Assembly: GCF_024734895.1 (NCBI RefSeq)
Contig: NZ_CP091430.1
Location: forward strand, 7,441,501-7,505,500
Reading direction: 5' to 3'
Source: Paenibacillus spongiae
GTDB taxonomy: Bacteria > Bacillota > Bacilli > Paenibacillales > Paenibacillaceae
Length of the DNA: 64,000 nt
Shown: piece by piece, positions 1-64,000 of the stretch
How the letters are laid out: each line of letters begins with the position of its first letter
Position numbering within the stretch: position 1 is the stretch's first letter
The notes under the pieces: model-generated
Told to the model about the DNA's origin: nothing
Database searches by the model: none
The model's input: only the letters and a program-made list of their open reading frames with translations
Translations under genes and position numbers: made by a program

Positions 1-1340
1 CCGAGCAAGCCGATCTGCAGGCTGATGTTCGCATCTTTGGGCTGTAACGGGCGCATGCCCTCTTCCTCCAGCAAGGCTTTGCGGTAACGGGACGCCATCC
101 CGACGTAGTCGGCTTCCGCTTTGCCTAGGAAGTAGTAGCGTACGGAGCGTCCCGATTCCGTCCGGTCTTTGGCATAGGCGAGGAAGCCCTCGGTCTTGCG
201 CGTGTTGGTCGGTTGAAAATACGGGAACCGGTAGCCGTGCTCGGCCGCGATCCAGTTGTACGGGCCGAATGATCGCGAAGGCGCCGCTACGACGCTGGCG
301 TACTCGGCCCCGTCCCGTATGACCGCAAGCATAGCGCGGTCGCCGGATTTGATGCCGAATACCGGCATGCGGACCGGCTTGCGGATCGACAGCGAACGGT
401 TGTTGCTGAACGCCCAGTCCTCTCCGTACACGCGCTCGTTGTAATAGTTGCTCTGCGTGCTGGGACGGTCGTTCTGAAACCGGACGAGCATCCCGGGACC
501 ATCCGGCACGAACAGATATCCGTCCTGCGAATCCGACGTATCCGCGCCGAGAAACGGATATAAGCGGATGCCGGATATCCGGGCATTCGGGTCCTTCTGG
601 TTCTTGCGCATTCGTTCGTATTCCTTCATCTCGTCCTTGGTCTTCCCGTCCTTCACCCCTTCGTCAACGATGCGCGTCTCCACGAAATCGTCCTGGAGCC
701 GGACCTCGACCGGGATCGCGAATCCGATCGCCGGCATCGCGAACGTCAGCTTGAAGCCGCCCTCCGTCAGCTCGAAGCCGGCGACGGCGCCCTTCTGATC
801 GAGCAGGTTGGTATCTTTCACTTGGTTCTTCTGATTGCTGTTCAGCTCCACATAACGAACGAGCAGCGCCGACTGCATATGCGTCTTCCATGCGCCGGCG
901 GCCTCCTCCTCATTCCAGCCTTCCGGATCCGGGTATGAGCGGAATACGTTGCCGTTTCGCTTGTCGATCACGATAAAATGGCCTGTCTTCGGATGCGCCC
1001 TTAACTGCAGCACAGCGCTGTCGGCAGCCGGGACAAACTCGTCGTCCCGCGGAAATGGAGATGCGCTGTCGGCGGTTGCCGGGCTATCCGCGGCTGATTG
1101 GCTGCCGGCGGCAGCGGCAGGCGCGGCCGCGCTTTCGCGGCTTTCGGCATTCGTCTCCGTTACGGACGGTTTCGCCTTCGTATCGGATGCGCTCGACGCC
1201 GCCTTCACCGTTGACGGCGAGCCGGCCGAAGGCGGACGCGCTTGGCCGGCGGCGCTTAGACCGGCCGTCGCGGCGATTCCGGCCACTATCGCGGCGATAG
1301 CGATCAGCCGGACGCGCTTGATTCGGTTCTGACGGCTCAC
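1..1340 (-). CDS. DUF5696 domain-containing protein, C-terminus beyond window edge
   Basis: The reading frame is open from a GTG at 1340 to the left edge (about 446 codons). The GTG is chosen because AGGAGG sits 7 nt upstream; the only nearby ATG is followed directly by a stop in this frame. It begins with a short basic stretch and a hydrophobic signal/anchor, then an Ala/Ser/Pro/Glu-rich low-complexity linker, then a beta-rich domain. Around residue 278 it has the motif VPDGPG, and later RMPVFGIKSGDRAMLAV and YVGMASRYRKAL. All match the full-length paralogue at 51772-54351. The family has no assigned biochemical function. I infer an extracytoplasmic, glycan-related role from its place at the end of a sugar-importer operon. 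It overlaps the stop of the upstream gene by 4 nt, so translational coupling is likely. The barrel-like C-terminal half lies outside the window. Confidence 0.85.
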   Translation of the reverse strand, partial: MSRQNRIKRVRLIAIAAIVAGIAATAGLSAAGQARPPSAGSPSTVKAASSASDTKAKPSVTETNAESRESAAAPAAAAGSQSAADSPATADSASPFPRDDEFVPAADSAVLQLRAHPKTGHFIVIDKRNGNVFRSYPDPEGWNEEEAAGAWKTHMQSALLVRYVELNSNQKNQVKDTNLLDQKGAVAGFELTEGGFKLTFAMPAIGFAIPVEVRLQDDFVETRIVDEGVKDGKTKDEMKEYERMRKNQKDPNARISGIRLYPFLGADTSDSQDGYLFVPDGPGMLVRFQNDRPSTQSNYYNERVYGEDWAFSNNRSLSIRKPVRMPVFGIKSGDRAMLAVIRDGAEYASVVAAPSRSFGPYNWIAAEHGYRFPYFQPTNTRKTEGFLAYAKDRTESGRSVRYYFLGKAEADYVGMASRYRKALLEEEGMRPLQPKDANISLQIGLL

Positions 1341-3502
1341 ATGGACACCTCCTGATAAATCGTGTACACGAAATCCTGAACCTCGGTAGACAGCCCAAAT
1401 GTAATCGAGATGAGCACCCACAGCACGATCATGGCAATGCCGGTAAGCAGGATGTTGACGATCGTCTCCCCGACGCCGAAGTTCTGCGTCGCCTGAATTT
1501 TCCAGAAGAATAGCAGACCGCACCACACGTACATCCCCGTTTCGATGAAATGATAGATCGAGCTCTCGCTCATCGTCATCACATTCGAAGCGACCGCCAG
1601 AGGCAGACCGAGCAGCACGATCGGAAACAAGGCGTACGAGCTGCCGATGAACACGTCCTTAAACCGGGCTTCGCCCTGCGTGATGCTGCCGATCAAGTAG
1701 TTGCATACAAGCCAGGTCAGCCATGTGACGCCGAACACGGTCAGAAAGGTCGTGCTCCGGTCGCTGCCCGGGATCGGGATGAACGTGAAGCTCGTGTAGA
1801 ACTGCTTCACGAGCAGCACGCAAGCCGTCATGCCGAGGATCAGCAGCGCGCTTAGGCCGCTTCCCTTCTTGCTGTAGCGCAAATCGGCAAAGCCTTCGAG
1901 CGGATGCCTCAATATCGTAAACGCATGCCTGAGCTGACCGATCAGTTCAAGTCCTCTTCTCCCCGGAACTCGCTTGCGCTTGCGCAAGGAAGGCAGCCTG
2001 CCCCGCATTCTTCCCGCCCCGATCGCGACGAAAGCGACGGCGAAAAATCCGTTCGCCATATACGAGAAGTTGCTCTGGAACCATTGCAGCCGGAGCTGCC
2101 AGAACGAGTCGGAGTAGCCCGCGGCGTCTCCGGCCATCTTGTAGTAATGAAGCGCGGCGCGGTAATCCTCCCGATGGAAGGCCGCCTCCGCCAATCCCTG
2201 GTACGCCGGCGAATAGAGCGCATTGAGCTTCAGCACTTCCTTCCAGCTGGCTTCGCTCTCCTCGTATTTGCCCTCCTGCAGCTGTTCGTACGCTCTTTCC
2301 AGAACGAGGCCGAATTCGGTCGGTTCCAGGACATGAATCAAATTCTGCGAATCGTCCAGGATGAACAGACGGTTCTTCGAATCGGACGCAACGGATGCCG
2401 GGCTTTGGCTGATGCCGAGCTGCGGCGTGCCGAACAAGACGGGACCGGTCCAGAAGAAGAGCATCTTCCCGTTCGCGGCATAGCGCATGACGGCGTTCGA
2501 CGACTTGTCGACGATCGTCATGTTGCCGTTCTTGTCCACGGTGACGTCCGTCAGCCGCCTTTTGTTCTCGTTCTCATCCGTTTGACCGGTTCCCGAACCG
2601 CCGCTTCCGCCGCTCCCCCCGGTCTCCGCTTGGCGATTTCGCATTCTGAACCCGAACGTCTTATCCTTCCACAAGTTTTCCCCGCGGATATTGAGCTTCT
2701 TCACCTGCTCGGCCTTTCCGCCGGAGACGGTATATATGTAGCCTTCGCCGTCGATGAACAAATTGGTGATCGTCTCGGGCAGCGTCCGGATCACGCGGCT
2801 GAGCTGCTCCCGGGTATAGAACGTTTTTCGGACGATATCCATCAGAGTGACCTCGGTTTGGTTCGTGCCGTAGAAACCGTAGAAATTGCCGTCAGGATCG
2901 AGCTGAATAACGCCCTGATAGCTCCCGTTCGATGTGACGAACAGAAAGCCTCTATCATCGACAACCACGCGGGTCGGTTCATACTGCACCGTCTCGTTCA
3001 TGTAGCCGGAGTCCGGGCGCTTGAATTCGCCTAGCATGCGGCCATTCTCATCGAGCTTCACGACCCGTTGGTTCCCCGTATCGGCGATGTAGATCGCGCC
3101 GTCACCGCCGACGAACACGCCCTGCGGCTTGTTCAGCTTGCTCTCCGGCACGTCGTACGCCCGTACGAATTGGCCTTCCGGGTTCAATCGCACGATCCGG
3201 TTGTTGCCCGTATCCGCGATGTAGATGTCGTCCTTCTTGTCGATGAACAAGTCCTGCGGTTGGCTCAGCGGCGAATACTCGCGGACTTGCCGGCCGTCTT
3301 TCATCTTGGTGACGTAGATATCGTTGGCGATCACTTTGGCCGGATAATAGTCCGCTTGCGTATAGATCAATCGGCCGTATCCGTCCCGGCTGAGGGTGTT
3401 GTACGGCGGTTCCGCCTGCACCTGCATTGGAAACCAGAGCGCCGAGATCGACGCGATGATGCCGAGGAGGATTGCCTGCTTTCGTAACGCATGCCTGATC
3501 AT
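1337..3502 (-). CDS. NHL-repeat / TPR / Yip1-domain fusion protein
   Basis: The product has 721 residues. The ATG at 3502 is chosen because GGAGG lies 8 nt upstream and because longer starts would run into the preceding gene. Residues 1-30 are a signal peptide ending VQA. Residues 75-395 hold about six NHL-type blades with repeated IYIADTGNNRIVRL-like strands, interrupted by a GGSGGSGGSG linker near 294-304. Residues 398-460 resemble a TPR pair, 482-497 are a membrane segment, and 525-718 are a multi-pass Yip1-type domain starting with HPLEGFADLRYSKKG. The extracellular propeller probably binds a ligand or partner, with the TPR and membrane parts mediating assembly; this is inference. In the second cassette the same parts are two genes (54965-56425 and 54364-54978). 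It lies 25 nt behind a permease gene and overlaps the DUF5696 start. Confidence 0.88.
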   Translation of the reverse strand: MIRHALRKQAILLGIIASISALWFPMQVQAEPPYNTLSRDGYGRLIYTQADYYPAKVIANDIYVTKMKDGRQVREYSPLSQPQDLFIDKKDDIYIADTGNNRIVRLNPEGQFVRAYDVPESKLNKPQGVFVGGDGAIYIADTGNQRVVKLDENGRMLGEFKRPDSGYMNETVQYEPTRVVVDDRGFLFVTSNGSYQGVIQLDPDGNFYGFYGTNQTEVTLMDIVRKTFYTREQLSRVIRTLPETITNLFIDGEGYIYTVSGGKAEQVKKLNIRGENLWKDKTFGFRMRNRQAETGGSGGSGGSGTGQTDENENKRRLTDVTVDKNGNMTIVDKSSNAVMRYAANGKMLFFWTGPVLFGTPQLGISQSPASVASDSKNRLFILDDSQNLIHVLEPTEFGLVLERAYEQLQEGKYEESEASWKEVLKLNALYSPAYQGLAEAAFHREDYRAALHYYKMAGDAAGYSDSFWQLRLQWFQSNFSYMANGFFAVAFVAIGAGRMRGRLPSLRKRKRVPGRRGLELIGQLRHAFTILRHPLEGFADLRYSKKGSGLSALLILGMTACVLLVKQFYTSFTFIPIPGSDRSTTFLTVFGVTWLTWLVCNYLIGSITQGEARFKDVFIGSSYALFPIVLLGLPLAVASNVMTMSESSIYHFIETGMYVWCGLLFFWKIQATQNFGVGETIVNILLTGIAMIVLWVLISITFGLSTEVQDFVYTIYQEVSM

Positions 3503-3527
3503 GAGTCTAACCTCCGTTTTACCATGC

Positions 3528-4442
3528 TTACTTGATCCCCGAATGCGCCATCGTCGCAATTACCTTCCGCTGCGATGCGATGAAGATGAGCAAATTCGGG
3601 ATGAACATGACGAGTGCCGCGGCCGACGCCGCGCCCTGCCTCGCCACGTTGTTGGCCAGATTGGCCGTGAGCGTGGTGATGTAGAACGGCAGCGTCTTCA
3701 TTGCATCGCTTTGCATGAACAAGGCGGACGTTTCCGCGTTGTTCCAGGCCGTCTGGAACGCCAGAATCGTGATGGTGGCCATTGCCGGCGTAACCAACGG
3801 GAGCATGATTCTGCGGAAAACGCCGAAATCGGAGGCCCCGTCCAGTTTGGCCGCTTCAAGCAGCTCGTTCGGCACTTGATCCATGAATTGCTTCAGGAGA
3901 AACACCCCGACGGGCAGCGCCAGCAGCGGCAGCACGTGTCCCGCGTACGTGTTCATCAGCCCGAGATGCTTGACGATGACGTATCGTGGAATCCCCATCG
4001 TCTCGACGGCGACCATCAGCGACAGCAAGATGCCGCCGAAGATGAGCTTGCGTCCGGGAAATTCATGCTTCGACAGCGGATACGCGCAGAGCGCGCCGAG
4101 CACGACCATGCCGATCGTACTGAGCACCGTCACGATCAAGCTGTTCAACATATACCGCGTCACCGGCAGCACGGCGCTCTCCGTCAGACTGAGCAGCTCG
4201 TAGAAATTCTGCATCGTCGGTTGCTCAACGAAGAAGGTAGGCGGAAACAGAAACAGCTCGTGCAAGGGCTTGAATGCATGGTTGAATATGTATACCAGAG
4301 GCAGCAGCATGAACGCGGACAGCAGCGTGAGCGACAGAACCAGCCAGATTTGCATCTTGTCCATGCCGCGGATGTCGCTGCCGTACCGGGACCAGCTTCG
4401 TGTGAATGCCTTACTGGCGCGGGTGATCGCTTGCAATCTCAC
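3528..4442 (-). CDS. Carbohydrate ABC transporter permease (MalG/UgpE type)
   Basis: This 304-residue protein has about six membrane segments and the binding-protein-dependent permease signature ELLEAAKLDGASDFGVFRRIMLPL, which is the EAA loop that docks on the ATPase. It is the second permease of the pair and ends in the usual hydrophilic MAHSGIK tail of CUT1 permeases. The start is a GTG whose last two bases belong to the TGA stop of the upstream permease (GTGA, 4-nt overlap). An AAGAAGG lies very close upstream, so expression is probably by translational coupling. An ATG at 4364 is possible but has no ribosome site. Substrate is not evident from sequence; carbohydrate import is the family role (CUT1, MalG-like). 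Its close relative in the second cassette is at 56441-57307. Confidence 0.93.
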   Translation of the reverse strand: MRLQAITRASKAFTRSWSRYGSDIRGMDKMQIWLVLSLTLLSAFMLLPLVYIFNHAFKPLHELFLFPPTFFVEQPTMQNFYELLSLTESAVLPVTRYMLNSLIVTVLSTIGMVVLGALCAYPLSKHEFPGRKLIFGGILLSLMVAVETMGIPRYVIVKHLGLMNTYAGHVLPLLALPVGVFLLKQFMDQVPNELLEAAKLDGASDFGVFRRIMLPLVTPAMATITILAFQTAWNNAETSALFMQSDAMKTLPFYITTLTANLANNVARQGAASAAALVMFIPNLLIFIASQRKVIATMAHSGIK

Positions 4443-5425
4443 TCACCTTCTTTCGGACCGAATAAATACCATAGAAAACGGCTGCCGATGATCGTCACGA
4501 ACAGCAGCACCATCGAGACGGCGCTCGCGTACCCGAGCTCGAGCCGGGTGAACGCGTAATCGTCGATATGGTTCATGAAAAGCTGTCCGGCATAGTCCGG
4601 CGTCGGGTTCATCCCCGATAATTGGGTGCCGATCCCCCCGGACTTGAGCGTGCCTACGATCGACATGACGGCGGCAAACAGCATCTGCGGCTTCATCATC
4701 GGAATCGTGATGTACCAGATCTCCTGCAGCCGGCTGCGGATGCCGTCGATCCTGGCCGCTTCGTACAGCTGCTTGTCGACGCCCAGAATGCCCGCCAATA
4801 TCGCTAGGAAGCCAAGGCCCATGCTTGCCCAGATTGAGACGACAATCATGATGGTCATCAAGTAATCCTTATCCTGCGTGAACAGGATCGGCTTCTCGAT
4901 GAACCCCCAGTTCAGCAGGAAGCTGTTAATATAACCGGTCCGGTCGCCGGTGAACATGACCTGCCAGACGACCACCAGGGCGAGACCTCCGGTAAGCGAC
5001 GGCGTATACATCGCAAGGGCGTACCATACCCGGAGGGTGCTCGGCAGCTGAGCGATCAGCCATGCCAGCATGAATGCCATAACATAGCCGACAGGGCCGA
5101 CGAAGAGGGCGAATTTAAAGGTATTCGGAATGATATGCTGCAGAAAAATGATGTCCTGCGAGAATAGCATCTGGTAATTCGTCCAGCCCGCCCATTTCGG
5201 AAACTCGATCGAGTTGAAATAGGTAAAGCCGAGCAGAATGCCGACGATGACCGGGACCACGATGAACGTGCCGAACAGGAGCAGGAACGGCGCCATATAC
5301 GCGTACGATTTCCGGTTTTTCCAAATTTCCCGCAAGAGCGCGTTCCGTTTCAGGGCGCTGCCCGTGCCAGACTTCGGGCGTGTTGCCGGCTGCGGCCGGG
5401 CTAGCTGATGCGCGTTATCGGACAA
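4439..5425 (-). CDS. Carbohydrate ABC transporter permease (MalF/UgpA type)
   Basis: This is a 328-residue inner-membrane protein with a basic cytoplasmic N-terminus of about 40 residues and six or so membrane segments. Its EAA loop is QLYEAARIDGIRSRLQEIW. It is the MalF-type partner of the permease at 3528-4442. No ATG exists before residue 44, and a TTG at 5425 is preceded by AAAGGGGTGG at a spacing of 6, so TTG is the likely start. It overlaps the end of the large binding-protein gene by 11 nt and the next permease by 4 nt, so the four genes are one translational unit. The paralogue at 57313-58269 shares the GITYFN-like first loop and the conserved position in the cassette. Confidence 0.93.
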   Translation of the reverse strand: MSDNAHQLARPQPATRPKSGTGSALKRNALLREIWKNRKSYAYMAPFLLLFGTFIVVPVIVGILLGFTYFNSIEFPKWAGWTNYQMLFSQDIIFLQHIIPNTFKFALFVGPVGYVMAFMLAWLIAQLPSTLRVWYALAMYTPSLTGGLALVVVWQVMFTGDRTGYINSFLLNWGFIEKPILFTQDKDYLMTIMIVVSIWASMGLGFLAILAGILGVDKQLYEAARIDGIRSRLQEIWYITIPMMKPQMLFAAVMSIVGTLKSGGIGTQLSGMNPTPDYAGQLFMNHIDDYAFTRLELGYASAVSMVLLFVTIIGSRFLWYLFGPKEGE

Positions 5426-8402
5426 GCTGATCCACCCCTTTCCACGGCTCGGTCACTTCGGGAAGGTCAAGCGGCTTCAGAATTTCGCCGTCTTCGCCGA
5501 CGATATGGAATTCCTTCCCCTTGCGGGCCAGCTCGCGCTTGATCTCCTTGATCGCTTTCTCCAGCGACAGCCGGTAATTAACCGCGTCCACCGCCGTCCG
5601 GTTCCAGGCAAAGCCCAGCTCCCTCGCCGTCATGTAGCCTCCGGGAACCTGCGGAATCTCTTTCGTCCATTTCCACTGCTCCAGAATGACGTTCAGGTCG
5701 TCCCGTTTCCACGGCATGCGCGCGAACGCCTCCACATTGGCGGAGTTCCACCGGAACGATTCCCCGTAGAACTGCTCGAGATTTTGGCCGAACTCCGACT
5801 GCGTCTCGGTCGATACGTACCACTGCAGAAATTGCCACGCCTTCTCCCGGCGATCGCCCGACGTTGCCTTGAACAGCATGGCGTTCTGCGGGTTCGAGCC
5901 GCCCGCCCAGCGGACGATGCTGCCATCCGGTTGGACGGTGCCCGGAACGGGGGCGATGCCCCACTCGTTCGTAATTTCCGGTGCAGCGACAAGAAGCTGC
6001 ATGTACATGTTGAAATCGGCCACTCCGATGGGCATCTCGCCGCTGCGGAACCGGTTGTAGAAGCTTTGGACGACGCGGTCGAGACCCCGTTTGTTGTAGA
6101 AATCGGTCCAGGTCTTAAACGAAGCGAACGACTCGGGCGAATCCAGCCCCGTCGTCGTACCGTCCTGAGAGTAAAGCTCGACGCCGCTCTGGAAGAACAT
6201 CGGCGTGAAATCCGCCGGATCCATGTAAAAGTTGTACTGGTTCTGCAGCAGCGTCGGCAGCATCTTGTTCACGTCGTCCCACGTATCGGGGACGTTCAAT
6301 TTCAGCTGTCGGAGGATATCCTTCCGGTAAAACAGCACCTTGAAGTTGATCGTCTCCGGCAGGCCGTAATACCCCCCGTCGTAGTAAAACGGCAGAAGCG
6401 TGCCGGGGTGGTACCGTGCGAACAACTCGTCCGCGCCGGGCAGCTTGCTCAAATCGAGCGCCGCGTTCCGCAGCGCCATGTCGAACGGGAAATTCGCCGG
6501 AACACCAAGCGCGACATCCGGCATCATGCCGGCCGCGTTGGCCAGAATTAGCATATCCGCGCTGGGGACCAGATTGATCTTCACCTTGATTCCCGTTTCG
6601 GGCGTGAACCGCTCGTCCGAGAGCTGCTGCAGCTCGTTGACGTAGTCGCGCCCGTAAACCATCCAGACGTTCAGCACGTTCTCCGAGCCCGTCTCGAAGC
6701 TTTCCTCGTTACGGAACGAATATGCGAGCGAGCTGAAGATCCCCTTCGCCTTTTCCAGCGCGTTCGCGGTCATGCGCGGAAGCTCCGCTCCGTAAGAAGA
6801 GACATAAATCCGGTCTACCTGCAGAGAGCTTGCCGCGAGATCCGCCTTCTTCGACTCGAGCGTTTCTTGGACGGCGCCGAGCGTCGTTATCGAATAAGGA
6901 ATCTTGTTCGGGCGGCGAAGCAGCGAGTCCAGGTCTTTCGCAGCGATCCGAAGCGATTGCGCCACATCGTCCACCTCACGGTTAATCTGTTTCATCCGCT
7001 CGACCAGATCATCCACCTGACCGTGCAGCGACCGAAGCCGCTCCGTGATCCCCGGCATGTCCCGCTCCACGTCCCAAACCCGGTATTTGTCCTCCCGATT
7101 GCCCGTCATCGTGCGAATTTCGAGCACGATCGCGCGCAGCTCCTTCGACGCCCGGTTCATGCGGGCGATGACGGGCGTATACGGATCGTAGTTGGCCGTC
7201 ATCGTGAGCGTATGTTTGCCTTTCGTCAGATAAAAGGCGTACGGCTCACCGCGTTCGTCCGCTATCGAGAGGCCCTGCCACTTGCTTGAGTAGGGGAACA
7301 AATAGCTCGCCATTTCTTGAAAAGGCAGCTTGCCGTCGATCTCGATCGAACGGAATACCGACTTGTTCTTGCTTGCGTTCTGGTTCACGCGCATGTTCAG
7401 CTTATACAGCCCATCGTCAGGCACCTCGATCTCCCAGGATACCGACTGGCCTCCCTTCGACCAACGGGCGCCGCCCAGCGTGTTGTAGGCGATTGTTTTC
7501 AGTGCCCGCGGCGATGTCCGCGGGTCGCGGTCGTACATGTTCTGTATCGCAGGAGACGACTTGGCGCTGGCATTCTCCCCTTCCGCGACTACGACTGTAC
7601 CGCCTTGCCCAGCATCGGCCGGATACGCCCGTTTCGCCTCTTCGTAAGCAGGGACGGCCTCCTGCGGCTTCAGCGTGATCGCTTCGAGCGCGAACGGCTC
7701 GCGTATCGCTTCAATGCGGATCCGGTTGACGCCTTTGTTCAAGCGCCACAGGAGCGGCCTCTCGTAAGCACCGTCGGAATCCGTGAACGGCTTCGTCTTC
7801 CAGCCGCCGATTTCGGCGATCTGCGCGCGCATTTCGTTGCCCGCCGCGTCGCGCTTCGCGGGAAGCACGTCCCGGAATGCGCGGTCGAATGCCATTGAGC
7901 GCGCCTCCCGGAACGGAAAACCGCCATTGATCCGGGCCGCCAGAATGACCGGTTGCCGGCTCCCGCCATGTTCTGCGGCGAGCGGATAATAATCGGCCGC
8001 CATCTCGTAGAGACCGTCTTCCCCTACGCTCACCTCGTATTCGACCCAGCCTTTCTGGCTTTGCCAGATCAAGACGCCGCTCTTCCCTTGATAAGTGCCG
8101 GCAACGGCGTCCGCCTCCGCCGACTTTCGCGCGAACTGCGCGGCGGATATGCGAATGGTTTCGGTTCCCGCCGCGACGCCTTCACTTTTCCAATTCTCCG
8201 CTGTTTCCGAATAGTACGGTCCCAGCTCCATGTCCTCCGTAAGGGACTGCTCCCCCTTACTTTCGCCTGCTGCGGCCGATTCCGCGTGCGTCATATCCGG
8301 GCCGACGCCGGCGCCCGAGGAGACCGATAGCGCCATCAGCAAGGCGAGGAGCAATGCGGCAGCGCCGCGTTTTCCGATGATGCGTTTCCTGCGTTGGTTC
8401 AC
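5415..8402 (-). CDS. Large secreted fusion: two CBM-like modules, helical stalk, ABC solute-binding domain
   Basis: At 995 residues this is more than twice the usual length of a sugar-binding protein. Residues 1-40 are a signal sequence (THA-ES cleavage likely) without a lipobox cysteine. Residues about 80-245 and 265-430 look like two related beta-sandwich carbohydrate-binding-type modules, each with a W-EYEV/W-EIEVP..GLY core and an IDGKLPFQE-like strand. Residues 440-550 are helical and coiled-coil-like. From about 575 to 960 there is a family-1-type extracellular solute-binding domain, with FTPETGIKVKINLV, GLPETINFKVLFYRKDIL, NRFRSGEMPIGVADF and EWGIAPVPGT. It presumably captures glycan chains and hands sugars to the adjacent permeases. 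The start is GTG with AAGGAGG 8 nt upstream. It lies 13 nt after the ATPase gene. How it stays at the membrane is unclear; an uncleaved anchor is possible. Confidence 0.9.
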   Translation of the reverse strand: MNQRRKRIIGKRGAAALLLALLMALSVSSGAGVGPDMTHAESAAAGESKGEQSLTEDMELGPYYSETAENWKSEGVAAGTETIRISAAQFARKSAEADAVAGTYQGKSGVLIWQSQKGWVEYEVSVGEDGLYEMAADYYPLAAEHGGSRQPVILAARINGGFPFREARSMAFDRAFRDVLPAKRDAAGNEMRAQIAEIGGWKTKPFTDSDGAYERPLLWRLNKGVNRIRIEAIREPFALEAITLKPQEAVPAYEEAKRAYPADAGQGGTVVVAEGENASAKSSPAIQNMYDRDPRTSPRALKTIAYNTLGGARWSKGGQSVSWEIEVPDDGLYKLNMRVNQNASKNKSVFRSIEIDGKLPFQEMASYLFPYSSKWQGLSIADERGEPYAFYLTKGKHTLTMTANYDPYTPVIARMNRASKELRAIVLEIRTMTGNREDKYRVWDVERDMPGITERLRSLHGQVDDLVERMKQINREVDDVAQSLRIAAKDLDSLLRRPNKIPYSITTLGAVQETLESKKADLAASSLQVDRIYVSSYGAELPRMTANALEKAKGIFSSLAYSFRNEESFETGSENVLNVWMVYGRDYVNELQQLSDERFTPETGIKVKINLVPSADMLILANAAGMMPDVALGVPANFPFDMALRNAALDLSKLPGADELFARYHPGTLLPFYYDGGYYGLPETINFKVLFYRKDILRQLKLNVPDTWDDVNKMLPTLLQNQYNFYMDPADFTPMFFQSGVELYSQDGTTTGLDSPESFASFKTWTDFYNKRGLDRVVQSFYNRFRSGEMPIGVADFNMYMQLLVAAPEITNEWGIAPVPGTVQPDGSIVRWAGGSNPQNAMLFKATSGDRREKAWQFLQWYVSTETQSEFGQNLEQFYGESFRWNSANVEAFARMPWKRDDLNVILEQWKWTKEIPQVPGGYMTARELGFAWNRTAVDAVNYRLSLEKAIKEIKRELARKGKEFHIVGEDGEILKPLDLPEVTEPWKGVDQLVR

Positions 8403-8415
8403 TGCGGGGCCCTCC

Positions 8416-9531
8416 TTAATCGGTTAACAGCAGTTCCGTATCTTTACTGAAAAACAACGCCTTCTCCATGTTGACGGCCGCGGATACGTTCGAACGGTCA
8501 TCGAACCGGACATGATCCTGGGCACGGACGATCAAGTTCTTCTCCTTCTTGATGTCCAGATGATAGAACCGGTCGGAGCCGATAAATTCGTCGAGCCTTA
8601 TCGCTCCGGAAATCACGCAGCGGGGAGCAGCCTCGCGGCGGCTGTCGTCGAAGCTCATATGCTCGGCGCGGATGCCCATGATCACCGTGCGATCGATCAG
8701 ATTATGCTCTCTCAGCTGCGCGGCCTGCTTCGGCGTCAGCCTGAGCGAGAACCGGCTCGTGCCGAATTCAAGCTCCCCTTCGTTCTCCTCCAGCTTGCCC
8801 TCGATGAAGTTCATGGGCGGATTGCCGATAAAACCGGCGACGAACATGTTCACGGGACGGTTATAGATCGTCTCCGGCGTGGCAACCTGCTGAATAACCC
8901 CGCGATTCATGACGACCACGCGGTCGCCCATCGTCATCGCCTCAATCTGATCGTGCGTGACATAGATGGTCGTGACACCGATTTTTCGCTGCAGGCCGAT
9001 GATCTCCGTGCGCATCTGCACGCGGAGCTTGGCGTCGAGGTTGGAGAGCGGTTCGTCCATCAGGAACACCTGCGGCGTCCGGACGATCGCCCTGCCGAGA
9101 GCCACCCGCTGGCGCTGGCCGCCGGACAGCTCGCGCGGCTTCCGGTTCAGGTAGTTCCCAATCTCAAGCACGCGCGCGGCCCGTTTCACCGCCAAATCGA
9201 TCTCGTGCTTGGGCAGCTTGCGAAGCCTGAGCCCGAAGGCGATGTTCTCGTAAACGCTCATATTCGGATACAGCGCATAGTTCTGAAACACCATCGATAT
9301 GTCCCGGTCCTTGGGCGGAATGGGATTTACCTTCTTGTCGCCGATGAAGATCTCGCCCTCCGAAATGTCTTCGAGCCCGGCGAGCATCCGCAGCGTCGTG
9401 GATTTTCCGCAGCCGGACGGCCCGACCAGCACCACGAATTCCTTGTCTTCGACAGAAAGATGGAAGTCGTCGACCGCGGTATCTTTATTGCCGTATTTCT
9501 TATAGACATGATGAAATGAAATGCTGGCCAC
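8416..9531 (-). CDS. Sugar ABC transporter ATPase (UgpC/MsmX type)
   Basis: This 371-residue cytoplasmic ATPase powers CUT1-type importers. Visible motifs are Walker A GPSGCGKST, the Q-loop region FQNYALYP, the signature LSGGQRQRVALGRAI, Walker B VFLMDEPLSNLDA and the H-loop YVTHDQ. A C-terminal TOBE/OB regulatory region follows (residues 240-371, IMGIRAEHMS). The start is GTG at 9531 with GGAGG 9 nt upstream; the upstream in-frame extension is basic and not conserved-looking. It is the only ABC ATPase gene in the window, while three permease pairs are present. MsmX-type ATPases in Bacillus serve several importers, so a shared role is plausible. It sits between a membrane-protein gene (20 nt upstream) and the fusion binding protein (13 nt downstream). 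Confidence 0.95.
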   Translation of the reverse strand: MASISFHHVYKKYGNKDTAVDDFHLSVEDKEFVVLVGPSGCGKSTTLRMLAGLEDISEGEIFIGDKKVNPIPPKDRDISMVFQNYALYPNMSVYENIAFGLRLRKLPKHEIDLAVKRAARVLEIGNYLNRKPRELSGGQRQRVALGRAIVRTPQVFLMDEPLSNLDAKLRVQMRTEIIGLQRKIGVTTIYVTHDQIEAMTMGDRVVVMNRGVIQQVATPETIYNRPVNMFVAGFIGNPPMNFIEGKLEENEGELEFGTSRFSLRLTPKQAAQLREHNLIDRTVIMGIRAEHMSFDDSRREAAPRCVISGAIRLDEFIGSDRFYHLDIKKEKNLIVRAQDHVRFDDRSNVSAAVNMEKALFFSKDTELLLTD

Positions 9532-9551
9532 GATGAAATCCCTCCGTTTGT

Positions 9552-10385
9552 TTACATATGCATGTAGGACACGTGATCTTGGCGCGCCTGCTGTAGAAGA
9601 AGCATCAAGGACAATTGAATGCCGCTCATGACGTAACCGTAAACGACGATGCCAAGCGCGACGACGGCCGGCGTCCATGCCCACTGAACCAGCATGCCGA
9701 TCAAGCCTGCCGCGGCGAACATGACCGACATTGTCAAGACGGTCGGAACGAAGCATTGCTTCATATAGCGGAAGCTGTTCCGGAAGGCCTCGACCAACCG
9801 CGCATTATCGACGATGAGCGTAAATTCCGCATACGCGTATAAGACCCTCAAGATGACGAATAGAATGAACGCGGCCGCCGGTCCGATATTCGCGAATAGA
9901 ATCGCGCCGATCATGACGCAGCTCATCTTGCCGAGGTACACGATCGCGTTAAACAAGGCGAAGCGAAGCCAATAGTCTCTTCCATATCGCAGATATTGCG
10001 TGAAGGCGACCCGCTTCCCCTCCGCGATCTGCCGCAGCGCCGCGATATATCCCCCTTGCGCGAAGGCCGATAGGAGCAGCATCGCTGCCACAATCGGGAG
10101 CGCATAGGCGGGCTTGACGGTCGAGCCGAGCAGATTCATCCCGTTCGCGAACAAGGGGGCATCCAGCGCGTGATGAACCGAAGGCAATCCCATTCCGAGA
10201 ACGATCTGAAACGACAACCCGGAATCGCCGCCGAAACCGATGAGCAGCACGCCCAGGACAAAGCCGAAGAAGTCGAGCGCAATCGGGTATATCGCAAGGC
10301 CCGGATGACGATTTAATGTTCGAAACGCTGCAAGCAACGCTCCATCCCCTTTCCTTGCCGGCATGCGGCTTGAATGTGAGGCCAT
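9552..10385 (-). CDS. Polytopic membrane protein of unknown function, first gene of the importer operon
   Basis: The product is about 277 residues with five to six membrane segments. It begins with an NRHPGLAIYPIALDFFGFVLGV-like segment and ends in a hydrophobic C-terminus. I do not recognise a characterised family; the pattern resembles the long membrane domains seen beside some glycan systems in Paenibacillus. The start is uncertain. The ATG at 10385 has no clear ribosome site; an ATG at 10364 or a TTG at 10337 (8 nt behind AAGGAAAGGGG) are alternatives, and the longer upstream frame looks non-coding. Spacing of 20 nt to the ATPase gene places it in the same operon. Its relation to transport is inferred only from position. 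Confidence 0.7.
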   Translation of the reverse strand: MASHSSRMPARKGDGALLAAFRTLNRHPGLAIYPIALDFFGFVLGVLLIGFGGDSGLSFQIVLGMGLPSVHHALDAPLFANGMNLLGSTVKPAYALPIVAAMLLLSAFAQGGYIAALRQIAEGKRVAFTQYLRYGRDYWLRFALFNAIVYLGKMSCVMIGAILFANIGPAAAFILFVILRVLYAYAEFTLIVDNARLVEAFRNSFRYMKQCFVPTVLTMSVMFAAAGLIGMLVQWAWTPAVVALGIVVYGYVMSGIQLSLMLLLQQARQDHVSYMHM

Positions 10386-10708
10386 TGTATATCCGCGTTC
10401 CGAGGCCCAACAAGATTTAAAATTCGCTTGCCTATCAATTCGTAAGATTGACCGGAACCGCCGTCCGCACACGGCAATGAACGGCAATCGAACGCGATGC
10501 CGCAGCATATAACCTTTTTCCATTCGCCTATCATTTTTCGTCTGCGGCTTGGAGCGGCGCGGTTTCCGCCATGTTGACCCCCGTTTGATCAAGCAAATCG
10601 GACACCTGTTGAAACAGCTTGGACCGTCCTTGATGAGGAAGGTGGTTTCTTCCATAGACCTTATCGAAATTTGCACGCGTGAAACGTCTTACATTCAATA
10701 AGCTTAAA

Positions 10709-10729
10709 AAGAGGCCCTAAAGGCCTCTT
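10709..10729 (-). terminator. Rho-independent terminator or attenuator
   Basis: A perfect 8-bp stem (AAGAGGCC with GGCCTCTT, 5-nt loop) is followed on the minus strand by TTTTT. No annotated minus-strand gene ends near it except the short frame at 10717-10848. It could therefore end a leader transcript in front of the importer operon and act as an attenuator. Confidence 0.6.
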
Positions 10730-10848
10730 CCGATTGCCGGCTTGAACGGCCGCCTTGTCGGAAACCGGTGAACGCCGATCACCTTCGAAACAATGACTTG
10801 CAGCTTCACGCCTTTGCAGTATAAATGGTTGATCCGGTCATACCTCAT
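10717..10848 (-). CDS. Possible 43-residue leader or remnant ORF
   Basis: An ATG frame of 43 codons (starts MRYDRINHLY, ends PAIGRGL) has its stop inside the terminator loop at 10709-10729. The ribosome site is weak and no family is recognised. The peptide is basic, with several Arg and Lys. It may be a small gene, a leader peptide or the tail of a decayed gene. The tight stop/terminator fit is the only positive evidence. Confidence 0.22.
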   Translation of the reverse strand: MRYDRINHLYCKGVKLQVIVSKVIGVHRFPTRRPFKPAIGRGL

Positions 10849-10898
10849 CCGGGTAATAACTTGTAACTGGTTTGTAAACCTATCTCTAACCCCCTATG

Positions 10899-10904
10899 TA
10901 TAAT
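10899..10904 (+). promoter_or_regulatory. Probable -10 element for the downstream wall-protein gene
   Basis: A consensus TATAAT lies 91 nt before the start at 10996. The best -35 candidate, TTGTAA at 10872, is 21 nt away, which is longer than normal. The promoter call rests mainly on the -10. Confidence 0.4.
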
Positions 10905-10995
10905 TAGAAATAGGTGCTACGTAAACCATTCTATGTGAATAATGAATCGACATGGGCTGTTGAGATTTGGAGAAATTTTGGAGAGGAGAATCATC

Positions 10996-12099
10996 ATGAA
11001 CAAAGGGATGAAATGGAGCTCAGCCGTATTGGCCGCCAGCATACTGCTTGGAGGGACAAGTCTCACGGAAGCGACTTCTACATACGCCGCTTCCGCAGCT
11101 TCAACCGCTGCGAAGCAGAGCGCGCAGCAGCCTTCCGTCGTACTGAAATATAATGGGAAGACGTTGTCCCAGCAGGGGAAGGCACTGAATGGCAATACGA
11201 TGATTCCACTTACGGTTCTGCGGGATACGTTCGGCTACTCGATCAGCTATAATTCCGTCACGCGAACGTACACGGCAGGTACCGGTTCTACGAAGCTCAA
11301 TCTGGAGGTTTCGGAGTACGGCGTGGCAACGAACCTGAACGGATATTATTTGTACAGCAATACGAGCGACGAAGCCAAGATTATGGACGGTCGCTTGTAT
11401 GTGCCATTTAAGCTGTTGAATGATTATTTGGGCTTCCAAGGGGTGTACAATCCTGCCCAGAAATCGCTCGACATCAGCAAACGGGTCATGAACGATATTC
11501 GGATTACGTCGGAATCGCTCGACAAAAGCAATAACAACGCCTCTATTGTAATTGGCTACCCGCACGTTAGCGGTCTGACAGAGGAAGCACAGCAGGCCAT
11601 CAATGCCGTGCTCAAGCAGAAAGCGGAGAGTTTCGCAGCGGCCAGCGAGAAGCAGGCCGGTCAGAGAGACGGCAAAGTGGAGAGGAAGTATGGGTTTCAG
11701 CAAAACTATGCGGTGACCTTCAACCGGGAAGGCGTGCTCAGCATCGTAATCGATCAATACAGCTACACAGGCGGAGCCCATGGCATTACCGTGCGCGAAG
11801 GGCTTACGTTCTCGCTTAAGGACGGAAAGCAGATCGAATTGGGCGACCTGCTGAAGTCGGCTCCGAACTATAAGCAGACACTAGACAGCAAGCTGAAGGA
11901 GAAGATGAAGAAGGAACCCTTCGAGGTCGAAGCCGTCGGGCTGAAGGATAAGCCTGACTTCTACGTCAAAGAAGGCGGTCTGGCCATCTTCTACCAGCAG
12001 TATGAAATTGCGCCTTATGCAGCCGGCTTCCCTACGTATACATTTACTTTTGGCGAATTGCTGCCGAAGGGCGCGAATCCCTTCGCTGCAGTTCAGTAA
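10996..12099 (+). CDS. Secreted copper-amine-oxidase-like N-domain / DUF4163-DUF3298 protein
   Basis: The product has 367 residues. The ATG at 10996 has GAGGAG 7 nt upstream. Residues 1-33 are a signal peptide (STYAAS). Residues 45-170 show the stalk-like domain common on Paenibacillus surface proteins, with NGNTMIPLTVLRDTFGYSISYNSVTRT and GRLYVPFKLLNDYLGF. Residues 175-360 match a DUF4163 plus DUF3298 arrangement, as in PdaC and RsiV, with YSYTGGAHGITVREGLTFSLKDGKQIELGDLL and a terminal YTFTFGELLP. In that family these domains can bind lysozyme or modify peptidoglycan. No catalytic NodB domain is present here, so a binding or sensing role is more likely. It is monocistronic, with a strong terminator behind it. 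Confidence 0.85.
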   Translation: MNKGMKWSSAVLAASILLGGTSLTEATSTYAASAASTAAKQSAQQPSVVLKYNGKTLSQQGKALNGNTMIPLTVLRDTFGYSISYNSVTRTYTAGTGSTKLNLEVSEYGVATNLNGYYLYSNTSDEAKIMDGRLYVPFKLLNDYLGFQGVYNPAQKSLDISKRVMNDIRITSESLDKSNNNASIVIGYPHVSGLTEEAQQAINAVLKQKAESFAAASEKQAGQRDGKVERKYGFQQNYAVTFNREGVLSIVIDQYSYTGGAHGITVREGLTFSLKDGKQIELGDLLKSAPNYKQTLDSKLKEKMKKEPFEVEAVGLKDKPDFYVKEGGLAIFYQQYEIAPYAAGFPTYTFTFGELLPKGANPFAAVQ

Positions 12100-12120
12100 C
12101 TTCATGTGATACGCACAAAA

Positions 12121-12156
12121 GCGCCCAAGACTTCACGCGGTCTTGGGCGCTTTTTT
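12121..12156 (+). terminator. Rho-independent terminator of the wall-protein gene
   Basis: A perfect 10-bp stem (GCGCCCAAGA with TCTTGGGCGC) with a 10-nt loop is followed by TTTTTT, 22 nt after the stop codon. Confidence 0.93.
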
Positions 12157-12184
12157 GGTTTGGGATGATACCACCGGTTCGGCG

Positions 12185-12276
12185 GGCTGTAACGCCCTTT
12201 TGCGGTCTTACAGCTACAGTTCACCGGTCGCGGCACACGACTCCGAGGCTGTTACGCCCTTCTTCGGTCTTCCAGC
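12185..12276. repeat. Two imperfect direct copies of a ~30-bp intergenic unit
   Basis: The units at 12185-12214 and 12247-12276 share GGCTGT-ACGCCCTT followed by CGGTCTT-CAGCT, 62 bp apart. They lie between the terminator and the convergent gene end. I see no coding potential; they look like degenerate intergenic repeats. Confidence 0.5.
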
Positions 12277-12306
12277 TGCCGCATCTCCGCTGCTGTCTCT
12301 CGGGCC

Positions 12307-13170
12307 TCAACCCGGCAGTAGAGTAATCAATCTGCACCCGCCTTCGAAGCCCGGCGGCGTCACATATTGATGCCTCCCGGTAGAGAAGGCGTCCTGATGA
12401 GGAAAGTGTACATGGCCGCAGAATACACCATATACGGAGTCGCTCTCATTCACCCACCGGCAGAAGGAAGCGGTGCTCTCGGTTGCCATAAGGTCGGCTG
12501 CGTTATGCCGTTCCAGGTCCTGCTCATCGGCTCCCATCACGATTGGCGCCCGCCATACCGAGACCACATCGGGAATGAGGCTGGGAATCGCAACCGGAAT
12601 GTGCATGAACAACAGGCAAGGCCCCTGATCCGCGATCTCCTGGATCCGCTTAACTTGCTCCGCCTTCAACTGATACGTGCTGTTATCGACCGCAATGATC
12701 GTAACCCCGTCCAGCTCCCCGATTTCGCAGCCCGGCACATGCTTCGCCCACTTGCTGAATTTCGGATAAGCCTCCGTCCGAACTTCATCGCGTTCGCCGG
12801 TGAATGGGAAATTCCAATCATGATTGCCCACCGTATACAGGTAAGGTGAGCTCAGTCCGCTGTAAATCCGGTCCATCTGATCGAAATTGGCCTCTGTAGG
12901 AAAGTCAATGATATCGCCGGTAAAGACGGTGTAATCCACCTGCAGTTCATTGCTAAGCCGCACTTGCTCTGCTAGTAACTGGAGCGTGCCTGGAGATCCG
13001 CTCCGGCGAAAGACATCCGTTCTCCCGGCAGCCAGCTCCCGCACCCTGTCGTCATCCCGTTCATCGGCTTCCGTCAGATGACTGTCCGTAATTTGCATAA
13101 TGGTCAGCTTGCGCTGCAGCCCCGGAATACGGATCACCGTCTCCAGCGGTTTGAATGCGGAAGAGCTCAT
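12307..13170 (-). CDS. Metallophosphoesterase (calcineurin-like, CpdA/cyclic-phosphodiesterase-like)
   Basis: This 287-residue cytoplasmic protein has all five metallophosphoesterase motifs in order: ITDSH, FTGDIIDF, VGNHDW, LFMHIPV and CGHVH. Together these bind two metal ions. Family members hydrolyse phosphodiesters or phosphomonoesters; the substrate is not deducible. The ATG at 13170 overlaps the stop of the upstream acetyltransferase gene (ATGA) and has GGAGG behind it, so the two genes are co-translated. Confidence 0.9.
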   Translation of the reverse strand: MSSSAFKPLETVIRIPGLQRKLTIMQITDSHLTEADERDDDRVRELAAGRTDVFRRSGSPGTLQLLAEQVRLSNELQVDYTVFTGDIIDFPTEANFDQMDRIYSGLSSPYLYTVGNHDWNFPFTGERDEVRTEAYPKFSKWAKHVPGCEIGELDGVTIIAVDNSTYQLKAEQVKRIQEIADQGPCLLFMHIPVAIPSLIPDVVSVWRAPIVMGADEQDLERHNAADLMATESTASFCRWVNESDSVYGVFCGHVHFPHQDAFSTGRHQYVTPPGFEGGCRLITLLPG

Positions 13171-13937
13171 CGGACTTCCTCCTTTAATGGTTCATTATCC
13201 GAGAATAAATCAGGGTTATCCCGCAGCATACCGGAGAGGATCTCCATCAATCTCACCGTATCGCACACCCACGTCGGAGCATCGCCGAACGGCTCGCGGT
13301 AGATGGCGCCCTGCTGCTCGAGCAGCTTCTCCACTTTCCAGAAATGCTCGGACCATGACAGCCCGTGATGTCTTCGCGACGGCACCGATATCTTACTCCC
13401 GCTGCTTAGCACCGTATACAGCTGCTGGTGGCCGTCGGTTAATCTTCCCGGGATGTCCATCCATTCCTCAATACCGTGAATGAACGTATTCCTGCGCTGA
13501 TCGACGCCTACCAGCAATATCGTTGCCTTTCGGTCAAGGAGCTTCCCCCAAGCGGATAGCCGGTGACAGGGAGTATCGTAACGTTCGGCTCCTTCGATGA
13601 AGGAAGCCGCGTCCTTGCCCAAAGCGGCTACCGAGTGCGTCGGATGGTTCGAACGCAGCACTCCGGGCCGCTGACGGAACAGCTCCGGCAATATGCCTAC
13701 GCAGACAGGCGAGGTCTCCACATCGAATACAGGGTTGTCCGCATTAATATAGGACCAGGTATGCGTCGGCAGAACGAGCAGTCCATCCTGCATATATTCC
13801 GATAGCGCATCCAGGACTGTGTCGGCTCCACCCTCCACATCTCCGATGCTTTTCATGGATGAATGCACCAGCAAGGTCCCTGTCCGTTCAATTCCCGCGT
13901 TCTCCAGCTGCCGCATCAAGCTTGTCTTCGTATGCAA
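13167..13937 (-). CDS. AAC(3)-family N-acetyltransferase (YokD-like)
   Basis: The product has 256 residues. It shows the antibiotic_NAT family pattern: an early LLVHSSMKSIGDVEGG, then LVLPTHTWSY, then RSNHPTHSVAALG, and a late HHGLSWSEHFWKVEKLL. Members acetylate the 3-amino group of aminoglycosides or, in YokD-like housekeeping members, unknown amines using acetyl-CoA. The start is probably a TTG at 13937 with GGGGG 8 nt upstream; ATG at 13916 is the alternative. The operon with a phosphoesterase rather than a resistance island argues for a chromosomal housekeeping member, and resistance is not implied. Confidence 0.85.
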   Translation of the reverse strand: MHTKTSLMRQLENAGIERTGTLLVHSSMKSIGDVEGGADTVLDALSEYMQDGLLVLPTHTWSYINADNPVFDVETSPVCVGILPELFRQRPGVLRSNHPTHSVAALGKDAASFIEGAERYDTPCHRLSAWGKLLDRKATILLVGVDQRRNTFIHGIEEWMDIPGRLTDGHQQLYTVLSSGSKISVPSRRHHGLSWSEHFWKVEKLLEQQGAIYREPFGDAPTWVCDTVRLMEILSGMLRDNPDLFSDNEPLKEEVR

Positions 13938-13995
13938 GCGAAGTACCCCCTAACGTGTATGTCCTTCATTCGTTCCACTCATATCGATTCATGCC

Positions 13996-14514
13996 CTACA
14001 ACGATAGATATTTCGTTTTAATCACATTCATATGATGCCTTTCATGACCCGCGATAACGAATGCGGCGGCGCGTGCGGACAAGGGGTGGCCATTGAACTC
14101 CCCCCGGCGCAGAAGAGCTTCCTCCTCTAGATGACCGATAAGCGTTAGCGTCGATTCGCGGACCGCCGACAGATCGTGCAGCACTTCGGCCAAGGAGAGA
14201 TGCTCGAAGGGCGCCAGCTCTGCGAAGGTGTCGCGGTCATAACCCGCCAGCTCCCGTGCATCGCCGCGTGCGATCCGAAGAATGCGATAATTCCATAAGC
14301 GCTCGACATCGGCAATATGTCCGACAACCGTTTTGAGGGACCACTTGCCCTCGGCGTAGCGGTACATGGCCTGTTCGTCCGACAAATCCTTCAGCATATA
14401 CAGCGATTGGGCGAGCTGGGAGCGCATGATTTCGATCAAATTCCCGTTAGGCACCAACTGAATGTATCGCTCTGCTGCCGGCAGGTATTCATCCGGCTCC
14501 GGTCTTGTATTCAT
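13996..14514 (-). CDS. DinB-family protein
   Basis: This is a 172-residue four-helix-bundle protein. Likely metal ligands are the His in VVGHIADVERLWNYRI and the paired His in GHERHHMNV. The family includes thiol-dependent S-transferase-like enzymes and DNA-damage-inducible proteins of unknown reaction. The ATG has GGGAGG 5 nt upstream. Its promoter region holds three GATACAA repeats. It appears monocistronic. Confidence 0.85.
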   Translation of the reverse strand: MNTRPEPDEYLPAAERYIQLVPNGNLIEIMRSQLAQSLYMLKDLSDEQAMYRYAEGKWSLKTVVGHIADVERLWNYRILRIARGDARELAGYDRDTFAELAPFEHLSLAEVLHDLSAVRESTLTLIGHLEEEALLRRGEFNGHPLSARAAAFVIAGHERHHMNVIKTKYLSL

Positions 14515-14569
14515 AGCAACCTCCCGTTAGAAATGGCTTGGACGTCTCTCCAATGCGTGTAAAGCCAGT

Positions 14570-14624
14570 ATGATACAAACCAAAGCATACATAATGATAC
14601 AAAAAAGGATATACGCAGATACAA
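14570..14624 (-). promoter_or_regulatory. Three phased GATACAA repeats upstream of the DinB gene
   Basis: ATGATACAAA occurs at 14570-14579 and 14594-14603, and GATACAA again at 14618-14624. The spacings are 24 and 22 bp, about two helical turns. They lie 56-110 bp upstream of the DinB start, in the rest of an otherwise featureless 330-bp intergenic stretch. They look like an operator array. Confidence 0.4.
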
Positions 14625-14785
14625 GTTTATCCCAAGCATTAGAGTTGAGCAATGAGAATCCAGCAGACTCTATTCGCACTGCACGCAGCTTCCAGCTCGG
14701 GGTGTGGCATGACGTTGATCACGCGTAGGCCGACGCCCAGTCCAAAGTCACCGCAGCACGATTTACGGCAAGCAACAAAAGTAAT

Positions 14786-14830
14786 AGAGGGGAAGCCCCC
14801 GCCGATTTCTCATGCGGAAACTTCCCCTCT
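14786..14830 (-). terminator. Hairpin behind the ankyrin lipoprotein gene
   Basis: A 10-bp perfect outer stem (AGAGGGGAAG with CTTCCCCTCT) plus a short inner CCGC/GCGG stem lies 17 nt past the stop. The minus-strand tail is only moderately U-rich. Confidence 0.55.
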
Positions 14831-14846
14831 TATATTCCATAACACG

Positions 14847-15536
14847 CTATTTAGCTCCTGCTTTCAGCAGGATTTGTTCAATCTCTTTGAAGCCCTTCAC
14901 TTGCGCATGCTGCAAGGGCGTTACCTTATTGTTGTCCGGGATGTTCACATCCGCACCATGATCAATAAGCAATTGCACCGTTTGCTGCTGTTTCTCGCCG
15001 CCGTCATTCAAGATGACGGCTTCCATCAGAGCTGTCCAGCCCAGGTTGTTGATGTGGTTGACATTGATATCCGTATTCGTGAGAAGCTCCTTGACCACAT
15101 CCACATAACCGTGCTCCGAGGCAGGGATCAGGGCCGTTCCTCCATACCGGTTCGTAATCGAAGGATCCGCGCCCGCGCCGATGGTAAGCTTCAGGATTTC
15201 CAAGTACCCTTCGGCACCCGCATACAGGAAGGGGCTGTTCTTCATATCGTCCTGGATGTTCACATCCGCACCCGCTTCAATCAGGACTTTCACCGTCGCG
15301 GCATCGTTATTGTATGTCGCGATCATCGTTGCGGTTCTTCCCTTAGCATCCTGTGCATTGACATTGGCGCCTTCTTGAATCAGCTTGGCGATCGTTTCGA
15401 TCTCGCCGCGCTCAGATGCTTGAATAAGTTGTTTATCCATAGGTACCTCCTGTCTTTCCGGCTCTTTCCTGTCGTTCGAGACACAGCCCTGAAGGACGAA
15501 TATGCAGCCTAGTGCCAGCATCAGCCATTTCCTCAT
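14847..15536 (-). CDS. Ankyrin-repeat lipoprotein
   Basis: The product has 229 residues. The ATG at 15536 is preceded by GGTGGAG. A lipoprotein signal ends in LQGC, with the acylated Cys at 18. Residues 40-229 are about five to six ankyrin repeats (ANVNAQDAKGRTATMIATYNN, GADVNIQDDMKNSPFLYAGAEG, TALIPASEHGYVDVVKELL, GADVNIPDNNKVTPLQHAQVKG). It is a membrane-tethered, extracytoplasmic protein-protein interaction module. Its partner is unknown. It lies 74 nt downstream of the SLH-domain gene on the same strand. Confidence 0.88.
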   Translation of the reverse strand: MRKWLMLALGCIFVLQGCVSNDRKEPERQEVPMDKQLIQASERGEIETIAKLIQEGANVNAQDAKGRTATMIATYNNDAATVKVLIEAGADVNIQDDMKNSPFLYAGAEGYLEILKLTIGAGADPSITNRYGGTALIPASEHGYVDVVKELLTNTDINVNHINNLGWTALMEAVILNDGGEKQQQTVQLLIDHGADVNIPDNNKVTPLQHAQVKGFKEIEQILLKAGAK

Positions 15537-15610
15537 GATAATCTCCACCTTTAGCTTGCTGATCTTATCTTGGGGAACCGCTTCAGTATAAGCCGCCGCT
15601 TCAGCTTCGT

Positions 15611-17092
15611 TTATTCCATCGTTACGGTTACCGCAGAGGCAGTCGCCCACTCGCCGGCAGGCGTCACGGTGTATGCCGTACCCGCGCTCATGGCCCCCTT
15701 GTCTGCGATATCGAATACGCCTACAGCGCCTTTACGGCTGGAATACTTGTACGTTGCAGTAAGCTTGTCGCCATTCGGAGCTGTTAGAACAACACTGCGG
15801 CCGGAGAATAGTTCATCGCCCGGATCCTGCGCCAAAGCGACCTGGATCGAAGTCTCGCTTACGGCTTCAGCGCCCGTAATTTGCAGCGGCTCGAATGCCT
15901 TGGCTACGAACGAAGCATTCGCCACATTCGCCCAGTCCGATGTTACGGTATATTTTACACCAGGGATTAGCTTTTGTCCTTCCGGCAGACGGAATTTCGG
16001 CTCCTGCTTCCCGTCCGTCGATTGCGTGAACGGTACGTACTTGGCCACGATCGGCTGTCCGTTCTCCGGCGTAATCGTCACTTGTCTAGCCTGCATCGAC
16101 GGAATGACTTGATAGGTCGTCCCATTCGCCTGTTCACGGTCGTTCAGGACGAATGCATTCTCGCCGCGGCCGCCGCTGTAGGCTGCGATGACATATCCGT
16201 AGTCAACGACGCCACTCCCCTTCAACGATTCAAGCTCGAACGTATCGCCCGCGACCTGTCTTGCCTCTGTCATCTCCAATTTCGTTCCGATTCCCTCGAA
16301 GGAGCCTGCTTTCTTGCCTTTATGGGTGAGCGTATACGTCATTCCCGGCTGCTGAACGGATGTCGGAACGATATAGGTCGAGACCGAGCCCGTCTTCAGA
16401 CGCGGCATATTCGTCAATGTCAGACCGCTGCTGAAGACGAAATCCTCCTTCGCCTTGGCGAACGCTTCATCGGCCGCCGTCAGCGGCTTATCGAAGGTTA
16501 CGATCAGCGTAATGGCATTGAGCGATCTCACGTTTGTAATCTTCGCATTCTCGGAAGGAATCGCTTGACGGGCGGTATGGAGCAAGTGGGCCGTCTCCCC
16601 GCGGGATACGGTGCTGCCAGCCGTATAGAAGGCTTCCATCCAGTGCTGGACGGATTTCACATCGCGCTGGAGCGCCTTGGCCACGACTTGAACGAGCTCG
16701 TCGTCCGTTACGGCTCCTTGCGGATTAAACGCGCCGTTCTCGGCTTGCATGATTCCTAAACCGACGACTTCAGCCGCGTAATCGTAATACCAGGCTTTCG
16801 GATTCGCATCCGTAAGCTCAGCCGGCTGCTCGGCCTTATCTTTCAGATCGAAGGTTTTGTACACCAATTTGGCCAGTTCAGCGCGGGTGAGCTGGTTATT
16901 TTCATTCATTTTATTCAAATAGCCTTCCATAATGCCAAGCCGATTCAGCTCTTTAACGGCCGCTTGAATCTCTTGGTCGGAAAGCTGGGATACTGATGCT
17001 GCTTGTACATTCGTTGCCACGCTCGGCAGCGAAGCTGCCCCTAAGGCTGCAATTGTCAGGATTGCTGCGACTTTTTTGGAAATAGGGTTCAT
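15611..17092 (-). CDS. S-layer-homology (SLH) domain protein
   Basis: The product has 493 residues with a signal peptide (NVQAAS). Residues 35-180 carry two to three SLH-type motifs (AAVKELNRLGIMEGYLN..NNQLTRAELAKLVYKTF and WYYDYAAEVVGLGIMQAENGAFNPQGAVTDDELVQVVAKAL). These anchor proteins to pyruvylated wall polymers. The rest is beta-rich with repeated Ig-like strands (ITNVRSLNAITLIVTFDKPL, ITGAEAVSETSIQVAL) and ends in TVTME. GAGGAGG lies 9 nt before the ATG. It follows the OmpR/histidine-kinase genes on the same strand with a gap of about 136 nt, so a regulatory link to that pair is possible but not shown. Confidence 0.85.
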   Translation of the reverse strand: MNPISKKVAAILTIAALGAASLPSVATNVQAASVSQLSDQEIQAAVKELNRLGIMEGYLNKMNENNQLTRAELAKLVYKTFDLKDKAEQPAELTDANPKAWYYDYAAEVVGLGIMQAENGAFNPQGAVTDDELVQVVAKALQRDVKSVQHWMEAFYTAGSTVSRGETAHLLHTARQAIPSENAKITNVRSLNAITLIVTFDKPLTAADEAFAKAKEDFVFSSGLTLTNMPRLKTGSVSTYIVPTSVQQPGMTYTLTHKGKKAGSFEGIGTKLEMTEARQVAGDTFELESLKGSGVVDYGYVIAAYSGGRGENAFVLNDREQANGTTYQVIPSMQARQVTITPENGQPIVAKYVPFTQSTDGKQEPKFRLPEGQKLIPGVKYTVTSDWANVANASFVAKAFEPLQITGAEAVSETSIQVALAQDPGDELFSGRSVVLTAPNGDKLTATYKYSSRKGAVGVFDIADKGAMSAGTAYTVTPAGEWATASAVTVTME

Positions 17093-17228
17093 ATTGGAAT
17101 TCCTCCTCTATCGTTGGTTGTTGCCTATATCTATAGAATAGAGGGTAGAAAGAAACTCCGAAGAGACAATTTATTAACAAAAAAGAAACAGAAGATTACA
17201 TTTTCTAAAACAATCCGCCACCCTCGGA

Positions 17229-17921
17229 TTACACCGTAAACCGGTATCCCGCTCCCCAGACCGTCTCGATATATTGCGGGTTCGACGGATCGGCCTCCAG
17301 CTTTCCCCGAAGCCTGCGGATATGCACCGTGACCGTTGCGATATCCCCGCTCGAATCCATCCCCCAGATGCGCTCGAAGAGCTCTTCTTTGCCGAACACC
17401 CGGTTCGGATGGCTGGCGAGGAATACGAGCAGATCGAATTCGCGGGTCGTGATCGCAGCCTCTTCTCCTCGTACGAATACTCTGCGCGAGGCCTTATCGA
17501 TATGAAGTCCGCGAATGTGGATCTCATCCCGGTCTGCAGGCTTGTGCTTGCCGAGCAGCCGCTCGTACCGGGTCAGATGCGCCTTCGCCCGGGCGACCAG
17601 TTCGCTTGGACTGAACGGCTTCGTAATGTAATCGTCCGCCCCCAGATTGAATGCGCGAATCTTATCGATCTCTTCCTTCTTCGCAGACACGACAAGGATG
17701 GGGACTTCCTTCACTTCGCGGATATGACGGCATAATTCGAACCCGTCGAGCCCCGGCAGCATCAGATCGACGATAATGAGATTGTAGTCTTCTTGAAGCG
17801 CACGCTGCAGTCCTTCATCCCCGCGGTGGCATAAATCGACGGAGAAGCCGTTCAGTTCAAAATAATCCCGCTCCAGCTGCGCAATTGTCGTTTCATCTTC
17901 AATAATCAGGATTCGAGTCAT
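17229..17921 (-). CDS. OmpR/PhoB-family response regulator
   Basis: This is a 230-residue regulator. The receiver domain (1-118) has acidic residues in IIEDE, phospho-acceptor D52 in IIVDLMLPGLDG, and KPFSP. The winged-helix DNA-binding domain (130-230) includes REFDLLVFLASHPNRVFGKEEL and VTVHIRRLRGKLE. It overlaps the kinase gene by 23 nt, so it is the cognate partner. The signal and target genes are unknown; the adjacent SLH gene is a candidate target. Confidence 0.95.
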   Translation of the reverse strand: MTRILIIEDETTIAQLERDYFELNGFSVDLCHRGDEGLQRALQEDYNLIIVDLMLPGLDGFELCRHIREVKEVPILVVSAKKEEIDKIRAFNLGADDYITKPFSPSELVARAKAHLTRYERLLGKHKPADRDEIHIRGLHIDKASRRVFVRGEEAAITTREFDLLVFLASHPNRVFGKEELFERIWGMDSSGDIATVTVHIRRLRGKLEADPSNPQYIETVWGAGYRFTV

Positions 17922-19398
17922 CGCGTTTATGCGCTCCTTCGCTTGTCATTCGTTTCAGCTTAATCCATACACTTGTCCCTGCGCCCGGCTTGCTTTCCGC
18001 CCATATGGTACCGCCGTGCCCTTCAATAATTTGGCGGGCGATGGCAAGCCCGAGGCCGCTGCCGCCTGTCGATACGTTCCGGGAAGGCTCCGCGCGGTAG
18101 AATCGTTCGAAGATATGAGGAAGCGCCTCTTCCGGGATCCCGATGCCGTTATCCTTGAACGCAATCGTTATCCATTCGGACTCCACCTGAAGGGAAACCG
18201 CTAATTTCTTCTGCTCGTTATCCATATACTTCAGCGCATTATCAATGATGTTCACGACCGTACGCTTTAACTTTTCCAAGTCTACGGAGACCATGACCGC
18301 TTCTCTTGCAGCGTAATCCCAATCAACGGCTACGCCCTGGTCCTCCAGGTCATACCGCAGTTCATCGATGCAATCATCCAGAAATTTGACGATATCGACC
18401 GCTTCGAATACGAATGGCACTTGATTCAAATCGAGCTTGGAATATAAGAATAATTCATCGACCATCCTATCCATGCTTGCAGCTTTCGTATAAATAATAT
18501 TGACGTACTTCTCCATCTTCTCCGGCGTATTGGCGACGCCGTCCCGAATGCCTTCAATGTACCCTTTAATCGTTGTAAGCGGCGTCCGCAGATCATGGGA
18601 GATATTCGAGATCAGCTCCTTACGGTTCTCTTCATCCTGCAAACGAAAATCCACGGACTCCTGCAGCCTTCTCCGCATGCTCTCGAATGCGTCATTCAGC
18701 TGACCCACCTCGTCCTTCGAATTCAAATCCAGCTTAAATTGAAGGTCGCCCTCCTTAATCCGTTCCGCAGAGCTTCTGAGCAGGCCCAACGGTTTAATAA
18801 CGCTCCGCGTAATCCAGCGGTACAACAATAGGTTGGCAATGATCAGCACGCCGATCAACAAGAGCGAGAGAACGGGCAGCAGCCTGCGCGTGAGCTCAGC
18901 GAATGGACTCCGTTCCCGAATGACGAACACGCTTCCCTTGGCTCCGTCCGAATAGCGGTAATCAAACTTCGCATACGCATAGAACCGTTCCCCGATGTTG
19001 AAGGTGCTGCGAATCTGATTGTTGCTCAAATCATAGAGCGGCAATGCTTGGGCTAGACCGGGCTGATTGAATGTCAGCGATTCGAAGATTTGCTCGTTCT
19101 CGCGCCTGACGTAGAGACCGGACTGTTCCACTTTAAGCTTAAAATCGTATTCATGCAGCAATTCTTTGTTCTGAAGCTCATCGGGGTCATTCTTAGCCAA
19201 ATATTTCAGTTCTAAGAAAATCGACTCCCCTTCTTTCGTCAACGGATTGATCTGATAATGGACCTTATAGATATCCCGGAAGCTCTGGACATCCCCTGTG
19301 GATGCGATCGTATACAGACTCGCGGTTAACAAGATGAACAGCAGGCTGATGACAAGCATGCCCGTAAAAGACAATAATATTTTTATGCGGATCGACAT
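17899..19398 (-). CDS. Membrane sensor histidine kinase
   Basis: The product has 499 residues. The ATG at 19398 has GAGGGTGA upstream; longer frames add an unconserved head. It has a membrane segment at 8-30, an extracytoplasmic sensor domain at 31-170, a second membrane segment at 173-195 and a HAMP domain at 195-250. The dimerisation/phospho-acceptor helix has H268 in ISNISHDLRTPLTT. The ATPase boxes are VVNIIDNALKYM, DNGIGIP and GGSGLGLAIARQIIEGHGG. It probably phosphorylates the overlapping OmpR-type regulator. The ligand is unknown. Confidence 0.95.
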   Translation of the reverse strand: MSIRIKILLSFTGMLVISLLFILLTASLYTIASTGDVQSFRDIYKVHYQINPLTKEGESIFLELKYLAKNDPDELQNKELLHEYDFKLKVEQSGLYVRRENEQIFESLTFNQPGLAQALPLYDLSNNQIRSTFNIGERFYAYAKFDYRYSDGAKGSVFVIRERSPFAELTRRLLPVLSLLLIGVLIIANLLLYRWITRSVIKPLGLLRSSAERIKEGDLQFKLDLNSKDEVGQLNDAFESMRRRLQESVDFRLQDEENRKELISNISHDLRTPLTTIKGYIEGIRDGVANTPEKMEKYVNIIYTKAASMDRMVDELFLYSKLDLNQVPFVFEAVDIVKFLDDCIDELRYDLEDQGVAVDWDYAAREAVMVSVDLEKLKRTVVNIIDNALKYMDNEQKKLAVSLQVESEWITIAFKDNGIGIPEEALPHIFERFYRAEPSRNVSTGGSGLGLAIARQIIEGHGGTIWAESKPGAGTSVWIKLKRMTSEGAHKRDDSNPDY

Positions 19399-19508
19399 GG
19401 TTTCACCCTCTAAGGAGCCTGATTTTGATCGTACACATGTTATCACATGTTTATGAAAATTGCTCGATGAAATCCATGACAAGGGGAAGGGCATACACGT
19501 GGCATTGC

Positions 19509-19555
19509 AGCGGATGCCACCCCGTTCCGTTGAACTTGTCGGGATGGCATCCGCT
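19509..19555. repeat. Perfect 11-bp inverted repeat between two minus-strand genes
   Basis: AGCGGATGCCA at 19509-19519 pairs with TGGCATCCGCT at 19545-19555 (25-nt loop, partly closed by CCCC/GGG). It lies 37 nt beyond the stop of the zinc-ribbon gene. Neither strand has a U-run, so a canonical terminator is not supported. Confidence 0.5.
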
Positions 19556-19591
19556 GATCGATTGGGGAATTCAAGAGGGTTACTGCAGCTG

Positions 19592-19933
19592 CTAAATCTT
19601 CTTCACAAATTCGGATTTCAGCTTCATCGCGCCGAAACCGTCGATTTTGCAATCAATATCATGATCGCCGTCAACCAAACGGATATTTTTCACCTTCGTT
19701 CCGATTTTGACGACCGATGAGCTTCCTTTTACTTTGAGATCCTTGATGACCGTGACGGAGTCGCCATCGCTCAAGACATTTCCGTTGGCATCCTTGACCA
19801 CCTTCGCATCCTCGCCGCTGCCGGTCTCGGATTCCAAGCTCCATTCATGGCCGCATTCCGGGCAAACAAAGAGGCTTCCATCCTCGTACGTGTATTCCGA
19901 ATTACATGTAGGACAATTAGGCAAGTTAGACAT
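19592..19933 (-). CDS. Zinc-ribbon YjdM/PhnA-family protein
   Basis: The product has 113 residues. The N-terminal zinc ribbon is [29 protein letters not shown] (two CxxC pairs). The C-terminal beta domain has [25 protein letters not shown] and ends [11 protein letters not shown]. This is the YjdM family, historically called PhnA although not needed for phosphonate use; its function is unknown. The ATG at 19933 has a GGAG 11 nt upstream. The size is normal for the family. Confidence 0.92.
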
Positions 19934-20028
19934 AATATCAGGTTCTCCATTCCTTATTATTCGTTCTACTATACAATGCCGCTTGATATTCCGCAAATAT
20001 CACGGTGCGTAGGAAGAGAGACAGAATC

Positions 20029-20056
20029 AGCCCTGAACCTCGTTATGTTCAGGGCT
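20029..20056 (-). terminator. Hairpin behind the methyltransferase gene
   Basis: A perfect 10-bp stem (AGCCCTGAAC with GTTCAGGGCT, 8-nt loop) lies 100 nt past the methyltransferase stop. U-tracts are absent, so function as a terminator is uncertain. Confidence 0.35.
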
Positions 20057-20156
20057 GGCTTCGCCGTTATTCGTTGATCTCCCAGTGCGCCTAGCCGGGG
20101 ATGGGCAATCTTACTCTGCACGCGTGCCTGTTCAAAAACCGCTGCAGCCTCTCTCC

Positions 20157-20909
20157 CTATTTTCTTGCGATGATCATGAATCGCTTGGCATTGGTCCGTA
20201 TGCCCTTGCTCGTTTGATTGTCTCGTATGAATTGCTCCAGTACCGCAAAGTCATTCTCATCTTGTCCGAATCCCGGAATGATCGGCGTGTGCTTCAACAG
20301 GAAGATGAGATCCTCGTACGTTTCGTAATATTCCACAGCATCATAGTCATAGGACTGGATATCGCGGAATCCCGCTTCCTGCAATTCGGAGATATATTTA
20401 TTTTTTAGCGTCCCGTCATTAGCACCGTCATCGGCCTGTCTTCTTCCGAAGGCTTGCGCGAGATTGATTTTATCGTCTTCGCTTACTTGCTGCGTCAGGA
20501 ATAGTCCATCCTCGGTTAAAACTTTGGCTGCTTCGCTTGCGCTAAAGGGGGAATGCCGGCAGGATACTACATTGAAGAAGCCTCTTGGAAAATCAATCCG
20601 CTCCGCATCCATTTGCAGCATGCGCACATTATCTTTCCTTGCCTTCGCCAAGTTATCGTTCGCCGTCTCAATCATTCCGGCCGATTGATCGATCCCTACC
20701 AGCAGCAAGGCAGCTTCGGTAATCGACAGCAGCTGTTCCCCTCCGCCTGTTCCGATGTCGAGCAAGAAGTCCGACTTCCTGCACCGCCGGGAAACTTCAT
20801 GATAGAAATCCCACAATACGCCTTCTGCTACGCATTTCACTTTACTAAAGTCCCAACCGTTTAATTTCCCTACACGATCGTAGAAATGCTTATATTCCAA
20901 CTCGTTCAT
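20157..20909 (-). CDS. Class I SAM-dependent methyltransferase
   Basis: The product has 250 residues. Motif I is FLLDIGTGGGEQLL, followed by the acidic end of beta-2 (VGIDQSAGMIETANDNL) and motif II-like MLQMDAERIDFP. A post-motif region VVSCRHSPFSASEAAKVLTEDGLFLTQQV resembles methyltransferases of the UbiE/rRNA-like group. The substrate cannot be named. The start ATG is preceded by GAGG. The 320 nt upstream form a structured region on the same strand that might be a leader. Confidence 0.85.
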   Translation of the reverse strand: MNELEYKHFYDRVGKLNGWDFSKVKCVAEGVLWDFYHEVSRRCRKSDFLLDIGTGGGEQLLSITEAALLLVGIDQSAGMIETANDNLAKARKDNVRMLQMDAERIDFPRGFFNVVSCRHSPFSASEAAKVLTEDGLFLTQQVSEDDKINLAQAFGRRQADDGANDGTLKNKYISELQEAGFRDIQSYDYDAVEYYETYEDLIFLLKHTPIIPGFGQDENDFAVLEQFIRDNQTSKGIRTNAKRFMIIARK

Positions 20910-20941
20910 TGATCCTCAAATCCTCTCCATGAGATGATAAA

Positions 20942-21200
20942 GAAGCCAAGGGATGCTCAGGAACGCTGAAGCAGGAGCCCTGATTATTCATCAGTCCCGA
21001 GTTCCAGAAAGTCCTTTGGTGTCCCTTGGCTTTCACGCAAGCGTTGACAATGGGCACCGTTCGAAGTTGTCGTTGAGAGGTGATCAAAAGGGCATAGTTC
21101 GCCCTTGATAGCTGGTACGCGTTTTGACCCAGCCCGACGACTAAATACCTCGAACGATACGGAATGCCATCCACTTCACCTCATTAGAAAGATTACCTCT
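20942..21200 (-). other. Unexplained structured segment (nested hairpins), possible ncRNA, leader or mobile-element end
   Basis: Read on the minus strand, this stretch contains an outer stem AGCCAAGGGA/TCCCTTGGCT (about 21031-21022 with 20953-20944). A nested GGAAC/GTTCC stem and an innermost CTGAT/ATCAG hairpin follow, and upstream of them AAGGGCGAACTATGCCCTT forms another hairpin. The open frame across it (20890-21174) is not convincing as protein. The composition of successive stems and the lack of a gene suggest a structured RNA or the decayed end of an IS200/IS605-like element. I could not identify it. Confidence 0.4.
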
Positions 21201-21229
21201 ATCCTACCACATTTCAAGCCGGAGGCCTT

Positions 21230-22669
21230 TTAACATTTTCTGTTCAGCGGCAGAATGATTTCGAATGTTGTTCCTTTGCCGACAATACTCTCGATGGCGA
21301 TCCGCCCTTGATGGTCGTTAATGATCTTGTAGCACATCATCAGACCCAGTCCCGTTCCTTTTTCTTTCGTCGTATAGAAGGGCTCCCCTAGCCGGGGAAT
21401 TTGACTCTCGGGAATGCCGTCTCCCTGATCGATGATACGAATAAGAAACTCATTATGCTGTACGGCGGCCACGATTCGAATTTCTCCGCCACCCGGCATA
21501 GCCTCGATCGCATTCTTTAAGAGGTTGATGAACACCTGCTTGATTTCTAATTCGGAGCATTCCAGTTGAGGGAGGTCATCTTCTGTCTCCAAGTAAATCT
21601 GGATATTATTCATGGCTGCTTGGGCTTCCAACAAAGTAACGACATTGGACAGGATATGGATGATATCGTTCGTTCGGAAGCTTGCGGCATGCGGCTTGGC
21701 AATAATTAAAAACTCGTTGACGATATTATTGATCCGATCCAATTCCGAGATCAGAATATCATAATACTCCGGCTTGCCTGTGCCGCCTGTTCGCATTAAT
21801 TGGATAAACCCCCGCAATGAAGTTAACGGGTTGCGAATTTCATGCGCCAATCCGGCGGCCAATTGTCCGACTACGTTCAGTTTATCGGCCTTTCGAAAGA
21901 ACTCTTCGTTTCGTTTTCGCTCGGAAATATCTCTGGTCATTCCGGCTAATGCAACAACGCTGCCCTCAGCATTCTTAATGGGGGATATGGTGACACAGAC
22001 ATGAATGCATTCGCCATCCTTCCGCTGCCGGATCGTCTGCAGGTTCACGATGTTTTCCCCCGATTGCAGCTTGTCTGAAATCATACGGAGCTCGTCATTG
22101 GAGTCTCCGGTGAAAATCGGGAGATGTGTTCCGACCAGCTCTTCCTCAGACCAGCCGTATATTTCCTCGAAAGCACGATTCACCCTGATCACATTGCCAT
22201 CAACATCTGTAACGCATATGCCATCGGCCGAGTTTCCGATCAATGATTCCAACAAATCTTTCGTTGATTTCAATTCATCCTCGGCTCTCTTGCGTTCCGA
22301 AATATCCACGCTTGATGCGATGACCTCGACGACTTTCCCATCCCGCCGCACCGGTCTTAACGACGCCAGATAGTAGGTTCCGTTAATCTCGCCTTCATAG
22401 GATACATCCTCTTCGCCATTCCATGCACGATGATAATAAACCTCTTTTTCGATTGCCATCTCGATTGGATAGAATTCCTTGAGTTCCCGACCCACAACAG
22501 CTGCAGAAGATAAGCCTAATTTATGTAATAATCTTCCTTCGCAATAGGTGTGAATAAAACGATCCTCTATTCTCGCAAAACGAAAGGTCATCCCTTGCTG
22601 TTCCCGCAAAGTCTCCTCGAGCTCTTGCTGCAAAGATTGTTCGAACTCCTCAGCATTAGATGATTTCAT
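21230..22669 (-). CDS. PAS-domain sensor histidine kinase (KinA/KinE-like), cytoplasmic
   Basis: The product has 479 residues. The ATG at 22669 is chosen because GGGGAG lies 8 nt upstream; the ATG 21 nt earlier has no site. It has no membrane segments. The PAS-like domains are at about 25-125 (ending VIASSVDISERKRAE) and 135-250 (ADGICVTDVDGNVIRVNRAFEEIYGWSEEELVG). H276 is in AAGLAHEIRNPLTSLRGFIQLM, followed by the ATPase boxes LLKNAIEAMPGGGEI, DQGDGIP and TGLGLMMCYKI. The HEIRNPLTSLRGF pattern is typical of sporulation phosphorelay kinases of Bacillales. No response regulator is adjacent, consistent with an orphan kinase. Feeding Spo0F/Spo0A is inference. Confidence 0.9.
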   Translation of the reverse strand: MKSSNAEEFEQSLQQELEETLREQQGMTFRFARIEDRFIHTYCEGRLLHKLGLSSAAVVGRELKEFYPIEMAIEKEVYYHRAWNGEEDVSYEGEINGTYYLASLRPVRRDGKVVEVIASSVDISERKRAEDELKSTKDLLESLIGNSADGICVTDVDGNVIRVNRAFEEIYGWSEEELVGTHLPIFTGDSNDELRMISDKLQSGENIVNLQTIRQRKDGECIHVCVTISPIKNAEGSVVALAGMTRDISERKRNEEFFRKADKLNVVGQLAAGLAHEIRNPLTSLRGFIQLMRTGGTGKPEYYDILISELDRINNIVNEFLIIAKPHAASFRTNDIIHILSNVVTLLEAQAAMNNIQIYLETEDDLPQLECSELEIKQVFINLLKNAIEAMPGGGEIRIVAAVQHNEFLIRIIDQGDGIPESQIPRLGEPFYTTKEKGTGLGLMMCYKIINDHQGRIAIESIVGKGTTFEIILPLNRKC

Positions 22670-23234
22670 CTGATTTTCTCCCCAGTTCATGGCTATATAA
22701 TTCTAAAAAAGTCATAAACCTTAATCTGGAAAATAATTGGTTGACTATACACAAAAACAAAGGAGGAGAGTAGAGTCACTTGTACATTCTCCATGAAGGC
22801 TTGTTTTCCTTTATCCAAATTGAAAAAAATATGTGCTTCGGTTTGGCCATTTCCTCAAGAGTTCATGTGTGTCCATCTATCATGTATACCATATTTTATT
22901 ATATTATATAGATTTCGGCATCCATCAGAGAAATATTTAATCTATATTGCCGTGAAAACGGTCGATAGCCGCTGAGATCTGGAGATAGACCGATATGCCT
23001 CGCAAAGAGAATAACATTATTTGTAAAATAAGTGACCAGACTTATCAAAGTGAAGTTATAAAGGAATGGCTGTATACAAAACATATGGATTGGCAGGCGG
23101 CACAAAAACTTCTTGTTCGTCCCCCCTTAATAAAGTATAATTTTTCCAATCTAGATGGACATCTGACTGGCTTCCACGTTCAATAGTTATTTTGACGAGC
23201 ATGCACAATAATAGCTGTAGGAAGGGTGTAGACG
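22670..23234. other. AT-rich intergenic region without a convincing gene
   Basis: These 565 bases are clearly more AT-rich than the surroundings. A near-perfect AGGAGGAG at 22761-22768 precedes a TTG-initiated 44-codon frame (22780-22914) and an overlapping ATG frame; neither resembles a protein I know. A 63-codon frame at 22995-23186 has a weak ribosome site. The low GC could mean a decayed insert. Confidence 0.4.
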
Positions 23235-24095
23235 ATGAATACGGATGAGCTAGCCAAGCAAATGGCATCGGGAAAGTTTAAAGCGCATCTGCAAAAGGAG
23301 TTTTCGCCGGAGGCTATTCGCCGAATGGGTGAACTCAGCGCAAACGAATTACGGGAGCGATTGAATCAAGTTATTAGCGTTCCGATTAATCTTTCGGGAG
23401 AAATGAGTCACGAGTTGCTCGAATTCTACTACACCGCTTCTTGGTACAATATCTTCGAGGATCGGGGTCTTCCGCGCAATGCGAGCGTTTTCGAGGTGGG
23501 TGCCGGAGATATTGTTTATATCCCTAAAGCGCTGAACGCTTACTCTGCAGGCCAAGGCGGGAAATACGTGACCGCCAATTTAAATAACGAACTCACCATG
23601 AACTTTCGCGAGAAGACACAAGGGATGCAGGTAGATGTCGAGATCATTCAAGATGACGGCGCGAATATTCTGAACTATTATAGCGAGGAATCATTCGAGG
23701 TTATCGCCTTTCACCATGCCCTTAACGATATCATTCAGACGATCATCGCCGGAATAGAAGGCATCGACACGGTCAATAACAACTGGTGGACGATCGAACC
23801 GCAGCTGCTTCAGGCGGTCATGTCGTATCATAACAGCGGAGAATTAAAGGATGCCGCATATGAGCCCTTCATCCATATCATCGATACGTGCAATCGCTTG
23901 TTGAAAAAAGGCGGCTATATGATTTTCGATAATTGTACCTATGCCGGTTATGAAGAATTGGGATACTCATCGGATTTCCATAGCGCATACATTAACCTGG
24001 CCCGAGAATGGATCAAAGAGGCCAATCTGGGATTGGAAGAAGTCAAGATGCCTTCTTATGATGATAAGTGGTGGATGGTGTTGAGGAAGGTTTAG
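23235..24095 (+). CDS. SAM-dependent methyltransferase-like protein
   Basis: The product has 286 residues. A helical N-terminal region precedes a Rossmann-like core: VFEVGAGDIVYIPKAL (motif I), then VDVEIIQDDGANIL, FEVIAFHHALNDIIQTI (motif IV position) and LLKKGGYMIFDNCTYAGYEELGYSSDFH. The order and spacing fit class I methyltransferases, although motif I GAGD is somewhat divergent. The substrate is unknown. The ATG has AGGAAGG upstream. The gene is alone on the plus strand and convergent with the phosphodiesterase gene. Confidence 0.72.
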   Translation: MNTDELAKQMASGKFKAHLQKEFSPEAIRRMGELSANELRERLNQVISVPINLSGEMSHELLEFYYTASWYNIFEDRGLPRNASVFEVGAGDIVYIPKALNAYSAGQGGKYVTANLNNELTMNFREKTQGMQVDVEIIQDDGANILNYYSEESFEVIAFHHALNDIIQTIIAGIEGIDTVNNNWWTIEPQLLQAVMSYHNSGELKDAAYEPFIHIIDTCNRLLKKGGYMIFDNCTYAGYEELGYSSDFHSAYINLAREWIKEANLGLEEVKMPSYDDKWWMVLRKV

Positions 24096-24146
24096 AAAAC
24101 CATTCTGCAGCACATTCAGGAAGATAGCAATGAACCTGAGGAAATA

Positions 24147-24175
24147 ACAAAGGGCGACTTGTTGGCGCCCTTTGT
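24147..24175. terminator. Bidirectional terminator-like hairpin
   Basis: A perfect 10-bp stem ACAAAGGGCG/CGCCCTTTGT with a 9-nt loop lies between two convergent genes. The U-run is short on either strand. Confidence 0.6.
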
Positions 24176-24247
24176 CTACTGCCCGATCCTTTCGTTCGAC
24201 TCGATAGCCCCTTGGAACATGAATTCGAATAAGTCCCTTCCAACATG

Positions 24248-25024
24248 CTAAATCAGGCTTTGGCCCTCCCAATCTTTGTTGCTCTGTACATCAAGAAGCT
24301 TCGTTATGGTCGGCGCAATGTCGATGATATTGGCGCTCGGAATGAGCTTCCCGGGAGCAAACGATCTCCCTTTCATCAGGATTGGTATTGTCATATCTTC
24401 AGGCATATTCGTTCCATGACTGCGGTCGTGCCCGCCATGGTCCGAGGTGACGATGATCGTATAATCTTCCGGGATCGCGCGTACCGCTTTCTCAATGCAT
24501 TCCCATGAATCATAGACGGATTGAATGTATTCATCCGACATCCAGCCATGCCGGTGTCCGATTTCATCGACAAGCCCCAAGTACAAGAAAGTGAAGTCGG
24601 GTAATTGTTCATTGATGTATTCGATCGCCTTGTCGGTCAACATCTTGTTGGAAGCCTCGTAGGTATAGGTCCCTCCCGAAATAAAACAGCTGTGGGCCAA
24701 TGACCCGGGACGAGCCAGATCGCGGAGCTCCGACCAGTTGTGGAACAATCCGCATACTTTGTGATTCGCTGAAAGCTGTTCAAAGAGTCCTGCTATAGGA
24801 CGCACCTGTGCCGTATAGATGTTTTCCAATATACCGTGACGCTCTGGGGGGACACTGTGAAACAGCGACATATGGCATGGCAAAGTAACACTTGGCATTA
24901 CCGTTTGCGCTTCCAGGGTATAGCTGCCTGCCGCTTTCATTTCTTCAATGAACGGATGGCCGGACTTCTCGAAACTATCGGGACGCATGCCATCAGCCAA
25001 AATCAGCAATACTTTCTCACTCAT
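24248..25024 (-). CDS. Alkaline-phosphatase-superfamily phosphodiesterase (nucleotide pyrophosphatase type)
   Basis: The product has 258 residues. The ATG at 25024 has AGGAG 8 nt upstream. Metal and catalytic features of type I phosphodiesterases are visible: ILADGMRPDSF, nucleophile Thr in MPSVTLPCHMSLFHSVPPERHGI, a DEIGHRHG metal site and TSDHGGHDRSHG. There is no signal peptide, so it is cytoplasmic. Members hydrolyse phosphodiester or pyrophosphate bonds of nucleotides or lipid head groups; the substrate is not deducible. Confidence 0.88.
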   Translation of the reverse strand: MSEKVLLILADGMRPDSFEKSGHPFIEEMKAAGSYTLEAQTVMPSVTLPCHMSLFHSVPPERHGILENIYTAQVRPIAGLFEQLSANHKVCGLFHNWSELRDLARPGSLAHSCFISGGTYTYEASNKMLTDKAIEYINEQLPDFTFLYLGLVDEIGHRHGWMSDEYIQSVYDSWECIEKAVRAIPEDYTIIVTSDHGGHDRSHGTNMPEDMTIPILMKGRSFAPGKLIPSANIIDIAPTITKLLDVQSNKDWEGQSLI

Positions 25025-25227
25025 TGGAATCACTCCTGTTCAGTTTTGAACTAACAACCCTTCGTCGAGTCCGTTAAATATCAAAAAGACGTTTGCTGAA
25101 GCAACTTGATGATTTCAGACCGCCAATCCCAATCAAATACAACTAAATCCTTATAAATACACAAACAATATATATGTTTACCTCTTAAGCTGTCAATCAC
25201 ATTTTTTCCTGTGTCTAATTTCCCACT

Positions 25228-25262
25228 AAAAAATAAAGAGCCGCCCAGTTGGAGGGCGACTT
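25228..25262 (-). terminator. Terminator of the DUF1801 gene
   Basis: On the minus strand a CGCCC/GGGCG stem with a 7-nt loop is followed by CTCTTTATTTTTT, 41 nt past the stop. The remaining intergenic sequence up to 25024 is AT-rich and shows nothing else. Confidence 0.7.
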
Positions 25263-25302
25263 TTATTGGAACAGCGGCATCGAGTCCTTGATGAATCAAG
25301 CA

Positions 25303-25644
25303 TTATAATGTGCTGGAAGCCTGAACAAGCAGGCCGGACAACATATCATAATCAGGAGATTGACCTTCGCGAATTTTGATCCATTTTCTCTCAGGGGGAC
25401 CGTCGAATTGACCTTTCGGCAGTTCAAGCTCAGCCGCATTCATGATCATGAAGGCAACAGCGTCCTTGGAAGGCGTGATTACCGCGGCGTACTTGCCGTT
25501 TTTCAAAAAATGCGGTTTCTTATATTGTATACGCTCTTCCACGTCCGGAATGGACTGATGGATCATCTGACGCAGTTGATTGCATACCTCGACCTGCCAA
25601 GGTTGATTGATGCTTTCGATAAATGTCGTTACTTCCTGGTTCAT
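25303..25644 (-). CDS. DUF1801-family protein (YdhG-like)
   Basis: The product has 113 residues. The start ATG at 25644 has AAGGAG upstream. It shows the family pattern of an N-terminal helix pair (FIESINQPWQVEVCNQLRQMIHQSIPDVEERIQYKKPHF), then KNGKYAAVITPSKDAVAFMIM and a terminal WIKIREG-like strand. These small cytoplasmic proteins are of unknown function and are often beside AHSA1/START proteins, as here. It lies 62 nt downstream of the AHSA1 gene and is probably in the same ArsR-led operon. Confidence 0.85.
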   Translation of the reverse strand: MNQEVTTFIESINQPWQVEVCNQLRQMIHQSIPDVEERIQYKKPHFLKNGKYAAVITPSKDAVAFMIMNAAELELPKGQFDGPPERKWIKIREGQSPDYDMLSGLLVQASSTL

Positions 25645-25706
25645 AACTGTCTCTCTCCTTCCCAAAGATTATAGTTTCGCAGCGTAGCATTGCTTGATCG
25701 TTGCGC

Positions 25707-26216
25707 TTAGGTCTTCGCCAAGAAAGCATCGAGCTGATCGAAGGTTCCGACAAAACCTTGTTGGACATGCGGACGCATGCCTTCGAACGTTACACGCTCT
25801 TCATCCGCAGCGTTATAAGGACCGCCTTTAAGCGTAAGGGTTGTTTTTCCTAAGTCTTCCGTTAACGTTAAGTGATTGATGACCTCGAGCGGCCACGTTC
25901 CGCTGAATGGGGCCCGGATCGTATTGCCTTCTTCATCGGAGAACGATTGAATAAAGACCAGCTTCTCGGGCGCAACGATTTCTTGATAGACGAACTTGCC
26001 CCACATCACGTGCCCTTCAGGCGAGCGCTGACTGCCAAGGAACATGCCGCCCGGGCGCAGATCCAGCTTGGCGATTTTCAATTCATAGCCTTTCGGCCCC
26101 CACCATTGCGCCAATCGCTCCGGCTCCGTCCAAGCTTTGAATACCAGCTCACGAGGGGCGTCGAAGACACGGGAAATCATCAATCCGCTTTCCGTTACAC
26201 GGTTTTCTGCCATCAT
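25707..26216 (-). CDS. SRPBCC / AHSA1-type START-like protein
   Basis: The product has 169 residues with the activator-of-Hsp90-homologue pattern: ISRVFDAPRELVFKAWTEPERLAQWWGPKGY, DLRPGGMFLGSQRSPEG, and the closing helix GMRPHVQQGFVGTFDQLDAFLAKT. It forms a hydrophobic ligand cavity; the ligand is unknown. AGGAGG lies directly upstream of the ATG. The ArsR-AHSA1 arrangement is common in Bacillota, and the ArsR protein probably represses this operon. Confidence 0.9.
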   Translation of the reverse strand: MMAENRVTESGLMISRVFDAPRELVFKAWTEPERLAQWWGPKGYELKIAKLDLRPGGMFLGSQRSPEGHVMWGKFVYQEIVAPEKLVFIQSFSDEEGNTIRAPFSGTWPLEVINHLTLTEDLGKTTLTLKGGPYNAADEERVTFEGMRPHVQQGFVGTFDQLDAFLAKT

Positions 26217-26308
26217 TATTTCCTCCTTTTGTTTAGAACACGTTATGGGTAAAAAGCAGTCCGTTTCCTCCCATGGAAGATGAACGCTTATACGCCTGAA
26301 AATCAGGG

Positions 26309-26641
26309 TTAATCTGAATCTTTGCCTTGAGCCTGTATCTCACGCAAGTAATCATCCAGCCGATCCAGCCGGTCTTCCCACATGGAGCGAAAAGATTCCA
26401 GCCAGCTGTCGAGTTGTTGAAACGGCTCGGAGCGCAATTTAATGATTCGCCGATTAGCGGCCGGCTCTACCTCTACAATCCCTACCTCACTGAGTACACG
26501 GACATGTTTTGATGTCTGAGGTTGATTCATTTCCAAACGGACAGCAATTTCCCCGATTGTGAGCGGTCCGCCATCCCGCAGAAGTTCGATTATATGCAAC
26601 CGGTTGGGTTCGGCAAGTGCAGTGAAAGTTGTGCTATTCAT
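26309..26641 (-). CDS. ArsR-family transcriptional regulator
   Basis: The product has 110 residues with a winged helix: FTALAEPNRLHIIELLRDGGPLTIGEIAVRLEMNQPQTSKHVRVLSEVGIVEVEP. It lacks an obvious metal-binding CxC motif, so it belongs to the non-metal class often paired with AHSA1 proteins. It is the first gene of the operon, 92 nt upstream of the AHSA1 gene, with GGGAGG before the ATG. Autoregulation is likely by family habit. Confidence 0.92.
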   Translation of the reverse strand: MNSTTFTALAEPNRLHIIELLRDGGPLTIGEIAVRLEMNQPQTSKHVRVLSEVGIVEVEPAANRRIIKLRSEPFQQLDSWLESFRSMWEDRLDRLDDYLREIQAQGKDSD

Positions 26642-26835
26642 GTAATGAACCTCCCTTAAATCGATTATGCACTATAAGGAATATTCCAGTCAAGGAATAA
26701 ATTTGCAAAAATAAGCATGGGCATTGTGATCTCCTCTTGCTGCTGGTTGAAAACAAGGATATGACCGGCGCATGTTCGGAAATGTAAGGAATATTTCTGA
26801 GACCGAATCCCGCTGAAGATTACTACACGGATTTT

Positions 26836-26862
26836 AGGGCATCCTCAACATGAGGATGCCCT
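26836..26862. terminator. Perfect 12-bp hairpin with a 3-nt loop
   Basis: AGGGCATCCTCA and TGAGGATGCCCT flank ACA in the gap between the transporter gene end and the ArsR gene start. There is no U-run on the minus strand. It is the only clear feature in this 276-bp gap. Confidence 0.5.
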
Positions 26863-26917
26863 ATTCGTAAAGGTAAATATATAACACGATGGTTGATTAT
26901 CAGTTGGATTCGGCTGA

Positions 26918-28300
26918 CTAGGAAAACACGGCAGCCACATAGAGAAGCAGCACGAGCGCCATAGCGGCGGCGTATTTATAATTCGGCCCGGCGAGCTCGA
27001 ACACCGGCTTCTTCACCATGCCCGCCAGCAGATTATTTACCGCGGAGGCCGGTGAGATCGGATTCGATATGCCCCAGCTGCCAAGCAATAGAATAGCGAA
27101 ATATACCGGGCTGATGTGAACGGCCAACGGGTCGATTCCCGTAGCAAGAATCGTGACCGGCACAATCGGATGCAGACCGATCAACGAGGTTAGTGTAATG
27201 AGAGCGATCGTGAATATCGAGAACGATAAGGAGATCGGAAGAGGAATCTTCTCCAGCACTTCGGGCACATAGGCCCCGAACCCGGTCGCGCCAATCGAGC
27301 CGCTGAAGAAACCGGCCGCCAGAAACAGCGTAATCTCCTTCTGCAGAGCCGGAAGCGTTACCTTCACATGATTCGCCAGTCCTTGCCGGTACGTCGTCAT
27401 GGCCCCCTTCGCCAAGCACCAGATCAACGGGAAGAAGACAGCGGCCATGCAGGTGATCAGAACCATGGGCAGGTTGACCAGCCGCTCCAGCAGTAAGATG
27501 ATGGCAATGGCTGCAATCAGATAGATGCCAAGTCCGATCGGAAACCTGGCATGATCACGGCTCGCGCTGGGTATCTCATCGCTCGGATGCACAGCTTCAT
27601 CATCAGGCGGATCTTCCTTCATACGAATTCCCCGGAAATCGACGGCCAGGCTGACCAGGACGCTAATCAGCGACAAACCGAGCAAATAAGGAAGAACGGA
27701 CGACCAATAGACCGACAGCGCGGAGGTGACGAGCGTCATCGCCGCAAAATAAGGCGACCAGAATATCGCACCTCCGAACCCCCGGTTCATCGCATTGGCA
27801 AGCAGCCGCGACATGATGCCCGGCTGCGGTTTGACGAACGTCAGATGGTAGACGACGGGAATGGATCCCACGTTGATGAACGCGCCCAAGATTTGAGTAA
27901 GCACCTGTGTGCCGGTGAACAGAGCCGTTCGGCTCCGCACGCCCGTCTCGTAGAATCGCTTCAAGGCTGCGACGTAATCCGGAAGCCGGACCGGGATCCC
28001 GAACATTGGCGCGAAGACGAATAGCGTAACCAGCGTCACATTAATGCCGGCTGCTTCAAACCAGTACCGGGCATCTGCCTTCTGCAAGAGCAGGAGCAGC
28101 ACTCCGCCGGCCATGAAGAAGGCGGTCAGCCACAGTGTCAGCCCTTTAAGCTGAGGCATCAGGAGGATAATCGCCGCAAATACCAGACTGCCGAGCAAGA
28201 AGGACAGCGGTCCCCAATGCGTCAGCTGCTGCGCGATAAACACGGCAGCAAGCAGGAAGATGATTGCTCTGTCGAGCGACGCCTTTACGTTAATTGTCAT
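26918..28300 (-). CDS. Polytopic transporter-like membrane protein
   Basis: The product is a 460-residue integral membrane protein with about eleven to twelve segments. Two hairpin-like motifs occupy related positions in each half (INVGSIPVVYHLTF and GLHPIVPVTILATG), suggesting an inverted-repeat anion-transporter (IT-superfamily-like) fold. I do not assign a named family. It leads a three-gene operon with a DODA-type dioxygenase (17 nt away) and an esterase. I infer transport of an aromatic or carboxylate metabolite. Confidence 0.65.
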   Translation of the reverse strand: MTINVKASLDRAIIFLLAAVFIAQQLTHWGPLSFLLGSLVFAAIILLMPQLKGLTLWLTAFFMAGGVLLLLLQKADARYWFEAAGINVTLVTLFVFAPMFGIPVRLPDYVAALKRFYETGVRSRTALFTGTQVLTQILGAFINVGSIPVVYHLTFVKPQPGIMSRLLANAMNRGFGGAIFWSPYFAAMTLVTSALSVYWSSVLPYLLGLSLISVLVSLAVDFRGIRMKEDPPDDEAVHPSDEIPSASRDHARFPIGLGIYLIAAIAIILLLERLVNLPMVLITCMAAVFFPLIWCLAKGAMTTYRQGLANHVKVTLPALQKEITLFLAAGFFSGSIGATGFGAYVPEVLEKIPLPISLSFSIFTIALITLTSLIGLHPIVPVTILATGIDPLAVHISPVYFAILLLGSWGISNPISPASAVNNLLAGMVKKPVFELAGPNYKYAAAMALVLLLYVAAVFS

Positions 28301-28317
28301 GCAATCCGCCTTCTCGA

Positions 28318-29088
28318 TTAATTGAACTGCCAGCAGCTCAAGCTTAAATTACCCCACTGGTAGCTGCGGTGCAGCAGCTCTGCACGCCGGTTCGCATCGC
28401 CGGCCCCCATTGCAAGAAGCAAAGGGATAAAATGTTCATTGGTCGGTATCGCCTCTTGGGCGTACGGAGCCAGTTTGTCATACTGAAACAGCGCTTCGAC
28501 ATCCCACGTTTCCAGCTTGTTCTGCAGCCAGTTATCGAACGTAACGGCCCAATCTTCGATCCCGGCCGAATTCCGCTTCACTTGTCTTAAATTATGAACG
28601 GTTCCCCCGCTTCCGATAATCAGCACATCCTGCTCCCTGAGCGCCGACAGCGCTTTGCCGATTTCATATTGCTGCTCGTTGGTCAGGTATCGGTTAACGG
28701 ATAGCGCAACTACCGGAATATCCGCATCGGGATAAATCAGCTTGAGAACGGCCCAAGCGCCGTGGTCGAGTCCCCGCTCCCCGTCCATCACACATGGAAT
28801 CCCATGCTTGGTGAACAACGATTGAATCTGCCCGCTAAGAAGCCGATCGCCGGCCGCCGGATAGGTCATCCGGTAGAGCTCCTCCTGAAACCCTCTAAAA
28901 TCATAAATCGTGCTGTACGATTCAACCGCGCTCACCGTTTGAATGCTTTGTTCCCAATGAGCGGAAAATAAAACGATCGCCTTGGGCTTGGGTATATGGG
29001 CCGCGAAGTTTTTCAAGAAATCAGTGTAAGCATGATCTTCAACAACAAGAGAAGGCGCACCGTGTGCGATGAAAAAAGACGGCATCAT
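28318..29088 (-). CDS. Extradiol DODA-type dioxygenase (YgiD-like)
   Basis: The product has 256 residues. The metal and catalytic signatures of class III extradiol enzymes are IAHGAPSLV, LFSAHWEQ, RGLDHGAWAVL, IIGSGGTVHNLR and PTNEHFIPLLLAMGA. Family members open catecholic rings such as DOPA with a non-haem metal (zinc or iron); the true substrate here is unknown. The ATG at 29088 is taken, with AAGGAG 11 nt upstream. It lies 8 nt behind the esterase gene, so they are one operon. Confidence 0.9.
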   Translation of the reverse strand: MMPSFFIAHGAPSLVVEDHAYTDFLKNFAAHIPKPKAIVLFSAHWEQSIQTVSAVESYSTIYDFRGFQEELYRMTYPAAGDRLLSGQIQSLFTKHGIPCVMDGERGLDHGAWAVLKLIYPDADIPVVALSVNRYLTNEQQYEIGKALSALREQDVLIIGSGGTVHNLRQVKRNSAGIEDWAVTFDNWLQNKLETWDVEALFQYDKLAPYAQEAIPTNEHFIPLLLAMGAGDANRRAELLHRSYQWGNLSLSCWQFN

Positions 29089-29096
29089 ATCGCAAT

Positions 29097-29756
29097 TCAC
29101 TCCTTATTCGTATGAACTCCGGCATCCCGCTCCAGCCATCTCACGACATCGCGTTGGTTCTCCTCCGAGACGCCATGATCGGTCTGGTAGGTGTTGAAGG
29201 TCAGATGAGGGGTTAGATTCTGAAAATAAGCCGCAGTCTCGTGTCCGATCCGAATCGGGAATACCGAATCGAATTCCCCATGAGAGACAAACACCGATAC
29301 ATCGCTAACCGGTTGCAGCGAGTATTCTCCCTTGACGAATTCAGGGACATATCCGTTTAGCGCCACGATGCCTTTCAACTGATCGCCCATCGTAAGCGCT
29401 AGCGTCATGGATAAGATCGCGCCTTGGCTGAACCCAAGCATGTAACGTCTGCGCTCATCGACCGGATATTTCGCCGTCGCGTAATGAATGAATGCTTCCA
29501 GCTGCTGCACGGCTTGATCGAACAGCTCGCGGATGGGATTGCCCAGACTCTTCAGCTCATAATATTGATATCCGGCACCCAGCGGCAGATTGCCTCTAAT
29601 GTTGATGATAATAAAATCGGAAGCCAGCGGAGCGACTAAACCGAACATATTTCGTTCATTGGACCCTTTCCCGTGAAGGGTGAAAATCGTGGGATAGGTT
29701 CTGTCCGGATCCATATTGGCCGGCAGATGAATGTCATATTGGTATGCGGGTTCCAT
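29097..29756 (-). CDS. Alpha/beta-hydrolase (phospholipase/carboxylesterase family)
   Basis: The product is a 219-residue cytoplasmic hydrolase. The oxyanion region is FTLHGKGSNERN. The nucleophile Ser is in LGFSQGAILS, the acid Asp in SHGEFDSVFP and the His in QTDHGVSEEN. It resembles YtpA/YodD-type carboxylesterases that are often next to ring-cleaving dioxygenases. AGGAGG precedes the ATG. It is the first gene of the operon with the dioxygenase and the transporter, divergent from the XRE-cupin gene. Confidence 0.9.
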   Translation of the reverse strand: MEPAYQYDIHLPANMDPDRTYPTIFTLHGKGSNERNMFGLVAPLASDFIIINIRGNLPLGAGYQYYELKSLGNPIRELFDQAVQQLEAFIHYATAKYPVDERRRYMLGFSQGAILSMTLALTMGDQLKGIVALNGYVPEFVKGEYSLQPVSDVSVFVSHGEFDSVFPIRIGHETAAYFQNLTPHLTFNTYQTDHGVSEENQRDVVRWLERDAGVHTNKE

Positions 29757-29776
29757 AAGAAACCTCCTCGAAATAT

Positions 29777-29809
29777 TAGTAATAATGAAATATATTTTAT
29801 ACTAGTAAT
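29777..29809. promoter_or_regulatory. Candidate operator in the divergent esterase / XRE-cupin intergenic region
   Basis: TAGTAAT occurs at 29777-29783 and again at 29803-29809, 26 bp apart in direct orientation. The A+T-rich sequence between them includes a TATAAA-like minus-strand -10. They are a plausible site for the divergent XRE-cupin regulator. Confidence 0.35.
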
Positions 29810-29902
29810 TTAAATCACGGACCTCTGGCATGTCAACAATAAAATTGTTAATATGAATATATATTCTCTATTACAAATATTTTAAAGGGCGAGTGAATAC
29901 AA

Positions 29903-30454
29903 ATGGATATCGGCTCCAACATACGGGCAATTCGCAAACGGAAGAATATCACCATCGCGCAAATTTGTGAAGAAACCGGCTTGTCCCAAGGCTTCTTGAG
30001 TCAGGTTGAAACGAATAAAACGTCTCCCTCGATCGCCACGCTGGAAAATATCGCGACAGCCTTGGAAGTGCCCCTGGCTTATTTGCTGCTGAAGAAAGAA
30101 GAACGCATGGCCATTGTCCGGAAGGAAGACCGGAAGATCACGACAAGCGGTGCCGAGAAATTGAAGGTGGAGCACCTGAGCTCGACCAAGAATGTCAAGA
30201 CGGTGCTCGTCGAATTCCCTCCCGGGTCCTCCACAGGCGAAGCTCCGCATGCTCATGAAGGCGAAGAAGTGCACGTGGTGATCAAAGGGAGGATCTTCGC
30301 CGAGCAGGGAGAAGATTCGGCTGAGTTTGGCGAGGGGGATTCCTTCTCATGGAATGCGTGCACACCCCATTTTGTGAAGAATATCGGCGAGGAACTGGCC
30401 ATTGTGCTAATCTCCGTCTACACGGAGACGAATGATACGGACAATTTCTTTTAA
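29903..30454 (+). CDS. XRE-family regulator with C-terminal cupin sensor
   Basis: The product has 183 residues. The helix-turn-helix is at residues 6-60 (IRAIRKRKNITIAQICEETGLSQGFLSQVETNKTSPSIATLENIATAL). The cupin_2 domain is at 110-175 (PPGSSTGEAPHAHEGEEVHVVIKGRIF and GEGDSFSWNACTPHFVKNIGEE), with two His plus Glu likely binding metal or a small ligand. It is divergent from the esterase-dioxygenase-transporter operon with a 146-bp shared promoter region, so it probably controls that operon in response to a metabolite. Confidence 0.93.
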   Translation: MDIGSNIRAIRKRKNITIAQICEETGLSQGFLSQVETNKTSPSIATLENIATALEVPLAYLLLKKEERMAIVRKEDRKITTSGAEKLKVEHLSSTKNVKTVLVEFPPGSSTGEAPHAHEGEEVHVVIKGRIFAEQGEDSAEFGEGDSFSWNACTPHFVKNIGEELAIVLISVYTETNDTDNFF

Positions 30455-30524
30455 TAAAATGAAGGCTGACCAATAAACCGATCGACTTTGTGTAAAGCGT
30501 TCCGCAGATTAATTTAAGGAAGTG

Positions 30525-30565
30525 AAAGCATCTCTGATTAGCCTTTGGCACAGGGGTGCTTTTTC
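30525..30565 (+). terminator. Weak terminator candidate behind the XRE-cupin gene
   Basis: An imperfect stem (AAAGCATC with GGTGCTTT) ends in TTTTT, 70 nt past the stop. The stem has a mismatch and a long loop. Confidence 0.35.
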
Positions 30566-30663
30566 TCATGGTTATAAGATCATTTTCATTTCTTGTTCAG
30601 ATCAAACTGTTATGACCGCCATATAAGAGATCGCCACTCCGTGTTATTGAAAGGTTGGTCTGC

Positions 30664-31101
30664 ATGATTAAACAAGGAACGTTTGCCAAATATAACGGTC
30701 GAGAATATGCTGTAGGCAGAAAAGGCAGAGAGTGGGTAAATCTTATCAGTACAGATACTACCAGTGTCATCGATGGCTTTCTTCCCCACAAGTATGAATC
30801 GGGTATATTCATGAAGAAGGTACAGAAATCGGACATCCTGGAATCCTATATGGTAAGAGCCATTGTGGTGTATAAGGAGATAGAATTTGTTGTTCGGAAG
30901 AGGTTCAACGATACGGTGCTAATTGGAACTTCAGAGCAGCACACCGCCGAGTCGTTTGATTTTTATCGGCTTACGAAGTTTAATTACGAAAAGTGGATTC
31001 CCATTAATGAAGTATCCGATATTAAGAATGAAAAATCCCATTCGTCATCTAAAGCAGCTTTCTATTGTGGATTACATTGCAGCGGCTGCCGCGGCACGTA
31101 A
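30664..31101 (+). CDS. Hypothetical protein, 145 residues
   Basis: I do not recognise a family. The ATG at 30664 has AAAGG 9 nt upstream; a TTG three codons earlier is possible. The sequence is mixed alpha/beta with no signal or membrane segment. It starts MIKQGTFAKYNGREYAVG and has FVVRKRFNDTVLIGT in the middle and a Ser/Cys-rich tail. It stands alone between the XRE-cupin and MFS genes. The size and composition resemble immunity-type or SMI1-like small proteins, but no toxin gene is nearby. Confidence 0.55.
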   Translation: MIKQGTFAKYNGREYAVGRKGREWVNLISTDTTSVIDGFLPHKYESGIFMKKVQKSDILESYMVRAIVVYKEIEFVVRKRFNDTVLIGTSEQHTAESFDFYRLTKFNYEKWIPINEVSDIKNEKSHSSSKAAFYCGLHCSGCRGT

Positions 31102-31213
31102 CTCTACTTATGGCACACCAAAATGTTAATATAGGCATATAAGCAGAAATCGCATTTTGAAGTCACAGTCGTCTAATATACAAGGAGAGATTTTTGAAAG
31201 GAGATTCTGAGCG

Positions 31214-32524
31214 ATGTCGCAGGGCCTTCATAGTATGAAAGAAAGTTATTTGCGAGAATACGTGAATTCACCGGATAAGCAGAGACAGCTGTATAAACGA
31301 ACGCTGCTTATCGTCGTCATTTCCCAAATCTTTGGCGGTGCAGGACTCGCTGCAGGGGTGACAGTCGGAGCGCTCCTTGCCCAGGATATGCTGGGAACAG
31401 AGAGTTTGGCAGGCCTTCCCGCAGCGTTGTTAACCTTCGGTTCCGCTGTAGCCGCGCTGCTTGTCGGGCGTCTCTCGCAGCGTTACGGACGCCGCTCGGG
31501 GCTCGCCGCAGGATTCCTAACAGGAGGTATTGGCGCTGTAGGCGTCATATTCGCGGCTGTAAGTGATAACATCGCACTTCTGTTCGTTTCGCTGTTTATC
31601 TACGGCGCGGGCACGGCTACAAACCTGCAGGCGCGTTATGCAGGGACAGATTTGGCGAAGCCTGCACAGCGGGCAACAGCGGTCAGTACTGCAATGGTTT
31701 CGACTACATTCGGCGCTGTCGCAGGCCCGAACCTGGTCGATGTCATGGGCCGGTTCGCGGTGTCACTCGGCGTTCCAGCCTTAGCAGGCCCCTTCCTATT
31801 AGCTGCCGCGGCTTTCATTCTAGCCGGTTTAGTGTTCCTGATTTTTCTCCGCCCGGACCCCTTCGTTGTTGCGAAGGCGATCGCCGAAGCACAGGAAGAC
31901 CCGAAGCCTTCATCGGACATGAGTACACCTGCACGGACGATAAACAACAAGGGGATCATTGTCGGGACGACCGTCATGATCTTAACCCAGATCGTCATGG
32001 TCGCCATTATGACCATGACGCCCATACACATGCAGAACCACGGTCATGGCCTAGGTGACGTAGGATTCATTATCGGCATACATGTCGGCGCGATGTACCT
32101 TCCTTCTCTCCTAACAGGCGTCCTGGTTGACAAGGTTGGACGTACGGCCATGTCGATTGCTTCCGGCGTCATTCTGCTTGCTGCCGGCATTGTCGCTGCT
32201 ATTGCACCCGCCGATTCCCTATTGGTGCTGACCATCGCCCTCGCACTGCTGGGACTGGGCTGGAACCTTGGAATAATTAGCGGGACGGCGCTCATCGTGA
32301 ATGCCACTTCATTGGCCACGCGTGCAAAAACGCAAGGAACGATCGATGTTTTGATGGCTTTGGCAGGAGCATCGGGCGGAATGCTGTCAGGTATGGTTGT
32401 GGCTCAATCCAGCTACGCAGCCCTCTCCCTTGCCGGAGGCTTCCTCTCCCTGCTGCTGATCCCGGTCGTGATCTGGTCGCGTATCCAGCGCACGATGCCC
32501 GTGTCGAAAAATAAGTCGATGTAG
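31214..32524 (+). CDS. MFS transporter
   Basis: This is a 436-residue, twelve-segment major facilitator. The conserved loop between segments 2 and 3 is VGRLSQRYGRRSGLAAG. The central cytoplasmic loop is at about 215-250 (AEAQEDPKPSSDMSTPARTINNK), followed by the second half with VDKVGRTAMSIASG. The substrate is unknown; drug or metabolite export is typical of this group. AAAGGAG precedes the ATG. It has no obvious operon partner. Confidence 0.9.
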   Translation: MSQGLHSMKESYLREYVNSPDKQRQLYKRTLLIVVISQIFGGAGLAAGVTVGALLAQDMLGTESLAGLPAALLTFGSAVAALLVGRLSQRYGRRSGLAAGFLTGGIGAVGVIFAAVSDNIALLFVSLFIYGAGTATNLQARYAGTDLAKPAQRATAVSTAMVSTTFGAVAGPNLVDVMGRFAVSLGVPALAGPFLLAAAAFILAGLVFLIFLRPDPFVVAKAIAEAQEDPKPSSDMSTPARTINNKGIIVGTTVMILTQIVMVAIMTMTPIHMQNHGHGLGDVGFIIGIHVGAMYLPSLLTGVLVDKVGRTAMSIASGVILLAAGIVAAIAPADSLLVLTIALALLGLGWNLGIISGTALIVNATSLATRAKTQGTIDVLMALAGASGGMLSGMVVAQSSYAALSLAGGFLSLLLIPVVIWSRIQRTMPVSKNKSM

Positions 32525-32585
32525 CGCTGCGCAGGCAGCATGTTCGTCTGAGGCTCATAATCATGCGCGCACATAGGACTTCTGA

Positions 32586-32993
32586 TTAGCGATCTATACG
32601 CTTGGTCATTCCACTGGTAAATTTCTTGAAGCCAAGCGTTTCATAATAGGGTTCCAGTTGTTCGACGCACATCAGTTGAGGAATGACGCGATGCTGCTCG
32701 CAATGTTGAATGATTCGATTCAACATTTCTTTGCCGATTCCCATGGATTGATAGCTTGGATGCACGCATACGCCGCATATAATTCCGGTAATCACGCCAT
32801 CCGAAATAACGCGTCCCATCCCCACTAATTGTTGATCATCGAAAGCATAAATCGCGTACCAGCTCTGATTGCACATCCGTTCCAATTCATCAACGGTTAA
32901 CCGCAGCGAGTTCCATCCTAACGACTCGTATAAGGCTAGCAATGGATTGAAATTATCAGGGGGCGTTGTCGTATAGCGGATCGTTTTGTCCAT
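32586..32993 (-). CDS. GNAT-family N-acetyltransferase
   Basis: The product has 135 residues. The acetyl-CoA binding loop is VHPSYQSMGIGKEMLNRIIQHC; the closing beta strand/helix is EPYYETLGFKKF. The ATG at 32993 has GGAGAGG before it. It is a small cytoplasmic acetyltransferase with unknown acceptor, divergent from the EEP-domain gene at 33113. Confidence 0.9.
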   Translation of the reverse strand: MDKTIRYTTTPPDNFNPLLALYESLGWNSLRLTVDELERMCNQSWYAIYAFDDQQLVGMGRVISDGVITGIICGVCVHPSYQSMGIGKEMLNRIIQHCEQHRVIPQLMCVEQLEPYYETLGFKKFTSGMTKRIDR

Positions 32994-33112
32994 GCATACC
33001 TCTCCTATGTTTATATCCCGATTTACAAACGAATCAAAAAACTCATACACTCCGATAATAAAAGTATTCTACCCTTATCCCGTACATCACCAAATACTGG
33101 AGGCTGGTAGAA

Positions 33113-34027
33113 TTGTTGAAAATGAAGAAGAAGATGGCCATGAAGAAGGTGACCGTTATGACGTTCATCTTGTCGTTGATTATGATTCCTGCACTGGCAT
33201 TCAACGGCATAGCCGCTGCGATGGAACCGCCAGTGTTCGAGAGAGGCAATGAAGTCGAAATTAAAGTCATGTCGTACAATATCCATCATGGAGAAGGCGA
33301 AGATGCGGTCCTGGATTTAGAACGGATCGCCCAGGTCATTGAACAATCGGGCGCCGATATTACCGGCTTGCAAGAAGTGGACAATCATTTCTCGGAACGC
33401 AGCAAGTTTGTCGATCAAGCCAAATGGTTGGCGGACCGTCTGGGAATGGAATACGCGTATGCCGCGAATCTGGACTATGACCCTCTGCAGGAAGGGCAGC
33501 ACCGCCGTCAATACGGAACGGCCGTGTTAAGCAAATATCCGATTCTTTCCGCCAAGAACCATCTGCTGACCAACATTCCTTACCCGGTTCAGCCGTCCGA
33601 ACAGCGCGGCCTCCTGGAGACGTTGATCAACGTGAAAGGAAACCACATTCGTTTCTTCAATACGCACCTGGATCACAGAAGAGCCGAGCAGCGGGATTCG
33701 CAGATCAGAGAAATTCTTGAAATCGCCAAGCAGCGGGAAGGAACGAGCATCTTCGCGGGAGATTTCAATGCCGAGCCCGGCAGTGCCGAAATTTTGAAGC
33801 TGACCGCACAATACAAGGATGTATTCGCCGAGCTCGGTCAGGATCAAGACTATACGATTCCGGTGATCAATCCGGATCGGCGCATCGACTATTTCTTTAC
33901 TTCGGACGATGTCAAGATTAGCGCCGCGGAAGTCATCGACACGATCGCATCCGACCACTTGCCGATTACAGCCAACCTTGTCTTAACGAAAGAGGCCCCG
34001 TTCAATAACGGAGTCGGCAAGAATTAA
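33113..34027 (+). CDS. Secreted endonuclease/exonuclease/phosphatase (EEP) family protein
   Basis: The product has 304 residues with an N-terminal signal sequence (about 1-36). Catalytic motifs of the EEP fold are present: SYNIHHGEG, TGLQEVDNHFS, NTHLDHRRAEQR, IFAGDFNAEPGS, RRIDYFFTS and ASDHLPI. Substrates in the family include nucleic acids, sphingomyelin and phosphoinositides. The start is probably the first TTG at 33113, because GGAGG lies 9 nt upstream, while the later ATG is too far from it. A strong terminator follows. Confidence 0.9.
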   Translation: MLKMKKKMAMKKVTVMTFILSLIMIPALAFNGIAAAMEPPVFERGNEVEIKVMSYNIHHGEGEDAVLDLERIAQVIEQSGADITGLQEVDNHFSERSKFVDQAKWLADRLGMEYAYAANLDYDPLQEGQHRRQYGTAVLSKYPILSAKNHLLTNIPYPVQPSEQRGLLETLINVKGNHIRFFNTHLDHRRAEQRDSQIREILEIAKQREGTSIFAGDFNAEPGSAEILKLTAQYKDVFAELGQDQDYTIPVINPDRRIDYFFTSDDVKISAAEVIDTIASDHLPITANLVLTKEAPFNNGVGKN

Positions 34028-34046
34028 ACAGTATAGAATGACAATC

Positions 34047-34086
34047 CCGGCTCCCAGCACCGTTTAGGGGGCCGGCTTTTATTTCC
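34047..34086 (+). terminator. Terminator of the EEP-family gene
   Basis: A 9-bp stem CCGGCTCCC/GGGGGCCGG (one G-T pair) with an 11-nt loop is followed by CTTTTATTT. The remaining 245 bases to 34332 show no gene. Confidence 0.8.
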
Positions 34087-34332
34087 AGTCAAATGGCTGG
34101 CGCGATACCTAAAATGGGACCGCCCCGATAGCCAATAGTGACCGGGAAAGTCCCATCTTATCAAGTGTAAATTGACAGCTCTCCTCGGAAAGCAGCTACT
34201 CACGGAAAACATCCATCTTGTCATTCTGCAAGCGGCATCCCTCCCTGCTTGAACAGCTTCCCCTGAAGGTTCAATTGTTGTTCTATTTCTATGTCTGCAG
34301 CCGGTCTTCATGCCTGCAATTTGCTGCGGTCA

Positions 34333-34734
34333 TTAACGGAGCGGATTGCCAATCTCCCAATGATATCCGAACGGATCCGCGATACGTCCGATGCGCCAGC
34401 CGTGTCCTTCGCTTATGGGTGCGATTTCGGCTGCTCCAGCGGCGAGAGCCTGTTCGAATAGCGCATCCGGATCATCGACGGTCAGGATCATTCGAACCGT
34501 TCCACTCCCTACCCGCTCAGGGCTGCAGTCAGGGTCATCCTGGATCCAGAAATCCGCTCCTTTGATGGAAAGATGCGCGACAGCAAGCTTGCCGTTATCT
34601 TCCTCAAGGCGGTACAGCTCGGCTGCATCGAATGCCGCCTTGTAAAAATCGGCTGCCGCCGCCGCATTATATACGGAATACCACGGGGCGATACGGGCCG
34701 CGAACAACTCTGATTCCGTCTTATGGATGCTCAT
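34333..34734 (-). CDS. VOC-superfamily (glyoxalase/bleomycin-resistance-like) protein
   Basis: The product has 133 residues. It shows beta-alpha-beta-beta-beta repeats: IAPWYSVYNAAAAADFYKAAFDAAELYRLEE, LSIKGADFWIQDDP, VRMILTVDDPDALFEQALAAGA and RIADPFGYHWEIGNP. The final HWEIG supplies the typical metal or ligand residue. It is similar to PhnB-like VOC proteins. The start is ATG at 34734 (GGGAGG 9 nt upstream) or the GTG one codon before. The ligand is unknown. Confidence 0.9.
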   Translation of the reverse strand: MSIHKTESELFAARIAPWYSVYNAAAAADFYKAAFDAAELYRLEEDNGKLAVAHLSIKGADFWIQDDPDCSPERVGSGTVRMILTVDDPDALFEQALAAGAAEIAPISEGHGWRIGRIADPFGYHWEIGNPLR

Positions 34735-34894
34735 CACTGAATTCCTCCCTGTAGTTAGCTAAATTACCAGCTGTCCTCCTATCTTGCAACTCTATTATAC
34801 CTAACGAAATGAAAGTCGGACGCATCCGTTAAAAAGATCCGTACAATTGCCGGCTAGTAAGCGATAATTTATAAAACTGATGTGCGCGCCAAAC

Positions 34895-34920
34895 AGCCCT
34901 CACCTATCAAGATGAGGGCT
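34895..34920 (-). terminator. Hairpin behind the glycerophosphodiesterase gene
   Basis: A perfect 8-bp stem AGCCCTCA/TGAGGGCT with a 10-nt loop lies 30 nt past the stop. The minus-strand tail is only partly U-rich. Confidence 0.55.
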
Positions 34921-34949
34921 GCTGTAGGTATAAATGCATTTATAGGGGG

Positions 34950-35663
34950 TTACGCAGTCCATTCGGCCTTTATTCCAACAAGCTTCGAAACATCACAGGT
35001 CGTAACGGAACGGACGCCCCATTCGATCATCCGTCTCATGTCAGCCGCCTCTTGCACGGTCCAGACCAGAACGGGAAGCCCGGCCGCTGCCGCTGCCGCA
35101 ATCAACTCCGGCTTTACGAACCGGTAATTGATGTTGATGCCGAAGCAGCCGGCCGCGAGTGCCTGAGCGATGGTCGTTTGAACGGCTTCATCGTAGCCGC
35201 TAGTCCGAAACAGCTCCGCATCCGCATTCAGCAGCCTCTTCAGCTCTGGCGCCCGCTGCTCAACAAGAAGGGCGCGGGCCGAATGGCATCCGGACAGGAA
35301 AGCCTGATCGCCCAAGTCATACTGGCGAACAAACGCGGACACGGCTTCGATGCATTCGTCTACTTTCAGGTCAAGGTTAATCTTCTTGCCTGCCTCCTTC
35401 AATCGGGCAACGAAATCTTCCAGCCGGACAAGCCCGCCAAGCTGAAGGTAGCTGGATGCGGCTATGCTCAGCTCCCCTTCCGGCGTCTCGATAAGATCGT
35501 CATGTGCGCAGACGAGTACGCCGTCGCCGGTGATACGAATATCCTCTTCGATAACGTCTGCACCGGATTGCAATGCGGCCAGCACCGATTGCATCGAATT
35601 ATCCGGCATGCCTTCGCAGCCGGTATGGGCCGTGATGAGTGGAAACTGTGTGTCAACCGTCAT
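34950..35663 (-). CDS. Glycerophosphodiester phosphodiesterase-family protein
   Basis: The product has 237 residues. The ATG at 35663 has AAGGAGG upstream and lies in the ATGA overlap with the preceding gene. GDPD features are ITAHTGCEGMPDNSM (catalytic His; the usual RG-ENT is altered), GADVIEEDIRITGDGVLVCAHDD (metal and second His), INLDLKVDE, and a C-terminal LPVLVWTVQEAADMRRMIEWGVRSVTT. It probably cleaves glycerophosphodiesters to glycerol-3-phosphate. There is no signal peptide, so it is cytoplasmic. Confidence 0.88.
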   Translation of the reverse strand: MTVDTQFPLITAHTGCEGMPDNSMQSVLAALQSGADVIEEDIRITGDGVLVCAHDDLIETPEGELSIAASSYLQLGGLVRLEDFVARLKEAGKKINLDLKVDECIEAVSAFVRQYDLGDQAFLSGCHSARALLVEQRAPELKRLLNADAELFRTSGYDEAVQTTIAQALAAGCFGININYRFVKPELIAAAAAAGLPVLVWTVQEAADMRRMIEWGVRSVTTCDVSKLVGIKAEWTA

Positions 35664-35950
35664 ATTAATGCCTCCTTCAGCCGTTCGAAATAGATCGGAT
35701 TGGTAAAAGCGACGAGCGTCCGAATGCCTTGCAGCTCGCTCCAAAGCTCGGCGCGGATCCATATTGATTCCTCCTCGGACACGGGAACAGTAAACGAATC
35801 GCAATCAACCGGACACTCATGAATCACGCCGATACTGCCCGAGAGCCTCAGCGTCATCGACTCCGGCATCGGCCAATGCCCGGTGCGAACCGCCAGATCG
35901 AGCTTGATCCGTGCCTTGAGGCCGCCATTATTCGCGATGTCGGCCGGCAT
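35660..35950 (-). CDS. Small ORF or truncated gene, resembles C-terminus of a CehA/McbA-like metallohydrolase
   Basis: A frame of about 96 residues runs from an ATG at 35950 with a GGTGA-type site; an ATG at 35965 is also possible. It contains RIKLDLAVRTGHWPMPESMTLRLSG and ends WIRAELWSELQGIRTLVAFTNPIYF. That closing pattern resembles the C-terminal domain of PHP-type CehA/McbA metallohydrolases. The catalytic N-terminal part is absent; a LOG gene ends only about 20 nt upstream. It may be a remnant left by deletion or a free-standing small protein. It overlaps the GDPD gene by ATGA. Confidence 0.45.
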   Translation of the reverse strand: MPADIANNGGLKARIKLDLAVRTGHWPMPESMTLRLSGSIGVIHECPVDCDSFTVPVSEEESIWIRAELWSELQGIRTLVAFTNPIYFERLKEALI

Positions 35951-35986
35951 GCAGTCACCGCCCATAGGATAGCTCTATGCCTATCG

Positions 35987-36565
35987 CTATTTAAGCTCGC
36001 TCCACTTATTCGTCTGCGCCGGCGGTACATAGTTTAATACTTTATCGATTAAGCGCTCCGGTTCCTCTTCAAAGATAACCAGCCCCAGGTTGGTTTGCTG
36101 CATGAATCCGGCATCCGCTGCTTGTCTGAACATGTCGGCGATCGGTTGATAGAAACCCAGCACATCTAACAGGCCAACCGGCTTCTTATGAATGCCCAAT
36201 TGCGACCAGCTGACGACCTCGAACAGTTCTTCCAATGTGCCTAACCCGCCCGGCAGCGCGATATAGGCATCGGCTAGCTCGGACATTAGCGCTTTTCTCT
36301 CATGCATATTTCCAACCTCGTGCAATTGCGTCAGACCGGTATGAACCATTTCCCCCTTGAACAGATTCCGCGGCATGACGCCAATGACTTTGCCTCCTGC
36401 AGCCAATGCGGCATCGGCCACCCGCCCCATCAGCCCGATTTTGGAACCGCCATACACAAGCTCCAATTGTTGAGAGGCGATTAAACGCCCCAGCTCTATC
36501 GCTTTTTGTTCATATTCAGGTTTTGTTCCAACGTTAGAGCCTGCATAGACACAAATTCTTTTCAT
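35987..36565 (-). CDS. LOG-family protein (TIGR00730, cytokinin riboside 5'-monophosphate phosphoribohydrolase type)
   Basis: The product has 192 residues. It has the family signature YIALPGGLGTLEELFEVVSWSQLGIHKKPV and the GSKIGLMGRVADAAL region. Members release free base from nucleoside 5'-monophosphates. Bacterial roles are often nucleotide turnover. The ATG is preceded by AGGGTGG. It is the upstream neighbour of the small fragment and GDPD genes on the same strand. Confidence 0.93.
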   Translation of the reverse strand: MKRICVYAGSNVGTKPEYEQKAIELGRLIASQQLELVYGGSKIGLMGRVADAALAAGGKVIGVMPRNLFKGEMVHTGLTQLHEVGNMHERKALMSELADAYIALPGGLGTLEELFEVVSWSQLGIHKKPVGLLDVLGFYQPIADMFRQAADAGFMQQTNLGLVIFEEEPERLIDKVLNYVPPAQTNKWSELK

Positions 36566-36687
36566 CCCGTAGCCACCCTATCTGTAGACGTAGACATGTC
36601 TGTTTTTTTCTAGTATATCACGTAATGGCATATGGAATGCGAAGCCTTGAATCGCAGCAGTCGGCTTGGCCGAAGCGCCTTACTTTC

Positions 36688-36716
36688 TTGACAAACTGTT
36701 GTATTCACCCTATATC
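36688..36716 (+). promoter_or_regulatory. SigA-type promoter for the 51-residue membrane protein
   Basis: TTGACA at 36688-36693 and TATATC at 36711-36716 are 17 bp apart, 24 bp before the start codon of the small gene. The -35 is a perfect consensus. Confidence 0.7.
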
Positions 36717-36740
36717 TATATCTAAGAAATGGAGGATAAT

Positions 36741-36896
36741 ATGGAAATTATTTTTATACCCTTAATGATACTTTCAATTGTGATCGCGAATATTCTTGCT
36801 TTTGTCCTCTACAAGAAAACGAAGAATATCTATAGCCGCCCGCCTGTGCAGTACATTCGGTTCGCCGCCATGCGGAGAAGGAAAGGAAGTCGCTAG
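36741..36896 (+). CDS. Small single-pass membrane protein, 51 residues
   Basis: ATG at 36741 follows a strong GGAGG 5 nt upstream and the promoter above. The first 24 residues are a hydrophobic helix (MEIIFIPLMILSIVIANILA), followed by a basic tail with KKTKNIYSR and RRRKGSR. That is a typical small-protein topology, with the positive tail in the cytoplasm. The stop codon is shared with the convergent phosphotransferase gene (4-nt overlap at 36893-36896). I know of no family. Confidence 0.7.
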   Translation: MEIIFIPLMILSIVIANILAFVLYKKTKNIYSRPPVQYIRFAAMRRRKGSR

Positions 36897-37804
36897 ATGT
36901 AAGTCAGTAATTGCTGGGCATTGCGTTTCATATCCTCATCACGCTGCCTGAAGGCGCTGTAGGCGATATGATCAAGTCCGATGTGGATAAGGCAGCAGCG
37001 AAGACGCTCCTCATACTGAGCAGGCCAGCCTCCGTGCTTCTCCCAGTGACGGTCCAGTACTTCCTGCACGTCAATTTCTCGCCATTGCGGATACCACGGC
37101 CACCAGTACAAGAACCAGGCGTTGTCGTAGAGAGGGTCGCCATAGAATGCATTGCCCCAGTCGATAACCCCGGTTAGCCTTCCCCCGTCTACCAGCACAT
37201 TTCGGTTCAAGAGGTCGTTGTGGGTAATTCCCCGGTTCTCCGGGATCTGCGGTACAAGCTGACGCAGTTTATCTACTCCGGCATCAAAGATACGTGCCTC
37301 TTGAGGGAAGGCGTCAAGCCGCTCTCGCCAGCCTGCCAATCGATCCCTGGGCTCGGCTATGGAGAGAAGCTCCTGCCCCCAGCTCGGACCGGTACCGGCC
37401 GGACGCCAAAGGCCGATCATCTGCGTATCTGTCAGGTCAAGCTGCTGAAGCTCGTGGAGCGCGTCGAGCAATTGCGGTAAGACCTGCTGGATTTCCGGCC
37501 CGTTCAGCTCGTCGAGATGCTTTCCCGGAACCCGCTCGGACACGGCATAGAAGCCGCCGCTCTCGGTCTCGCCAACCTCGATAACCCTCGGAATCGGTAA
37601 TATATGCGAAGAATACAATCCCATCACACGATCCTTTTCAAAATCCTCCCGGTGAGCACCGAAACGGATCACCATGTCCTTCCCGTCGAGTATGAAGGAA
37701 TAGGCTTTCGACCAATCGCCCGCTCCGCAGAGTACAAGGCTATGAGCACGCTCACCGAAATGGTCCTTCAAGAAGCGATTCGCCGTTTGCGTGAAATCTT
37801 CCAT
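36893..37804 (-). CDS. Aminoglycoside phosphotransferase-family protein, APH(4)/hygromycin-B-kinase-like
   Basis: The product has 303 residues. The ATG at 37804 has AGGAGG 7 nt upstream. Kinase features are GAGDWSKAYSFILDGKDMVIRFG (nucleotide loop and Lys), catalytic THNDLLNRNVLV (H195, D197, N202) and VIDWGNAFYGDPLYDNAWFLYWWPW (D215). The order and wording of the middle part (LPIPRVIEVGE, RVPGKHLDEL) and the WPW-type segment resemble hygromycin B 4-O-phosphotransferase more than other APHs. The real substrate may differ, and no neighbouring resistance genes are present. A 67-bp tandem repeat lies immediately upstream. Confidence 0.88.
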   Translation of the reverse strand: MEDFTQTANRFLKDHFGERAHSLVLCGAGDWSKAYSFILDGKDMVIRFGAHREDFEKDRVMGLYSSHILPIPRVIEVGETESGGFYAVSERVPGKHLDELNGPEIQQVLPQLLDALHELQQLDLTDTQMIGLWRPAGTGPSWGQELLSIAEPRDRLAGWRERLDAFPQEARIFDAGVDKLRQLVPQIPENRGITHNDLLNRNVLVDGGRLTGVIDWGNAFYGDPLYDNAWFLYWWPWYPQWREIDVQEVLDRHWEKHGGWPAQYEERLRCCLIHIGLDHIAYSAFRQRDEDMKRNAQQLLTYI

Positions 37805-37819
37805 CGTATTTCCTCCTAA

Positions 37820-38019
37820 AAGTTTTGTGAACCCATCGCTTCGAGAGAAGCGATTTCGAGCAAAACTGGCATCGGAAGCATAGGCTAAGTTTTGTGAGCC
37901 CATCGCTTCGAGAGAAGCGATTTCGAGCAAAACTGGCATCGGAAGCATAGGCTTAAGTTTTGTGAGCCCATCGCTTCGAGAGAAGCGATCGAACAAAACT
38001 GACATCGAAAGCATAGGCT
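37820..38019. repeat. Three tandem ~67-bp repeats, each with an internal palindrome
   Basis: The units at 37820-37886, 37887-37954 and 37955-38019 are nearly identical; a degenerate fourth begins at 38020. Each contains ATCGCTTC-GAGA-GAAGCGAT (for example 37835-37854), able to form an 8-bp hairpin with a GAGA loop. They start 16 nt upstream of the APH-like gene start. On the minus strand they read through as repetitive peptide but have no start support. They could be regulatory or a slippage-prone spacer. Confidence 0.9.
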
Positions 38020-38077
38020 ATGTTCTGTGATCCCCTCGTACCGAGCGGAGCGGGAAGAATGTTTCTGGAGAAGCGCT

Positions 38078-38180
38078 AGCGGTCGCCTTTGTTCCCGGAT
38101 TTCAACCTTATAGCCTGATTCAAAGAACACCGGGAACAACAGCGATCGGAAGAACATTCTGCCTGCGCAGCGGATTGTGT
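38078..38180 (-). repeat. Dispersed ~104-bp repeat, copy 1
   Basis: The complement of this stretch matches copy 2 at 48395-48498 with roughly 85-90% identity by eye. Shared blocks are ACACAATCCGCT, CGCAGGCAGAATG, TCTTCCGATCGCTGTTGTTC, CTTTGAATCA and ATCCGGGAACAAAGGCG. It carries an internal inverted repeat around GTTCCCGG/CCGGGAAC. The two copies are in opposite orientation on the chromosome and both intergenic. Confidence 0.85.
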
Positions 38181-38219
38181 TCGACATGTATAGTAAGTAA
38201 TGCCTAGTGATACTAAATG

Positions 38220-38369
38220 TTACAAATCCACCAAATGAGGCTTAATTAGCTGTGCCAAATGATCGGCCAGCCGACTTGAATCCGTCGTCTCCTTATCGGT
38301 CAAGGTCACTTTCATGCACCGCTCATCCAAATCGAAGGTTTTCTCCAGCATGCCGAGCAGCCCTAGCAT
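38220..38369 (-). pseudogene. Short ORF, possibly C-terminal gene remnant (49 residues)
   Basis: This frame starts MLGLLGMLEKTFDLDERC and ends ADHLAQLIKPHLVDL. It has convincing codon use and an amphipathic C-terminal helix, but no clear ribosome site. It follows the stop of the 208-residue membrane-linked protein by 11 nt in another frame. The sequence upstream in the same frame remains open only as far as the overlap. It looks like the tail of a truncated gene or a frameshifted extension. Confidence 0.35.
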
Positions 38370-38380
38370 TCGACAAGGCT

Positions 38381-39007
38381 CTACTGCCCCGTTATCGTAT
38401 ACTTGTTAGCGGAGCCTACCGGAGCTGCGTTAAAATAGGCGTTGTTCTGAACGCCTCCAGGGAACTTGACCCCATACGTAATACCGCCCCCGCCATCCTT
38501 GATGCCTAGAATTTCGACGACGCTGGGAACGGGAATATCAAACACCGCCGGTTTGTGAAAAATACCTATGTTTGTTGCAAGAATAGTTCCATTGACCTTC
38601 ACGGTTACGACATCCCCGTCTTCTGCGGCGAAATCCCAGATCAGCATGCGGCTTGTGGATATATTCTCCTTCATCTGGATCTCGTAGTCTTTGGGCTCCA
38701 ATCCTGCTGAATCGTCGGTTACCGCCAGAACTGCACCGGCCTGCAGCCCTTTACCGACCCCGTTCGACCGGACATCCTCTAATTTACCGGTTGATTCATT
38801 GAAGAACAGGAATAATATAAACGTGAGCAGTGCCGTCATCCCGATCCAGAAGCGATGCTTGTTCTTCTCCTTGGCAGGGGGCGGATTACCACCCGGTGCC
38901 GTCCTTTGTCGTTCTTGATAAGCATCGTTCTCATCCGCCGGTGGACGCTCCCATTCACTATGCTGGTATGTCTTCGGCTTTTCTTTCTTTTGCTGGTAGT
39001 TGTCCAA
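38381..39007 (-). CDS. Hypothetical single-pass membrane protein, third gene of the AAA operon
   Basis: The product has 208 residues. The start is TTG at 39007 with GAGGGG 8 nt upstream. The N-terminus is hydrophilic and disordered, rich in Lys, Pro and Glu (1-48). One membrane segment at 52-70 (FWIGMTALLTFILFLFF) is followed by an extracytoplasmic beta domain of about 130 residues (GLQAGAVLAVTDDSAGLEPKDYEIQMKENI, VEILGIKDGGGGITYGVKFPGG). No family is recognised. It lies 27 nt downstream of a 4-TM protein and belongs to the operon led by the AAA protein. Confidence 0.7.
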   Translation of the reverse strand: MDNYQQKKEKPKTYQHSEWERPPADENDAYQERQRTAPGGNPPPAKEKNKHRFWIGMTALLTFILFLFFNESTGKLEDVRSNGVGKGLQAGAVLAVTDDSAGLEPKDYEIQMKENISTSRMLIWDFAAEDGDVVTVKVNGTILATNIGIFHKPAVFDIPVPSVVEILGIKDGGGGITYGVKFPGGVQNNAYFNAAPVGSANKYTITGQ

Positions 39008-39034
39008 ATGGCTTCCCCTCGCTATTGAATCAGT

Positions 39035-39469
39035 CTATCGATCGCCTTTCCGTTGAACAATCGGGTACTTCCAGTACAAGAACGACATGCCCAATCGGAT
39101 AGCCACGATAGCGAGCAGCGCGAGCGTAATGGCCCATCCTTTGGAATAGAGTCCCTCGTCAGCCCATTTATTAACAAGCGTGAGGCCTATGCTTAGAGCG
39201 GTACAGGTATATACAATCATTTGCAGCGCAGGAAGCAGCATCGTCACCTTACGGTAGGGCTTGCCCAGAAACTTGATTTTCATAGCCAAATAAATGAAGA
39301 GACTGATTAAGCTTATAATAATTAAAGTCGGATTACTGGTCGGAACCTCGTAGGTCAGAACCTTCTTAAGATCGCCGTACAGCATGAAAGGCATGATGAG
39401 CGTAAATAGAATAACCACAATCATAATCGGATGAAAAATAATTGCAAACAACCATTTCAAGACGATCAT
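39035..39469 (-). CDS. Four-pass membrane protein, second gene of the AAA operon
   Basis: The product has 144 residues. The ATG at 39469 has GAGGAGG 7 nt upstream. Four hydrophobic segments are visible: IVLKWLFAIIFHPIMIVVILF, a second near NPTLIIISLISLFIYL, a third near VTMLLPALQMIVYTC, and a C-terminal one at ITLALLAIVAIRLGM. It starts 13 nt after the AAA gene stop. The function is unknown; it may be the membrane seat of the AAA complex. Confidence 0.75.
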   Translation of the reverse strand: MIVLKWLFAIIFHPIMIVVILFTLIMPFMLYGDLKKVLTYEVPTSNPTLIIISLISLFIYLAMKIKFLGKPYRKVTMLLPALQMIVYTCTALSIGLTLVNKWADEGLYSKGWAITLALLAIVAIRLGMSFLYWKYPIVQRKGDR

Positions 39470-39482
39470 CGCTTCGCCTCCT

Positions 39483-42400
39483 CTATCCTTCAATGTCTTC
39501 GGGCAGCAGTGCAGACAGCTCCTCAGCCGTAGCGTTGGCTTTCATGCTGATACGCAATGCATGACTTCTGATCGCTTTCTCGACTAGATTTCGTACGAGC
39601 CGGCCATTGCCTGCCGTAATATCTCCCCGATATGTCGCCAATAGAGAGAGAAGCTTGGCTTCGGCCTCTCTGGCGATTACATAGCCTTGCGCCTTCACCA
39701 AAAGGTTGGCGATCTGCAGCATCTCTTCCTCGGAGTAATCAGGGAAGGTGATGATGTTGGGAAACCTGGAGCGGAGTCCCGCATTGCGATCCAGGAAGCG
39801 TTCCATGTCTTCGTCGTAACCGGCCAATATAACGATAAGCCGGTCCCTATAATCATCCATCGCTTTGACGAGCGTATCAATCGCTTCCTGGCCGAATTGA
39901 TCCCCTTCCGCCAAGGCGTAAGCCTCGTCCACGAACAAGATTCCGCCGAGCGCGCGTTCGATGACTTCCCGCGTCTTGAGCGCGGTTTGGCCGACATAAC
40001 CGGCGACCAGGCCGGAACGGTCGGTTTCGATAAGCGTATCCGCCTTGATCACGCCCAGTTCTTTGAACCGCTTCGCCAAAATACGGGCAATCGTCGTTTT
40101 GCCGGTTCCCGGGTTACCCTTAAACACCATATGAAGGGTTTGAGCGGAAGCCATGGGCAGCCCCATCTCCTGCCGGCGCTTGGCCACTTCAATTTGGGCC
40201 GAAAGGCTTCTTACGAATTCCTTCACCGAGGTGAGACCGACAACGGAATCCAGCGCTCTAAGCGCGTCGGCCCGATTACCGGCCGCACCCGAATCGGCCG
40301 CCAACCCGAAGTCCTCCGCCGTGAGCTCATTTAACTTATCCGTTACGATGTCAGGATGATCGGCCAGCCGTTCAGCCTGCTTACGTATGGCTTCCTCTAA
40401 CGTATTACGAACGAGCCGGCCGTTGCCCCCGTCCTTCTTGCCCGGTATTTGCTTCTCATTGAAGTAGGTTGCGAGTAAGCCCGGTACTTCCGGAGTCAGG
40501 ATGAATCCGCGCGCCTTCACCATAATTGAGGCGATTCGCTGCATCTCCTCAGCCGCGTAATCCGGAAATTCGATCTGCAGCGGAAAGCGCGAGGACAGCC
40601 CCGGATTGACTTGAACGAACCGCTGCATATCTTCTGTATATCCGGCCAGAATGACGACCAGATTATCTTTATGAAGCTCAATGAGACGAACAAGCGTATC
40701 GATCGCTTCCTTGCCGAAGCCCCCGCCCTGAACGCCGTCCTGAGCAAGCGCATATGCCTCGTCTATGAAGAGCACACCGCCCAGAGCCGATTCTACGACG
40801 AGCTTGGTCTTGTTCGCCGTCTGGCCGACATATTCCCCGACAAGGTCGGACCGATCCACCTCAACCAAGTGACCTTTCTTCAAATATCCCATGGATCGAA
40901 GCATTCCCGCCAGCAAACGGGCCATCGTCGTCTTTCCCGTACCGGGGTTTCCGGAGAAAATCATATTGAGCGTCTGACCCGTATCGACGTGAATACCGGC
41001 CTCTTTCCTCCTCCGGTCGACAATAAGCTGCTTCTCCAATGTCCGGACGAATGTCTTCACTTTATCCAATCCTACAATTCCGGCAAGCTCGTTCTCGATG
41101 TTGAACGCTTCCTTCTCCCCGATTCCGAAGTCGGCTTGCACGAGCAGCTGCAGGTCCGGATCGGCTTCCGTCATCTGCCCACCAATACGGGTCGCCTGCT
41201 TGCGGACAGCCTCCTCGAACAAATTGCGTACAAGCCTGCCGTTGCCGCTGTCATTGCGGCCGGGTATCTGCCTCTGATCGAACAGCTCCGTCAAACCCTC
41301 ATAAGCATCCGCTTCGATACGGAACCCATTGGCGGTCGCCATCCGAATCATAATCTCCAACATATCTGCCGCCTTGTAATCCGGGAATTCCACGATGAAT
41401 GGAAATCTTGACCGCAGGCCGGGATTAGACCGTAGAAACACTTCCATCTCCTGGGTATATCCGGCTAACACAACGACCAGATTGCCTCGATGATCCTCCA
41501 TGGCCTTGACAATCGTGTCGATCGCTTCGACGCCGAACGTATCGTGGTCATGACGGGCGAGCGTATAAGCCTCATCGATAAACAGCACGCCGCCCAGAGC
41601 CTCATTGACCTTCGCCATGGTCTTCATCGCGGTGGAGCCCACATACTGGCCGACTAGATCCTGTCTCGAAACTTCGATCAGCTGACCTTGCGGAAGCAGT
41701 CCGAGCGACTTCAGAATTCGGCCGATTAAGCGGGCGACCGTCGTTTTTCCGGTTCCGGGATTGCCCGTGAACACCATATGAAGCGCCATCGCCACAGAGC
41801 CTTCGCCATCCCTGGCTCTCAGCTTGTTGACCTGGACCGTCTCCATCAGCTCATGAACGAACTTCTTCACCGACTCTAATCCGGTTAACGCGTTCAGTTC
41901 TGCCAAGACATCGTCAATTGACTCCTGGCGAACGAAAGACAATGCTCGAATCGGAATAACGTTCGATTGCGTCTGGACAACAAAGGAATCCTTCTCGAGC
42001 TTAATATTCACGTTCTCGTTCCTGCGAATCTCATCACGGGCCCGCAGACTCGATACGATGGCAATAAGCTCCTTATCGATCCAGTGATGGACAGCCTCCC
42101 CGAACGTTTTATTGGCAGCGGCTATATCGGCCAATGCCTCATACACGGCAGGCTCGACGGTAATCTTCGTCTGCGTATCCCGCAATAGGTCGTTCACCGC
42201 TTGTCCCAGCAGGATCTCGGCAATCCGCCGCATCGTTGCCCGATCAAGCGGCGACGATATCGCCGCGGCATGTATGCTTTGCAGAATAGAAACGGGGAGA
42301 TGGCTCGCCAGCTCCACAGGAATTTGCCCATATTCGCTGCTTCTGTCCGCCGGTTCATCGATATAGAAGATAAGGAAGTAATCCGCAGCGCTTATGCGCA

Positions 42401-43151
42401 CCCCTTCTTTGGTCCGAAAGCTGCCTTCTGCCGCAAGCCGGGCGATCAAGCCGACGATCGCCGGGTCCGCTTCCTTGATCCCGCGAAATAACACCGTGCC
42501 CTCCGGCTCTTGAAACGCCGCAGCCATATCTTTAATGAAATTTCCGGCTATTTCGTCTGCCTCGTAACGTCGTAAATCGATATCCGCGATTTGTGGGGAT
42601 GCGGCTAGCTCGTATGTATGCATCTCCTTGACTAACCGCTCCACGGCCGTCTTCTTACCCGTACCGGCAGCTCCGGCCAATAAGATCACATTCCTCGCTT
42701 TATCCTGGCGTCCGTTCATGTAGCCCTGCTTATATCCGGCAACCAGGTCCCCGATGAAGAGCTGCTGGCCGATAACCTCTTTGTTTATGTTTATCTCCGC
42801 TTTCCGGAACAGCTGATCCAGCTCCTTGGGAGATAATGCGCTCCGCGTCTCTTTCCGGTCTTGAACGGAAAACCCGTCTGCACGGGATTCCGGCCGGGAT
42901 TGAGGATGCCCGGAGAGTGGCGGAGAGGGCGGTGGGCTCTGCCTGGAAGCACTCTCTGTAGACGGGCCTGCGCCCGTGCTTCTGGAGCCGGCTTCATATC
43001 GATATTGCTGCACCGGCTGTTCCGGCGGCACCGGGGCTGTAGGAACTTCTTTCTTTGCGATGAATCCATTATCCCGGACTGATTGAACGATTTGATATTC
43101 TGGAAAAAGAAACTTCAACGTATTCACGATACGTCTCCGGATGATTCTCAT
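39483..43151 (-). CDS. Large multi-AAA protein with three tandem CbxX/CfqX (EccA/SpoVK-like) modules
   Basis: The product has 1222 residues. The ATG at 43151 has GGAGGGGGAG 8 nt upstream. A Pro/Ser/Gln-rich linker (35-110) precedes a divergent AAA domain with a Walker A-like GAAGTGKKT near 160-168 and a ClpB-like helical region to 380. Then three CbxX-type AAA+ modules follow. Their Walker A loops are GNPGTGKTT at about 463, 734 and 1012, and Walker B GGVLFIDEAY (third: GGILFVDEAY) near 521, 792 and 1070. Each also has a GNGRLVRN sensor/arginine-finger segment. Single-module relatives are SpoVK, CbbX and EccA of type VII secretion. It is probably a self-contained ATP-driven remodeller, here paired with two membrane proteins. 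Confidence 0.92.
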   Translation of the reverse strand: MRIIRRRIVNTLKFLFPEYQIVQSVRDNGFIAKKEVPTAPVPPEQPVQQYRYEAGSRSTGAGPSTESASRQSPPPSPPLSGHPQSRPESRADGFSVQDRKETRSALSPKELDQLFRKAEININKEVIGQQLFIGDLVAGYKQGYMNGRQDKARNVILLAGAAGTGKKTAVERLVKEMHTYELAASPQIADIDLRRYEADEIAGNFIKDMAAAFQEPEGTVLFRGIKEADPAIVGLIARLAAEGSFRTKEGVRISAADYFLIFYIDEPADRSSEYGQIPVELASHLPVSILQSIHAAAISSPLDRATMRRIAEILLGQAVNDLLRDTQTKITVEPAVYEALADIAAANKTFGEAVHHWIDKELIAIVSSLRARDEIRRNENVNIKLEKDSFVVQTQSNVIPIRALSFVRQESIDDVLAELNALTGLESVKKFVHELMETVQVNKLRARDGEGSVAMALHMVFTGNPGTGKTTVARLIGRILKSLGLLPQGQLIEVSRQDLVGQYVGSTAMKTMAKVNEALGGVLFIDEAYTLARHDHDTFGVEAIDTIVKAMEDHRGNLVVVLAGYTQEMEVFLRSNPGLRSRFPFIVEFPDYKAADMLEIMIRMATANGFRIEADAYEGLTELFDQRQIPGRNDSGNGRLVRNLFEEAVRKQATRIGGQMTEADPDLQLLVQADFGIGEKEAFNIENELAGIVGLDKVKTFVRTLEKQLIVDRRRKEAGIHVDTGQTLNMIFSGNPGTGKTTMARLLAGMLRSMGYLKKGHLVEVDRSDLVGEYVGQTANKTKLVVESALGGVLFIDEAYALAQDGVQGGGFGKEAIDTLVRLIELHKDNLVVILAGYTEDMQRFVQVNPGLSSRFPLQIEFPDYAAEEMQRIASIMVKARGFILTPEVPGLLATYFNEKQIPGKKDGGNGRLVRNTLEEAIRKQAERLADHPDIVTDKLNELTAEDFGLAADSGAAGNRADALRALDSVVGLTSVKEFVRSLSAQIEVAKRRQEMGLPMASAQTLHMVFKGNPGTGKTTIARILAKRFKELGVIKADTLIETDRSGLVAGYVGQTALKTREVIERALGGILFVDEAYALAEGDQFGQEAIDTLVKAMDDYRDRLIVILAGYDEDMERFLDRNAGLRSRFPNIITFPDYSEEEMLQIANLLVKAQGYVIAREAEAKLLSLLATYRGDITAGNGRLVRNLVEKAIRSHALRISMKANATAEELSALLPEDIEG

Positions 43152-43293
43152 ATTTCCTGCTCCCCCTCCTGCAGCTGCCAAGGCAATTCTATTTTTCCTA
43201 TATTATACTATTCTCCCACGACTTTTTGCTCAGATCTATACATTAATCGTAAAATTTCGCCTATTTATGATAGGATTCACCTCTTCTTCATCG

Positions 43294-43334
43294 AAAAAAG
43301 GCAGATGCGCCCGAAGGTACGCTCTGCCTTTTTT
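43294..43334. terminator. Bidirectional terminator
   Basis: AAAAAAGGCAGA pairs with TCTGCCTTTTTT with a 17-nt loop, giving U-runs on both strands. It lies 47 nt past the stop of the dioxygenase-like gene on the minus strand and upstream of the AAA gene. Confidence 0.85.
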
Positions 43335-43380
43335 AATTACGCCTGCCTGTTGCAGGTTTATATGTCATCCATTCCGATGC

Positions 43381-44373
43381 CTATTCATCCTTCTTCTGAA
43401 CGATCGGCATCATCATCCCATCGTCCATCCCCATCATTCTTACGCTATCGGAGCTGTCATCCCCGTCGAACAGGAACACTTCGGTACCGTAAGCAGGCTC
43501 GGCATAAGGATGATGGGTTGTTCCCCTTGCTAATATTTGACGGTAGTTGCCCGAGTCTCCTTCATAACCGTCATGATCCCACGGAACCCATGAACGCGCA
43601 TTGCAGTAATGACAAACATAAGAACGGCGGTACCGGTCCGTCGTCCGATTCGGGAAGGAACGGTGAAACAGATGCGAATGAAAGAACAGCACATCCCCCG
43701 CTTTCATCGGCACCGAAATCGGAGGCGGATATTGGGCAACAACCTTGGACAGGGTGTTGACCTCATCGTCGATATGACTGACGTTCTCGACCGCAGTCAA
43801 ATCAACGAAGGCATCGACGGCATGGACATTGCCCCCGCCATGACCGGCCGGAGGGTAGATCGGTTCATGGTTCGAACCCGGCGCCACCCATAGGCAGCCG
43901 TTCTCCTCATCGACTTCCTCAAGCGCGATCCAAGCTCCGATCAGGGTGTCCGGATGCGTCTTGATATAATAAGAATCCTGATGCCACCCTTGCCCTCCCC
44001 TGCCCGGAGGATTAAGGAACATCATCGATTGCAGCGCATATACATCCGGGCCGATCAGAGCCTCGATCACATCGAGAACGCGCGGATTGAGCATGCCCCG
44101 CTCCGCATCCGCATTCACCCTGGACAGCATATGAACGCGCGTCGCGCTGGCGAATTCCCCATCCAAGGGATTGTCCCCCGGTGCGTCCTTCTTATCCGAT
44201 TTGATCCCCAGTCTCTGCTCTTCGGCAAGATTAAACAGCATGCCGACATCATCCTTGGACAGCAATCCCTCTACCTTCAGAAATCCATCCCGGTGATACT
44301 GCGCATATTCCTTAACGCCAACCAAGTGACGGTCTTGGTGCTCCCGCGATTTTGGCGTATAGCTCTTCCCCAT
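43381..44373 (-). CDS. Phytanoyl-CoA dioxygenase (PhyH)-family Fe(II)/2-oxoglutarate oxygenase
   Basis: The product has 330 residues. The iron ligands are in GQGWHQDSYYIKTHPDTL (H and D) and the distal His in GDVLFFHSHLFHRSFPNRTTDRYRRSY, which also supplies the 2-oxoglutarate Arg. Related enzymes hydroxylate phytanoyl-CoA or ectoine-type small molecules; the substrate here is unknown. The C-terminal tail is Met/Asp-rich (RMMGMDDGMMMPIVQ). AAGGAGGA precedes the ATG. It is monocistronic with a strong terminator, and distinct from the mannan locus upstream. Confidence 0.92.
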   Translation of the reverse strand: MGKSYTPKSREHQDRHLVGVKEYAQYHRDGFLKVEGLLSKDDVGMLFNLAEEQRLGIKSDKKDAPGDNPLDGEFASATRVHMLSRVNADAERGMLNPRVLDVIEALIGPDVYALQSMMFLNPPGRGGQGWHQDSYYIKTHPDTLIGAWIALEEVDEENGCLWVAPGSNHEPIYPPAGHGGGNVHAVDAFVDLTAVENVSHIDDEVNTLSKVVAQYPPPISVPMKAGDVLFFHSHLFHRSFPNRTTDRYRRSYVCHYCNARSWVPWDHDGYEGDSGNYRQILARGTTHHPYAEPAYGTEVFLFDGDDSSDSVRMMGMDDGMMMPIVQKKDE

Positions 44374-44487
44374 CTTCGATTCCTCCTTCGATATAATCGG
44401 CAGTCTATTCGCTAACGCTGTATAAGGCTCTCACAACATGAATCCAACGGTTATTCGATTCGATAACCATGCCGTGCTGCCATGCAG

Positions 44488-44663
44488 CCGGACATAGGAT
44501 CCGTTATACCCTGCAAGGGAGTTTTGGCGTATGTTGCGGACCTGAGAGCCCTTATCGCAGCCAAAACGCCCCCAAATGGATGATCCCGATCCATATAACG
44601 GATCTAATGTCCGCAATCAAAGAAGATCGACCGAATTTCGGCGAATAACGAATCCCATGTCCG
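44488..44663. repeat. Repeat arms of the type GGACATNNGATNCGTTAT, with a nested long hairpin
   Basis: GGACATAGGATCCGTTATA at 44490-44508 pairs with the reverse complement at 44594-44613 (one or two mismatches). A third related arm, ATAACGAATCCCATGTCC, starts at 44645 in the same orientation as the second. Between them a GTTTTGGC/GCCAAAAC stem (44521-44528 with 44570-44577) forms a further hairpin. The block fills most of the 311-bp gap between the PhyH and mannanase genes. It looks like an intergenic repeat element and may also end the mannan operon. Confidence 0.65.
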
Positions 44664-44684
44664 TAATGGCATCTTGCTCCAATC

Positions 44685-45737
44685 CTACTCCTCCAAACGG
44701 TAGGATCGCAAGTCCGGCAGAAGCTCCTTCGTGATGACATAAGGATGATTGTACATTTTGTTCAGCATGAAAGCTTCCGTATATTCCTCGGAGTATACGA
44801 TCCGGTCCTGATCCTTCTTCCATATAAAATCGCCGTACCACGTACAGAACCATGCCCACGGTATGCCATCCTGAACCAGTTGATCGGGGTCGGGAATCGG
44901 TCCGTTCTCCGACAGGGCAACGATTTTGTCCGCCTCGGTACTATAGGAGATCGCCGTATTGAATCGTTCGGCTTGCGAGGAATAGTCTCTGGCCGGGCCA
45001 TACACGTCTTCCCCGATAATATCGACATACTCGTCCCCCGGATACCAATCGCGATGCTGCCCGTTCCATACCCAGATCAGATGATTGAGACGATGATAAT
45101 GAGTCATCCGTTCGTACATCAGCTTCCACAGCTTGATACATGGCTCCGGCCCCTTCGCGCCCCACCAGAACCAGGCTCCCGACGCCTCGTGCAGCGGCCG
45201 CCATAGAACCGGAATATCCTCGTCCTGCAGCCGTTTCAATAGTCCGGATATGGCATCGATATCGCGGATGAGCAGCCGATACGCTTCGGAAGAAGGATCG
45301 TTCATCGCTTGCTCCAAATCGAAGGTCGTCGCATTGGTATAGAACCCGCTGTGCCAGAAACGGTCGGGCGCCTGATCGATCAATTCCTTGGGAGCGTTCC
45401 AATGCCAGCAGAACGTGACGATACCCCCGTCCTTTCCCCATTGGATGGCCAAATCCGTGTCCTGACCGACCGTTCCTCGTTCGACGCGGGACGGGGAGTC
45501 ATTCATGAAGTCAAATCCGCAGACGGCGGGACGCTTGCCCGTCTGTTCATAGATCATGTCGATTTCCGGCATCGTATTCACGCCGATCTGCTGTCCTGCA
45601 AGAATCCGTCGGCCGTAGATGTCGCATAGATAGGCCATTAACCGCTTCGCATTGTCCGTGGCGTTCGCATTAATCAGCTTAGGTTCTGCTTGAAATCGAC
45701 TGCCGTTATGTATTGCGTCCTCATAATTTTTTTGCAT
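44685..45737 (-). CDS. GH26 beta-mannanase / mannobiohydrolase-like, intracellular
   Basis: The product has 350 residues. GH26 signatures are visible: RILAGQQIGVN, a GFDFMND core, and VTFCWHWNAPKE. The acid/base E184 is in LWRPLHEASGAWFWWGAKGPE and the nucleophile E277 in IVALSENGPIPD. There is no signal peptide, so it acts on imported oligosaccharides in the cytoplasm. The start is ATG at 45737 or a GTG three codons earlier. It is the last gene of the mannan-type locus, 139 nt beyond the GH2 gene and behind a terminator-like hairpin, so a separate or readthrough transcript is possible. Confidence 0.93.
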   Translation of the reverse strand: MQKNYEDAIHNGSRFQAEPKLINANATDNAKRLMAYLCDIYGRRILAGQQIGVNTMPEIDMIYEQTGKRPAVCGFDFMNDSPSRVERGTVGQDTDLAIQWGKDGGIVTFCWHWNAPKELIDQAPDRFWHSGFYTNATTFDLEQAMNDPSSEAYRLLIRDIDAISGLLKRLQDEDIPVLWRPLHEASGAWFWWGAKGPEPCIKLWKLMYERMTHYHRLNHLIWVWNGQHRDWYPGDEYVDIIGEDVYGPARDYSSQAERFNTAISYSTEADKIVALSENGPIPDPDQLVQDGIPWAWFCTWYGDFIWKKDQDRIVYSEEYTEAFMLNKMYNHPYVITKELLPDLRSYRLEE

Positions 45738-45820
45738 CTCCTGCACTCCTCGTCCTCGTTAGATTTATGCACGCCCCATGATGAAGCACCCAAGTGATTC
45801 TTCCCGTTATAACGAAAGAA

Positions 45821-45853
45821 GGGGCAGACGAATGCTTGCATTCCGCCTGCCCC
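45821..45853 (-). terminator. Partial terminator between the beta-mannosidase and mannanase genes
   Basis: A GGGGCAG/CTGCCCC stem with a mostly paired interior (ATGC/GCAT) is followed on the minus strand by CTTCTTTC, 33 nt beyond the GH2 stop. The partly U-rich tail suggests incomplete termination. Confidence 0.65.
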
Positions 45854-45885
45854 CTCATCATGCTGCTGGCCGCAAGCATCACCCG

Positions 45886-48348
45886 CTAGTTGGCCGTATT
45901 ATACAAGCTCCGCAGCAGCAATTGATCTTGGAGCTGTTCTTTGGTCAGCTGCGAGGATAGGCTTGATTTCAAGACGGTTACCTCTTTCGGGGCATTCGCC
46001 GAAACATCGAAGTAATTGTCGCTGAAGCGGCAATCCGCATCGCGCAATTTCAATTCCACGAATTTGGCGAACGCCTGACCCTCTACGCGAATATGGAAGG
46101 CATCCGCTTCTTCATAGACGGTCGCCGTCAGATTCGGATCGGCAAACTCGAAGTGCTTCGGCTTCACGAACAGAACGGTCCCCTCGCTTACGATATCCCC
46201 TTCCCGCTTCAACGAGAACTCGAAATACGAGGATCTTAGACGGTCATGGTCCGCGAGCTGCTGTGCAAAGTCGAACTCAATCGCCTTCACGCTGCTTAGA
46301 CGGTCCACGTTCATTTCCATGGAGCCTTGCTCCAGGACAGCCGATCCCGCATCCCGAAGCTTCCACTCCAGTAGAGCCGGGACAGCATCCGGCGATTCGT
46401 TCGAGACATGCAGCTCAACCTTCGTGCCCGTCTCCATAGCCGAAACCAGGAGCGGATTAAAGAACCGCTTGGACGCATAATGCAGCGCCTTCCACCTTCC
46501 GAACGAATCGATGCTCGACCAGGAAGCGACCGGCCAGCAGTCGTTGAGCTGCCAGTAGATCGCCCCCATGCATCTGCCGCGATGCCGGCGCCAGTGCTCG
46601 ACGCCGTATTTGATGGCATCCGCCTGCAGAAGCTGGGATACATAGACAAGCGAGTCCAGATCCTTCGGATACAAGTAGTTCTCCGAGATTTGCGACAAGA
46701 TTTTCCCGTTGCCCCCCGGACATCTCTGATGCTGCTCCATAATATACGAGAATACGTTGCGGTCTCCCGGCTCCGTGAACGATTCGATCGTCTTCAGCTC
46801 CGGGAAGGACTGGAAGCCGAACTCGGAACAAAAGCGGAAGTAATAGTCGCGGTATGCGGTAAACGGCGTCGTTCCATGCCATACTTCCCAGTAATGAACA
46901 TCGCCGCGGTCCGGATCGTTCGGCTTATCGAAGCTGCCTCCCGACGAAGGCGAGGCTGGCCAATAGAACTGGTTCGGATCATGCTCCTTGACGACTTCCG
47001 GAAGCAGAATCTCGAACTGCTTCAAATAGTCGAAACGCAGCTTAGGCGTCTTCGGGAAGCCCCAGTCCGCCCAACCAAGCTCCAGCTCGTTGTTGCCGCA
47101 CCACAGTCCGAGCGAAGCGTGATGACGGATTCGGCGGATATTATCGATCGCTTCCTGACGGATCGTCTCGGCGAACGCGTCATTCATATCGTACACGGCG
47201 CAGGAGAACATGAAGTCCTGCCAGACGATCAAGCCGTACTCATCGCACAAGTCGAAGAAGTAATCTTCCGGATAAATGCCGCCGCCCCAGACGCGGATCA
47301 TGTTGTGATTGGCGGCTACGCAATCCTGGATAAGCCGCTGCGTCTTCTCCCGGCTGCAGCGGCTCAGCACGTTATCCTCGGGAATGTAATTGCCGCCCAT
47401 GCTGAAAATCGCTTCCCCGTTGATGACGACTTCGAACGATTCACCCCATTCGTCAGGCTCCTGGCGCACCGTTATCGTGCGCAGACCGATCCGTTTGACT
47501 TGACGGTCAAGTAGGGTGCCTTCCTTCTTCAATGCAATCTCCACATCGTACAGCGGCTGCTTGCCATAACCGTTCGGCCACCAGATTTGCGGGTCCTTGA
47601 TCGCGATTGAAATCGTCGATTTCTGCTGTTCTACGGTTGCCGTGCCACTCAGCGTGCGGCCATTCGGCTCCGTGACGAGAACTTCGATCTCCAGCTGCCC
47701 GCCGGACCAGTTATCCGGCTGAACGGCCACGTCCAGCACAACCTTGCCTTCGCCATGATGCTGCGTCATATATACATCCTGAAGACGCGCTTCGGAGAAC
47801 GTCTGGATATAAATATTTCGCCAGATCCCCGCATCCGGGACGACGGGACCCCAATCCCAGCCGAACATATAGTGCGCCTTGCGCAAATGGGCAAACGGCA
47901 TATCGTTCAAATTAACCGTCCACAGATCGTTAACCGCGTTCTTCTCGTGAATATATTTGACCGGGGAGCGGAAGAGAATATGAATGTCGTTTGCGCCTGT
48001 CCGGATGTACGGTTTGATGTCGAATTCATAGGTGCGGTGCATATTATCCGTCGTCGCGATCAGGGTGTCATTGATTCTTACTTCGCTGAGCGTATCCAAC
48101 CCTTCGCAAACAAGCAGCACCTTGTCTTGAGCGAGCAGGTCGGCATCCACCGTGAATTGCCGCCGGTATTCATAATCATGCTTGGCAGCCTCGGTCGTAT
48201 GCTTGTCGTTATCGCGGTAGAAAGGATCGTCCAGCATCCCCAGATTCAGCATATCGGCCACGACGGATCCCGGGACCTGCCCGGTTAACCAATCCGCGTC
48301 GGTGGTCTTCTTGAATGCCCACTGTCCGTTTAAGCTTAGTTTATTCAA
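45886..48348 (-). CDS. GH2 beta-mannosidase
   Basis: The product has 820 residues, the usual length. The N-terminal sugar-binding domain (1-190) has FGWDWGPVVPDAGIWRNI. An immunoglobulin-like domain and the TIM barrel follow, with IRVWGGGIYPEDYFFDLCDEYG. The acid/base E421 is in LWCGNNELELG and the nucleophile E509 in FRFCSEFGFQSFP. The MFGWDWGP plus NNELELG pattern is typical of mannosidases rather than galactosidases. It removes terminal mannose from beta-1,4-mannooligosaccharides in the cytoplasm. The start is TTG at 48348 with GAGGAG 10 nt upstream. Confidence 0.95.
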   Translation of the reverse strand: MNKLSLNGQWAFKKTTDADWLTGQVPGSVVADMLNLGMLDDPFYRDNDKHTTEAAKHDYEYRRQFTVDADLLAQDKVLLVCEGLDTLSEVRINDTLIATTDNMHRTYEFDIKPYIRTGANDIHILFRSPVKYIHEKNAVNDLWTVNLNDMPFAHLRKAHYMFGWDWGPVVPDAGIWRNIYIQTFSEARLQDVYMTQHHGEGKVVLDVAVQPDNWSGGQLEIEVLVTEPNGRTLSGTATVEQQKSTISIAIKDPQIWWPNGYGKQPLYDVEIALKKEGTLLDRQVKRIGLRTITVRQEPDEWGESFEVVINGEAIFSMGGNYIPEDNVLSRCSREKTQRLIQDCVAANHNMIRVWGGGIYPEDYFFDLCDEYGLIVWQDFMFSCAVYDMNDAFAETIRQEAIDNIRRIRHHASLGLWCGNNELELGWADWGFPKTPKLRFDYLKQFEILLPEVVKEHDPNQFYWPASPSSGGSFDKPNDPDRGDVHYWEVWHGTTPFTAYRDYYFRFCSEFGFQSFPELKTIESFTEPGDRNVFSYIMEQHQRCPGGNGKILSQISENYLYPKDLDSLVYVSQLLQADAIKYGVEHWRRHRGRCMGAIYWQLNDCWPVASWSSIDSFGRWKALHYASKRFFNPLLVSAMETGTKVELHVSNESPDAVPALLEWKLRDAGSAVLEQGSMEMNVDRLSSVKAIEFDFAQQLADHDRLRSSYFEFSLKREGDIVSEGTVLFVKPKHFEFADPNLTATVYEEADAFHIRVEGQAFAKFVELKLRDADCRFSDNYFDVSANAPKEVTVLKSSLSSQLTKEQLQDQLLLRSLYNTAN

Positions 48349-48394
48349 AAGTATGCTTCTCCTCTCAAACTATCTAAATTGAACGATTGATTTG

Positions 48395-48498
48395 ACACAA
48401 TCCGCTACGCAGGCAGAATGCTCTTCCGATCGCTGTTGTTCCCGGATTTCTTTGAATCAACGTGAATAGGTTAAAATCCGGGAACAAAGGCGACCGCT
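48395..48498 (+). repeat. Dispersed ~104-bp repeat, copy 2
   Basis: This copy matches copy 1 (38078-38180) in inverted orientation. It contains a perfect 14-bp stem TTGTTCCCGGATTT/AAATCCGGGAACAA around 48436-48486 and lies in the 168-bp gap between the GH2 and GH4 genes. Confidence 0.85.
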
Positions 48499-48516
48499 GA
48501 CGCATTTTATCTATCT

Positions 48517-49803
48517 CTATTTGAACTGCGGCAGGACATCCTCGTGAATGCTCATCAATTCCCGGATCGCCAGGAGAGCCTGCTTCTTGTCTTCGATAGC
48601 CGGATCGAGCATAACGGCTTCTTCCACCATCGCCCGGTCTCCGTTCACCGCGGCATCGGCAACCAAGCTATGAACGGCCGATACGTTGGCGCACAGCTCG
48701 CCTACCGGATCAGGCAGCGCGTCGATTCGGGCTCCTTGAAGCTGACCGTCCTTCACATATGCCGGAACTTCCACGATCGCCCCTTCAGGAAGATTGGAGA
48801 TGAAGCCTTTGTTGGCGATGTTGACCATATCCAGCTTGAGCGGCGTTCCGTGAACGAGCGCATCGATAACGAGCCCCGGACGTTCCCACGATCTTCCCTG
48901 CATGAGAGGCAGCCACGGTCCTGTGCCGGCGGCGGCGGCTTCCATCATGCGGATCCGCTCTTCGCGTTCTTCCGGATTGCCGTGATAGCCATGGGCGCTC
49001 GCCGGAAAGGAGAGGTCGTACGGCAGAAATTCGCCGGTATGGGAATCGCCGGCAAGCGGCAGCCAGCCGTATTGATCGAACCATTTTCTCGACCGCTTAT
49101 TCCAGGGCCATGCACCTTTCTCGATCGCTTGGCGGACTTGCGGCAGCAAATCTTCACCGCTTTGCTTGTCGCGGACCGACAACAGCCAGCTGAAATGGTT
49201 TAGCCCCCCGCTGACGATATCCAGCTCGTGCTGATTGCGTCCGAGCCATTCCCCGATTTGCTCGTAGCCGTCGATTCCCCCGTTCGCCACGTTGCAGAAG
49301 CCCGCCGCCCGAATGGACGTATGCCGGGTAATGGCCGTCATGACGCGCGGCAATGGATTCGATACGTTAAACAGCCACGCTTGCGGACATAGTCGTTCCA
49401 TATCCTTGGCGATATCGAGCATTAACGGAATGGCACGCAGCGCATAGGAGATGCCCCCCACGCCGCCGCACTCGCTCGTAATCTCATTCAGTCCGTATTT
49501 CTCAATGACGGCCCGGTCCATGGCATACCGTTTGACAATGCCGACCGCTACCGACGTGCTGACGTAATCGGCACCGCGCAGTGCCTCTTCCCGGCTCGTC
49601 GTCGCTTCGATCAGCATGTCCACGCCTTGCTCTTCCGCCATGCGGCGGGCGATCCCCGCCATCGTTTCCGCCATCTTCCCGTTCACGTCCATCAGCACCA
49701 AATGGCTGCCGGGGAACTTCCGCTCCACGATCAAATCGTATAGCAGCCCCATGCTGAATACGTAACTCCCTGCGCCAATCATAGCGATTTTCGGATGTCT
49801 CAT
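48517..49803 (-). CDS. GH4-family NAD/metal-dependent glycosidase
   Basis: The product has 428 residues. The NAD-binding start is KIAMIGAGSYVFSMGLLYDLI. The GH4 metal and catalytic residues are visible: NVSNPLPRV (N149), FCNVANGG (C170) and GLNHFSW (H203). GH4 enzymes use NAD+ and Mn2+ with a redox elimination mechanism and can act on alpha- or beta-linked, phosphorylated or free sugars; specificity is not deducible. AGGAGG precedes the ATG. It lies between the second permease pair and the GH2 gene and probably trims an intracellular oligosaccharide side chain. Confidence 0.92.
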   Translation of the reverse strand: MRHPKIAMIGAGSYVFSMGLLYDLIVERKFPGSHLVLMDVNGKMAETMAGIARRMAEEQGVDMLIEATTSREEALRGADYVSTSVAVGIVKRYAMDRAVIEKYGLNEITSECGGVGGISYALRAIPLMLDIAKDMERLCPQAWLFNVSNPLPRVMTAITRHTSIRAAGFCNVANGGIDGYEQIGEWLGRNQHELDIVSGGLNHFSWLLSVRDKQSGEDLLPQVRQAIEKGAWPWNKRSRKWFDQYGWLPLAGDSHTGEFLPYDLSFPASAHGYHGNPEEREERIRMMEAAAAGTGPWLPLMQGRSWERPGLVIDALVHGTPLKLDMVNIANKGFISNLPEGAIVEVPAYVKDGQLQGARIDALPDPVGELCANVSAVHSLVADAAVNGDRAMVEEAVMLDPAIEDKKQALLAIRELMSIHEDVLPQFK

Positions 49804-49847
49804 TATCGGTTTCCTCCTGTAGTAAGCATCTATATATGGCAGGGGCT

Positions 49848-50846
49848 TTACCCAACTACGCCCGAACGCTCGACACTCTCGACGAAATAGCGCTGGACGA
49901 ACAAATACAATACGATAAGCGGCAGGATGGCAAGCAAAATGCCTGTATCCACGACCATGGCCACATGATTCGGATCGGGCTCTGCGCCCGGACTGGCGAT
50001 CATCAAGGCATTATTGATATATGCCGAAGCATGCGCCGGCAGCGATGCGATTTTATTCGACAGCAGCTCGGCTTCGCCCATGAAGAGCGACGTATAGAAG
50101 GTGTCGTTGTACTGCCATACGAACGCAAACAGCATGACCGTAATCAGAGGCGCGGTTGCGTTGGGCAGCATGATCCGGAAGAAGGTTTTGAAACCTCCCG
50201 CGCCATCGATAAGGGCCGCTTCCTCGATTTCTTTCGGAAGTCCCTTGAAGAATTGTCTGAAAATATAAATATACAAGCCCGACTTCAAGCCGTTGGCCGT
50301 CATCGACGTAATGATCGATGGCGTCAAGGTATTGATGGTATTCACGCCGTCTTTCCCGGTAAACAAATGGATGATCCCCATAATATCGAAGTTCCGGAAG
50401 TGAAGGTACATCGGCACCATCAACGTGCTCGTCGGAATCAGAATGGTCAAGATGACCAGCATGAACAACACATTGCTGCCAGGGAACGAGAAACGGGCGA
50501 AGCCGTAACCGGCCATTGCGCATGAAGCCGCCTGCAGCAGCATCGTGAGCACGACGTATAGCAAGGTGGTGCCGAGCGCCGGAAAGAAATTCAATACTTC
50601 GGCGGCCATCTTGATGTTATCCCACGTGAAATGCTGCGGAACCAAGAATATCGTCGGATTATAAATGTCTTGTTTATCCATGATCGCAACCGATATCTTC
50701 AGCAGGATCGGATAGATGATAATGAATGAAATCCCGATGATAATGACATAGCGGAACAGCGACCACAGCCATGCGGCCGACTTCGTTCTTACGCGGTTTG
50801 TCCGGTACATCAATTCTGTTTGCTGCTGCATCTTCGCAGGTGTCAT
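49848..50846 (-). CDS. Carbohydrate ABC transporter permease (MalG type), pair 2
   Basis: The product has 332 residues. The ATG at 50846 has AAGGAG 11 nt upstream; the longer frame lacks membrane-protein character and overlaps the upstream gene. The N-terminal cytoplasmic segment is followed by six membrane segments. The EAA loop is EIEEAALIDGAGGFKTFFRIMLPNATAP. It partners the MalF-type permease 26 nt upstream. The two probably work with the lipoprotein binding protein 61349-62725, the only normal-length binding protein in the locus. Confidence 0.93.
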   Translation of the reverse strand: MTPAKMQQQTELMYRTNRVRTKSAAWLWSLFRYVIIIGISFIIIYPILLKISVAIMDKQDIYNPTIFLVPQHFTWDNIKMAAEVLNFFPALGTTLLYVVLTMLLQAASCAMAGYGFARFSFPGSNVLFMLVILTILIPTSTLMVPMYLHFRNFDIMGIIHLFTGKDGVNTINTLTPSIITSMTANGLKSGLYIYIFRQFFKGLPKEIEEAALIDGAGGFKTFFRIMLPNATAPLITVMLFAFVWQYNDTFYTSLFMGEAELLSNKIASLPAHASAYINNALMIASPGAEPDPNHVAMVVDTGILLAILPLIVLYLFVQRYFVESVERSGVVG

Positions 50847-50872
50847 CGATGGAAGCGCTCCTTTCCTGCGGA

Positions 50873-51775
50873 TTAGTTTTGATAAAATACTTTTCGGGAT
50901 ACCAGCGCGCCGACGACGACCAGCACGAGCCCGACCACGAGCGTGTACAGCCATGACATGGCGGCGCTTAAGCCGAAGTTCAGCGATTCGAAGGCCGTCG
51001 AATAGACTGTCTTCGTCACTTGGCTCTGCATGAACGAGTCGATGATCGTGTAGATAATATTCGTTAGGATAAGCGGGCTGACCATCGGGAACGTGATCTT
51101 CCAGAAGGATTCGTATGCCGTCGCGCCTTCAATCTTCGCCACCTCGTACATCGCGCCCGGAATGGATTGCAGCGCAGCGAGGAAGATCAGAATCTGCACC
51201 CCGGAGCTGCTGATGATGTCATAGATCCGCAGGACCGCATCGACGAGATAGTCCACGAACACTTCCGGGACGCCGGCGTCTATCAGTATATACATCAGCG
51301 ATAACGTGTTGAACTGCCCGGATGCGCCGCTCATCTCCTCGGCAGCATTCGCGTCGCCCAGCAGATTGAGCAGTCCTGCCGACTCGGCAGCGCTCACGGC
51401 TGCGGAAGTCAGAATGACCGGCAGGAAGAACATCGACCGCGCCAAGGAGCGGCCAGGGAATTTCTGATTGAGAAGCGTCGCCGAGAACAAGCTGAAGAAC
51501 AGAATCAATGGAACATTGACCGCCATCGCGCCTACGGATTCGACCAGAAGCCGGTTGAAGGTCGCGTCCTCGAACAGGGCGTACTTAAAGTTGCTCCACC
51601 CGACATACTCCAGCTGATACCCGCCGGCCGTGATCGTCAGCTTGTTCAGACTGAACTGGATCGATTGTAATAACGGGGAGGCGAACAAAAACACGAATCC
51701 GAACAGCCAGGGAGCAATGAAGACCAGCCCGAGAATCATTCGTCTCTGGCTTAAGGTCAGCTTTATTTTCCTCAT
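50873..51775 (-). CDS. Carbohydrate ABC transporter permease (MalF type), pair 2
   Basis: The product has 300 residues with six membrane segments. The EAA loop is MYEVAKIEGATAYESFWKITFPMVSP. An unusual stretch in the middle (AAESAGLLNLLGDANAAEEMSGASGQFN) replaces the normal periplasmic loop. The ATG overlaps the DUF5696 stop by ATGA, so this pair is translationally coupled to the cassette although it is a second importer. Presumed CUT1 sugar uptake, sharing the ATPase of the region. Confidence 0.92.
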   Translation of the reverse strand: MRKIKLTLSQRRMILGLVFIAPWLFGFVFLFASPLLQSIQFSLNKLTITAGGYQLEYVGWSNFKYALFEDATFNRLLVESVGAMAVNVPLILFFSLFSATLLNQKFPGRSLARSMFFLPVILTSAAVSAAESAGLLNLLGDANAAEEMSGASGQFNTLSLMYILIDAGVPEVFVDYLVDAVLRIYDIISSSGVQILIFLAALQSIPGAMYEVAKIEGATAYESFWKITFPMVSPLILTNIIYTIIDSFMQSQVTKTVYSTAFESLNFGLSAAMSWLYTLVVGLVLVVVGALVSRKVFYQN

Positions 51776-54351
51776 CCCTTCTCACCGCCCACCGCATAAT
51801 TTTGTCCGCCTACCGTCAGCCCGTCGACCACGGCAGGCTCCTTGTTGTAATTCACGTATACAGAGGCTCCGTTCTCGTACTTCACCTGTACGACGCCTTC
51901 CGCACGTATAATGCGGTTCGACATCGGAACATGCCGCAATCCGGACAGAACGCCGTCCGCTTCTTCATACATAGCCGCGGCCTGCTTGTACCAATCCTTG
52001 TAGTTGGACGAATACATCGTATCGAACCGGGTAAATTTGACCGTCGATGAAGGCTCATACGACCACATGAAGTGCGGTGCCGCCCCTAGCTCGATCGATT
52101 GAAGCAATTGTTTCCGCATATTCTGCTCGTCGGCCAGATTAACCGCCGCACCGGCATAATCGATATACCCGTGAATGACCATTTGATAGAACGGCACTTC
52201 TTCGTCCGCGATGTTGAACCGGCTCGTCGATGTCGGCACGTCGATCAGATGGCTGGCATAAGGCCAAGCATAGGCGTTCCCTCCCGCAATCATCAGGTCC
52301 GGAACTTGGACTGCAATCGCCCCGAGCTGCGCATCGACGATATCCTTCGCCTTCTCGCGATGAACGACCCGGTTATTGCGATAATCGGAATGAAGATCGC
52401 CGCCGAGATCCCTTAAAGACAAGCTCTTCATATCGTAGGAATCGTATCCTTCCAGGAAGCGTTCAACCGCATACGGGAGCTTGACCGGCGACAATAGGTA
52501 GTACGTGCCCAGATCGGCGTCCATTCTGTTCAAGGAACGGTTATAAGGGGAACGTTCCGCCGCCTCCCTGGTAATGAAGCGCGCCGCATCCGAAGACTTG
52601 CTGAACCCCGATGTGCCGAATACGTGCTGGAACGCTACATCCGGATACAGCCCACCGCCTGTTTCCGCTAATTGCCGATCCAGCTGCTGGAAGCCCTTTT
52701 TTCCTCCAAGCTTACTGTCCAGCTTGATCCGGGTTGGAATCGAATGGTCGATCCCTTGATTAAACCAGCCGAGATAACGCATGCGAACATTCGATATCCC
52801 GTCCTCCTGCAGCTGCTTCAATATTTCCCCGGCCTGTTCGAATGTCGTCATCGAGACGAGCGCGTTATAGGGCACGCCCAGAAACGATTTATTCTTCGAT
52901 ATGGCGCCGATCATGTCCACGTAGAAAGGAAGCTTCGCTTCCGGCAGCGGTTGGAACGCCTTGCTGCTCAGGAACATCTTCCGGTACTGCGCTGCCATTC
53001 CCGCATAATCCGCTTCATCGCCCGACAGGAAGCTATACCGGATTTGGATATTGCCCTGATAGCGTTCGCCGCTCGTGATCGCAACTTCCTTGCTCTTGCC
53101 TCCTGAAGTCATCTCGAGCGTATCTTCTCCGCGGATAGCGAACGTGCTGTAGACATAATTGTAAGCATTCAATTTGCCGCTCACATCGGCATTGATGCTG
53201 GCAATGGCATCCCCTTCGTCAATGACGGCGAACCAGGCTCCCTCATCCGCTTTCATGCCATACACCGGCATCCGCGCCGCTTCGCTCACTTGAGCGCGGG
53301 TGCGGGAGCTGTCCGTCAGATCCGGCCCGTATACGACTTGACTGTAGGAATCGTCATTGATTTTGCCGTTATTCAGATAGATCAGGCTGCCCGTTCCGTC
53401 CGGTACGAGCATGTACCCCTGCTCGTCCTCACCGGCCGCTCCAAAGAACTTCATCAATTCAACGGTTAGGATCGAAAACCCGGGCTGCTCCACAATCTCG
53501 TCGACCGGAACGGTTACCAGCAGCTGATCGTCCGCCAGCCGATATTCCAATGGAATGACGAATTTCGGTTTTTTCGACAGCGTCTCGCCGCTTACCTCGT
53601 TCTCTTGGTTATCGATGGCCAGATCCTCATCCGTATATCCGGCCTTATCGAACGCCGCAACCATCTTCTTCAGCACAAGATCCCGGGATACGGTTGCATC
53701 CAGCCGTTCGTATACGTTGGGATCGGATTCTAACGGATAATAACGCGCAGTTACATATTTAGCGGTTGCCTCGTCCAGGTTATTCAAGACCCGCTCTTCA
53801 AATCTCTGCTTGCTGATATATTTGGGCAGCACGTCAATGCCCTTGGAGGTGTCGCCCAGCGTATACGTTACGCGGATGCCATCCTGAATACGCTCGGCAA
53901 CAAACTGCTTCTTATCCACGCTTTGCGCAAAATTCGTGTACGACGTCAGCTTCGTCAGCTGATCCCGGAACTGGATCGTGACTTGCGACGACAAGTTCTC
54001 CTTCTCGAAGGGCGTCGCCTTCCGATCCTGCTGCCGGCTTGCCGGGTTCGAGAACCATGCGCGATCGCTCCGCTTGTCCCGGACGGCCACCTCGGTCGTT
54101 TCGGGGTTGTAGTATAATGCCAGGCTGCCGGATTCGGCCGCCAGCTTCATACCGGGAATGCCGGCCGAGCTGTCGCTCAGGAAAGTAAGCTCGGCAGCCT
54201 TCTCCTGCTCCGCCTTGACCGGTCCGAATTTCGACAATTCCGCCGCAGGCATGCCGCGCTGAGTCAGAATAAGCGCTATGACGATCACAATCACGATAAC
54301 GCCCAAGGTAACGAATCCTGCTGCCGCATACATCCGTTTGTTGTTTGTCAT
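51772..54351 (-). CDS. DUF5696 protein (full length), membrane-anchored, glycoside-hydrolase-like
   Basis: The product has 859 residues. A signal/anchor segment at 10-30 has no cleavage site or lipobox. A beta-rich domain at about 60-470 includes VPDGTGSLIYLNNGK (317-331) and MPVYGMKADEGAWFAVIDEGD. From 475 to about 780 an alpha/beta pattern looks like a TIM barrel (MTTFEQAGEILKQLQEDGISNVRMRYLGWFNQG, GGKKGFQQLDRQLAETGGGLYPDV). The end is a small beta domain (VKYENGASVYVNYNKEP). The order resembles GH101/GH129-like hydrolases, but I cannot assign catalytic residues. It is a paralogue of the partial gene at 1-1340. It lies 12 nt downstream of the Yip1 gene, and AAGGAGG precedes the ATG. Confidence 0.85.
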   Translation of the reverse strand: MTNNKRMYAAAGFVTLGVIVIVIVIALILTQRGMPAAELSKFGPVKAEQEKAAELTFLSDSSAGIPGMKLAAESGSLALYYNPETTEVAVRDKRSDRAWFSNPASRQQDRKATPFEKENLSSQVTIQFRDQLTKLTSYTNFAQSVDKKQFVAERIQDGIRVTYTLGDTSKGIDVLPKYISKQRFEERVLNNLDEATAKYVTARYYPLESDPNVYERLDATVSRDLVLKKMVAAFDKAGYTDEDLAIDNQENEVSGETLSKKPKFVIPLEYRLADDQLLVTVPVDEIVEQPGFSILTVELMKFFGAAGEDEQGYMLVPDGTGSLIYLNNGKINDDSYSQVVYGPDLTDSSRTRAQVSEAARMPVYGMKADEGAWFAVIDEGDAIASINADVSGKLNAYNYVYSTFAIRGEDTLEMTSGGKSKEVAITSGERYQGNIQIRYSFLSGDEADYAGMAAQYRKMFLSSKAFQPLPEAKLPFYVDMIGAISKNKSFLGVPYNALVSMTTFEQAGEILKQLQEDGISNVRMRYLGWFNQGIDHSIPTRIKLDSKLGGKKGFQQLDRQLAETGGGLYPDVAFQHVFGTSGFSKSSDAARFITREAAERSPYNRSLNRMDADLGTYYLLSPVKLPYAVERFLEGYDSYDMKSLSLRDLGGDLHSDYRNNRVVHREKAKDIVDAQLGAIAVQVPDLMIAGGNAYAWPYASHLIDVPTSTSRFNIADEEVPFYQMVIHGYIDYAGAAVNLADEQNMRKQLLQSIELGAAPHFMWSYEPSSTVKFTRFDTMYSSNYKDWYKQAAAMYEEADGVLSGLRHVPMSNRIIRAEGVVQVKYENGASVYVNYNKEPAVVDGLTVGGQNYAVGGEKG

Positions 54352-54363
54352 TATGCGGCCTCC

Positions 54364-54978
54364 TTACGCTCTAAAAACAAGTTCGGTGTATAAATTAACG
54401 ATGAAATCGATAATCTGCTGAATCATACTGAACATCAACATACCGAGAAAGACAACGATGGCCATGACAATCAGCGTGAGCAGCATCGTCACGACCGTCC
54501 GGGATGCGGTATATTGATGCACGGTCATCATCCCGATGAACAGTAGATAGACGAACCACAGAAGCGCGAATGAATTGAGCAAGTAATAGAAGGCCGTTTC
54601 TTCCTGTGCCATGAAATTGCTCACGATCGTCGTCGGCAAGTAGATCAGGACCATCGGCACCAGCGAGTAGGCCGTGGCCATGACAATATCCTTGAACCGG
54701 CCCTCGCCTTCCATCAAGGTCGTCACCGACCAGTTCGATACGCACCATAGAACGAACGGAATCACGATAAACTTGAGCTCGTCGATACTGTTCAAATAAC
54801 GCGGGTCATTCATATTGACCAGAAAGCCGGCAAATTGCTTCTGCAAAATCATGACGACAGTGAGGAGGAACACAATGGCGAATGAGACGCTTAAGCGCCC
54901 CTTTCCCTCGTATTTCATATCCCAAAACCCTTCGAAAGGATGGGTAATCAACCTCAGCGGAAATTTAAAATGTTGCAT
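54364..54978 (-). CDS. Yip1-domain membrane protein
   Basis: The product has 204 residues with five membrane segments. It starts MQHFKFPLRLITHPFEGFWDMKYEGKG, which closely matches HAFTILRHPLEGFADLRYSKKG of the fused protein at 1337-3502. The remaining segments align in order (GEGRFKDIVMATAYSLVPMVLIYLP against GEARFKDVFIGSSYALFPIVLLGLP). The start ATG lies inside the last codons of the NHL gene (14-nt overlap). It probably acts as the membrane part of the NHL-TPR protein. Confidence 0.88.
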   Translation of the reverse strand: MQHFKFPLRLITHPFEGFWDMKYEGKGRLSVSFAIVFLLTVVMILQKQFAGFLVNMNDPRYLNSIDELKFIVIPFVLWCVSNWSVTTLMEGEGRFKDIVMATAYSLVPMVLIYLPTTIVSNFMAQEETAFYYLLNSFALLWFVYLLFIGMMTVHQYTASRTVVTMLLTLIVMAIVVFLGMLMFSMIQQIIDFIVNLYTELVFRA

Positions 54979-56425
54979 TACGTCGGCGTCCCTTCCTTCG
55001 TCTCCAAGTTTTCACGATTTTGTACGCGATCCAGGCCAAGAAAAGCACGACGCACCCGGTTAAGAACGTCCCGATATGCTCCTTCATCTTTTCTTTGCGG
55101 TATTGCTTGTAAGCGACCGAGTAGTATTTCCGGTTCATGCCCTTCTCGAAATACGCAATCGCTTCCCCGCTTCGCTTCTCCATCAGCAGCGATTTGCCGA
55201 TTCCGATATAGGCGATGTCGTAGTTGGCGTTCAAGCGCAACACTTCTCTCCAGGCGTCAGCCGCCTTCTCGTCTTCCCCGTTATGATGCAGCGCGACGGC
55301 CTGGTTCACCTGATGGCCGAATTCGGTCGTCTCGAACAGCACGACCCGCGCTCCGCCCCGGTCCAGAACGGCGATCGTTTCCCCGATCCCTTCAACGGCG
55401 GCCGGCGATTTGAACGTGCCGAGCTGGTTGCCCTTGCTGCCGAACATATACAGCAGGTTGCCGTCGGCGTCATAACAGAACACGCGGTTGCGGAGCGAAT
55501 CCAGCACGATGAACATGCCGTTATCCAGCACTTTAATATCCGTCAGCTTGGAAGGTCCGCCCATCGCTCCCCGGAGGAGAAACTGGATATCCCCTCTCAC
55601 GGGATGATAGCCATACCGCTTCAGCACGTCCTCGCCGGCGGGGTTCAGACGTTTGACCGGCATCTCCGACCCCGGGTCGATATTCGTGGCATAGACGAAC
55701 CCTTTGCGGTCGATATCGACATTGGAGAATTCCGTCGGGACAAAGAGCGCCATCTTCTCCCGCTGCGCCTTCGTCGCCAATCTCCGCCAGAGCAAATCGG
55801 CGGGATTGCTCTGAATCTTGATCGTTCCCGCATAACCGATAAACTTGCCCTTCTCATCGAACTGCATGATCCCTTCGAACACGCCCCTTGCGATGACGAA
55901 TACGCGATCCGCGTTGTCGACGGTGATTTTCCGCGGGTAAAATTTGAAGTTCGGCGGGAGCACTTCCGATTTCGGGTTTTCGAGCATCCGGACGAGCTCG
56001 CCTTCGGCGGACAGAATGACGATCCGTTGATTCTCCGTATCCGCTACGTAAATCCGGTCCCCCTTGACGAAGATGCCCTCCGGATTCTTAAATCCGTCTT
56101 TCTTGCCCTCGTTCTGAAATTCAGCGATAATGCGGATCAGCTTCCAATTCCGGTCGGCAACGACGATCCGGTTATTGCCGCTGTCCAGAATATAGATGAA
56201 CCCATCTTCCGCGATATACATGTCATTCGGATCGCGGAAGTGTCCGACGCCCAGATCCTGTCCCGATATCGACTTCGACGGCATATAGGCGGCAGGCATC
56301 GGCACGGCTTCTTCATAATAATTGTAGTTATAGCTCTCATACGGTGCGGAAGCATTGGCCACGGGAGCGATTGACGCCAGGATGACGAACGACACGATAG
56401 AGAGAATTATTTTTTTCATGGCCAT
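54965..56425 (-). CDS. NHL-repeat / TPR protein, membrane-anchored
   Basis: The product has 486 residues. The signal peptide ends near ANA-SAP. NHL blades at 60-385 include YILDSGNNRIVVADRNWKLIRI, IYVADTENQRIVILSAEGELV, DRVFVIARGVFEGIMQFDEKGKF and IAVLDRGGARVVLFE. A TPR-like pair at 395-450 has EDEKAADAWREVLRLNANYDIAYIGIGKSLL. One membrane segment at about 455-475 is followed by a very basic C-terminus (RRRKGRRR). This corresponds to residues 1-500 of the fusion at 1337-3502. GGGGAG precedes the ATG. The propeller is outside the cell. Confidence 0.9.
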   Translation of the reverse strand: MAMKKIILSIVSFVILASIAPVANASAPYESYNYNYYEEAVPMPAAYMPSKSISGQDLGVGHFRDPNDMYIAEDGFIYILDSGNNRIVVADRNWKLIRIIAEFQNEGKKDGFKNPEGIFVKGDRIYVADTENQRIVILSAEGELVRMLENPKSEVLPPNFKFYPRKITVDNADRVFVIARGVFEGIMQFDEKGKFIGYAGTIKIQSNPADLLWRRLATKAQREKMALFVPTEFSNVDIDRKGFVYATNIDPGSEMPVKRLNPAGEDVLKRYGYHPVRGDIQFLLRGAMGGPSKLTDIKVLDNGMFIVLDSLRNRVFCYDADGNLLYMFGSKGNQLGTFKSPAAVEGIGETIAVLDRGGARVVLFETTEFGHQVNQAVALHHNGEDEKAADAWREVLRLNANYDIAYIGIGKSLLMEKRSGEAIAYFEKGMNRKYYSVAYKQYRKEKMKEHIGTFLTGCVVLFLAWIAYKIVKTWRRRKGRRRNATF

Positions 56426-56440
56426 CAGAACTTCTCCCCC

Positions 56441-57307
56441 TTAATCCTTCATCCCGGACGTGGCCATCGTTTCGATAATCCGGCTTTGCGAGAACACGAA
56501 CAGCGTAATCGGCACGCTCATCAGCAGCAAGGCCACTGCGGCTCCGACGCCTGCGCGGGCAATCCCGCCTTGAATGATCTGGTTCGTGGCATAGTGAAGC
56601 GTCTTGAGCTGCTCGCTGTAGATGAAGCCGTTGCCGTCGGTCCCCCACAGAATTTGGAACAGCAGGATGATCAGCGTCAGCCATGCCGGTCTGACATTCG
56701 GCATGACGATCGTCCAGAAGATCCGGTATTCGTTCGCGCCGTCGATCTTCGCTGCTTCCAATAATGCATCTGGAATCTGCTCCATGAACTGCTTCATTAG
56801 ATACAGACCGAGCGGATAAGCGAACGCCGGAACGATGACCGCCCAATACGTATCGATCAATCCGATCCATGACATGATCATGTAGTTCGGAATCGCCGTC
56901 ACCTGAGGCGTGAACATCAACGATAGAACGACGATCGTAAAGAACGTCTTCTTCATTGGAAACCGATGCTTGGCGAGCGGGTAAGCGGCTGCCGACGCAA
57001 ACAGCACATGGCCGAGAATCCCCATCCCCGTTATGAATACCGTATTGAATATATAACGGGTGAACGGAACCCACGAGGCGGTGAGCAGGTTGAACAAGTC
57101 GGAAAAGTTGCTCATCGTCGGATTCCGTACGAACAGCGTCGGCGGGAACACGAAGATTTCATCGAGCGGTTTAAATGCGGCATTAATCGCGTAGACGAGC
57201 GGCAGCACCATGAATGCGCCTACGCCCGCGAGGAAGACAAATAATGCCGCCGTGCCCGCAAAGGAACGGTTTACGCGTTTTTTGCGCAGCCTAAAGGCCA
57301 TATTCAT
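56441..57307 (-). CDS. Carbohydrate ABC transporter permease (MalG/UgpE type), cassette copy 2
   Basis: The product has 288 residues with six membrane segments. The EAA loop is LLEAAKIDGANEYRIFWTIVMP. The C-terminus ETMATSGMKD matches ATMAHSGIK of the other cassette. ATG at 57307 has AGGTGAG 8 nt upstream; a GTG at 57316, overlapping the upstream stop as GTGA, is the alternative and mirrors the first cassette. It lies 15 nt upstream of the NHL gene. Confidence 0.93.
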   Translation of the reverse strand: MNMAFRLRKKRVNRSFAGTAALFVFLAGVGAFMVLPLVYAINAAFKPLDEIFVFPPTLFVRNPTMSNFSDLFNLLTASWVPFTRYIFNTVFITGMGILGHVLFASAAAYPLAKHRFPMKKTFFTIVVLSLMFTPQVTAIPNYMIMSWIGLIDTYWAVIVPAFAYPLGLYLMKQFMEQIPDALLEAAKIDGANEYRIFWTIVMPNVRPAWLTLIILLFQILWGTDGNGFIYSEQLKTLHYATNQIIQGGIARAGVGAAVALLLMSVPITLFVFSQSRIIETMATSGMKD

Positions 57308-57312
57308 GATCG

Positions 57313-58269
57313 TCACTCACCTACTTTTCTCAATAATTTTTGGACGATCAGATTCGTTGCCACCATGATGATGAACAGAACGGTCGCAATAGCCGAAGCA
57401 AACCCCATCTCGAACCGGATGGTGCCGAAGTCCATCAGATGCGTCACGATCGTTTCCGCAGCGTAATTGACGCTGGGCGATCCGGCCAGGCTGATGGAAA
57501 CGTCGGCCACGGCGAACGAGGTCGTCAGCTGGATCACGGCGCCGAACATGAGCTGCGGCCTCATCGACGGCAGCGTAATATACCACAGCTCCTGCCAACG
57601 GTTCTTGATTCCGTCCACCGCCCCCGCTTCGTGAAGGGTCTTGTCGACGGTCTGCAGACCGGCAATAAACGCCAGGAATCCCGTCCCCAGGCTAAGCCAC
57701 AATTGAACGATAATGATGATAATCAGAATGTAATCTTCATTCCTCAGCCACTGGATCGGCTCGAGCAGAACGCCGATTTTAATCAGCAGACCGTTCGCGA
57801 TGCCATATCTGTCGCCGGAGAAGATCATCTGCCAGATGAAATAGATATTCCCGGATATGGACGGCGCATAGAACACGAGTGTCAGAATCGCACGCAGCTT
57901 GGGAGACAGCTCGTTAATAATCCATGCGAAAATAAAGCAGGCGATATAGCTCACCGGTCCCGTAATGGCGGCGAAGAGCAGCGTATTCTTGATGGCGATC
58001 AGAAAGATGTCGTCTTCTAGAAACAGCCGGATATAGTTCTGCCAGCCGATGAACCTTGGCGCCTCCAGCATGTTGAAGTAAGTAAAGCTGATCAAGAGAG
58101 ACATGATCACCGGCAATACCGTAAACAGTGAAAATAATAGCAGATATGGCATCATCAAGATGTAGGAATGCTTTGCCGCTTTCATTTCCTTCATCTTGAT
58201 CGCCCACCAGGAAGGGGGCTTTAAGGACGGATTGGGGGCTCCGGCCTTGATATTCGTCGAGTTTTGCAT
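57313..58269 (-). CDS. Carbohydrate ABC transporter permease (MalF/UgpA type), cassette copy 2
   Basis: The product has 318 residues with a hydrophilic head of about 35 residues and six membrane segments. The EAA loop is TLHEAGAVDGIKNRWQELWYITLPSMRP; GAV replaces the more usual AAR/AAK. ISFTYFNMLEAPRFIGWQNY matches the corresponding loop of 4439-5425. GGAAGGGG precedes the ATG. It lies 14 nt after the large binding-fusion gene. Confidence 0.93.
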   Translation of the reverse strand: MQNSTNIKAGAPNPSLKPPSWWAIKMKEMKAAKHSYILMMPYLLLFSLFTVLPVIMSLLISFTYFNMLEAPRFIGWQNYIRLFLEDDIFLIAIKNTLLFAAITGPVSYIACFIFAWIINELSPKLRAILTLVFYAPSISGNIYFIWQMIFSGDRYGIANGLLIKIGVLLEPIQWLRNEDYILIIIIIVQLWLSLGTGFLAFIAGLQTVDKTLHEAGAVDGIKNRWQELWYITLPSMRPQLMFGAVIQLTTSFAVADVSISLAGSPSVNYAAETIVTHLMDFGTIRFEMGFASAIATVLFIIMVATNLIVQKLLRKVGE

Positions 58270-58283
58270 CCTTAACCCCTTCC

Positions 58284-61226
58284 TTAGTTCGGCAGACCAA
58301 ATTCAATTCGTTTCAACCGAATTTCATCTTGAATGTACTGACCGTAAGTCATCATCGCTTCACGCGGATCCACTTGCTTGTTGACGACCTTATAAAAAGC
58401 GTTGATCAGATGGCGTCCCGTGAAGTAACCGCCGGGCACTTCGGGAATGCCGCGTACCCATTCGAATTGGGCCTTCAGGTTTCCATAATCGTTCACCGGC
58501 CACGGCAATTGGTCGAGCGCATCGATATTGGCGGTTGGATAGCGGGCAGCCGCACCCATTAAGCCTTCCATTTCCCGGCCGAACATCGTTTGAATTTCCG
58601 TGCTTGTCCACCATTTCATGAATTCCCATGCCGCATCCTGGTCGCTGGCCTGCTTCAGCATGACAACGGCATTGCCGCCGCCCGGTACTGCCCGGTCGAT
58701 CGAGCCGTCCGGCTGAGGGGTGCCCGGTACGGGCGCAAATCCCCACATCCCCCGAATTTCGGGAGCGGAGACGGACAACTGGTTGTAGGTCGTATAGTCC
58801 GCAATGCCGATCGGCATTTCCCCTGTCCGGAACCGGTTGGAAAAGTCGAATTCGACAGGCAATTTATAATCCGTATAGTATTCCGTCCATAATTTGAAAG
58901 CGTCGATGCCGCTCTCGGAATCCAGATCGGATTCCTTGCCGTCATTCCGGTAGAATTCGCCGCCCTGCTGCAGCAGCTTCATGGCGAATACCGAGTTCGG
59001 CGGGAGGTTCTCGCCCGGATAGCTCGGCTGCGTAACGATCGGAAGCCCGAATTCCATATGGTTCTTATCCAGTACGGCAAGAAGCTTGTTGACGTCTTCC
59101 CATGTTTGCGGGATTTCCAGCCCGAGCTCCTTCAGAATGTCCTTGCGATAGAACAGCATATTGAACGTTTGCGTTTCCGGTAGCCCGTAGACCCCCTTGT
59201 TGTAGGTGTACGGTACCATGGCGCTCGGACGGAACCGATCCGAAACCTCTTCGAAATCCGAGAATTGCGATAGATCCGCAACGGCATTCCGCATCGCGTA
59301 GTTGACGGGCACATCGTTGCCGATCTGCATGGCAACATCCGGGCCCTGCCCGGCTAATGTGGCGGGAAGCAGCGTTTGCATCTGCACCAGCTTCAAGTCG
59401 ACGCTTATTCCCGTCTCGGGCGTGAAGGTCTCATCGATCATCGATTTAATGGTTGTCGCCTGATCGCGTCCGCTGCCGATCCATACCGTAATGGCCTTCT
59501 TACTGCCGCCTTCGTCCGTATTGCCGACTTGATTGTAGTCAATGAAGAAGGAATAGAAGAAGGTCAGAATTTGATGCCACAGCTTGGCGAAGAACGACGC
59601 TTTGCCGCTCGGCAGCTTCTCGGAAGGCGAAGCGATATAGATCGCGTCGATTTCAAGCGGATGCTCCTTCGCTTTCAAGATCCAGGTTCCGATCCCTCCC
59701 GTATTGACCTTGAACGCTTTCAGCCGGCTCGGGATCGTATCGGGATTTGCGATCATCTCGTCCAATTGGAGCGTCATCGTCATCAGCAGCGCTTCCTGGT
59801 CGCTGCTTTGTCCGGACAGCTGCTTTAGCCGCTCCGTGACCGACTTGAGCCGCTCGCTCTCCGCTTGGAAGCCGTCCAGAAGGCCGGGAATTTGCTTCTC
59901 TACCCGGTAATCCCGGATCTCGTCGGGCGAGGATCCGGTAACCATCAATATTTTGCGGTACATCCCGTTCAAATTTAAGAGGCTTTCCTCGACTTCGCGA
60001 ATAAGCGAAGCATATTGTCCCAGGCTCGTCTCCAGCCGCAGCACATGCTTGCCTTCCGTCAAATGAAAAAGATACGGATTGTCATCGCCCATCACATCCA
60101 TCCGGTATCCGCTCTGATAACGGAAAGCGACTTCATCCATCTCTTGAAAAGGCACTTGGCCGTCGATGGTTAATCTGCGCGTCGAATATGTACCTCTGAC
60201 AAAGTTCTGCTTGCTCTTGATTCCGATTTTGTACAATCCGGTTTCCGGAACGTTAACTTCCCATTCCACCCACTGCCCGGGTATACGCCAATTGAAACCG
60301 CCTATCGTGTTGATTTTCACTTTGGATGCGCTGTACGGATAGACGGCCGGACTCGAACGATCGGCAAGCGGATAGAGCGTAGGCGATGATTTGCCCGAAG
60401 CATGCTCGCCTTGAATCACGATCATTTGCCCTTCCGTTTCCTTCAATCCTTGCGCCTCATATTGTTTAAGCATCTCTGCGTAGGGAATCGGTTCATCCTG
60501 CTGATATATTTTAAGATGACGAATGACCATCGGCTCTCTTTGCGATACCATCGTCAATGTGTGTTTGCCTTTGGATAAGTAGAACAAATAAGGTTTCGTA
60601 TGATAACCTTCCAGGTCCTTGAAGATCTCTTCCTGCCACTTCGGGCTTTCGATCTGTTTGGGGCGAAGCGCATTTCCCTGATTATCCGCTTTGATCTCAT
60701 CCGATTCATTGCTCCACACCCGCTGGAACTGCATATAAGTCGCTTCGGTGAATGGAATTTCGCCGTCGATCAGCAAGGATCGTTCGATATTCGAGCTCTT
60801 GCCTTCCACTGGAAAATATAAGGCCGACAAATTGTACATGCCCGCTTCTTCTATATTGACTTCCCAACTGATTGCCCCTTGCTCGCCGGTAACAATCGAC
60901 ATGCCTGCCATGCCTTCGTATTGCTCAACCTTCTGCACTTCCATGCCATCGATACTGGAGTAGTCTGCGGCATTCACAATCATTTCCCGCTTGGGGCGGG
61001 ATTGGTCTTGATACCGTTCCAAGTAATCCGTGTAGGTCAGACGATCGTCAGTGTCATCAAGCAGACCGGAATCCGGACTGTCCATATCCGCAGCCGGAGC
61101 ATTATTCTCTTCTGTGGCATGGGCGACCTGAAGTTTCCCGCCAGGAGCCAGGCCCGGCATCGAGAAAAGCAAAATCGCAACCATAGCCGTTACTGCAAGC
61201 TTTCTGAGCCCATGTTTCCTTCTCAA
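58284..61226 (-). CDS. Large secreted fusion: CBM-like modules, helical stalk, ABC solute-binding domain, cassette copy 2
   Basis: The product has 980 residues. The start is TTG at 61226 with GGAGG 7 nt upstream. A signal peptide without lipobox is followed by an Asp/Glu-rich linker. Two beta-sandwich modules follow (GAISWEVNIEEAGMYNLSALYFPVEG and VEWEVNVPETGLYKIGIKSKQNF, with DGQVPFQEMDEVAF). A helical region has LKSVTERLKQLSGQSSDQEALL, then a short hydrophobic stretch near FFAKLWHQILTFFYSFF. The solute-binding domain has FTPETGISVDLKLV, GLPETQTFNMLFYRKDILKELGL and WGFAPVPGTPQPDGS. It matches the protein at 5415-8402 module by module. It sits 122 nt behind the lipoprotein binding-protein gene, separated by a strong hairpin. 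Confidence 0.9.
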   Translation of the reverse strand: MRRKHGLRKLAVTAMVAILLFSMPGLAPGGKLQVAHATEENNAPAADMDSPDSGLLDDTDDRLTYTDYLERYQDQSRPKREMIVNAADYSSIDGMEVQKVEQYEGMAGMSIVTGEQGAISWEVNIEEAGMYNLSALYFPVEGKSSNIERSLLIDGEIPFTEATYMQFQRVWSNESDEIKADNQGNALRPKQIESPKWQEEIFKDLEGYHTKPYLFYLSKGKHTLTMVSQREPMVIRHLKIYQQDEPIPYAEMLKQYEAQGLKETEGQMIVIQGEHASGKSSPTLYPLADRSSPAVYPYSASKVKINTIGGFNWRIPGQWVEWEVNVPETGLYKIGIKSKQNFVRGTYSTRRLTIDGQVPFQEMDEVAFRYQSGYRMDVMGDDNPYLFHLTEGKHVLRLETSLGQYASLIREVEESLLNLNGMYRKILMVTGSSPDEIRDYRVEKQIPGLLDGFQAESERLKSVTERLKQLSGQSSDQEALLMTMTLQLDEMIANPDTIPSRLKAFKVNTGGIGTWILKAKEHPLEIDAIYIASPSEKLPSGKASFFAKLWHQILTFFYSFFIDYNQVGNTDEGGSKKAITVWIGSGRDQATTIKSMIDETFTPETGISVDLKLVQMQTLLPATLAGQGPDVAMQIGNDVPVNYAMRNAVADLSQFSDFEEVSDRFRPSAMVPYTYNKGVYGLPETQTFNMLFYRKDILKELGLEIPQTWEDVNKLLAVLDKNHMEFGLPIVTQPSYPGENLPPNSVFAMKLLQQGGEFYRNDGKESDLDSESGIDAFKLWTEYYTDYKLPVEFDFSNRFRTGEMPIGIADYTTYNQLSVSAPEIRGMWGFAPVPGTPQPDGSIDRAVPGGGNAVVMLKQASDQDAAWEFMKWWTSTEIQTMFGREMEGLMGAAARYPTANIDALDQLPWPVNDYGNLKAQFEWVRGIPEVPGGYFTGRHLINAFYKVVNKQVDPREAMMTYGQYIQDEIRLKRIEFGLPN

Positions 61227-61289
61227 TGTCAGTCCTCCGTTACAATTTCCGTATCGCTCGCATGACGCCTGCGATCGAAATTAGAATCC

Positions 61290-61329
61290 GAACAGGAAAT
61301 TACCGCGAGAACGCGGCAATTTCCTGTTC
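61290..61329 (-). promoter_or_regulatory. Intercistronic stem-loop between two binding-protein genes
   Basis: GAACAGGAAATT-A-CCGCG pairs with CGCGG-C-AATTTCCTGTTC (17 bp with one A-C mismatch, 4-nt loop). There is no U-run after it on the minus strand. Such hairpins behind binding-protein genes stabilise the upstream mRNA or attenuate readthrough, so the lipoprotein would be made in excess. It lies 19 nt beyond the stop and 63 nt before the next start. Confidence 0.7.
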
Positions 61330-61348
61330 AAACGATACCTATATCCGG

Positions 61349-62725
61349 TTATTTCTTGCCGAGCGAGTCTATCGCTGCCTGTGCTTGCTGCTTGTACTTC
61401 TCTACCGTTGCCGTAACGGAAGCATTGTTATCGATGATTTCATTTACTACGTCGTTGTATGGGTACCCCTGATAAGCCCCGTCCAATGAAAGCAAACCGG
61501 TTCCGGCAATATGCTCGCGCAGCATCTGAATGTCTTCCTCGTACTTGTAGCGTTCTTCCAAATAGTTCTGAGAAGGATATTCTTCGGTCTGAGGAATATC
61601 TTGCATTTGCTCATAAATGCTGAATACGACGTCGGCATTTTTTACGCCCTTAGGGATGAATAAGCCATGTCCCTCAAGCGAGTAGGTATATTCCTTGCTG
61701 CCTTTCGGCCCCATTGGAATCGGCACAAGCCCGAACTCGAACGGAAGCTCCCACATCTGCCAGTCGGCCGTGATGAACATGGCGACATCGCCGCCCTTGA
61801 AGGTATCCATTTCTTCCCAATTGGACTTTTTGCCCGTTTTAATTTTCACGACATTCTCTTCGTTATAGAGCTTGTTAACAAACTCCAGCGCTTCGATCAT
61901 TGCGGGATTGGTCAAACCTTCCTTGCCGTTGACATCGTCGGTAACTGCAGCGCCATTCGATGCCGCGAAATCTCTGCCGGCTTTCGCTGCCCAGCCCGAG
62001 AAGCCCCATACATCGATTTTTCCGTCATTGTTCGTATCTTTCGTTGCCATTTTGGCGAGTTCAAGAAACTTGTCCCATGTCCATTCACCGTTGTTGTACA
62101 ATTCATGCGGATCGGGAAGGCCCAGCTGCTTGAAGATGTCCCTGTTGTAGTGCATCATCACGCCGTTGGTCCCAAGTCCGTCGAAGCCGTACTCTTCTCC
62201 GGCGATCTTAGGGGCTTTTCGCAGCAGTTTATTTTCATTGTTGATGTCCGAATCCGAAGAAGTAAACTCGCTTAGCTTCGACAGTTGACCGTTTAATGCG
62301 GCTGCAAGCGCATGCGTATACTCGATCCGGATAATATCCGCGAACGGTTCGCCCGCCAGCGTCGTCGTTACGAACTTCTCTTGCAGCTCCTCATACGGGA
62401 GCGAAATATACTTGATCTTCACGTTATACGTCTTTTCCAGCTCGGCGATTTTGTCCAGCTGCGCTTTACTGGCTGCCGTATCGCCCTTCGGCGTACCGTC
62501 CCAGTTCTGTGCAATCTGAATCGTGCGGCCGCCCAGATCGATCTTCGCCGGCTCTTCCGGCGTATTCGCCGAAGTATTTGCCGGGGTATTCGCCTTGTTG
62601 CCCGAATCGGATGGCGTGTTGCCCGTTTCGCCGCCGTTCTTGCTGTTATTGCTGCCGCAAGCCGCCAATAACGAAATCAACATCGTGCAAATGATTACTA
62701 GAGTGATTGCTCTCATCTTTTTCAC
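61349..62725 (-). CDS. Extracellular solute-binding lipoprotein (family 1), CUT1 type
   Basis: The product has 458 residues. The lipobox LLAAC has the acylated Cys at 23, and a Thr/Asn/Pro linker follows. The solute-binding pattern is visible as IRIEYTHALAAALNGQLSKLSEF, MMHYNRDIFKQLGLPDPHELYNNGEWTWDKFLELAKMATKDTNNDGKIDVWGFSGW, and GDVAMFITADWQMWELPFEFGLVPIPMGP. The start is GTG at 62725 with GGAGG 10 nt upstream; ATG at 62716 is possible. It is the first gene downstream of the cre-bearing promoter and probably feeds permease pair 2 (50873-51775, 49848-50846). Confidence 0.93.
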   Translation of the reverse strand: MKKMRAITLVIICTMLISLLAACGSNNSKNGGETGNTPSDSGNKANTPANTSANTPEEPAKIDLGGRTIQIAQNWDGTPKGDTAASKAQLDKIAELEKTYNVKIKYISLPYEELQEKFVTTTLAGEPFADIIRIEYTHALAAALNGQLSKLSEFTSSDSDINNENKLLRKAPKIAGEEYGFDGLGTNGVMMHYNRDIFKQLGLPDPHELYNNGEWTWDKFLELAKMATKDTNNDGKIDVWGFSGWAAKAGRDFAASNGAAVTDDVNGKEGLTNPAMIEALEFVNKLYNEENVVKIKTGKKSNWEEMDTFKGGDVAMFITADWQMWELPFEFGLVPIPMGPKGSKEYTYSLEGHGLFIPKGVKNADVVFSIYEQMQDIPQTEEYPSQNYLEERYKYEEDIQMLREHIAGTGLLSLDGAYQGYPYNDVVNEIIDNNASVTATVEKYKQQAQAAIDSLGKK

Positions 62726-62828
62726 TGTCTTGATTCCTCCAAAGTTCTATTTTGTTCGACACCATATAGCAAAACCTTCCCCTAATGAATCACGCAACGA
62801 ACCAAGCAATAACATGATAACGCTTTAT

Positions 62829-62838
62829 TAACCAGTTA
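62829..62838. promoter_or_regulatory. Palindromic TAACCAGTTA, possible operator in the leader
   Basis: TAACCAGTTA resembles the second site GAACCGGTTA at 63100-63109, one base shifted in its centre. It lies 104 nt upstream of the binding-protein start in the transcribed leader. This is a candidate for LacI-family regulator binding only. Confidence 0.3.
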
Positions 62839-62976
62839 TTGGTTTGTTTGGTTCGCCTCTTCACTCATTCTCTTATACAAAAACTTGAACAAATGAACCC
62901 CCAAATTGAAATACGAAAGCTTCGCAACTTTTTGGACGTAGTCTGAAGGCGCCACCACCATTTTGAACAAATTGAT

Positions 62977-62990
62977 TGAGAACGTTTTCA
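62977..62990. promoter_or_regulatory. cre-like operator at the promoter of the mannan-type locus
   Basis: TGAGAACGTTTTCA matches the CcpA/LacI-family cre consensus TGWNANCGNTNWCA at every defined position. It lies 6 bp downstream of the -10 box, overlapping the expected transcription start, a position where binding would block initiation. The site could be used by CcpA or by the LacI-type regulator next door. Confidence 0.75.
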
Positions 62991-62995
62991 GCTAA

Positions 62996-63024
62996 ATACT
63001 AACATCTGATAATAATTAGGTCAA
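62996..63024 (-). promoter_or_regulatory. Promoter of the mannan-type locus
   Basis: The -35 TTGACC (63024-63019) and -10 TAGTAT (63001-62996) are 17 bp apart on the minus strand. The leader to the GTG start is about 260 nt. Confidence 0.6.
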
Positions 63025-63099
63025 TACTGTTAGTCTAAAATTTGTTTTTTGTTTTTATAATTTTATTTTTTGTTATGTGATATTGTGCTATTCATATCT

Positions 63100-63109
63100 G
63101 AACCGGTTA
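63100..63109. promoter_or_regulatory. Palindromic GAACCGGTTA, possible upstream operator
   Basis: It contains the perfect palindrome AACCGGTT and lies about 76 bp upstream of the -35 box, between the promoter and the terminator of the LacI gene. Possible site for the LacI regulator; weak evidence. Confidence 0.3.
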
Positions 63110-63127
63110 TTAATTCATACTAAAAAA

Positions 63128-63160
63128 CGGATGAGCAGCACGTGAAGTGCTGCTCATCCG
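63128..63160 (-). terminator. Terminator of the LacI-family regulator gene
   Basis: A perfect 14-bp stem CGGATGAGCAGCAC/GTGCTGCTCATCCG with a 5-nt loop is followed by TTTTTT on the minus strand, 33 nt past the stop. It separates the regulator from the downstream importer operon. Confidence 0.93.
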
Positions 63161-63192
63161 TCATGTCGGTTAAAGTCGATTGCTATTTGTTT

Positions 63193-64000
63193 CTATTTAT
63201 TCCCATTATAGTCGCGCAGGATAACGTCCGCATATACGAGTGTTTTTTCGAAACTGGATTGGGGATTTGCAATTCTCCATAGCATGATATCGACCGCCCG
63301 CATGCCGAGAAGCTCCTTATTGACGTCGACCGTAGCCAGCGTAGGGATCAGCTCGTGCGTATTGTCAAATCCGGTTACCGCGCATTGTGTAAGCGCTATC
63401 CCGCGATTATGAAGGACACCAAGCACTTTCTTGGCATTCGAATCATTCGCACAGACGAACACCTCCGGAAGCTCATCGGCGGGAATCGCGGCAATCGCCT
63501 GCTCAACCTGGTCTTCCTCGGCATCGATCAACTCCGGTCTTTGCTTGCATTCCAGCTGGAATTCTTCCAACGTGGCCCGGAAAGCGATCCATCGTTCGTA
63601 GAAGCTCTGCGCATAGCCGACATTCCCGACAAACTGAAAACTCTTATACCCTTTGCTTATCAGCTTGGTGATCATTTCTTGCATGCAGGAAAAGTTATCC
63701 GTCAGGATCGTATCGCAGTGCAGGGTCGGATCGAAGTGATCCACCATAACAATAGGAATATGCAATTCCTTGATATCCAGCAGAATCTGTCTGGAGATCG
63801 TCCCGACCGTGATGATCCCATGAATGGCATCGGGATTCAACAACGAGAAGACATGGTCGCTCGTCGGTTCCGTCAACGTCAATATATCCAGTCCCTTCTG
63901 ATTCAAGCGGACCGATACACCGTCAAAGATAGGGCCCCAATAGAGGGAATCCCGATTTTGAAACCGAATATTCGGAAAAAGAACGACAATTGTCCCCGAC
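63193..64000 (-). CDS. LacI/GalR-family transcriptional regulator (N-terminus beyond window edge)
   Basis: The frame is open to the right edge (269 codons seen), so the helix-turn-helix lies outside. What is visible is the ligand-binding core: IVVLFPNIRFQNRDSLYWGPIFDGVSVRLNQKGLDILTL, the hinge of the first subdomain, then GIITVGTISRQILLDIKELHIPIVMVDHF, GYKSFQFVGNVGYAQSFYERW, PEVFVCANDSNAKKVLGVL, and AVTGFDNTHELIPTLATVDVNKELLGMRAVDIMLWRI. LacI-type regulators release operators on binding sugars. It is adjacent to and upstream of the importer locus on the same strand, so it is probably the local regulator. Confidence 0.9.
   Translation of the reverse strand, partial: SGTIVVLFPNIRFQNRDSLYWGPIFDGVSVRLNQKGLDILTLTEPTSDHVFSLLNPDAIHGIITVGTISRQILLDIKELHIPIVMVDHFDPTLHCDTILTDNFSCMQEMITKLISKGYKSFQFVGNVGYAQSFYERWIAFRATLEEFQLECKQRPELIDAEEDQVEQAIAAIPADELPEVFVCANDSNAKKVLGVLHNRGIALTQCAVTGFDNTHELIPTLATVDVNKELLGMRAVDIMLWRIANPQSSFEKTLVYADVILRDYNGNK

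Follow-up and report, generated by a model that had tools for sequence, protein, structure and literature searches.

An NHL-TPR-Yip1 protein, encoded by one gene or two, as a probable accessory subunit of carbohydrate ABC importers

Why would a protein be encoded as a single chain in one gene cassette and as two overlapping genes in another cassette of the same genome? The question arises in a 64,000-nt stretch of the Paenibacillus spongiae genome (hereafter the window), in which a single minus-strand reading frame with an ATG start, preceded shortly 5′ by GGAGG, encodes an NHL-TPR part and a Yip1 part together, and a second cassette encodes the two parts separately. The genes and gene segments concerned are as follows.

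1337–3502, minus strand: fused NHL-TPR-TM-Yip1 protein, 721 aa, cassette 1 (translation; Pfam; AlphaFold2, pLDDT 90)
2003–3502, minus strand: NHL propeller, TPR and membrane helix segment of the fused protein, residues 1–500 (BLASTP to 54965–56425; model)
1340–1918, minus strand: Yip1 segment of the fused protein, residues 529–721 (BLASTP to 54364–54978; PF04893)
54965–56425, minus strand: separate NHL-TPR-TM protein, 486 aa, cassette 2 (translation; Pfam; BLASTP)
54364–54978, minus strand: separate Yip1 protein, 204 aa, cassette 2 (Pfam; BLASTP)

BLASTP aligns residues 9–485 of the fused protein with the 486-aa protein at 27% identity (E 2e-52), and residues 530–719 with the 204-aa protein at 29% identity (E 3e-28). 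The original prediction took the two parts of the fused protein to be counterparts of the two separate genes, and staked itself on homology of the second half to the 204-residue protein; both correspondences hold. The motif that it placed at the joint (HPLEGFADLRY/HPFEGFWDMKY) is indeed found where the Yip1 match begins. In the split form, the two genes lie in different frames with a 14-nt overlap, the TAA stop of the NHL gene ending at 54965 and the Yip1 ATG beginning at 54978, which places this start codon inside the 3′ end of the NHL gene as had been described.

The fused protein is composed, in order, of a signal peptide, an NHL propeller, TPR helices, one membrane helix, and a Yip1 domain. 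Pfam finds NHL (PF01436) in both N-terminal parts (E 2e-16 in the fused and 7e-17 in the split form), together with weaker TPR matches in both, and Yip1 (PF04893) in both C-terminal parts, at 31.3 bits (P0001) and 60.4 bits (P0003), above the curated cut-off of 28.6 bits. An AlphaFold2 model of the fused protein, computed from 53 aligned fused relatives, has a mean pLDDT of 90 and a pTM of 0.81. It features a signal-peptide helix at residues 2–23, propeller strands at approximately 35–394, and TPR helices at 396–457, followed by a helix at 460–500, a loose linker at 501–513, helices at 515–543, and the long helices of a multi-span Yip1 membrane fold at 549–720, with pLDDT mostly above 90. The best matches to the propeller among solved folds are NHL domains, such as that of TRIM71 (Foldseek, E 2e-17). 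A PDB sequence search with the Yip1 part alone gave no match to E 1, a result that does not imply a novel fold, and a search against PHROGs returned one weak match, to the TPR region only.

We read the end of helix 460–500 in the model as crossing the membrane. Judged by hydropathy only, a hydrophobic helix after the TPR region and then a basic stretch are present in 97% of 126 fused and 96% of 49 split forms, with a median of 8 lysine or arginine residues in the basic stretch of the fused and 5 in that of the split forms. Because this arrangement is common to both, the split point is predicted to lie in a basic, cytoplasmic linker, and the two forms are predicted to share the same topology.

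How has the protein come to exist in two states? The 188 distinct relatives comprise 138 fused and 50 split forms. On a quick tree built from NHL plus Yip1, the state changes 8 times, compared with a mean of 44 when the states are shuffled, and the states are stable within clades; a mixture-model tree of 48 relatives contains 7 changes, 6 of which are forced by well-supported branches, and trees with one origin account for 0% of its bootstraps. As the trees are unrooted, fusion and fission are indistinguishable in them. The relatives thus display the natural fusion/fission relation that had been proposed, with at least 6–8 changes and on a broader scale than claimed. The two window copies themselves are, however, not a direct parent-daughter pair: they fall in distant clades, and are best regarded as two samples of a family with several state changes. 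Sequencing or assembly error as the cause of the split was ruled out, as the split state is conserved across many species and clades. The trees exclude L056, L082, L105, and L159, which have broken or repeated frames (in L159, for instance, the end of Yip1 is shifted out of frame) and are pseudogenes or assembly errors.

Beyond the two halves themselves, the original prediction lacked a larger fact, namely, that the NHL-Yip1 pair is a fixed part of a cassette for ABC importers that is conserved and usually double. The remaining cassette genes of the window, and two glycosidase genes downstream of cassette 2, are listed here.

1–1340, minus strand: DUF5696 protein, cassette 1, N-terminal part; it runs off the window and its exact start is not settled
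3528–4442, minus strand: ABC permease B (PermB), cassette 1
4439–5425, minus strand: ABC permease A (PermA), cassette 1
5415–8402, minus strand: large solute-binding protein (SBP), cassette 1, 995 aa, with SBP_bac_1 in its C-terminal half (Pfam)
8416–9756, minus strand: MalK/MsmK-like ATPase, cassette 1 (ABC_tran and OB_MalK); the start of the frame is uncertain
45886–48348, minus strand: GH2 beta-mannosidase-like enzyme, downstream of cassette 2
48517–49803, minus strand: GH4 glycosidase, downstream of cassette 2
49848–50954, minus strand: ABC permease 4 (Perm4), cassette 2
50873–51775, minus strand: ABC permease 3 (Perm3), cassette 2
51772–54351, minus strand: DUF5696 protein, cassette 2, with an N-terminal membrane helix and a GH129-like fold (PF18952, E 2e-225; model; fold search)
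56441–57316, minus strand: PermB, cassette 2
57313–58269, minus strand: PermA, cassette 2
58284–61226, minus strand: large SBP, cassette 2
61349–62725, minus strand: second, small SBP adjoining cassette 2, 458 aa, lipoprotein-like

Elsewhere in the window (14847–15650) is a gene for an ankyrin-repeat protein with a lipoprotein-like start.

The genome, a single contig of 7.61 Mb, contains 19 NHL-Yip1 copies, 13 fused and 6 split, all in one gene order: large SBP (approximately 980 aa), PermA, PermB, NHL-Yip1, DUF5696, Perm3, and Perm4. The counts match, with 19 NHL-Yip1, 19 DUF5696, and 19 large SBP genes, and all 18 genomic matches to PF04893 lie within a cassette, the nineteenth Yip1 being under the threshold. 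A MalK-like ATPase is an optional first gene, present in only about half of the cassettes, and motifs of the EAA type of ABC permeases are present in all four permease types. Most cassettes are adjoined by a small second SBP, whose position varies: it may precede the large SBP, separate PermB from NHL-Yip1, or follow Perm4 (examples besides that of the window are L036:7274–8683 and L191:13013–14362). A double ABC-importer cassette of seven to nine genes is repeated 19 times in this one genome (L021–L038 and window 49848–62725), with the adjoining glycosidases differing from copy to copy.

The same cassette order recurs in approximately 130 further loci, from Paenibacillus, Cohnella, Gracilibacillus, MAGs of Clostridia and Christensenellaceae, and seven Chloroflexota MAGs, in a search biased to fused forms by its use of the fused protein as query. 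A second sample, anchored on DUF5696 and free of this bias, comprises 40 Bacillota loci, some genomes having given several. NHL-Yip1 is directly adjacent to DUF5696 in all 39 evaluable loci of this sample, the one further locus being cut by a contig end. Approximately 16 of its loci have NHL-Yip1, DUF5696, Perm3, and Perm4, mostly with a small SBP, and no large SBP, PermA, or PermB in the stretch seen, which is limited in some cases by contig ends; in L205, L223, and L225, these three genes are located downstream instead. On the basis of such loci, the pair would belong to the Perm3-Perm4 importer.

Its constant neighbor, DUF5696, is modeled (pLDDT 90) as an N-terminal membrane helix followed by a fold of the GH129 type. 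The likeness to the GH129 glycosidases (NagBb and ZgGH129) is one of fold, with matches to 5opq (Z 30.5 over 581 residues, 4.2 Å) and 5wzn (Z 29.6) and then to GH101, and of profile, with 5wzn found at E 2e-13. In contrast to these enzymes, DUF5696 carries an N-terminal membrane helix, always adjoins permease genes, and has no conserved column at the canonical nucleophile. In a single profile alignment, D486 of ZgGH129, the residue replaced in the D486N mutant and one that we take to be the catalytic aspartate nucleophile, is aligned with G651 of DUF5696, in an unconserved column occupied elsewhere by A, S, E, D, N, Q, and others; nearby D656 is conserved in 41 of 46 sequences. The canonical GH129 site has thus likely been lost, and since this rests on one profile alignment, DUF5696 may either be a binder or use another acid. 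Our literature search, with subscription papers mostly outside its reach, found no paper mentioning DUF5696.

Clues to the substrate come from the glycosidase neighbors, which make it likely that the cassettes take up glycans and that the substrates differ between cassettes. In addition to the GH2 and GH4 enzymes beside cassette 2, GH35, fucosidase, and GH43 genes adjoin other cassettes. A GH85 endohexosaminidase gene lies beside cassette 1, just left of the window (L038:2947–4995), and suggests N-glycan use.

What, then, might the fused or split protein do? We infer that it is probably an accessory subunit of a carbohydrate ABC importer, an obligate one on our best reading, of which NHL-TPR and Yip1 would form the two halves. 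That these halves are in direct contact, as the original prediction held, is very probable; equal copy number, equal predicted topology, and strict adjacency strengthen the case. The importer would be composed of the CUT1-like Perm3/Perm4 pair and the small SBP, usually doubled by a second importer (large SBP, PermA, and PermB). The propeller and TPR would lie outside the cell; from there, one helix would pass through the membrane to a short basic cytoplasmic linker, beyond which Yip1 would be embedded in the membrane. Yip1 could dock the subunit on the permeases, and the propeller could hold or sense the binding protein, DUF5696 with its membrane anchor and GH129 fold, or both, although we regard this division of roles as more doubtful than probable.

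Part of the evidence could be accounted for by proximity of the genes. In the split pairs, NHL and Yip1 distances correlate at 0.97, which shows co-inheritance, as expected in an operon, and not contact: genes of an operon co-inherit and correlate in distance with or without contact between their products, and overlapping neighbors can be fused by a small mutation without prior contact, both of which count against the contact reading. The two products might simply act in the same pathway without meeting, their overlapping genes being joined on occasion by a frameshift or the loss of a stop, for which little change would be needed, given that 43 of 49 split pairs overlap. We consider this improbable. 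Adjacent cassette genes other than NHL and Yip1 also overlap or abut, yet appear as separate frames in the annotation of approximately 200 loci, and the stability of state within clades, with far fewer changes than with shuffled states, likewise argues against it. The overlaps would also permit the split pairs to be made as one protein by programmed ribosomal frameshifting, but the Yip1 frame relative to NHL varies (+1 in 25 pairs and +2 in 23, out of 49), contrary to one conserved frameshift, and 40 of the 49 chosen Yip1 starts have a Shine-Dalgarno match of at least 4 nt, a count to be read with the fact that the choice of start favored such matches. Frameshifting therefore appears very improbable indeed.

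Two further alternatives concern function. The propeller and TPR might read glycan or binding-protein occupancy outside the cell, and Yip1 relay this inward, to either the permeases or a regulator. The predicted link between an extracellular propeller and a polytopic domain through a short cytoplasmic linker would suit a sensor, and prokaryotic Yip1 proteins have been put forward in a review as possible transporters or receptors (PMC6682643), but no cytoplasmic signaling domain is found in the protein by Pfam or in the model, and the described gene order includes no regulator gene; we judge this role unlikely. Alternatively, the propeller could be an enzyme, similar to Vgb lyase or gluconolactonase, acting on the imported glycan. 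The fused protein has a weak Vgb_lyase match and an SGL match above its cut-off in Pfam, and streptogramin lyases are among the fold matches. However, the Vgb_lyase match is under its cut-off, SGL is weak in the split protein, and NHL binding domains and designed propellers head the fold matches, ahead of the lyases, so that we give an enzymatic role little credence.

An accessory importer subunit remains the preferred reading. We tentatively suggest, with somewhat less than even confidence, that the cassettes represent a new class of carbohydrate ABC importer, widespread in Bacillota and also present in Chloroflexota, in which a possibly noncatalytic, membrane-anchored GH129-fold protein and the propeller-TPR-Yip1 protein form an obligate surface complex presenting glycans to one or two permease pairs. 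If true, bacterial Yip1 proteins would acquire a definite role, namely, to form the membrane portion of a subunit of an importer. Since this family links Yip1 covalently to an extracellular domain, and to a defined importer cassette that occurs 19 times in one genome, that role is directly testable; the cassettes also make up a large group of candidate glycan-uptake systems that have gone undescribed. No paper joining NHL repeat, Yip1, and ABC transporter was found in the literature search, again with subscription papers mostly outside it, nor was one found on Yip1 with Paenibacillus and solute-binding. According to a review, no function has been reported for prokaryotic Yip1 proteins (PMC6682643); the exception that we found is YknW of Bacillus, a Yip1-family protein that modulates assembly of the YknXYZ ABC exporter (PMC4887032).

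YknWXYZ, in which a Yip1-family membrane protein works with an ABC transporter, is the nearest precedent for NHL-TPR-Yip1. It differs in being a MacB-type exporter with a membrane fusion protein, and an NHL propeller, a binding protein, and DUF5696 are undescribed in that work (PMC4887032). NHL-Yip1 is encoded with BPD_transp_1 importer permeases rather than with partners of the YknW type (MacB-type YknZ and membrane fusion protein YknX); by analogy, then, it would work like YknW at most, and it is not a member of the YknW system. With the NHL-repeat propellers of TRIM71 and PknD it shares the propeller fold, at approximately 20% identity to the best fold matches, whereas the propeller here is followed by TPR, a membrane helix, and Yip1. 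The cassettes as a whole most resemble CUT1 importers of the MalFGK/MsmEFGK type, having SBP_bac_1 binding proteins, BPD_transp_1 permeases with an EAA loop, and a MalK-like ATPase, but they differ in their two permease pairs, their usually two binding proteins, and the presence of NHL-Yip1 and DUF5696 in every evaluable locus.
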